Shown here: positions 1 through 20,852 of the stretch, piece after piece
Layout of the letters: each line of letters begins with the position of its first letter
Numbering within the stretch: position 1 is the stretch's first letter
Virus record (IMG/VR): IMGVR_UViG_3300031857_001678
Location: 1 to 20,852 of that record
DNA length: 20,852 nucleotides
Strand: one strand, 5' to 3'
DNA from: a virus
The notes under the pieces: generated by a model
The model's database searches: none
The model's input: the letters and a program-made list of their open reading frames with translations, nothing else
Told to the model about the DNA's origin: nothing
Made by a program: the position numbers and the translations under genes

Positions 1-104
1 GCCTGAACTGGAAATCCAGGTTTAAATAAAACTCTGTAAAAATTTTTGTTTGCGTCAAAATCATCAAAATATGGACTTACATTTAAATTAGTTTTCTGAG
101 GCAT
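1..104 (-). CDS. DUF4815-type virion structural protein, N-terminal fragment
   Basis: The ATG is at 104-102 and the frame stays open for 34 complete codons to the window edge, so only the N-terminus is visible. It begins MPQKTNLNVSPYFDDFDANK and continues with a FYRVLFKPGFPVQA-type segment, which I recognise as the opening of the DUF4815 structural proteins of T4-like cyanophages and related phages. The protein is presumed to be part of the baseplate or tail-fibre apparatus. It starts 3 nt after the gp8 stop with no Shine-Dalgarno motif, so translation is probably coupled to gp8. The C-terminus and length cannot be judged. The family assignment comes from memory of the N-terminal signature, not from a search. 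Confidence 0.8.
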   Translation of the reverse strand, partial: MPQKTNLNVSPYFDDFDANKNFYRVLFKPGFPVQ

Positions 105-107
105 TTT

Positions 108-1661
108 TTAAAATTCCAAGATAATTTTAACGTCTTCTTTTTGTCTTAAATTTCGGGAAATTAATGCTCTATTATCCAAATAAATTATTTGTCCCGTCTT
201 TTTATTTATCTCCGGAGAAGCCAAACCGTTTGTAAAATTAACACCTAAATTTATTATTGAATTTCCAGTTGTATTTGTGCTAATACCACTAAATGATGTA
301 TCAATTGATCCAGAAAATCCACCGGATGAACTTACACTATTGTTGGAAGATACAAAAGGTAAAACTTTGGATCTAGTTGAGATCCCAACATAATCAGTTT
401 CGTCTAAAGTATTTGTATTAAAATACAATGAACGATCTTGATAATACTTTAATACTCCAGTTTCGCTGTCAAATGAACTAACATATCCATATGCAATTCC
501 ATCTGGTACTTGCTGTTGAATAACAGACCCGACAGTTATTGATCCTGGACTTGGTGACAACTTTAGTTTTAGTGATGAAAGTGCTGAAAATTGATTTTCA
601 TTAAAAACAGTAGAAGAATTATAATATTGAGGATTTTTAATAACTCCAACTTGAGAAAATTTAGTGTCTGTTGGAAAATCTTTGGTCGAATCATCAAATC
701 TGCCGTAGAGTAAAACTCTATCAGCCCCTAGTTCTGTATAGATATCATATCCATGCCCCTTTGAAGGTGGTATGATAGGAATTAATTTTGCATAAGTACT
801 TGGATTTTGTGTGGTTGTTGATTTCAAATCTACAACACCATAAGTATATCCTGTTCCGCCAGTTGTTACAGTTGCATCAATAATAGTTCCATTAGAATCT
901 AAACTAATTAATACCTTTCCTCCAGTACCATCTCCAATAATATCAACTTCTCCAAGATTACTATACCCAAACCCACCATTTTCAATATAAATCTTTTTAA
1001 TTTGATTTTTATTAACTTCACTATTTCCATTACTTCTTATTGATTCAATTTGAGCATCTGTAGTTGTTTCCCAATCATTAGGAATAACAACATAATCGGT
1101 GGCATCGAATTTAATAATATCGGATGGTGAGACTGTAAACAAATACTTCCAAAGATATCCATCTCCACTTTCTCCCGCTTTAGATGGATCTAAATCTGTA
1201 AAAGTAGGCTCATCTTGCGAGGCATTTCCTTTTATATTTGTCCCAGAAGATCCGTTGTCTATGCAGATATAAACTTTATAATCTGCATTTACAACATAGT
1301 AATTGCAGTCATAAAGTCTTGATGATGATGTAATTGGTGACAAATTGGTAAGGCTATAATCTTGGCGATACATCTCATATCTTGTGCCTTTAACCCAATC
1401 TATTTTTCTAACTAATCTGCGAACATTATTTGTTGTGATTTTTTTACCAAAAATCATCGTATCACTGGAATGGTTAAAATAACTAAAATTATCTGTTGGC
1501 GTTGGTGGACTATCGTTCCAATTAGAAGTTCTTCCGTAACCAACTTGTGTTGGGTTAGACAATCCCAAAAATATATAATACGAATTATTAGTGTTTTGTA
1601 TTGAATCTACAAAATTACTCGCATTTAATATCCTAAAATTATCTGATACAATTGCAGACAT
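108..1661 (-). CDS. gp8: Baseplate wedge subunit gp8 (T4 gp8 family, enlarged)
   Basis: This is a structural protein of the T4-type baseplate wedge, where gp8 binds the gp10-gp7-gp6 assembly. The N-terminus (MSAIVSDNFRILNA), the RLVRKIDWVKGTRYEMYR segment near residues 80-98, the GDGYLWKYLFTVSP segment near residue 168 followed by DYVVIPNDWE, and the C-terminal GQIIYLDNRALISR with a final acidic/hydrophobic VKIILEF all align with T4 gp8 landmarks (YVWEYLFEIPP, EYIVVPWPEE, GEMIYMENRPPI, INILFTF). At 517 aa it is much longer than T4 gp8 (334 aa). The extra length includes a GGFGY/GGTGY repeat pair near residues 225-277, also seen in the neighbouring giant protein, and a segment around residues 370-410 ending in YQDRS. 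A TATAAATA late-promoter word lies just upstream, overlapping the spacer after the giant gene. Confidence 0.9.
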   Translation of the reverse strand: MSAIVSDNFRILNASNFVDSIQNTNNSYYIFLGLSNPTQVGYGRTSNWNDSPPTPTDNFSYFNHSSDTMIFGKKITTNNVRRLVRKIDWVKGTRYEMYRQDYSLTNLSPITSSSRLYDCNYYVVNADYKVYICIDNGSSGTNIKGNASQDEPTFTDLDPSKAGESGDGYLWKYLFTVSPSDIIKFDATDYVVIPNDWETTTDAQIESIRSNGNSEVNKNQIKKIYIENGGFGYSNLGEVDIIGDGTGGKVLISLDSNGTIIDATVTTGGTGYTYGVVDLKSTTTQNPSTYAKLIPIIPPSKGHGYDIYTELGADRVLLYGRFDDSTKDFPTDTKFSQVGVIKNPQYYNSSTVFNENQFSALSSLKLKLSPSPGSITVGSVIQQQVPDGIAYGYVSSFDSETGVLKYYQDRSLYFNTNTLDETDYVGISTRSKVLPFVSSNNSVSSSGGFSGSIDTSFSGISTNTTGNSIINLGVNFTNGLASPEINKKTGQIIYLDNRALISRNLRQKEDVKIILEF

Positions 1662-1680
1662 ATACTAATATGTTTTTTTA

Positions 1681-1688
1681 TATTTATA
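1681..1688 (-). promoter_or_regulatory. Candidate T4-type late promoter for gp8
   Basis: The minus strand reads TATAAATA, the T4 late-promoter consensus recognised by gp55-type sigma factors; cyanophage late genes are known to use NATAAATA. It lies in the 32-nt gap after the giant gene and 19 nt before the gp8 ATG. A second A+T-rich TATAAAA follows directly. In such A+T-rich DNA the word can occur by chance, so position is the main support. Confidence 0.6.
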
Positions 1689-1693
1689 TTAAA

Positions 1694-4600
1694 TCATCCA
1701 GTAAGATTATCATCTACAGATCCACTGTTATTAAATCCATACCCTCTTCTCTGAATTGTTGGGAAGGTAGATAATCCAACATCAACAGTATACCCACTTA
1801 TTCCAATAGATATAGGATTTTTTCTGACCATAGATGATAGTCTACCCCAAGAAAATTTTCCTAAATTAGATCCAATACTATTAATACCGGCAAGATTTGA
1901 AGTTGACTTAACATTTACTACTATTTCCGCATTAATTCCACTTGCAGAAATTGATGCAACCGTATAAATGTTATTTAAAAATGACGTTCCAATTCCAACA
2001 ACATCAGAATCATTTACATATATTGAAGTTAATCCTGCACCTACTGCTGTATCAAAAATAAGCACAGGATATCCAACATTTAATGTAGCAAAATTAGATA
2101 CATTTATTAACGAATATCCAGATATTTTTAAATTAAATTTAATCCCTAATGGATTTGATCCAGTTCCAGTTGTTGCCGCTATTCCGGTGATTATTCCAGA
2201 AAATCCTTGAACTGAAGCGATGTCAAAAACATTTTCAAAAGAAAATTCTGGGAATGGTGCTATTATTTTTGGTCTATTTGATATGCTATATCCTAATCCA
2301 GGATTGGATATAACAATAGGTGTTGAAAGTGATCCATTAACAACCGTTGCAAACGCTTGTGCAGTAGATCCAATACCAGTGTATGTATTTTGTGGAGAAG
2401 CTATCTTTAACTCCGCCGTCAATCCAGTGTACCCACTTCCACCATTCAAAATCGCAATAGATTGAATTGTTCCGGCAGACGAAACAACGCAAGTTGCGGA
2501 AGCTGCAACTAAAGACACCTGAGGTATGATCATTGCATTGAAGTCAATTATTTGCACACTAGATCCTGGATCATCTTCTTCATAATTAAAGAATCTGGCA
2601 TCATCAACAAAAATTTGATTATCTGCCGCAGATACACTCTTGATTATTTTTGCAGTTGGGTATATTAAAGACTCTAAAGAATTTCTAGATTTATAGAAAT
2701 ATTCTCCATTAAAAATTTTATCAGACTTTTGTTTTGTCCAACTTAATGGTTTGTACTTATTAACATCGGTTTCTATTCCCTTCCCAAAATATAAATTTGT
2801 TTCAATTTCGTCAGAAGTTTGAATGCCAACAACAGTTCTTGAATCTTGAGTTAATGATCCCAGTACATAGTTATTTTTAAACATTCGTACAGTGTCACCA
2901 GGTTTTATTGTTTCGACAACGTCCACAATAACTGTATCAATATCTCTAGTTCCTCTGTAAAAGAAGATAGAAATATTATTTTCTGCCTTTGGAGCTTCTG
3001 TAAATGCAAAAGATGATCCACCAGTAAATTGATAAGAGGTTCCTGGATCTTGAATAACGCCGTCTATAAAGATAATTAAAACTGAATTTAAATTAAGAAT
3101 GGGATCATCGGTTTCAAAAGTAAGTAGTTCACCTTTATACTTTAAAGGAAATCTTTTTCTAGATCCATTTTGCAATGATTTAATTGAATCCATATAATCT
3201 AACTCACCAAACTGCCAGGAAGAAAATGAATCAGTAAAGATATCAGTTGCAGTTAAAGTAAAATCAAATACTGGAGAAGCAAGTCCTTTTGCAGTAACTA
3301 GACCCACAGGTTTAAATACATCTCCCAGTTTAAATCCATAACCAGGTCTAGTAATTTTAAATGAAGATACTTGGAAAAGTGTTGATCCTATCCCAACATT
3401 TTCTGAAGGGGATACCTCAAGATTCATTAATAAACCAACTCCAGTTTCTGTTGTAAGACCAACTCCTATTCTAGAAACTCCAACCACAGAAAGATTCTCA
3501 TATGTTGGTTCGGGAATGATTATAGATGGATTTGCAGAATATCCAGTTCCTCCAGATACAACAGTAAATCCTGTAATTGTTCCACCCGATCCAATATTAG
3601 CCCGTATAACTGCAATATTTCCAGTATGACCAGATTGAGTTACTCCTATCGAAACCTGACCATAATAACCCGAACCGAGATAATCAGAACTGCCTATGGA
3701 TACTCCAGTAATTGATCCACTACTAATTGAAACTCTATTAGACCACGAGGTTAGGGAGGCACCGACAAGAGGTGCAAATCCCAACCCTGGAGTTGATCCC
3801 AATGAAACAATAAGACCATTACGAGGAAGTTGATTTTGATTAACATCATAGTCTGAAATTATGATCTCACTATTTGTTGAGGTTATTCCAGTAAAAACAA
3901 CTTTAGTTTCTGATCCAACTTCGGTAAAGAAATAATTATTTCCTGCATTATTTTCAGTTGTTGGAGTTTGGAATATATCATTGATGAATAATAAACTATT
4001 TCCAGTTTCAATGCCGGTTGTATTAATCCCCTGGACAGTCAATGTCATTGTTTGACCAATTCCAGTAAACTGGGATGAAATATCATCATATAGTGTGTTT
4101 GTTACATAATCCTGTCTCAAAAAGACCCGACCATTAAATTTTGATTTAATTATTGGTAAATTTGATGGAGTTTCATCTAAACTATTTTGACCCTTAGGTG
4201 GAGATATGAAATGTAGTCTACTTTTAACAATATCATATGCTCCAGTATAGACTCTAACCTCTGAAGAATCATTATGAACTGTTGCTGCACTACCCAAAAC
4301 TGCTCTAGAAACATAAACAAGATTATATGTTCCAATTCCAGTTATTTCTGAGGATGTGGATGTTCCAATACCAACTCCAATAACTTCAACATATTCATCA
4401 TCTATTTTTAAAATAGATTTTGGAAATATCGTGCTAATACCAGTTAAAGAGAAAGTTGTTGCAGATCCAGTTATTTGTCCACCATTGTAAATAAGATTAT
4501 GTGAAACTGGAGACCATTTAATAGGACTCTGGACCACTCCATCTAAAGATATAACTGTTTTTGATAACTTTTTAGTCATATCTAATTGATGAGCATTTCC

Positions 4601-7600
4601 AGATGCAGTATCTGTGAAAGTAACTCCTATACCAAGATCTGCAAAATCAGATCTAGTTGAAATTCTAAACTGATCATTGGTTATCTTTATAGCATATACA
4701 TCTGATGGTAAAATGGTTGTAACAAGTCCAACCGAATTTAAAGTTGCACCTATGCCTAATGGTACAGGTAAAGAACTTGTGAAGGTAGATGCGGGTGTAT
4801 AAACTAACTGTTCTCCGGTATTGAAAAAGTGATTTTTGATCGTAAATATTCCAGTAGAAGGATCCAAGACTGTGGGATTATTTGGATTAAATGTTTTTGT
4901 AAATATTGGAGTTCCATTAAATCTCACATCAAATGAACTTTTATCGTATCTATTTCCGTTAATAGAATCGAAGAATCTTAAATAGAAAGATTCTCTAACA
5001 TTGCCATATTCTAAAGATTCTGGATCACTTAATTCATCATAAAGATAATAGAACATTTGATTATAGCTTTGAATTTTCATTTCTCCGGTATGAGAAGGAT
5101 CTGGATAGAAATACATATCCATTGTAGATCCTCCATCTACAGATCCAAATGTTCCTATTCCCAAAGTACTACCAATTGATAAAATTGGATATTGTTTAAC
5201 AATAATATCCCCATTTCCAGATCTTATCATCATAACCTGATGCATTGCAATTGTATTTCCAATGGAAACTTTAACCAAAGATTTAATACTTGAAATTTCT
5301 TCTGTGTTTACTGACAATACTGAAGTTGATCCAGAAGAATTGACATAATTTGATTGTAATCTGCAGGTTAATTCATCACCATCTGGTTGACCAGTTGATT
5401 TGAATCTATAAGTAGAGATTCCCAAAGAAGTTGATCCAAATCCAACGAGCTTACCTCTAATTAATAAATTGTCTGAAGTAATATTGTCACATTTCAATGT
5501 TAAAACGCCAGAAGATATTGTTGAAGTAAATGTGCCAATAAAGTTGCTGGATAATTGTTCTTCTGTTGTGTCAAAATAGTATTCGGACATGTAACTATTT
5601 GTACCATCATGTGTTACATATAAATCAACATAATTAGCCTCACTACTATCAATATTTAAAATTTGCAAACTTACATATAATGCACTGGTGTCTGCGGTGT
5701 TTACGGATAAAATAGATGCCGTTGACCCAACACCCACACTGCTAGTACTTCCATTTAAATTAATAAATCCTATACTTTGAGTTCCAATTCCAACATCAAC
5801 GGATGAAAAATTTGTTTTTAGAACTTTTATATCAAGATCAGTATTATAAGGGTCTGTAGGATCTAAAGATATGGATTGCTCCCCACTACTATCAACATAT
5901 CCATAAAGATTACCAAGAACATTGCCTCCAGAATAAATGGAAGATTTTTCTAAAGTAAATATATTTTTATCACCATCGGTTAAAGTAACCAATTCCGAAA
6001 ACTGAATATTTCCACTATTTGGGTCCTTAATTTCAATTATAAAATTAGCAAAATTTTCATTATAATCAACTAAATCTACTGTAGTTGAAGTATTTGATTG
6101 CCTATTATCTAAATTTGAAAATAACGGACTAATATCATCTATTTTTAACGCTAGATTGGAGATGCAATTAATATAATTAGTTAATCTCTTAGTTTTAAAT
6201 CTAATAAATCTAGATATATTTGTATTTTCAGCAACATTGGTATCTAAAGTTAAATCAAAATTATTAATAGTATCAACTCTATTTTCTTCAGAAATATCTA
6301 AAACAATCGTTGAAACTGTTTCCCCTGGTTCTTGATCAAAAGAAGTTGAAGAACCTGAAACTTGAACATCTGCAAAGTTCTTTAATCCAATTGGATGAAG
6401 AAGTTGATTTACTGGTCCGGATAATTCATCATATGTTTTAGAACTTCTAACGGAATAAGAAAGATTTTGGAAATAATCATTATTTGGTAAAACTTGATAT
6501 TCTTCATTTAATTTACCAGTATCTTTTTCCCAATCTTTATTTTGCTTTAAAGAATAATTAATTTCTAAAAGACCTGCATTTGAATTAATATTACTAATGG
6601 TTGCCAGAACTCCAGTTAATTTTCCTTTAATTACGTCACCAACTTTTAATTGATCATATGTTCCATCAACTTTAAGAACATCTGCATCAAGACTTATAAC
6701 TCTTAAATCAATACCGACAAAAGAAGAACCTTTTTTTAATAGTAATTCTTCATTATTGACAAAGTTTGCAACTTCCTGATAAACTTTAAATTCTGGATAA
6801 TTTTTTTTATTGACGATATTAGCGTTTGGTGAAAAAGTTATTGCTATTCCGGGGTTTACAGTTAAATCTGCTAGATCAAATTCCAATAATGCTGGGCTAG
6901 ATGGGATATAATTAGTAACTGTAAAGAATTTGTAATTATAATCTTTTGAATTAAACCCTGTGCCGGTTGTACCATTTTTTAGAATCCCCTCCACAAAAAT
7001 TTCATCACCTATTGAAAATGGTGCAATATTAAATCCTAATACTGGAGTAACCAATGTGCATGTAACCACTGTCGATGCATTACTAATTTCTGAAATGGAT
7101 ATACCGTTAGTATTATTTTCCGTGTAAAGTTTATGGTTGACAGAACTCAATCCATACGGAATTTCAATAATTTCTACAGAACTAATAGAAGATGAAGATA
7201 ATTTTGGAACCAAATTGCCAGAATTAACAACTATATTGTCATATGGATCAAATATAGTAATAGAAGGTGAAGAAAGATAATTTTTTCCTCCATCCAGCAC
7301 TTCAATAGAAGTAACCCTATTTACATTTTTTAAATTTAAAATAGGTGGGATATATGCGTCAGGTCTAATAGATTTATCAACTGAATATTCATATCCTTGA
7401 TCTATGACCGTTACTTTTTCTAATTTTCCTATCGAAGATGATTTTAATTCTATAGAAGCATCAAATCCATTTTCAGATTCAATCTTTTCAAAACTAGGAA
7501 TTTTTTTGTATCCATATCCACCATAAACGATTGATATATCAGAAATTCCACCAGTGCTATTTTTTGATAGAGTAGAATATCTTAAAGAATCGCAATCGCT

Positions 7601-10600
7601 TTGAACATAGGATAATTTTTCAGGAATACCGTTTAAAGTGATGTAAAATTGTGTGCTTGCAATACCAACAGAAGTAATTCCATAATTTCCATTATATAAA
7701 CTATTTTCAAAACTTATTCTTGATGAGTATTTAATGTCCGGATCGGAACGTAAAGTGCGGTTGGTCTTTTCTAAAGAATAATATAAAAATTGTGGTAGAT
7801 TGGCAGAATAATTGATCGTTACTGAAGCGTCCGAAGAAATACCAACTGAACCAACCCCAACAACATTAAATTCATTTTCGGTTGGGGAAGATATGTATTC
7901 TTTACTGAACTTCTCATCATAATAGATTTTAAATTGATATCCATTTAAAGATGAATCACTTAAGTCAAAGAATAAATTATTATTTTTATAACTCTTTAGT
8001 GGTGGGTGAACTAAAGATAAACTATGGAGCGTCCCACCAGTTGATGAAAAATTAACAAAATTTGGCGGATTAGATGTAACATCGACAAGAGTTTCACTCA
8101 ACTTCAATGTATCATCATCTACTCTATAGACAAAGTAATTTGTTGTTGTTAATCCAGAAATATTACTTCCAATATCCGAATTATAGTAAACTTTATCACC
8201 AGTTACAAACCCATGATTTAATATTTGTATTTCATCACTTGATACATTTACATTAGAATTAGTAAAAAATTGAGGATTCGCAACAATCTGATCTAAATCA
8301 TTTTTATAAAATATTTTAACAGATGAAGAAGATCCATAACCAACAGTTAGATTAGGATTAACTTCCAATCTAATTATATCATTTGATTCTAAATTATGTG
8401 ATGTCGATAACGAAACTAATGATTTTATCTTTGATACTGTACCTGTTACTTGATTAGAATTGGTTTCAAATGAATATTCGTAATCATACCCATTAGCATT
8501 TCCAGTATTTAAGAAATATATTCCTGCGGTACTATTAACTAATGATTTGGAAGTTACAATTCCTATAGTATCTTTAGTTTTATTGATAACATAAACATCC
8601 TCACTAAGACCGGAACTCGGCAAATTGAACGGAGAATCTGCAGGATTTTTTGAAACTAGAAATCCAGATAAAGATCCTGCCGGTAAATTTAATGTTACTA
8701 AATCTCCAGTTTGGAATTTGTGATTTGGTAGATATATTGATTGTGTATAAACACTATTAGTTAATGTCTCTTCTCCAATTTGATCTGGTATTGAATTTGA
8801 AACCCCACTTGTGGTTCCTATACCAACACATTTTGAGGGATTGAAATATTCTTTATTGTCAACTTTAGAAGTAAAAAATTTAGTTTTTAATGGGAAAGTA
8901 AATCTATTTGGAACAATTTTAATCTCAGTTTTTGCTGGATGATATGCACTAGTATTTCCTCTTATAACTCGTAATACATTTTTATCTGCAAAAATGTTTA
9001 AAACTGTCAATTCTTCGTTTTCTATTTTTAGGATAGTATCTGGTTTAATATAATCAATTGCTTTTGAAACGTATATGTCAGTCACTCTTGATGAAGGGTT
9101 AAGATCAGCAAATAAGTAAATTAAATTATTCTCAACACTAATTTTATGATTATTTTGCAATCCATTAATGTAAGTTGATATTCCAGAGATTGTTATAATA
9201 TCATTATCTAATAAACTATGATAGGTGGATATAAATCCAGATACTTCTGAAGTACTATTCCAAACAAAAGTAAATGAATTATATTTTTCAACTGTTGTTT
9301 GAATTGAATTTATATCTCTGCCAAAAACTTCCGAAACTACGGCATTAAATCCCACTCCATCATCATTTTCTTGATTTTTGACAATTATTTTATCTCCTAC
9401 TTTATAATCAGATCCAGATTCGGTAATTACAAATGAATCTACTGATCCACTTGAAACTAAATCAACATTTAATCTTTGACTAGCAACTTCATTGGATTCA
9501 ATTATAAAATCATTATCTGCATATTTTTCATTAATTTTATATGGAAATGTATTTCTAATTAAACCTAAAGAATTAATATCAATAGTTTGATCTAATAGTA
9601 AATTATCCTCTACGAATAGAGATCTATAATTATTTCCAATAAAATATGGATATAGAGAAGTGTTTGTTAGTGGATTTCTTGTTGCAAAGTAAGCATACGT
9701 TCCATTTGGGAATTGTGGAGTTTTACACCATCTACCATTATAAACATCAAGATCTTCAGAATCAAAAAATACATAATCTTCGATAAAGAATCCAGTAGAA
9801 ACCCCAACTGGTCTATCTGAAATAGCACCATTAGTAATTTTATATCCCGGAACTAATGCTTTTATATCTGATTGTGGATCTTCTGGATCAGAATATCCAT
9901 ACGATCCGTATATTGGATTTCCATCATATGCCCATCCAATAATTGGTGAATGTTTAGATCCATCATCATTAAATTCTTCGTTAGCAATGACCGAATCATA
10001 TCCCAAATACCCATACTTGAGATTATTATTTGTATCTACTAAAATTTCATTTCCATATCTTCTAAAACTATCAATACGTAAATCTCTTATTTTTGGATCT
10101 AAAAATGCACCACTTCCATCAGAGATGACTTGTATTTTGGTATTTGATTCAGTATACTCTCTACCAGAGTCTATAACTACAATTGAAGATATCTTGTTAT
10201 TTGTAACAATTGCCCTTAACTTTGCGCCAAAACCATCACCAACAACTTCTAATCTAGGAACACTATAATATTCCTTTCCGGAGGATTCTATTTCAACCCT
10301 CATAATTTTACCATCAATTATTACAGGTCTAACCTCACCACCTTTTCCAGATTTAATTTTTATTAGAGGTTTCTTCTCCAAATTAATTATCGTAGATCCA
10401 TATCCAGTTCCAGACTCATATACATAAGCATCGACAATTTTTCCGCGAACTATTGGAGTTGCAGTAACTATTCCAGTAAAAGTACCTGCATAAGATACAA
10501 CGACATCTATTTTAATATCTGGATATTTAAAAATGTGATATTCAGAACCAGTACTAGCAAAGGAAACATATTTTCTTCTATCAAAATTTGAAGTATCTTC

Positions 10601-13600
10601 GGATCCTATCAAACCGGCATCAGATAATTTAAAAGAATCCTCATCTAATTTTGTGATAAAATATTCTCTGGTAGTTGATAGACCAGAAATTCCTACTCCG
10701 GTTGAATTATATTGAATTAAATCTCCAGTGTTAAAATTATGATTCGTAAATGTAACTTCACTCCTTTGCGTCGATATGCCAGAGGATTTTACAATTAATT
10801 TTCTATTCTGGTAGTTTTCACCTTGATTTACAACTTTAATATATGATAATGTTTTTTTATCTACTGTTCTAAATCTATGATTTCCAAATAAGTTTGTTGT
10901 TGTAAATCCTACCGTATTGACACCGACATTGAAATTTTCTAAAGATTCGTAAAGTTGAATTGTTTTATTATTGATTAATTTGGCGTAGTATGACCCACCA
11001 TCGACTAAAGTTCTATTTTGACTTAAATTAGATCCCCCAAAAATTCCAATACCAACATCATTTCCAACAGAACTATAAATTATTTCTTGACCATTTGAAA
11101 ATTTGTGATCTGATGTAAATGTAATAGTTTCGTTTATAATATCAATTCCGCCACCATTTTCAAGTAGTCTCCCATCAAATATTACTTCTCGATATCTAGA
11201 AGCCAAAAATGGTTGCAAAACACAATTTTTTCCATTGCCACCTACAAGATTAACGGAAATAACTCTTTGGATGTCAAAGTCTTGAGGATCAACTAAAACT
11301 TCAGAAATGGAACCACTAATAACTGGTTGGACAAAACAAGTATTCCCAATAGAAGGTGAAACTTCAACATAGGGTGGATTAATGACATCATAATTACTTC
11401 CACCGTTTAAAACATCTAATGATTTTATTGGTCCATAATAAATTTTATCTCCAGACCTTGCATTGATAATTTCAACCCCATTACACATTAATCCAAGGGT
11501 CTTAAGATCTTTTGTAGAATATTTGTCTCCTAATTGAAAATTTCTAGTTAATGGAAATTTCCTAACAATACTCTGTTGACCAATTTGATTTGATTTTTGT
11601 AACGATAATGTAAACGTATGAGATCCATCACTTTCAGATAAAGTTGATAATTTAACATAATTAGAAGATCCTATAAAAGATTTAGACTCATATAATTTAA
11701 TATTATCTTTAGAAACAACTTCGGCATAATATTCTTTACCTGAAGTTAATTCTGGAATATCCGTTATTTCTGACTGGTATACAATTGCATCTCCAGTTCT
11801 AAATGGGTTGTCCTGATCATCAGTTTCTTTTATTTTTACTGTGGTATATTTTTTGGTTACAGGATCTTGATCATTTAAAAATGTTGATGTTGCATTTTCA
11901 ATGGTTTTTTGAATTATATTTTTTTCTATGGTATATGAAGGTAGACCATTGGTGGCAACATAAAAATATTGATCATATTCATTATACACATTTAAAATAT
12001 TTGAAATTAATGCGTTATTTCCAAATTCAATGGGAACATTTGAACTATTTGCTTTTCTTAATTTTCTTCTTAAATCAAAATATCTTCCATAATATGGCTT
12101 TCCTGGATCTAATGAATCAAATGGATCTCCGTTCAAATCAGTTAAACCATTTAAGGAAATTTCCCTATCAACAAAAGTAATAGATGCAACAGTTGCAATA
12201 TTACTTTCAGAAGTTACTAGATCTTGTGTCCCCCTAATTAAAATTTCAACTTCATCTCCTAATTTTAAACTAGATTTATCAATATCACTTTCCAATACTA
12301 ATGTAGAACCGGCAATTGATTTTATTTGATATCTTGAACTTGTATTATAAATCCAACTATTTGCAAATATCTGCTTATCATTTTCATCCCTGTTAGGTAT
12401 AACTTCCCCAATACTCTTAACTCTTATGTATTCATTTTCATTCAATCCATAGATAGAATTATTTTCTTCAATACCATTAATTACACCAGTAATTCTTAAT
12501 CTAACTTCTTTTAAAGTATCTCCATTTTCATATGAAATAACGTATTGATCAATACGAATATCATCACTTGGATTTATAACTTCAGTTATATTTTCACATC
12601 CATAAAATTGATTGAGACTTTTTCCGGAATATTGAATAGTGTTGTTTCCACATATTAATGATCCCGAAAGTGGAAATCCTACTGTACTGTCAACTGAAAT
12701 TATTTCAGATCCGGGTTGAGTTTTTTCAACTACTTTGGTTTTTGCATGAATATCAAATGATCCACTAATTGAAGTCTCCTGGGTATACCCAACAAATAAT
12801 GAAAGTTTATAAAAATATTTTTGCCCCCTCCTAATAATCTCTACATTTGAAACTGCAGCCCGAGATTGGGAATCTATTGAACTATAGATTTCTTGTCCAA
12901 CTATTTTTGTTGGGTCTCCAGATAACCTTTCGGCAATTATTATCTCTTTTCTTAAAAATTCTGCGCTGGATGGTTTTAAAAGATATTTTTCCAGATCAAT
13001 AACTTTAACAGATTCGGCATATAAAACTTTAAATAATATTTTAAATGATTCTTCTGTACCTTTACTTTGATAGAAAGATCTTGCTTCCTTTATAAAGTTT
13101 GCAGCATTAATTTCCCCAGAAAAATCAATATTCTCTAATCCGGGTGTTAATGAATATTTAATCTTATTAAAAAATTCTTTTAAAAATAAAGAACTAAGAT
13201 TGGTTATTGTGGAATTGGATGAATGAGAAGAACTTTTTGATGTTGAGAATACTAAATTTTCTGGATCACTTGGATCATGATAATCTGTTACTCCACTAAA
13301 ACCACGAATACATCCTGTAAATGTATTTGTAGTTATTCCCGTATATGTAATAATTTCATCATCAATCTTAAGCAAACCATATCTTTTTGGAAATCCTTTT
13401 GTACTATTGACAACAATAGTATCATCGGATAAATCAATACTTTCTTCCAAAGAAGTATTATTAGAAATAACCTCCGGAATTAAGTAATCTAATTTTAAAT
13501 AAGAACTTAAATTGTCAAGAATATCAACCGTACCACCGGCATATTCTTGAGAAATATAATATTGTTTTAAAAATTCTGCAGCATTGGGGTTTTCGCTTAA

Positions 13601-13672
13601 AATAAATTCAGGGAGTTGATTGACAACAATATCCTGAATTTTTACTTTTACATCAAAGTTATTTTCTATCAT
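1694..13672 (-). CDS. Giant baseplate/virion structural protein in the gene 7 position
   Basis: This single uninterrupted ORF of 3,992 codons lies between gp6 and gp8, where T4 carries the wedge protein gp7 (1,032 aa). The first ~260 residues look like a wedge or tail core: a helical start, then a segment near residue 195 (FIKEARSFYQSKGTEESFKI) of a type found in phage tail proteins. The rest is beta-rich and repetitive. Family A has HxFxTGDxVxY followed by a YFVxxVDxDTxKLS-like strand, near residues 622, 857, 979, 1650, 1822 and 2949. Family B has GGxGY/SGxxY turns, near 759, 1087, 1130, 1172, 1420, 2050, 2092, 2130, 3375, 3747 and 3792. Family C has GFP..G.L.I..E.I.Y.G, near 93 and 332 with weaker copies near 1575 and 3070. 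Family D is an FIDGVxQxPxxxY-type motif near 3045, 3240 and 3537. A YHYH-type domain spans about 1236-1351. The start has AAGGA 9 nt upstream and follows gp6 after 3 nt. A gp7-equivalent role is inferred from position and N-terminus. Confidence 0.88.
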   Translation of the reverse strand: MIENNFDVKVKIQDIVVNQLPEFILSENPNAAEFLKQYYISQEYAGGTVDILDNLSSYLKLDYLIPEVISNNTSLEESIDLSDDTIVVNSTKGFPKRYGLLKIDDEIITYTGITTNTFTGCIRGFSGVTDYHDPSDPENLVFSTSKSSSHSSNSTITNLSSLFLKEFFNKIKYSLTPGLENIDFSGEINAANFIKEARSFYQSKGTEESFKILFKVLYAESVKVIDLEKYLLKPSSAEFLRKEIIIAERLSGDPTKIVGQEIYSSIDSQSRAAVSNVEIIRRGQKYFYKLSLFVGYTQETSISGSFDIHAKTKVVEKTQPGSEIISVDSTVGFPLSGSLICGNNTIQYSGKSLNQFYGCENITEVINPSDDIRIDQYVISYENGDTLKEVRLRITGVINGIEENNSIYGLNENEYIRVKSIGEVIPNRDENDKQIFANSWIYNTSSRYQIKSIAGSTLVLESDIDKSSLKLGDEVEILIRGTQDLVTSESNIATVASITFVDREISLNGLTDLNGDPFDSLDPGKPYYGRYFDLRRKLRKANSSNVPIEFGNNALISNILNVYNEYDQYFYVATNGLPSYTIEKNIIQKTIENATSTFLNDQDPVTKKYTTVKIKETDDQDNPFRTGDAIVYQSEITDIPELTSGKEYYAEVVSKDNIKLYESKSFIGSSNYVKLSTLSESDGSHTFTLSLQKSNQIGQQSIVRKFPLTRNFQLGDKYSTKDLKTLGLMCNGVEIINARSGDKIYYGPIKSLDVLNGGSNYDVINPPYVEVSPSIGNTCFVQPVISGSISEVLVDPQDFDIQRVISVNLVGGNGKNCVLQPFLASRYREVIFDGRLLENGGGIDIINETITFTSDHKFSNGQEIIYSSVGNDVGIGIFGGSNLSQNRTLVDGGSYYAKLINNKTIQLYESLENFNVGVNTVGFTTTNLFGNHRFRTVDKKTLSYIKVVNQGENYQNRKLIVKSSGISTQRSEVTFTNHNFNTGDLIQYNSTGVGISGLSTTREYFITKLDEDSFKLSDAGLIGSEDTSNFDRRKYVSFASTGSEYHIFKYPDIKIDVVVSYAGTFTGIVTATPIVRGKIVDAYVYESGTGYGSTIINLEKKPLIKIKSGKGGEVRPVIIDGKIMRVEIESSGKEYYSVPRLEVVGDGFGAKLRAIVTNNKISSIVVIDSGREYTESNTKIQVISDGSGAFLDPKIRDLRIDSFRRYGNEILVDTNNNLKYGYLGYDSVIANEEFNDDGSKHSPIIGWAYDGNPIYGSYGYSDPEDPQSDIKALVPGYKITNGAISDRPVGVSTGFFIEDYVFFDSEDLDVYNGRWCKTPQFPNGTYAYFATRNPLTNTSLYPYFIGNNYRSLFVEDNLLLDQTIDINSLGLIRNTFPYKINEKYADNDFIIESNEVASQRLNVDLVSSGSVDSFVITESGSDYKVGDKIIVKNQENDDGVGFNAVVSEVFGRDINSIQTTVEKYNSFTFVWNSTSEVSGFISTYHSLLDNDIITISGISTYINGLQNNHKISVENNLIYLFADLNPSSRVTDIYVSKAIDYIKPDTILKIENEELTVLNIFADKNVLRVIRGNTSAYHPAKTEIKIVPNRFTFPLKTKFFTSKVDNKEYFNPSKCVGIGTTSGVSNSIPDQIGEETLTNSVYTQSIYLPNHKFQTGDLVTLNLPAGSLSGFLVSKNPADSPFNLPSSGLSEDVYVINKTKDTIGIVTSKSLVNSTAGIYFLNTGNANGYDYEYSFETNSNQVTGTVSKIKSLVSLSTSHNLESNDIIRLEVNPNLTVGYGSSSSVKIFYKNDLDQIVANPQFFTNSNVNVSSDEIQILNHGFVTGDKVYYNSDIGSNISGLTTTNYFVYRVDDDTLKLSETLVDVTSNPPNFVNFSSTGGTLHSLSLVHPPLKSYKNNNLFFDLSDSSLNGYQFKIYYDEKFSKEYISSPTENEFNVVGVGSVGISSDASVTINYSANLPQFLYYSLEKTNRTLRSDPDIKYSSRISFENSLYNGNYGITSVGIASTQFYITLNGIPEKLSYVQSDCDSLRYSTLSKNSTGGISDISIVYGGYGYKKIPSFEKIESENGFDASIELKSSSIGKLEKVTVIDQGYEYSVDKSIRPDAYIPPILNLKNVNRVTSIEVLDGGKNYLSSPSITIFDPYDNIVVNSGNLVPKLSSSSISSVEIIEIPYGLSSVNHKLYTENNTNGISISEISNASTVVTCTLVTPVLGFNIAPFSIGDEIFVEGILKNGTTGTGFNSKDYNYKFFTVTNYIPSSPALLEFDLADLTVNPGIAITFSPNANIVNKKNYPEFKVYQEVANFVNNEELLLKKGSSFVGIDLRVISLDADVLKVDGTYDQLKVGDVIKGKLTGVLATISNINSNAGLLEINYSLKQNKDWEKDTGKLNEEYQVLPNNDYFQNLSYSVRSSKTYDELSGPVNQLLHPIGLKNFADVQVSGSSTSFDQEPGETVSTIVLDISEENRVDTINNFDLTLDTNVAENTNISRFIRFKTKRLTNYINCISNLALKIDDISPLFSNLDNRQSNTSTTVDLVDYNENFANFIIEIKDPNSGNIQFSELVTLTDGDKNIFTLEKSSIYSGGNVLGNLYGYVDSSGEQSISLDPTDPYNTDLDIKVLKTNFSSVDVGIGTQSIGFINLNGSTSSVGVGSTASILSVNTADTSALYVSLQILNIDSSEANYVDLYVTHDGTNSYMSEYYFDTTEEQLSSNFIGTFTSTISSGVLTLKCDNITSDNLLIRGKLVGFGSTSLGISTYRFKSTGQPDGDELTCRLQSNYVNSSGSTSVLSVNTEEISSIKSLVKVSIGNTIAMHQVMMIRSGNGDIIVKQYPILSIGSTLGIGTFGSVDGGSTMDMYFYPDPSHTGEMKIQSYNQMFYYLYDELSDPESLEYGNVRESFYLRFFDSINGNRYDKSSFDVRFNGTPIFTKTFNPNNPTVLDPSTGIFTIKNHFFNTGEQLVYTPASTFTSSLPVPLGIGATLNSVGLVTTILPSDVYAIKITNDQFRISTRSDFADLGIGVTFTDTASGNAHQLDMTKKLSKTVISLDGVVQSPIKWSPVSHNLIYNGGQITGSATTFSLTGISTIFPKSILKIDDEYVEVIGVGIGTSTSSEITGIGTYNLVYVSRAVLGSAATVHNDSSEVRVYTGAYDIVKSRLHFISPPKGQNSLDETPSNLPIIKSKFNGRVFLRQDYVTNTLYDDISSQFTGIGQTMTLTVQGINTTGIETGNSLLFINDIFQTPTTENNAGNNYFFTEVGSETKVVFTGITSTNSEIIISDYDVNQNQLPRNGLIVSLGSTPGLGFAPLVGASLTSWSNRVSISSGSITGVSIGSSDYLGSGYYGQVSIGVTQSGHTGNIAVIRANIGSGGTITGFTVVSGGTGYSANPSIIIPEPTYENLSVVGVSRIGVGLTTETGVGLLMNLEVSPSENVGIGSTLFQVSSFKITRPGYGFKLGDVFKPVGLVTAKGLASPVFDFTLTATDIFTDSFSSWQFGELDYMDSIKSLQNGSRKRFPLKYKGELLTFETDDPILNLNSVLIIFIDGVIQDPGTSYQFTGGSSFAFTEAPKAENNISIFFYRGTRDIDTVIVDVVETIKPGDTVRMFKNNYVLGSLTQDSRTVVGIQTSDEIETNLYFGKGIETDVNKYKPLSWTKQKSDKIFNGEYFYKSRNSLESLIYPTAKIIKSVSAADNQIFVDDARFFNYEEDDPGSSVQIIDFNAMIIPQVSLVAASATCVVSSAGTIQSIAILNGGSGYTGLTAELKIASPQNTYTGIGSTAQAFATVVNGSLSTPIVISNPGLGYSISNRPKIIAPFPEFSFENVFDIASVQGFSGIITGIAATTGTGSNPLGIKFNLKISGYSLINVSNFATLNVGYPVLIFDTAVGAGLTSIYVNDSDVVGIGTSFLNNIYTVASISASGINAEIVVNVKSTSNLAGINSIGSNLGKFSWGRLSSMVRKNPISIGISGYTVDVGLSTFPTIQRRGYGFNNSGSVDDNLTG
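2270..11410 (-). repeat. Degenerate GGxGY protein repeats encoded in the giant gene
   Basis: A short motif, hydrophobic-x-V-x-x-G-G-x-x-Y-x-x-x-P-x-I-x-I/V, recurs at least eleven times. Examples are VLNGGSNYDVINPPYVEV near residue 759, VSGGTGYSANPSIIIPEP near 3375 and LNGGSGYTGL near 3747. Some copies lie only ~40 residues apart (1087, 1130, 1172). The same motif occurs twice in gp8, so the family crosses gene boundaries. Confidence 0.7.
4580..11810 (-). repeat. Degenerate HxFxTGD protein repeats encoded in the giant gene
   Basis: At least six coding segments give a strand-turn-strand pattern: H-x-F/L-x-T-G-D/E-x-V-x-Y, a variable loop often holding GISGL or GLTTT, then Y-F/Y-x-x-x-V-D/N-x-D-T/S-x-K/Q-L-S/Y. 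Clear copies are HNFNTGDLIQYN near residue 979, HGFVTGDKVYYN near 1822 and HFFNTGEQLVYTP near 2949; NPFRTGDAIVYQ near 622, HKFSNGQEIIYSS near 857 and HKFQTGDLVTLN near 1650 are more divergent. The copies are dispersed, not tandem, and the DNA has diverged, so this is an old modular expansion. Confidence 0.7.
9618..9966 (-). other. YHYH-type domain inside the giant baseplate protein
   Basis: Residues about 1236-1351 contain SPIIGWAYDGNPIYGSYGY, then a VSTGFFIEDYVF segment, LDVYNGRWCKTPQFPNGTYA with an aromatic YFATRNP, and finally YPYFIGNNYRSLF. The G-W-A-x-D-G-x-P-I-Y-G core and the N-G-R ... P-x-G-T-Y-A-Y-F part match the YHYH family (PF14240, by recall), usually found in secreted bacterial proteins of uncertain function. 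It differs clearly from the surrounding beta repeats. Its role in the virion is unknown; surface or ligand contact is a guess. Confidence 0.65.
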
Positions 13673-13675
13673 TGC

Positions 13676-15604
13676 TTATTTCCTTTTTAATTCCCCATTT
13701 GAATAGCTTGAAGTATAATAATCTCTAATAAATGTTGATCCGGAAATATCATCTCCAGATGAAATAACATCTCTTATCATATTTATAGTGCTCTTATTAA
13801 GAGCGAAACTTAAATATAAATCTTTGAGACCAACCACATCATTAGATTCTGGATACGCTTGAATTTCAATAATATCATTAGGTACTATAGTTGAAGTAAT
13901 ATTAAGAGTATTTAATATTATTTCTCCAGAATTGTAATCAATTGTTCCTGCCGATTTAATCACAACTGGATATGTGCCCAATTGTTTACTTTCTTTAACA
14001 ATAGATAATACTCCCATTCCACTACCATCCAGATTTCCAGATGCATCTTTATTAGGAATGTCTGTAAAATAAACAGTATCCGGAAGACCCGATAATGTAA
14101 ATCCAGTACTTTTAATATTAAAACCGTCAGGGTTAATATGGAATTTATTTCCAAAGCACAATTCATATTGGGCAAATCTATTTAATGCAGCATTCAGATC
14201 TCTTCTAATAATAACCTTTGTAATATTAGAAGTTATAGAATTATCAACATTATCGATAATTTGAAGCAATTTACTGTACTTAAATCTACCACCAAACTTA
14301 TTTACATTTACCGAATTGGCATAAAGATCTAGTGAGTTAATAACATTTGTCCTTAAACTATCAACATTACTAACTTGACTTGAATTGTAGTAAATTGAAC
14401 TATCAATTTCAACATAAAGAACTTTAAGATCTACAATTTCTTGGGAAATGCCACTTAAAGAATAATTTTTTAGTTTTGATAAAATATTTTTTTTATCAAA
14501 ATCTGACACTAAAGATCCATTTTTTGGTTTAATACTAATGAAAACTTTTCCGTATTGTGGTGGGATTAAGTCTTCTCCACCAACAACAGAAACAGATTCT
14601 GTATTTGGGTATATTTGTTGAATGATTGATTCATAGTCTCTTCCAGTAACTGCTCTATATTGCGAAGAATAAACTCTAGGAGCAAAATATTTAATAGATT
14701 CTATGGGCTCTATATCACCACCATTAGATGCCGAACTTATGGTACTAACAATAACAGAGTCAGTTGGAATGACTGTTGCACCAGATGCTGATGATAGAAC
14801 GCCAGAAAAAATAAAATTAGATGGTCCATTCCCATCCTTTCCATTGGTAATGATATAAGTGACTGTGATTACGGAATTATTTTCTAATTTTTTACCAAAA
14901 AATCCATCACCAAAAAGAATTTCATACTTTTCGTCTTTTATTTCTTGAATTAAGTATGATTTTGAATCGCCAGTTATATTTAAAATATTATCTATTCTTG
15001 CATATTCTACACCTTCCCCAGTATCATTAACTCCCTTAACTTTTACAACAATAGTTGAAGTGTCTATAAAGGAGTTATCTAAAATAAATCTCTGATTTAC
15101 TGAAGTATCAACCGTGAACTGTTTTTTAATTAATGTCCCCTGATATACATGGATTGGATCATTAGCAGTTCCAAATGTTGCAACTCCATTATTGACTACT
15201 GTTGTTATATTATTTGGTATTGAAAAAATATATGAAGTTTCGTTATATGATCCAGAGCAAACTATACCTCTATTTAAAGTTAAAGTCGGTGAAGATGTTT
15301 CGGTGGCAACATCAAAGGCAATTAGTGCTTTTGCTGAAGATCTAGAGCGAGGAACATATCCTATCGTCCTTGCAAGAGAGACAACATTTTCTCTAATAGT
15401 TGCAGAATCCAAGAAGGATTCATTAACAACCATATTTGCATTGAATGATGTTATATAAGTGTTATATGCTAACGTATCAATTAAAACTGAAAAGTTAGAT
15501 CCATCAAAGTCAAAATCAGTGAACTTTGAATTTGATCGAAGATAATCTTTAATTGATGTTTTTATCTGATCAAAATCTAGATCAGTAAATTTGGTAAAAG
15601 GCAT
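13676..15604 (-). CDS. gp6: Baseplate wedge subunit gp6 (baseplate J-like)
   Basis: gp6 forms the heterotrimeric wedge core with gp7 and dimerises around the T4 baseplate. The 642-aa length is close to T4 gp6 (660 aa). The N-terminus carries FTDFDFDGSNFSVLIDTLAYN and a VNESFLDSATIRENVVSLAR segment, matching T4 landmarks (FLDYDFEGSRLNVLCDLLAYN, YESFMRTANLRSSVVQAA). Near residue 229 the ILFGDGFFGKKLENNSVITV segment followed by NGKDGNG is the typical signature of the baseplate-J superfamily, and RAVTGRDYE near residue 321 also fits it. The start ATG is separated by 1 nt from the gp25 stop; the stop precedes the giant gene by 3 nt and its last codons supply that gene's AAGGA. This is a late structural operon with tight translational coupling. 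Confidence 0.94.
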   Translation of the reverse strand: MPFTKFTDLDFDQIKTSIKDYLRSNSKFTDFDFDGSNFSVLIDTLAYNTYITSFNANMVVNESFLDSATIRENVVSLARTIGYVPRSRSSAKALIAFDVATETSSPTLTLNRGIVCSGSYNETSYIFSIPNNITTVVNNGVATFGTANDPIHVYQGTLIKKQFTVDTSVNQRFILDNSFIDTSTIVVKVKGVNDTGEGVEYARIDNILNITGDSKSYLIQEIKDEKYEILFGDGFFGKKLENNSVITVTYIITNGKDGNGPSNFIFSGVLSSASGATVIPTDSVIVSTISSASNGGDIEPIESIKYFAPRVYSSQYRAVTGRDYESIIQQIYPNTESVSVVGGEDLIPPQYGKVFISIKPKNGSLVSDFDKKNILSKLKNYSLSGISQEIVDLKVLYVEIDSSIYYNSSQVSNVDSLRTNVINSLDLYANSVNVNKFGGRFKYSKLLQIIDNVDNSITSNITKVIIRRDLNAALNRFAQYELCFGNKFHINPDGFNIKSTGFTLSGLPDTVYFTDIPNKDASGNLDGSGMGVLSIVKESKQLGTYPVVIKSAGTIDYNSGEIILNTLNITSTIVPNDIIEIQAYPESNDVVGLKDLYLSFALNKSTINMIRDVISSGDDISGSTFIRDYYTSSYSNGELKRK

Positions 15605-15605
15605 T

Positions 15606-16007
15606 TTATCTTGTTGCCTCTAATATGAAGGTATATTCTTGTGTGGGGAATTCTTGTCCTATAATATCAAAATATATAGTAACTTCAAACTCATTTATGT
15701 TTGGTCTTGGATCAACCAATATCCTAAGATTATTTACCCTAGGTTCAAAATTTTTAATTGTATTGGTAATTTGTTTTTCAATTATAGATGCAGTTGCATA
15801 GTCTACAAAATTAAACAATGAACTTCTTACATCACATCCAATAACTGAATTAAAAAATCTTTCAGTTGGAATAGTTTCGACGAGATTTCTTACAGATCTT
15901 CGAATTGCGGATTCGTTTTTAAGAATTTGTAGATCTTTCGTAATAGGATGGGGCACAAAAGATAAACTAATATCTTTAAATGCCCTCGATATCCTTTTGA
16001 CTGCCAT
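15606..16007 (-). CDS. gp25: Baseplate wedge subunit gp25
   Basis: This is a small wedge protein that initiates sheath assembly at the baseplate in T4-like phages and is related to contractile-tail GpW/gp25 proteins. Its 133 residues compare with 132 in T4. The GCDVRSSLFNFVD segment, followed by FEPRVNNLRI near residues 83-92, matches the T4 GCDLSDQLFENM and YEPRIDKL segments; the E-P-R motif is the family hallmark. I chose the ATG at 16007 (MAVKRISRAFKDIS) over the in-frame TTG nine bases upstream, because cyanophage gp25 begins this way and the ATG gives the expected length. A TATAAATA word lies 23 nt upstream. In T4 gene 25 is separate from gene 6; 25-6 adjacency is the cyanophage arrangement. 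Confidence 0.93.
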   Translation of the reverse strand: MAVKRISRAFKDISLSFVPHPITKDLQILKNESAIRRSVRNLVETIPTERFFNSVIGCDVRSSLFNFVDYATASIIEKQITNTIKNFEPRVNNLRILVDPRPNINEFEVTIYFDIIGQEFPTQEYTFILEATR

Positions 16008-16030
16008 GTAGAACAAAAATATTCTTGATT

Positions 16031-16038
16031 TATTTATA
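16031..16038 (-). promoter_or_regulatory. Candidate T4-type late promoter for the gp25-gp6-giant operon
   Basis: The minus strand reads TATAAATA in the 32-nt gap between the 80-residue gene and gp25, 23 nt before the gp25 ATG. The word and spacing match the candidate in front of gp8 (19 nt). It would drive the late baseplate genes. No Shine-Dalgarno is seen between it and the ATG. Confidence 0.65.
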
Positions 16039-16039
16039 A

Positions 16040-16282
16040 TTACTTCCAGGATGATCCGTAAGTTGGTTCAGTTCCATAACCCCAATCATCATAGTCTTCA
16101 TCATTACGAATTTTTTCATGAAGTTCAACCTGTTTTTTGAAATCATGACGAGGTGCAGTATCGTGCATAATCTCTTGAATTACTCTTTTTGGTGATGATG
16201 CATCATAATCAGTAATTAATTTTTGTGTACCCCACATTTCTCTCATATAATTTGAATTTCTATCTACTGGTAAATTAGACAT
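16040..16282 (-). CDS. Hypothetical cyanophage protein, 80 aa
   Basis: I do not recognise a family. The product is small and hydrophilic. It starts MSNLPVDRNSNYMREMWGTQ, has a charged middle (HDFKKQVELHEKIRNDEDYDD) likely to be helical, and ends in a Gly/Tyr/Trp-rich tail (WGYGTEPTYGSSWK). There is no signal peptide or membrane segment. A good Shine-Dalgarno (AGGAGC) lies 5 nt before the ATG, which is unusual in this window, and it abuts an 8-bp hairpin. The gene sits between speD and the gp25 late promoter, so it is probably the last gene of the upstream transcription unit. Confidence 0.75.
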   Translation of the reverse strand: MSNLPVDRNSNYMREMWGTQKLITDYDASSPKRVIQEIMHDTAPRHDFKKQVELHEKIRNDEDYDDWGYGTEPTYGSSWK

Positions 16283-16290
16283 TTTAGCTC

Positions 16291-16311
16291 CTGTTTTAAT
16301 GAATAAAACAG
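16291..16311 (-). promoter_or_regulatory. Hairpin abutting the Shine-Dalgarno of the 80-aa gene
   Basis: The minus strand forms CTGTTTTA / TAAAACAG, a perfect 8-bp stem with a 5-nt loop (TTCAT). The 3' arm ends in CAG, whose last bases run into AGGAGC, the ribosome-binding site of the gene at 16282. Folding could partly hide the site; this is an inference from position. Confidence 0.45.
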
Positions 16312-16321
16312 AACTTTTATA

Positions 16322-16341
16322 AAGGAGGTTGCTATCTCCTT
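16322..16341 (-). terminator. Candidate weak terminator after speD
   Basis: The minus strand reads AAGGAG, an 8-nt loop, then CTCCTT, followed by TATAAAAG. It begins 8 nt after the speD stop. The stem is only 6 bp and the U-tract is short and broken, so termination would be partial at best; an RNA-processing or stability hairpin is equally possible. Confidence 0.4.
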
Positions 16342-16349
16342 GTTTCTAT

Positions 16350-16703
16350 TTAACGATTAACCTCACGAAGAGAATAAAAATCCGAATTTAAATATTTTAA
16401 TATTTCCAATGCAATTAAACGTGGATTTCCTTCCCCACAAGTATAAACATCTACTGCCAGACATCCATTTTCTGGCCAAGTATGACACGAAACATGACTT
16501 TCTGCAAGTGAAATAACAATGGTACATCCCTGAGGAATGAAACAATGTGCAAAAATGTTTAAAATTGTCATTTTTGCGCGGGCAATTCCCCTGATCATGA
16601 CTTCTTGAAGCGCCTCTGCGTCATTAATTAGGGTAAAATCAACATCATACACCTCTAAAAGAAGATGTTTACCCATTGAAAATTGTTCCAAGTCGGTTTT
16701 CAC
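16350..16703 (-). CDS. speD: S-adenosylmethionine decarboxylase proenzyme (class 1B)
   Basis: SpeD decarboxylates S-adenosylmethionine to supply aminopropyl groups for spermidine; it self-cleaves to form a pyruvoyl cofactor. The key segment is AESHVSCHTWPENG (residues 67-80) followed by DVYTCGEGNP. In GTG-start numbering the cleavage is between Glu68 and Ser69, His74 is the processing residue and Cys89 the catalytic proton donor; the +5 and +20 spacings match the bacterial short enzyme (Ser63, His68, Cys83). The 117-aa length fits the prokaryotic proenzyme. The longest frame starts at GTG 16703; an ATG at 16676 (MGKHLLLEVYDVD) is a serious alternative, since the family often starts close to GKHLLLE and a NATAAATA word would leave GTG almost leaderless. 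speD is a known auxiliary metabolic gene of cyanophages. It lies 11 nt after the upstream gene's stop. Confidence 0.93.
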   Translation of the reverse strand: MKTDLEQFSMGKHLLLEVYDVDFTLINDAEALQEVMIRGIARAKMTILNIFAHCFIPQGCTIVISLAESHVSCHTWPENGCLAVDVYTCGEGNPRLIALEILKYLNSDFYSLREVNR

Positions 16704-16711
16704 TAAAAAAT

Positions 16712-16719
16712 TATTTATT
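16712..16719 (-). promoter_or_regulatory. Possible late promoter (AATAAATA) before speD
   Basis: The minus strand reads AATAAATA, fitting the cyanophage NATAAATA late pattern, across the stop codon of the upstream gene. If it is used, transcription would start about at the GTG start of speD, which would favour the ATG at 16676. Chance occurrence in A+T-rich DNA is likely. Confidence 0.3.
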
Positions 16720-17305
16720 TTATAAAAAATCCTTTTCTTTTGTAATCACAATCTTTAATAAAATTTGCATTTTCGGTATAATTATCGTCCCAGACTGGTA
16801 TTGCAACTGAATTATTGTATCTAAAGTCAGGATTTCTGCGAAAATGGACTTCAATTAGGTGTCCATTGATGAATTCACAGTTAATCCACTCATAATTACC
16901 CTTTAATTTTTTTAAAATTTCGGGAAAATCAACCTTTTTTTCTATTTTTTCCCATTTTTTCCATTTATAGTAAGGATCATTAGAATTTTTGGTTCCTAAA
17001 ACAACCAAATCAACCTCTTGATGATGAAAATCGACACTTAAGTGATCACCCTCAAAGATTTCACACCAAAATTCGGCAGGGTGCATGTCATCTGTACTGC
17101 TTTCAATCCATTCTTTACGAGCCAGACGCCCCATTCCTAGTAAATTAAAAGATGGACGTACAATATAAAAGTCGGGATTAGGAACCGTGGTCCCGGAAGG
17201 ACCACATGTATAACCTAAAACCCGACTTAAAAATAATTTATTGTATATCCAAAGATCATCGGAGTGTATATGATTCCATTCATCATTACAGTCCAGATGA
17301 TACAT
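16715..17305 (-). CDS. Conserved cyanophage protein, possibly ATP-grasp-like, 196 aa
   Basis: It starts MYHLDCNDEWNHIHSDDLWI. Central elements are PDFYIVRPSFNLLGMGR followed by an Arg/Lys pair, HPAEFWCEIFEGDHLSVDFH, then EWINCEFINGHLIEVHFRRN PDF near residues 140-160, and AIPVWDD. The pattern of a basic residue in a strand followed by a Gly-rich loop, then an acidic 'EIFEG' strand, then 'INGHLIEVHFR' resembles ATP-grasp ligases (nucleotide-binding Lys/Arg and the final Glu/Asn metal site), but the protein is short and lacks a clear N-terminal domain. The reaction and substrate are unknown. Its ATG shares one base with the stop of the 50-aa gene (TAATG), so the two are translationally coupled; speD follows 11 nt downstream. 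Confidence 0.7.
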   Translation of the reverse strand: MYHLDCNDEWNHIHSDDLWIYNKLFLSRVLGYTCGPSGTTVPNPDFYIVRPSFNLLGMGRLARKEWIESSTDDMHPAEFWCEIFEGDHLSVDFHHQEVDLVVLGTKNSNDPYYKWKKWEKIEKKVDFPEILKKLKGNYEWINCEFINGHLIEVHFRRNPDFRYNNSVAIPVWDDNYTENANFIKDCDYKRKGFFIK

Positions 17306-17457
17306 TACCTTTTTCCTTGTCCTCTGTATTTCTTTCTAGCCCCATTGCGAGACGAGGCGGAATACTTTGTTCCACTGCCCGCACCTTGCCTAGACTTCTT
17401 GGGAGCTCCTGGAGTATAAGAAGTCTTACTACTCAGACTAGTTTTTACTTTCGCCAT
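17305..17457 (-). CDS. Small basic Lys/Arg/Ser-rich protein, 50 aa
   Basis: The frame runs from ATG 17457 (MAKVKTSLSSKTSYTPGAPK) to TAA 17307-17305. It is low in hydrophobic residues and rich in Lys, Arg, Ser and Gly, ending RKKYRGQGKR, so it is likely disordered and able to bind nucleic acid. Short basic proteins of this kind with a TPGxPKK element occur near this position in cyanophage genomes, as far as I recall; no function is known. It overlaps the end of the 70-aa gene by 20 nt in another frame, and its stop overlaps the next ATG as TAATG. This compact packing on both sides supports it as a real gene despite its length. Confidence 0.75.
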   Translation of the reverse strand: MAKVKTSLSSKTSYTPGAPKKSRQGAGSGTKYSASSRNGARKKYRGQGKR

Positions 17458-17650
17458 TTTTTAATTCTCCAATAATTTCAGTTTCTATATTCTCCGGAAG
17501 AGGTAATCCGGTCTGATAATACTCGACTGCAAGGTCTTCCATAACATCAAAGTACTCTTGTTCTGAAAGGGCAGTGTAAATTCTCCGCCCATTGCAGATG
17601 ATGTTGTATTTGGAAATCTGTATTTGATTGCTAGTCAATTGTTGTGACAT
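17438..17650 (-). CDS. Conserved small cyanophage protein with YxIxxNGRxIYxxLSExEYFD motif, 70 aa
   Basis: I start it at ATG 17650, which forms TGATG with the glycosyltransferase stop; a longer in-frame extension into that gene (17701) has no support. The core YNIICNGRRIYTALSEQEYF, followed by DVMEDLAVEYYQTGLPLP, reads as two short strands and a helix ending in an acidic stretch. The 63-aa gene at 18458-18649 has the same plan (YHVYHKNNCIYHSLSEEEFH), so the two are probable paralogues. Function is unknown; the fold would fit a small adaptor or inhibitor. It is in the operon led by the glycosyltransferase. Confidence 0.82.
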   Translation of the reverse strand: MSQQLTSNQIQISKYNIICNGRRIYTALSEQEYFDVMEDLAVEYYQTGLPLPENIETEIIGELKNGESKN

Positions 17651-18408
17651 CAGATGACTCTTGTTTTTTCGTGACCGACTCGTACCCGAGGGTCGCACCA
17701 AATTTCAAATCCTGCTTCAATTGCATCTAGACAGAATGATACATCTTCCCCACACATATCCTGCACTTCTCCGGATTCGAAGACCTGCATTTTAGGTGCG
17801 AACCAGGGGTACTTCATATTTTCGTTTTCGAAGACTCCATTCTTAATCAGAAGCCAACCGAATCCGGTATAATCAACTGTGAAGGGCTTCTTTCTCTTTG
17901 CCATGGTTTCCAGAGTTTCATGATTCATGACTCCACCATTATTTCTAAAGTCATTCTCTTCCAACCAGTGTGCAACTGATGTTGTCATACCATCTTCTGT
18001 ACAGTACCAACCAGCTGCAATATCTTTTTCCATCAGAACTAGTTGAAGAAATTTTTCGGTATTGAAGACAATATCCGAATCAATCCAAAGTTGCCAATCA
18101 TAATTTAATTTACCGTCCCAGGGCAATTGGTCCGGACCTCTTAAAACATTTGCACCCAGACACTTGCATCTGGCAAAATTAACCATGGAAGAATAGTCTT
18201 GAGAAATTTGAATGCTTGCACCTGCCTGTACAATATCAAAACATAACTGAACAAAACTCTTTAGGTAGGTATAGGAGACTCCTCTTCCAGGAAGACAAAA
18301 GACGATGCTCTTGCCTCTGATCATTTCCTTTGCTCTATTGTAATCCCACTCCTCAACATCTTTTGTTGTGGTGGGGTTCTTTGCTTTTACAGTAAATCCT
18401 TTAGACAT
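17650..18408 (-). CDS. GT-A fold glycosyltransferase-like protein, 252 aa
   Basis: The N-terminal region holds SIVFCLPGRGVSYTYLKSF, the first strand of a nucleotide-sugar domain with a Gly/Arg loop. NYDWQLWIDSDIVF near residue 105-118 carries the D-x-D metal/nucleotide-sugar motif. CGEDVSFCLDAIEAGF near residues 218-233 is the acidic 'ED' element that often holds the catalytic base, and VRVGHEK near the end supplies a metal-binding His. Together these are typical of GT-A enzymes, similar to glycosyltransferases often seen in cyanophages. Donor and acceptor are unknown; modification of virion proteins, phage DNA or host surface sugars are all possible. It is the first gene behind a strong sigma-70-like promoter and overlaps the next gene as TGATG. 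Confidence 0.85.
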   Translation of the reverse strand: MSKGFTVKAKNPTTTKDVEEWDYNRAKEMIRGKSIVFCLPGRGVSYTYLKSFVQLCFDIVQAGASIQISQDYSSMVNFARCKCLGANVLRGPDQLPWDGKLNYDWQLWIDSDIVFNTEKFLQLVLMEKDIAAGWYCTEDGMTTSVAHWLEENDFRNNGGVMNHETLETMAKRKKPFTVDYTGFGWLLIKNGVFENENMKYPWFAPKMQVFESGEVQDMCGEDVSFCLDAIEAGFEIWCDPRVRVGHEKTRVI

Positions 18409-18432
18409 AAAATTAATGGTTTTTATTTCATA

Positions 18433-18461
18433 ATCATACAGTATTATATAGAATTTGTCAA
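18433..18461 (-). promoter_or_regulatory. Near-consensus sigma-70 promoter for the glycosyltransferase-speD operon
   Basis: The minus strand has TTGACA (18461-18456), a 17-bp spacer and TATGAT (18438-18433): a perfect -35, ideal spacing and 5/6 in the -10. The start of the 252-aa gene lies 24 nt after the -10. The -35 overlaps the TGA stop of the 63-aa gene. This is the best host-type promoter in the A+T-rich part and indicates early or middle expression by host RNA polymerase. Confidence 0.78.
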
Positions 18462-18649
18462 TGAGATGAATTGAAACTCAAATCTTTGCTGAAGAGTACT
18501 TTTTCATAACTTATGTCATGTTTTTCGACTCCACCAATTACACTGATTAAATTGTTCAGTGTGCTCCAGGTTTGGTGAAATTCCTCTTCTGATAGAGAGT
18601 GATAGATGCAATTATTTTTGTGATAGACATGATATCTTATTTCACTCAT
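18458..18649 (-). CDS. Small protein, paralogue of the 70-aa YxxxxNxxxIYxxLSExEF family, 63 aa
   Basis: The product starts MSEIRYHVYHKNNCIYHSLS and continues EEEFHQTWSTLNNLIS. The pattern Y-x-V/I-x-x-N-x-x-x-I-Y-x-x-L-S-E-x-E-F/Y is shared with the 70-aa protein at 17438-17650; the C-terminal halves differ. Function is unknown. It overlaps the upstream 58-aa gene by 8 nt (ATGAGTGA), so translation is coupled, and its stop codon lies within the -35 of the next promoter. Confidence 0.78.
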   Translation of the reverse strand: MSEIRYHVYHKNNCIYHSLSEEEFHQTWSTLNNLISVIGGVEKHDISYEKVLFSKDLSFNSSH

Positions 18650-18818
18650 ATTTGTGCTCTCTCAATATAAGTTCGTTTCCTTCAACGGTAAAATTAATCG
18701 GAGTTTCTTCGTACCAACTGATTTCATTGACGATCCACTCTGGAATAATAACATGATATTCTCCCGTAATTGGATCGACTTCTATGAACTTAATTTCTTC
18801 GCCGGATTTTTTTTTCAT
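18642..18818 (-). CDS. 58-aa protein resembling AbrB/MazE swapped-hairpin DNA-binding domains
   Basis: Read from ATG 18818 (MKKKSGEEIKFIEVDPITGE) to TGA 18644-18642. The central YHVIIPEWIVNEISWYEETP, then INFTVEGNELILRE, follows the SpoVT/AbrB pattern V-x-I-P-x-x-I-x-x-x-h, a polar loop, a strand, then x-G-x-x-h-h-h. Small proteins of this family bind DNA as dimers, often as antitoxins or transition-state regulators. No toxin gene is seen next to it, so a regulator is more likely than an antitoxin. The similarity is at motif level only and the family call is an inference. It overlaps the next gene by 8 nt and is the last gene before the compositional break. Confidence 0.72.
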   Translation of the reverse strand: MKKKSGEEIKFIEVDPITGEYHVIIPEWIVNEISWYEETPINFTVEGNELILREHKYE

Positions 18819-18824
18819 ATTCGT

Positions 18825-18855
18825 TATATAAAATCTTTTTTTTCTTTTTTATATA
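18825..18855. repeat. A+T-only inverted repeat in the intergenic tract
   Basis: TATATAAAA (18825-18833) and TTTTATATA (18847-18855) form a perfect 9-bp inverted repeat around a pyrimidine-only 13-nt spacer (on the plus strand). It sits directly upstream of the 58-aa gene. It may be a weak hairpin, a melting site or a protein-binding site; alternating T/A stretches pair by chance easily. Confidence 0.35.
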
Positions 18856-18931
18856 GCGAAATTTTTTTTTATGTGAGTGTTATATTTAACTCGCTTCCGT
18901 AACACTTTGTAGGTTAGGGTAGTTATGCGTT

Positions 18932-18937
18932 TTTATA
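18932..18937 (-). promoter_or_regulatory. Candidate -10 (TATAAA) of a sixth array-type promoter/leader
   Basis: TATAAA is followed by 26 nt that are almost free of G (AACGCATAACTACCCTAACC then TACAAA) and then a GTG at 18905. The -10 to start distance equals that of three array genes. The GTG opens a Lys/Arg-rich 38-codon frame running through the A+T-rich tract and out of frame into the 58-aa gene; that frame is probably not a gene. The promoter may instead serve the 58-aa gene with a ~110-nt leader. Confidence 0.4.
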
Positions 18938-19012
18938 ACCGCGCCCCGCCGGGGACATAACAAACGCCCCCCAATTAACTGCTGATTCACGAACGAAGGC
19001 ACTGGGGCAGGG

Positions 19013-19186
19013 TCACCCCCGCACTTCGTCAGAATGAACCTCAGCGAACTGTGCCGCCCATACGGTGGCAGGGATGCCCACGGGGTAAACCATAGCGGGA
19101 TTCTCATTCCAGGCGCTGCCGTCGTTACGGTAGGAGACCCACACGGTCTGGCGGTCCTTGAGGCGGGTGGCAGGGGAGAGGCGCAT
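19013..19186 (-). CDS. Array mini-gene 4, hypothetical protein, 57 aa
   Basis: I start it at ATG 19186 (MRLSPATRLKDRQTVWVSYR) because the frame's apparent N-terminal extension (MLQLTQFNQPPP) is the translated promoter and leader, identical in the next unit. The product then has NDGSAWNENPAMVYPVG and an Ala-rich helix-like stretch, WAAQFAEV. No family recognised; no signal peptide, membrane segment or cysteine. The G+C-rich codon usage is unlike the A+T-rich neighbours. The stop is written GGGGG-TGA-CCCTGCCCC, as in the other units. An alternative frame at 18886-19107 overlaps it and is less convincing. Confidence 0.6.
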   Translation of the reverse strand: MRLSPATRLKDRQTVWVSYRNDGSAWNENPAMVYPVGIPATVWAAQFAEVHSDEVRG

Positions 19187-19188
19187 CG

Positions 19189-19224
19189 GAGGCGGTTGGT
19201 TGAACTGGGTTAATTGTAGCACGT
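19189..19224 (-). repeat. 36-bp direct repeat, copy 1 (promoter plus leader)
   Basis: This segment is identical over 36 bases to 19426-19461. It holds ACGTGCTACAAT and the leader TAACCCAGTTCAACCAACCG followed by CCTC, ending 2 nt before the start codon. Outside the repeat the two genes are unrelated, so it is a shared regulatory module, not a gene duplication in full. Confidence 0.9.
19213..19221 (-). promoter_or_regulatory. Extended -10 promoter (TGCTACAAT) of array mini-gene 4
   Basis: TGC-TACAAT matches an extended -10 (TGNTAnAAT). The -10 ends 26 nt before the ATG at 19186. No well-placed -35 exists: TTGACC occurs upstream but with a 20-bp spacer. The whole element is within the 36-bp direct repeat. 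Confidence 0.62.
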
Positions 19225-19235
19225 AACGGGGCAGG

Positions 19236-19250
19236 GGGGGTCAATCCCCC
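19236..19250 (-). terminator. Stop-codon hairpin of mini-gene 3
   Basis: The minus strand reads GGGGG-ATTGA-CCCCC: a 5-bp G/C stem with the TGA stop in and beside the loop. There is no U-tract, so it is not a classical intrinsic terminator; it could pause polymerase or stabilise the 3' end. Confidence 0.4.
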
Positions 19251-19423
19251 ATCGCTTCCTTCAATGCCTCAAACGCTGCCATCCAATGGGCGGCGTCGGC
19301 GTGTTTGCCAGCAAGGCGCTCATCCACGGCAAAGCACAGCACGGCGGTTCGGATGGTGCCCCAAGTCCCGTCGGGCAGGGTGAGGGTGGTAAGGTTCTCA
19401 GCGTTCCAGGGGGAGGCGGTCAT
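19241..19423 (-). CDS. Array mini-gene 3, hypothetical protein, 60 aa
   Basis: The start is ATG 19423 (MTASPWNAENLTTLTLPDGT), two nt after the direct repeat; the longer frame beginning in the repeat is translated leader. After WGTIRTAVLCFAVDERLAG it has a helix-like segment rich in Ala (ADAAHWMAAFEALKEAMGD). No family recognised. The stop lies in a GGGGG-ATTGA-CCCCC inverted repeat at 19236-19250, next to the promoter of mini-gene 4. Composition is G+C-rich. Confidence 0.62.
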   Translation of the reverse strand: MTASPWNAENLTTLTLPDGTWGTIRTAVLCFAVDERLAGKHADAAHWMAAFEALKEAMGD

Positions 19424-19425
19424 GA

Positions 19426-19461
19426 GAGGCGGTTGGTTGAACTGGGTTAATTGTAGCACGT
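19426..19461 (-). repeat. 36-bp direct repeat, copy 2 (promoter plus leader)
   Basis: Identical over 36 bases to 19189-19224; centre-to-centre distance is 237 bp. It carries the extended -10 TGCTACAAT and leader of mini-gene 3. The third array promoter (19662-19670) keeps the core ATTGTAGCACGTAACGGGG (plus strand) in common with copy 1 but has a different leader. Confidence 0.9.
19450..19458 (-). promoter_or_regulatory. Extended -10 promoter (TGCTACAAT) of array mini-gene 3
   Basis: TGC-TACAAT ends 26 nt before the ATG at 19423, the same spacing as for mini-gene 4. CTGACC, which includes the stop of mini-gene 2, lies 16 bp upstream and could act as a weak -35. Confidence 0.62.
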
Positions 19462-19473
19462 CGGGGGGCGGGG

Positions 19474-19638
19474 TCAGACCATATGGTCCGCCAGACCCCA
19501 GTTAATCACAATCAGGTCGGGGTTCAGGCGAGCGCAGGTGTCCCATGCCTGCTGGGCGGTTTCTGCCATGTAGGACAGGGTGACCTGCCGACGCTGGCGA
19601 GTGTGGAAACCGGTGAACAGGAAACTGGATTCGGTCAT
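19474..19638 (-). CDS. Array mini-gene 2, hypothetical protein, 54 aa
   Basis: The start is ATG 19638 (MTESSFLFTGFHTRQRRQVT); the in-frame extension MLQYSQPTPPP is translated leader. The segment LSYMAETAQQAWDTCARLNP resembles the strand-helix 'xxAxTxxxAWxxAxxL' unit of many tiny phage proteins, and its A-x-x-AWD-x-C-x-x-L core recurs in mini-gene 1. It ends DLIVINWGLADHMV. Function unknown. The last codons include a 12-bp palindrome, GACCATATGGTC (19477-19488), immediately before the TGA. Confidence 0.65.
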   Translation of the reverse strand: MTESSFLFTGFHTRQRRQVTLSYMAETAQQAWDTCARLNPDLIVINWGLADHMV

Positions 19639-19661
19639 GGGGGGGGGTGTCGGTTGAGAGT

Positions 19662-19670
19662 ATTGTAGCA
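19662..19670 (-). promoter_or_regulatory. Extended -10 promoter (TGCTACAAT) of array mini-gene 2
   Basis: TGC-TACAAT ends 23 nt before the ATG at 19638. Its upstream side, CGTTACG, equals that of mini-gene 4. The leader (ACTCTCAACCGACACC then a run of C) has a single G. Confidence 0.62.
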
Positions 19671-19682
19671 CGTAACGGGGGG

Positions 19683-19844
19683 TCAGCGCCCGTCAGTGTA
19701 GTCTCCGATGATGACCCCGTTGCAGCGGACCTGAGCGTACCCGTACTCTTCAGACAGATCCAGGCAGAGGTCCCATGCACGGTCGGCATCGGTGGTAGTG
19801 TTCTCCCAGGGAGCGGCGGGGCAGATCACGTCAAGGCGGGTCAT
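19683..19844 (-). CDS. Array mini-gene 1, hypothetical protein, 53 aa
   Basis: Read from ATG 19844 (MTRLDVICPAAPWENTTTDA) to TGA 19685-19683. The centre is DRAWDLCLDLSEEYGYAQVR, then CNGVIIGDYTDGR, a helix-to-strand arrangement with a possible hairpin end. The A-x-x-AWD-x-C-x-x-L stretch matches mini-gene 2, suggesting distant paralogues or a common fold. Function unknown. Its promoter follows a 16-nt G/C hairpin. The stop reads GGGCGC-TGA-CCCCCC, matching the array style. Confidence 0.65.
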   Translation of the reverse strand: MTRLDVICPAAPWENTTTDADRAWDLCLDLSEEYGYAQVRCNGVIIGDYTDGR

Positions 19845-19869
19845 TTGGTTCGTTTGCTTTGGTTCCCTT

Positions 19870-19875
19870 AGTATA
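19870..19875 (-). promoter_or_regulatory. -10 promoter (TATACT) of array mini-gene 1
   Basis: TATACT ends 25 nt before the ATG at 19844. The leader reads AAGGGAACCAAAGCAAACGA then ACCAA. There is no recognisable -35; the expected place is filled by a GGGGGT-TCTG-ACCCCC hairpin. Confidence 0.58.
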
Positions 19876-19891
19876 GGGGGTCAGAACCCCC
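19876..19891 (-). repeat. G/C hairpin abutting the mini-gene 1 promoter
   Basis: A 6-bp perfect stem (GGGGGT/ACCCCC) with a 4-nt loop. The minus strand reads ...TCTGACCCCC directly before TATACT. TGACCCC is the word that ends each array gene, so this may be the 3' remnant of a lost unit. Confidence 0.45.
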
Positions 19892-19902
19892 CCAAGCGGA
19901 AA

Positions 19903-19932
19903 CCCTGTGCCAGTGGTTTGACTGGCACAGGG
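19903..19932 (-). terminator. Strong hairpin terminator after the 70-aa gene
   Basis: CCCTGTGCCAGT (19903-19914) and ACTGGCACAGGG (19921-19932) make a perfect 12-bp stem with a 6-nt loop. It starts 18 nt after the stop of the gene at 19950 on the minus strand and is followed there by TTTCC. The U-run is short, but the stem is the strongest in the window. Confidence 0.72.
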
Positions 19933-19949
19933 CAGAGGGCAGTTATCTA

Positions 19950-20162
19950 TTAGAATTGAATTTCACTCAGAGTAGGAGCAGCAGCGGAATCAGAACCGCC
20001 ACTGTCAGAAACCCCATCAGCAATTGAATCAAGAATTTGGAGAATTTGCTCACCATTGGAACCTTGGCGAAGGAGTGAGAGAATGACATCGCGGGACATT
20101 TGAGTATACATTAGAGAGTGTAATTTGGTGGGTTTAAAGTCATCACCAGGACTCCAATTCAT
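19950..20162 (-). CDS. Hypothetical protein with RQGxNGEQILxILD helix motif, 70 aa
   Basis: The start ATG at 20162 shares ATGA with the stop of the 53-aa gene. The N-terminus is MNWSPGDDFKPTKLHSLMYT; the middle QMSRDVILSLLRQGSNGEQI, followed by LQILDSIAD, predicts a helix-turn-helix-like pair of amphipathic helices; the C-terminus is Ser/Gly/Asp/Ala-rich and probably disordered. I recall similar 'LLRxGxxGxxILxILD' proteins in cyanophages and marine cyanobacteria but cannot name a family. It closes the 20607-19950 operon and is followed by a strong hairpin terminator. Confidence 0.75.
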   Translation of the reverse strand: MNWSPGDDFKPTKLHSLMYTQMSRDVILSLLRQGSNGEQILQILDSIADGVSDSGGSDSAAAPTLSEIQF

Positions 20163-20320
20163 CGACCCATTGGCATATGCAGCAGGCGGAAGTCATCCTC
20201 TATCCATGAGAAATAAACCCAGATTTTGTCAACGAATTTTGTAGTCTTCTTCAGGTAATATTTGTCGGAGGGTGAGAGTTTGCGGTAAACTTTGCCGTTG
20301 CTGATGTGAATCGTTTTCAT
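20159..20320 (-). CDS. Hypothetical protein, 53 aa
   Basis: Read from ATG 20320 (MKTIHISNGKVYRKLSPSDK) to TGA 20161-20159. It is basic in the first half and has an aromatic, acidic second part (FVDKIWVYFSWIEDDFRLLH). There is no signal peptide; the hydrophobic stretch is too short and charged for a membrane helix. No family recognised. It starts 26 nt after the NYETWN gene behind a G-free leader (ATCTAACTCACTCATCACAA then ACTCCA) and overlaps the next gene by 4 nt (ATGA), which supports it as coding. Confidence 0.68.
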   Translation of the reverse strand: MKTIHISNGKVYRKLSPSDKYYLKKTTKFVDKIWVYFSWIEDDFRLLHMPMGR

Positions 20321-20346
20321 TGGAGTTTGTGATGAGTGAGTTAGAT

Positions 20347-20607
20347 TCAGAAGTCGAAAACGTCGCCGTTGATTTCTGCGCGATTGACTTTAGGGTCGTT
20401 CCACTTCACACCGTCAGGGGTTTCTTTGGTGCCGAATTCATAGAACATTTCCAGCAGTTCTTCATAGCAGCAGATGTCATTTTGATCAATCAATTCTTGA
20501 ATGCCTTCATCATTCTGAATCCACAGAACCACGTTCCAGGTTTCATAATTCGTCCAACCGTTGTAGGTTGTATCGGTGAGGCAAGTCTGGTAGGTTGCGG
20601 TTGCCAT
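20347..20607 (-). CDS. NYETWN-type phage protein (probably DUF7249 family), 86 aa
   Basis: The start is ATG 20607 (MATATYQTCLTDTTYNGWTN); the frame's extra MIHTKQPNQ upstream is promoter/leader. The motif YNGWTNYETWNVVLWIQNDE (residues 15-34) is a hallmark of a small protein family widespread in phages and plasmids of many hosts, which I believe is DUF7249; its function is unknown. The rest is acidic (DICCYEELLEMFYEF, then WNDPKVNRAEINGDVFDF). It suggests that the G+C-rich part is also of mobile-element origin. It leads a three-gene unit with the 53- and 70-aa genes. Confidence 0.82.
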   Translation of the reverse strand: MATATYQTCLTDTTYNGWTNYETWNVVLWIQNDEGIQELIDQNDICCYEELLEMFYEFGTKETPDGVKWNDPKVNRAEINGDVFDF

Positions 20608-20633
20608 TTGGTTGGGTTGCTTGGTATGAATCA

Positions 20634-20639
20634 ATTATA
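20634..20639 (-). promoter_or_regulatory. -10 promoter (TATAAT) of the NYETWN operon
   Basis: A consensus TATAAT ends 26 nt before ATG 20607. The leader TGATTCATACCAAGCAACCC then AACCAA has the same A/C-rich, AACCAA-ending form as mini-genes 1, 3 and 4. No -35 match is present at the usual distance. Confidence 0.65.
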
Positions 20640-20660
20640 AGGGGTGGAAGTGCCGTTCTG

Positions 20661-20692
20661 GGGGAACCTTGTGCCAGTTCCCCAAGTGGCAC
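20661..20692 (-). terminator. Competing hairpins between the partial gene and the NYETWN operon
   Basis: Two mutually exclusive stems exist: GTGCCA/TGGCAC (20671-20676 with 20687-20692) and GGGGAAC/GTTCCCC (20661-20667 with 20677-20683). They follow the stop of the partial gene directly and precede the TATAAT. Without a U-tract they are a weak terminator candidate or a switch between two folds. Confidence 0.42.
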
Positions 20693-20852
20693 TCAGCAAC
20701 CCATCCGCTGGCAAAGTGCCTCCAAATTCTTTTCAACTTGCTCGCTGAAAAGGGATTCTTGAATCACCTCCCGAATCTTCAGCAGAGCATAATCATATCC
20801 TTCATCATTCGTCAGTTGATTCTGATACTTTTCAGCAGTGGAGTAGCAGTCA
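20693..20852 (-). CDS. Hypothetical protein, C-terminal 52 residues
   Basis: The frame enters from the window edge and ends at TGA 20695-20693. The visible part is DCYSTAEKYQNQLTNDEGYD, then YALLKIREVIQESLFSEQVE and KNLEALCQRMGC. It is helix-rich and acidic, with a heptad-like Leu/Ile spacing in the middle. No family recognised; the N-terminus is missing. Composition is intermediate, like the NYETWN operon. Confidence 0.65.
   Translation of the reverse strand, partial: DCYSTAEKYQNQLTNDEGYDYALLKIREVIQESLFSEQVEKNLEALCQRMGC

Follow-up and report, generated by a model that had tools for sequence, protein, structure and literature searches.

The 20,852-bp virus fragment from IMG/VR (the window) carries four consecutive small genes on the minus strand, as had been predicted from the sequence (Table 1). 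Pfam identifies speD and gp25 on the same contig, a 252-aa gene shows a weak likeness to glycosyltransferases, and baseplate and tail genes come next. This gene order matches that of S-SRM01 (Kyanoviridae). The window also contains an unusually long single ORF of 3,992 aa (1694-13672, minus strand). Judged from its position, it probably encodes a structural protein; at this place in S-SRM01 lies a gene of 11.7 kb for a virion structural protein.

Table 1. Features of the small-gene array and its boundaries, in window coordinates.
Feature	Position	Strand	Remark
Small gene that follows the array (phrog_661)	18642..18818	-	Locus marker
Conserved non-coding element GTTATAAAAACGCATAACTACCCTAACCTACAAAGTGTTACGGAAGCGAGTTAAATATAAC	18880..18940	-	Closes the array; right-hand anchor
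Unit 4 (u4) ORF, 57 aa	19013..19186	-	Biggest cassette family, with 40 distinct proteins; in many cases the final unit
Unit 4 control module: TGCTACAAT + TAACCCAGTTCA-type leader	19187..19221	-	TGCTACAAT at 19221-19213
Unit 3 (u3) ORF, 60 aa	19241..19423	-	
Unit 3 control module: TGCTACAAT + TAACCCAGTTCA-type leader	19424..19458	-	TGCTACAAT at 19458-19450
Unit 2 (u2) ORF, 54 aa	19474..19638	-	
Unit 2 control module: extended -10 TGCTACAAT + ACTCTCAACC-type leader	19639..19670	-	TGCTACAAT at 19670-19662
Unit 1 (u1) ORF, 53 aa	19683..19844	-	Homologues: S-CREM1, P-RSM1, S-RSM4, other cyanophages
Unit 1 -10, TATACT	19870..19875	-	Relatives here: TATGAT, TATACT or TACAAT
GC hairpin GGGGGGGTTCTGACCCCC, directly upstream of unit 1 -10	19876..19893	-	
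12-bp perfect inverted repeat, loop 6, then TTTCC	19903..19932	-	Terminator-like; z -4.4

Each of the four genes has its own -10 element, as the original prediction held: TATACT in unit 1 and TGCTACAAT in units 2, 3 and 4. These three copies of TGCTACAAT are the only ones in the window, compared to 0.20 expected, and none of 100 shuffled sequences contained three or more. The predicted distance of 23-26 nt from the -10 to the ATG was found in all four units, which likewise lack a Shine-Dalgarno sequence and end in TGACCC(C) stops. The G-run that had been noted beside TGACCCC pairs with it to form a GC hairpin (GGGG..TGACCCC), of which TGACCCC is the 3' arm. The control regions had furthermore been described as nearly identical. 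This is true of units 3 and 4 (84% identity over 64 nt), whereas unit 2 has the -10 in common with them but the leader ACTCTCAACCGACACC, and unit 1 has a different putative promoter. The encoded proteins fall into four different families in a BLAST clustering.

The control region can be described as a module of 27 nt that consists of an extended -10 without a -35, a conserved start site in a region that reads TCTCTCA or variants of it, and a C/A-rich leader without a Shine-Dalgarno sequence. A 27-nt weight matrix of the module gave 0 matches per Mb in GC-matched random sequence. We found the module in 298 distinct contexts, in front of 66 families of small ORFs, at loci that were scored with the weight matrix and were partly recruited by the module pattern. 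Protein searches recruited 30 viral loci for u4 and 10 for u3, and the u4 set serves as an independent check. In an alignment of 46 families, which had been selected for the -10 and the leader but not for the -35 region, the expected start site (7 nt after the -10) is an A in all 46, the leaders are 21-30 nt long and rich in C and A, only two leaders contain GGAG, GAGG or AGGA of any kind, and the -35 region is not conserved. Canonical sigma-70 promoters with a -35 were thus rejected. A simple sigma-70 scan showed no clear excess of promoters, because the module has no -35.

The stop codon upstream of the module is TGA in 215 of 236 module contexts, and a GGGG..CCCC hairpin surrounds the stop in 108 of them compared to 19 in shuffled sequences. 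TTTT follows in only 2 of the 236 contexts, and we thus rejected intrinsic terminators at unit ends; the one strong candidate in all is the inverted repeat before unit 1, which separates the upstream genes from the array. The modules resemble extended -10 promoters that are fused to the ends of genes; the hairpin is optional and does not look like a canonical terminator. Each unit had been proposed to be a promoter-gene-end cassette. The promoter-like module and the gene fit this proposal, but the end part is weaker: roughly every second unit has the GC hairpin, which lacks a U-tract, and in 41 of the 236 contexts the module abuts the upstream stop, with 2 nt between the stop and the extended -10.

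Some ORFs in the ORF list (65-72 aa) start at a GTG that derives from the module. A coding leader that begins at this GTG was rejected, since the frame from GTG to ATG is kept in 18 of 46 families, which is about the chance level. Further forms of the module, CCTGTAGAAT and CTATACTGATCTCAGTTCA, share its leader; they lie upstream of unit 4 (loci L149-L151 and L136-L141) and in the arrays of L179 and L203. One gene can carry different module forms in different phages (promoter swapping). In addition, a pair of small genes lies behind TGCTAYAAT/TGATATAAT with leader repeats CTCGACGAGC (L145 3381-3757, L149 1400-1779); this pair lies in AT-rich sequence outside the GC island described below.

Together with the original prediction, it had been suggested to search cyanophage and cyanobacterial metagenomes for the module pattern and to compare the unit content between relatives; with viral contigs, both gave a positive result. 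Viral contigs yielded 70 stretches with an exact copy of the 21-mer TGCTACAATTCTCTCAGTTCA and 16 with the TAACCCAGTTCA form. The same control sequence lies upstream of u3 and u4 homologues and of many unrelated ORFs. A -10-like hexamer precedes the ATG at much the same distance in all 30 u4 homologues that were recruited by protein, where the promoter was not used; this is mostly TGCTACAAT and in some cases TAGAAT, TAGACT, TAGGAT or TATAAT. Several copies of u1 and u4 have other -10 forms without TG, and therefore the module is not universal. Head-to-tail arrays contain up to 16 modules, and the window is the small end of a larger system. With a looser pattern, we did not find the module in cyanobacterial genomes among 257 Gb of bacterial and archaeal contigs. 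The two matches obtained, in one Lachnospiraceae MAG and one Prevotellaceae MAG, are about the number expected by chance according to our own estimate, and a host origin of the module was rejected.

The array is carried by T4-like cyanophages (Kyanoviridae), mostly freshwater or estuarine, a label that we presume from the S-SRM01 and S-CREM1 relatives and from the types of sample. The array loci are metagenomic contigs, and S-SRM01, whose host is Synechococcus KCZYC6, is the sole cultured phage found with the module, of which it has one divergent copy (-10 TATGAT). Behind this copy lies an unannotated ORF of 100 aa (L249 12301-12809; NC_070963, approximately 90.3-90.8 kb), which appears winged-helix-like by eye and is followed by an unannotated unit 4 homologue (SPASNLQTRQIVWV). 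The paper describing S-SRM01 does not use the terms promoter, cassette or hyperplastic.

The array occupies a single locus. In all 92 loci where the flank of the array is visible, the phrog_661 gene lies on the same strand, 0.4-3.4 kb downstream of the last module. Allowing up to three mismatches, the 21-mer forms one cluster per contig and is not found outside the locus in contigs of up to 205 kb; the reversed-pattern control gave 0 matches. The non-coding element that closes the array is followed by an AT-rich region with the promoter of the next gene. The element is kept in most of 56 aligned loci and has partial matches of 80-88% identity in the marine P-SSM5, S-RIM32 and AG-345-F15; it has no match in Rfam. 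Possibly, it is an origin, a promoter or an RNA element at the boundary between early and late genes.

Furthermore, the array forms a GC island (19013-19880). Its GC content is 59-63% compared to about 30-43% in the downstream genes, and GC3 is 0.74-0.76 in the four units compared to 0.15-0.25 in the gp6-like gene, gp25, speD and the giant gene. In most relatives the GC content of the array is also around 0.60, in otherwise AT-rich Kyanoviridae contigs. Possible causes are that early genes use codons as the host does or that frequent exchange brings about conversion. The u1 homologue of S-CREM1, which infects the high-GC strain CB0101, is 87% identical and has a GC3 of 0.40, which argues against simple matching to the host.

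The ORFs of the cassettes are under purifying selection, with a median dN/dS of 0.07-0.63 (mostly 0.13-0.45) in 20 families. The four units of the window have no match in Pfam or PADLOC and match only PHROGs without an assigned function; no known RNA family was matched in Rfam. For u1, the AF2 model shows a beta-beta-alpha-beta-beta fold (pLDDT 91), and the confident Foldseek matches are uncharacterised phage proteins alone. A Dmd-like antitoxin was rejected for u1, as the matches to Dmd of RB69 and T4 are non-significant (E 0.19-0.74, TM 0.5-0.6) and no sequence match was found; it serves as a lead only. The model of u4 has low confidence (pLDDT 71). The products may have an auxiliary role in host takeover, and the originally suggested functions as effectors, anti-defence proteins or regulators are putative. 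In S-CREM1 and P-RSM1, the u1 homologues are located in tightly packed gene runs, have no module and show a GC3 of 0.36-0.40. Thus, the cassette form is not required for the u1 gene.

When comparing the arrays of relatives, we find that units are gained and lost one at a time, in line with the modular array that had been proposed. For instance, u2 is absent in L126, L128 and L129, both u2 and u3 are absent in L130, L157 has a different last unit in place of u4 and another leader in front of the same u2 ORF, and L161 and L162 contain three additional units, which brings their arrays to seven modules. A single long gene in place of the array, which had been named as one of two outcomes that would contradict it, was not seen among the relatives compared. 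L126 and L130 are exactly one cassette apart, and the crossover lies within a 37-nt identical stretch of the module. Similarly, u2 is the one unit that distinguishes the window from L126, and here the junction falls in the TGACCCCC/module region.

An automated comparison showed that such junctions are concentrated at the modules. Among 36 indel junctions, 22 fall within module intervals, which make up 20.8% of the arrays (binomial 1.7e-7 when assuming independence, although the junctions come from related arrays and are thus not independent), whereas 14 lie away from scored modules. The relative order of families agrees in 431 of 461 comparisons compared to a mean of 329 when shuffled (41 distinct arrays, which are related and not independent), and tandem copies of one family occur. 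Unit content is thus fluid but the order is mostly kept, and units do not shuffle freely. As the order is conserved, we rejected insertion at one end of the array.

We consider it quite probable that the locus is an accessory array in which the repeated control modules double as recombination seams and which is read early by the host RNA polymerase. Each unit would be a small protein gene behind its own module, made up of the extended -10 TGCTACAAT, the start region and a leader of ~20 nt. All units would be transcribed from the onset of infection by the unmodified host RNA polymerase with its main sigma factor, and no unit would depend on its neighbours because each would have its own promoter. 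Early timing is suggested by the type of promoter and by what is known of transcription in cyanomyoviruses, which are without alt, modA and modB and whose early genes are thought to be transcribed by the host polymerase in its unmodified form, together with a sigma-70 factor (PMC2984593). Because the modules hardly differ among units or among phages, they would serve as homology tracts, and crossovers in them could delete, duplicate or exchange whole units while the junction of promoter and gene would always stay intact. We infer homologous recombination as the cause of the unit differences. A mostly fixed family order is expected if recombination occurs at matching places and not by random insertion.

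This reading may be taken further, as a rather doubtful extension: the locus would be a recombinase-free cassette locus of freshwater Kyanoviridae with the promoter-leader module as the exchange site, where the strand-exchange machinery of the phage swaps one-gene units in co-infection out of a common pool that comprises 66 or more small-protein families, and where frequent exchange or conversion holds ~60% GC in a genome of ~35% GC. About equally improbable, in our estimate, is an ordinary operon of small genes with many internal early promoters, whose control region is kept for its promoter and leader function and whose content changes by generic illegitimate recombination or mispackaging, and where modules do not guide exchange. 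Variable small-gene regions are general in T4-like cyanophages, and homologues lie in dense runs after the helicase gene in S-CREM1, P-RSM1 and S-IOM18. In S-PM2, mispackaging has been put forward as the cause of ORFanage loss, and PeSL-mediated acquisition was judged unlikely there (PMC4503421). The 14 junctions away from scored modules also fit such an operon. However, the control regions are nearly identical over 21-64 nt, leader included, which is more than an extended -10 requires; furthermore, indel junctions are concentrated at the modules, and differences of one unit have both ends in control regions.

It is very unlikely that a cassette-moving platform similar to an integron is at work, in which an enzyme of the phage or of a co-infecting one recognises the module or the end element and inserts or excises units. 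No recombinase was recognised beside the array in the window, the order is conserved as opposed to insertion at one end, and the modules resemble promoters in one orientation and were not found outside the locus in long contigs; these findings stand against the single locus, the conserved right-hand boundary element, the unit structure and the large pool of unrelated cassettes, which would suit such a platform. Least likely of all are arrays of regulatory RNAs or binding sites with incidental ORFs, which the strong conservation of the non-coding modules and GC hairpins might suggest: the dN/dS estimates, the TGA stop architecture and the confident fold of u1 point to proteins, and Rfam gave no match.

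With recombination at the modules of an early-read array, a phage could gain, lose or duplicate small genes while the control of the others stays intact. This provides a concrete and testable mechanism for the gain, loss and reordering of orphan small genes in T4-like cyanophages; how freshwater-type ORFs are exchanged was left open for S-PM2 (PMC4503421). The module is furthermore a handle for collecting accessory genes of cyanophages by promoter instead of homology, where one motif led to 66 ORF families. Many array contigs and the cultured S-SRM01 make reporter, RNA and recombination tests feasible.

The promoter early stem-loops (PeSLs) of T4-type phages, which are named in PMC4503421, are the nearest known counterpart of the array. 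They have reportedly been described by Arbiol et al. 2010 and Comeau et al. 2014. Like the modules of the array, PeSLs are repeated among the accessory genes of variable regions; each joins an early promoter to a stem-loop, and they are held to shuffle genes. The array lies in such a variable region of a T4-like phage, with speD, gp25 and baseplate genes as neighbours, and recombination at its cassettes is suggested by comparison, with junctions enriched at modules and the order mostly kept. In contrast, the array promoter is predicted to be an extended -10 only, at a fixed distance and without a -35, and the leader up to the ATG belongs to the module. A terminator joined to the promoter was not found in the 236 contexts (hairpin in 108 with 19 expected, TTTT in 2, stop abutted in 41); close to half of the units have the stem-loop, which has no U-tract. 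The array furthermore consists of single small genes in dense tandem at one locus, with kept order and in a GC-rich island. It appears to work like a PeSL, but we do not file it as one because the terminator, a defining part in the PeSL description, was not found.

Integron cassettes each have an attC site, are linked to a tyrosine recombinase and are mostly promoterless. In the array, each unit has a promoter-like module, the order is conserved and no integrase was recognised among the ORFs of the window. The SAS/ESAS elements of cluster K mycobacteriophages are similar in that a short conserved sequence precedes the start codons of different gene families, with an inverted repeat in about half of the cases (PMC3203893). 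However, SAS is a 13-bp sequence with a proposed role in translation initiation and pairing to rRNA (PMC3203893), whereas the module is a putative promoter with a leader that has no Shine-Dalgarno sequence; the sequences are unlike, and the array leaders do not show the 13-bp consensus with Shine-Dalgarno-like pairing. The class I intergenic repeats of halovirus HF2 likewise recur within a virus at positions conserved among relatives, and they were shown to be promoters, but these are 58-bp archaeal promoters that are spread over ~33 kb and give long transcripts (PMC8707807), whereas the array consists of one-gene tandem units. Lastly, the ORFanage of S-PM2 is likewise a cyanomyovirus region of small orphan genes; it is costly in the laboratory, and related ORFs are enriched in freshwater and hypersaline samples and are rarely syntenic (PMC4503421, PMC2984593). 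Few early promoters or stem-loops have been reported for the ORFanage and its mechanism was left open, whereas the array is dense in modules.

Follow-up and report, generated by a model that had tools for sequence, protein, structure and literature searches.

Promoter early stem-loops (PeSLs) of T4-type phages, a term connected with Arbiol in 2010 and Comeau in 2014, are reportedly early-promoter cassettes repeated among the small genes of plastic regions, and they are said to have been interpreted as sites of homologous exchange. Among T4-like cyanophages, a hot-spot of small ORFs with poorly conserved synteny and freshwater relatives has been described in S-PM2 as the ORFanage (PMC4503421). 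Puxty in 2015 judged PeSLs unlikely at the ORFanage owing to low density, and proposed mispackaging or illegitimate recombination; within the portion of the PeSL literature that was found, it was the sole cyanophage study, and it argued against PeSLs at its ORFanage (PMC4503421). Comparable repeats are mentioned in three other reports: intergenic repeats of halovirus HF2 carry promoters, as shown with reporters, and repeats of this type keep conserved positions within the genus (PMC8707807), a repeated motif of HGTV-1 was likened to PeSLs and to shuffling (PMC3950731), and the start-associated sequence (SAS) of cluster K mycobacteriophages is a 13-bp site containing a Shine-Dalgarno (SD) sequence, with a proposed role in translation (PMC3203893).

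The window analysed here is a whole IMG/VR record of 20,852 bases with the gene order of a T4-like freshwater cyanophage. T4-type baseplate neighbours and a cyanophage gene order placed it among the T4-like cyanophages (Kyanoviridae): as in S-SRM01, baseplate wedge genes and a SAM decarboxylase gene are followed by the flanking genes of an array of small genes (the names of the flanking genes come partly from annotation of other phages). A 3992-aa open frame (1694-13672) is placed like the long 'baseplate wedge initiator' gene of S-SRM01. The array, A-B-C-D-N1-N2, comes after glycosyltransferase-like and AbrB-like genes; its members are about 55 aa long, with roughly one promoter-leader apiece, and its site is a conserved hot-spot adjoining the baseplate and glycosyltransferase-like genes (Table 1). 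The 58-aa flanking gene at the array edge, which we take to be AbrB-like, lay beside the array in 39 of 48 contigs compared. In S-CREM1, a small 'MazE antitoxin' gene was observed ahead of the baseplate genes. Bordering the shuffled array, non-coding positions 18880-18937 were 91% identical to intergenic DNA in S-SRM01 and had a related match, at 77%, in S-SM2; they could have been kept as a regulatory element or as a recombination anchor.

Table 1. Positions of the repeat copies, array genes and neighbouring features in the window
Feature	Coordinates	Strand	Remarks
Promoter-leader copy 1, before gene A	19189..19224	minus	extended -10 TGCTACAAT 19213-19221, hexamer 19213-19218
Promoter-leader copy 2, before gene B	19426..19461	minus	extended -10 19450-19458, hexamer 19450-19455
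Gene A, 57 aa	19013..19186	minus	family of 43 members in 48 contigs, mostly beside the presumed AbrB-like gene
Gene B, 60 aa	19241..19423	minus	family of 20 members
Gene C, 54 aa	19474..19638	minus	missing in L001 type; leader differs in L010
Leader of gene C	19639..19673	minus	CGTGCTACAATACTCTCAACCGACACC...; ACGTGCTACAAT common with the 36-mer, rest differs
Gene D, 53 aa	19683..19844	minus	family of 26 members; PHROG 17176
Promoter-leader of gene D	19845..19875	minus	TATACT as predicted -10, separate leader class
PeSL-like composite: strong stem-loop CCCTGTGCCAGT...ACTGGCACAGGG ahead of the promoter of D	19903..19932	minus	folded 19850-19945: z -4.2
N1 gene, far side of array	19950..20099	minus	-
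Conserved flanking gene	17650..18408	minus	annotated glycosyltransferase in some cyanophages
Conserved flanking gene, array edge, 58 aa	18642..18818	minus	weak PHROG antitoxin match, E 0.0086

The starts of genes A and B are preceded by an exact direct repeat with a maximal exact length of 36 nt, its two copies lying in the same orientation at a spacing of 237 nt. On the minus strand it reads ACGTGCTACAATTAACCCAGTTCAACCAACCGCCTC, followed in both copies by two bases and then by the ATG of A (19186) or B (19423), which confirmed the perfect repeat ending two bases before each start codon described in an earlier note on this DNA. When up to 3 mismatches were allowed, the 35-nt core matched these two sites only in the window, and nowhere in 100 dinucleotide shuffles of it. 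Each copy is composed of a predicted extended -10 (TGCTACAAT) and an unstructured leader of about 25 nt; the predicted fold of the 36-mer leader was 0 kcal/mol, no constant -35 was found with the extended -10 of the modules, and the 36-mer leader was devoid of an SD core.

The coding parts behind the copies are unrelated, as had also been claimed, since an ungapped comparison of A and B DNA gave 48 identities over 174 positions and BLASTP zero alignments. Direct orientation and short spacing would be expected if a gene had been duplicated in tandem with its leader and one coding part had then been replaced or had diverged, but A and B cannot be aligned, they belong to separate widespread families, and an identical leader without coding similarity demands extreme rate differences; family data thus largely refuted this origin, which is extremely improbable. 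Both A and B behave as real genes because pS was far above pN between the window and L001 alleles (A: pS 0.197, pN 0.015; B: pS 0.163, pN 0.029); across alleles of B, pS ranged from 0.14 to 0.19 and pN from 0.007 to 0.073. Pfam yielded zero matches for A-D, PHROG matches of array proteins were restricted to groups without assigned function, the AlphaFold model of A was of low confidence (pLDDT 65, pTM 0.35), and protein A had zero matches in a tblastn search of an annotated phage collection.

The repeat could also be coding, if different proteins began with one common N-terminal peptide, MLQLTQFNQPP..., read from a GTG start. In the window, the frame from the GTG of CGTGCTACAAT is indeed open and leads in phase into both ATGs; however, it overlaps the predicted -10, the peptide is absent from orthologues with other leaders, and 25 distinct GTG leaders were divided into 12 in frame and 13 out of frame. 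These 13 of 25 ruled out such a peptide as a general rule, and a coding 36-mer is very unlikely.

The set of 48 contigs used for comparison comprised records with the 35-mer or its degenerate form and records reached via gene A (30 loci); L012-L021 and L035-L045, being repeats of contigs already in the set, were excluded from counts. Gene starts in these contigs are predicted, and many contigs are fragmentary. Gene-order, repeat and homology-end comparisons include near-identical records, with pairs that are not independent; the leader permutation test and the upstream-family counts were based on 32 contigs, near-duplicates having been removed from the 48. The search in related contigs proposed by the earlier note located the 35-mer core in 11 other IMG/VR records with 10 different dataset numbers, as two copies in five and one copy in six. 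Two of these six single-copy records were cut at the contig end, and L010 had a second copy with one mismatch. A degenerate form was present in 24 IMG/VR records. Assembly duplication or chimerism, which has to be considered for a metagenome contig such as the window, is most unlikely because the 35-mer recurs in 11 records from 10 dataset numbers, five of them with both copies; analogous repeats in isolates with complete genomes (S-CAM7, S-PM2 and S-CRM01) also argue against it.

Across the 48 contigs the flanks were stable and the array was re-ordered. Gene orders were N1-D-C-B-A in the window and in L010, N1-D-B-A in L001, N1-D-A in L011, N1-D-C-E-B-X-Y-A in L005, N1-D-NL-TP-A in L029 and H-B-I-K-N1-TP-A-Y in L059, and nine upstream families were counted before A and seven before B (32 contigs). 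In 23 of the 48 contigs (not de-duplicated), exact repeats measuring 22 nt or more were detected whose two copies each stood immediately ahead of an ORF. Their sequence differed by contig group, with lengths of 40 nt in L024, 36 nt in L031, 33 nt in L056 and 34 nt in L057.

Gene B was found behind C, D or E, and the 36-mer was unbroken in all three settings. The ends of homology were located by ungapped extension of homologues with at least 85% nucleotide identity and different neighbours. In 98 non-independent pairs with different upstream genes, homology upstream of the ATG ended at 0-13 or 30-50 nt, once at 69 nt, and therefore the leader appears to move either with its own gene or with the neighbour; past the stop codon, the median distance at which homology ended was 6 nt (IQR 4-8, 94 pairs). 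By these alignments, the breaks lie at both edges of the promoter-leader module. Against this, homology was frequently lost close to the ATG among orthologues sharing their neighbour as well (lower quartile 4 nt), and the extension stops at indels because it is ungapped.

The earlier note had suggested looking for a relative missing the segment between the copies, and L011 is such a contig. Both of its flanks were of L001 type at nearly all diagnostic sites, its gene A was the window allele at 10 of 10 diagnostic sites, and B was missing; the alleles changed within the 36-mer and changed back right after the stop codon of A. Judged by its sequence, L011 is the predicted recombinant without the inter-copy segment, being a single mosaic record on a 5.3-kb metagenome contig for which chimeric assembly is possible. 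The proposal that the repeat is a recombination site exchanging units was thus supported by L011, by the three upstream genes of B behind the same 36-mer, and by the occurrence of the same gene with different leaders. One such case was gene C of L010, 98% identical to that of the window, whose leader was the 36-mer with one mismatch and matched the leader of B within the same contig. For gene C of L005, the 25 leader mismatches stem from a single-base offset within a run of C and not from a leader swap.

With the first ATG taken as the start, 127 of 153 cassette genes had a -10-like hexamer 27-39 nt (47 in two cases) ahead of it, a count which was inflated to 145 of 153 when starts were picked with preference for an upstream TAnnnT. 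The label 'promoter plus leader' given previously was in this respect borne out as a prediction. AT-rich core genes also scored for a -10 (63 of 83), at scattered distances. Of 145 cassette leaders, 84 had CAGTTC after the -10 and 7 a -35-like TTGAC; SD-like cores were AAGGA in 8, GGAG in 2, GAGG in 1 and AGGAG in 0. A PeSL would have a sigma70-type early promoter; the corresponding observations here are the predicted extended -10, the -10-like hexamer at 127 of 153 starts and the TTGAC of 7 leaders. Motif matches were confined to one strand in 26 of 27 records, 24 of the 27 having been preselected by a related pattern. The leaders of A (one allele comparison) and B had 0 mismatches over 36 nt between alleles with pS of 0.14-0.20, and are therefore constrained or homogenised.

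This invariance, together with the CAGTTC frequency and the single-strand matches in the mostly preselected records, would also fit selection alone, acting on a fixed regulatory leader (promoter plus 5' tag for a phage or host factor) with recombination being incidental. However, orthologues of A, C and D have quite different leaders, different contigs repeat different perfect sequences, and identity extends to the non-motif 3' part of the repeat, e.g. CAACCAACCGCCTC. Orthologues of D at 82-93% identity carried several unrelated leaders, so no one sequence is required. The many leaders on orthologous genes imply that selection alone fails to explain perfect identity within a genome, and we consider it unlikely.

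Leaders of different genes resembled each other more within a contig than chance predicts, with a mean likeness of 0.487, compared with 0.466 after permutation (sd 0.0037, maximum 0.478; 1000 label permutations). Counting against this, pairs at least 0.85 identical amounted to 7 of 625 within contigs, a fraction equalled by the highest of 1000 permutations. We conclude that the overall shape of the leaders (TAnnnT about 28-34 nt before the ATG, A/C-rich, G-poor) is dictated by promoter function and their exact identity by copying. Recent copying and selection had been put forward as alternatives; the either/or did not hold, the promoter being constrained and orthologous genes having many different leaders.

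The modules resemble PeSLs in occurring as several near-identical copies per genome inside plastic regions and, on comparative evidence, in coinciding with junctions of unrelated genes. They differ in that a promoter-coupled stem-loop (terminator) was lacking at the two 36-mers of the window, which are not classical PeSLs because their hairpins were weak at most (z -1.7 and -2.0, without U-tract). A stem-loop was predicted for the module of D, and upstream of the promoter in 26 of 133 modules (z<-2.5; control 2 of 133), and PeSL-like composites of this family occurred in L051 (50 nt) and S-CRM01. Relative to PeSLs, the CAGTTC/CAACCAACC leader with extended -10 is cyanophage-specific, and the shared part reaches the ATG. 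The 36-mer would work like a PeSL and its family includes PeSL-like composites, but the 36-mer itself is not called a PeSL here. Some modules are immediately preceded by a strong stem-loop (19903-19932 in the window, 3259-3288 in L073) of the form GTGCCAGT...ACTGGCAC, which resembles the stem-loop half of a PeSL; in S-CAM7, the stem-loop upstream of modules, GGGGGCTAGGCAAGCCCCC, was itself repeated. A search of Rfam with positions 17000-20852 returned just two sub-threshold chance matches.

Among the other systems, SAS sites are likewise short repeats in one orientation a few nt before starts of unrelated non-structural genes; the SAS is a GGGATAGGAGCCC-type 13-bp site whose SD core precedes the start by 3-7 bp (PMC3203893), whereas the cyanophage repeat holds a -10 and has no SD. 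HF2 and HGTV-1 share repeated intergenic sequences, those of HF2 carrying promoters, but they are archaeal viruses with another promoter type (PMC8707807, PMC3950731), and positions in HF2 are conserved within the genus (PMC8707807) whereas the order of the cyanophage array is shuffled. Like the S-PM2 ORFanage (PMC4503421), the array is a small-ORF hot-spot of a T4-like cyanophage in which gene order is poorly preserved.

Cultured cyanophages displayed similar repeats. When the leader was searched against the phage collection, it matched at E=2 only and in S-CAM7 records alone, and S-CAM7 was examined for repeats because the leader match stops there 3 nt ahead of an annotated CDS. The array of S-CAM7 likewise lies just ahead of gp25. 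This phage has seven exact copies of the 27-mer CTGCTACAATTGATTCATACCAAACAA, all of them on the coding strand, and of 18 repeat intervals 12 ended no more than 16 nt from an annotated start, whereas 2000 random placements averaged 1.17 and peaked at 6. In S-PM2, repeats of 41, 44 and 39 nt ran into ATGs at 21.5-24.6 kb, outside the published ORFanage deletion (5,799-15,339; PMC4503421). One leader repeat of this S-PM2 region (L075, 21532-24620) precedes a protein starting MTPATCLKTRQI, like family A by eye. S-CRM01 carried repeats of 54 and 34 nt with a stem-loop-like part; its composite repeats (L076; 52-54 plus 27-34 nt, at 1435-1523, 2738-2826 and 4892-4981) look like a hairpin, promoter and SD leader before small genes. 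The DSL-LC02 and S-SRM01 regions had one leader-like repeat apiece, and the S-CREM1 region had zero repeats of at least 20 nt.

Third-position GC of families A, B, C and D averaged 0.72-0.80 in all contigs (6-43 members each), against 0.20-0.32 for flanking phage genes, and the split was weaker in S-CAM7 (array mean 0.50, baseplate genes 0.28-0.30). The stability of the high values in relatives argues against recent import; they perhaps reflect early genes with host-like codon use. A host origin was also sought in GTDB genome contigs: TGCTACAATTAACNCAGTTC had 0 exact matches, and a profile search for the A family gave 33 pattern hits, 0 of them confirmed.

Our preferred explanation, which we hold to be probable, is that the 36-mers are early promoter-leader modules doubling as short-homology joints for cassette shuffling. 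Each would be a compact early-type promoter with an extended -10 and no conserved -35, driving one small gene through a short, G-poor, unstructured, SD-free and untranslated leader. The phage would keep a hot-spot array of small, probably early, genes with about one module each, and modules could also serve as short-homology joints because they resemble one another and are sometimes identical. Recombination, presumably by T4-type machinery during mixed infection, would join the module before one gene to the module before another, whereby whole genes would be deleted, inserted or re-ordered with undamaged reading frames and leaders would be copied between genes. We infer that homology causes exchange and does not merely survive it. 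More tentatively, and with somewhat less confidence than an even chance would warrant, the array may be an open cassette system, in which small, GC-rich, individually promoted early genes are swapped across T4-like cyanophage lineages at a fixed chromosomal socket, the promoter-leader being the universal adapter, with leaders homogenised per genome by copying.

The earlier note did not foresee that the modules extend across the whole array, that they recur in isolates or that they can be linked with PeSLs. The putative PeSL-like joints in cyanophages stand in contrast to the 2015 judgement against PeSLs at the ORFanage. There is no settled account of how cyanophages acquire and shed their numerous small orphan genes; joints were seen here at base resolution in natural populations and are present also in S-CAM7, S-PM2 and S-CRM01, and the question is therefore testable at the bench in cultured phages. 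The modules offer a compact candidate for an early promoter in phages of freshwater picocyanobacteria, as well as a means of delimiting cassette genes. If the open cassette system is true, an incoming gene with a compatible leader would be spliced in ready for expression.
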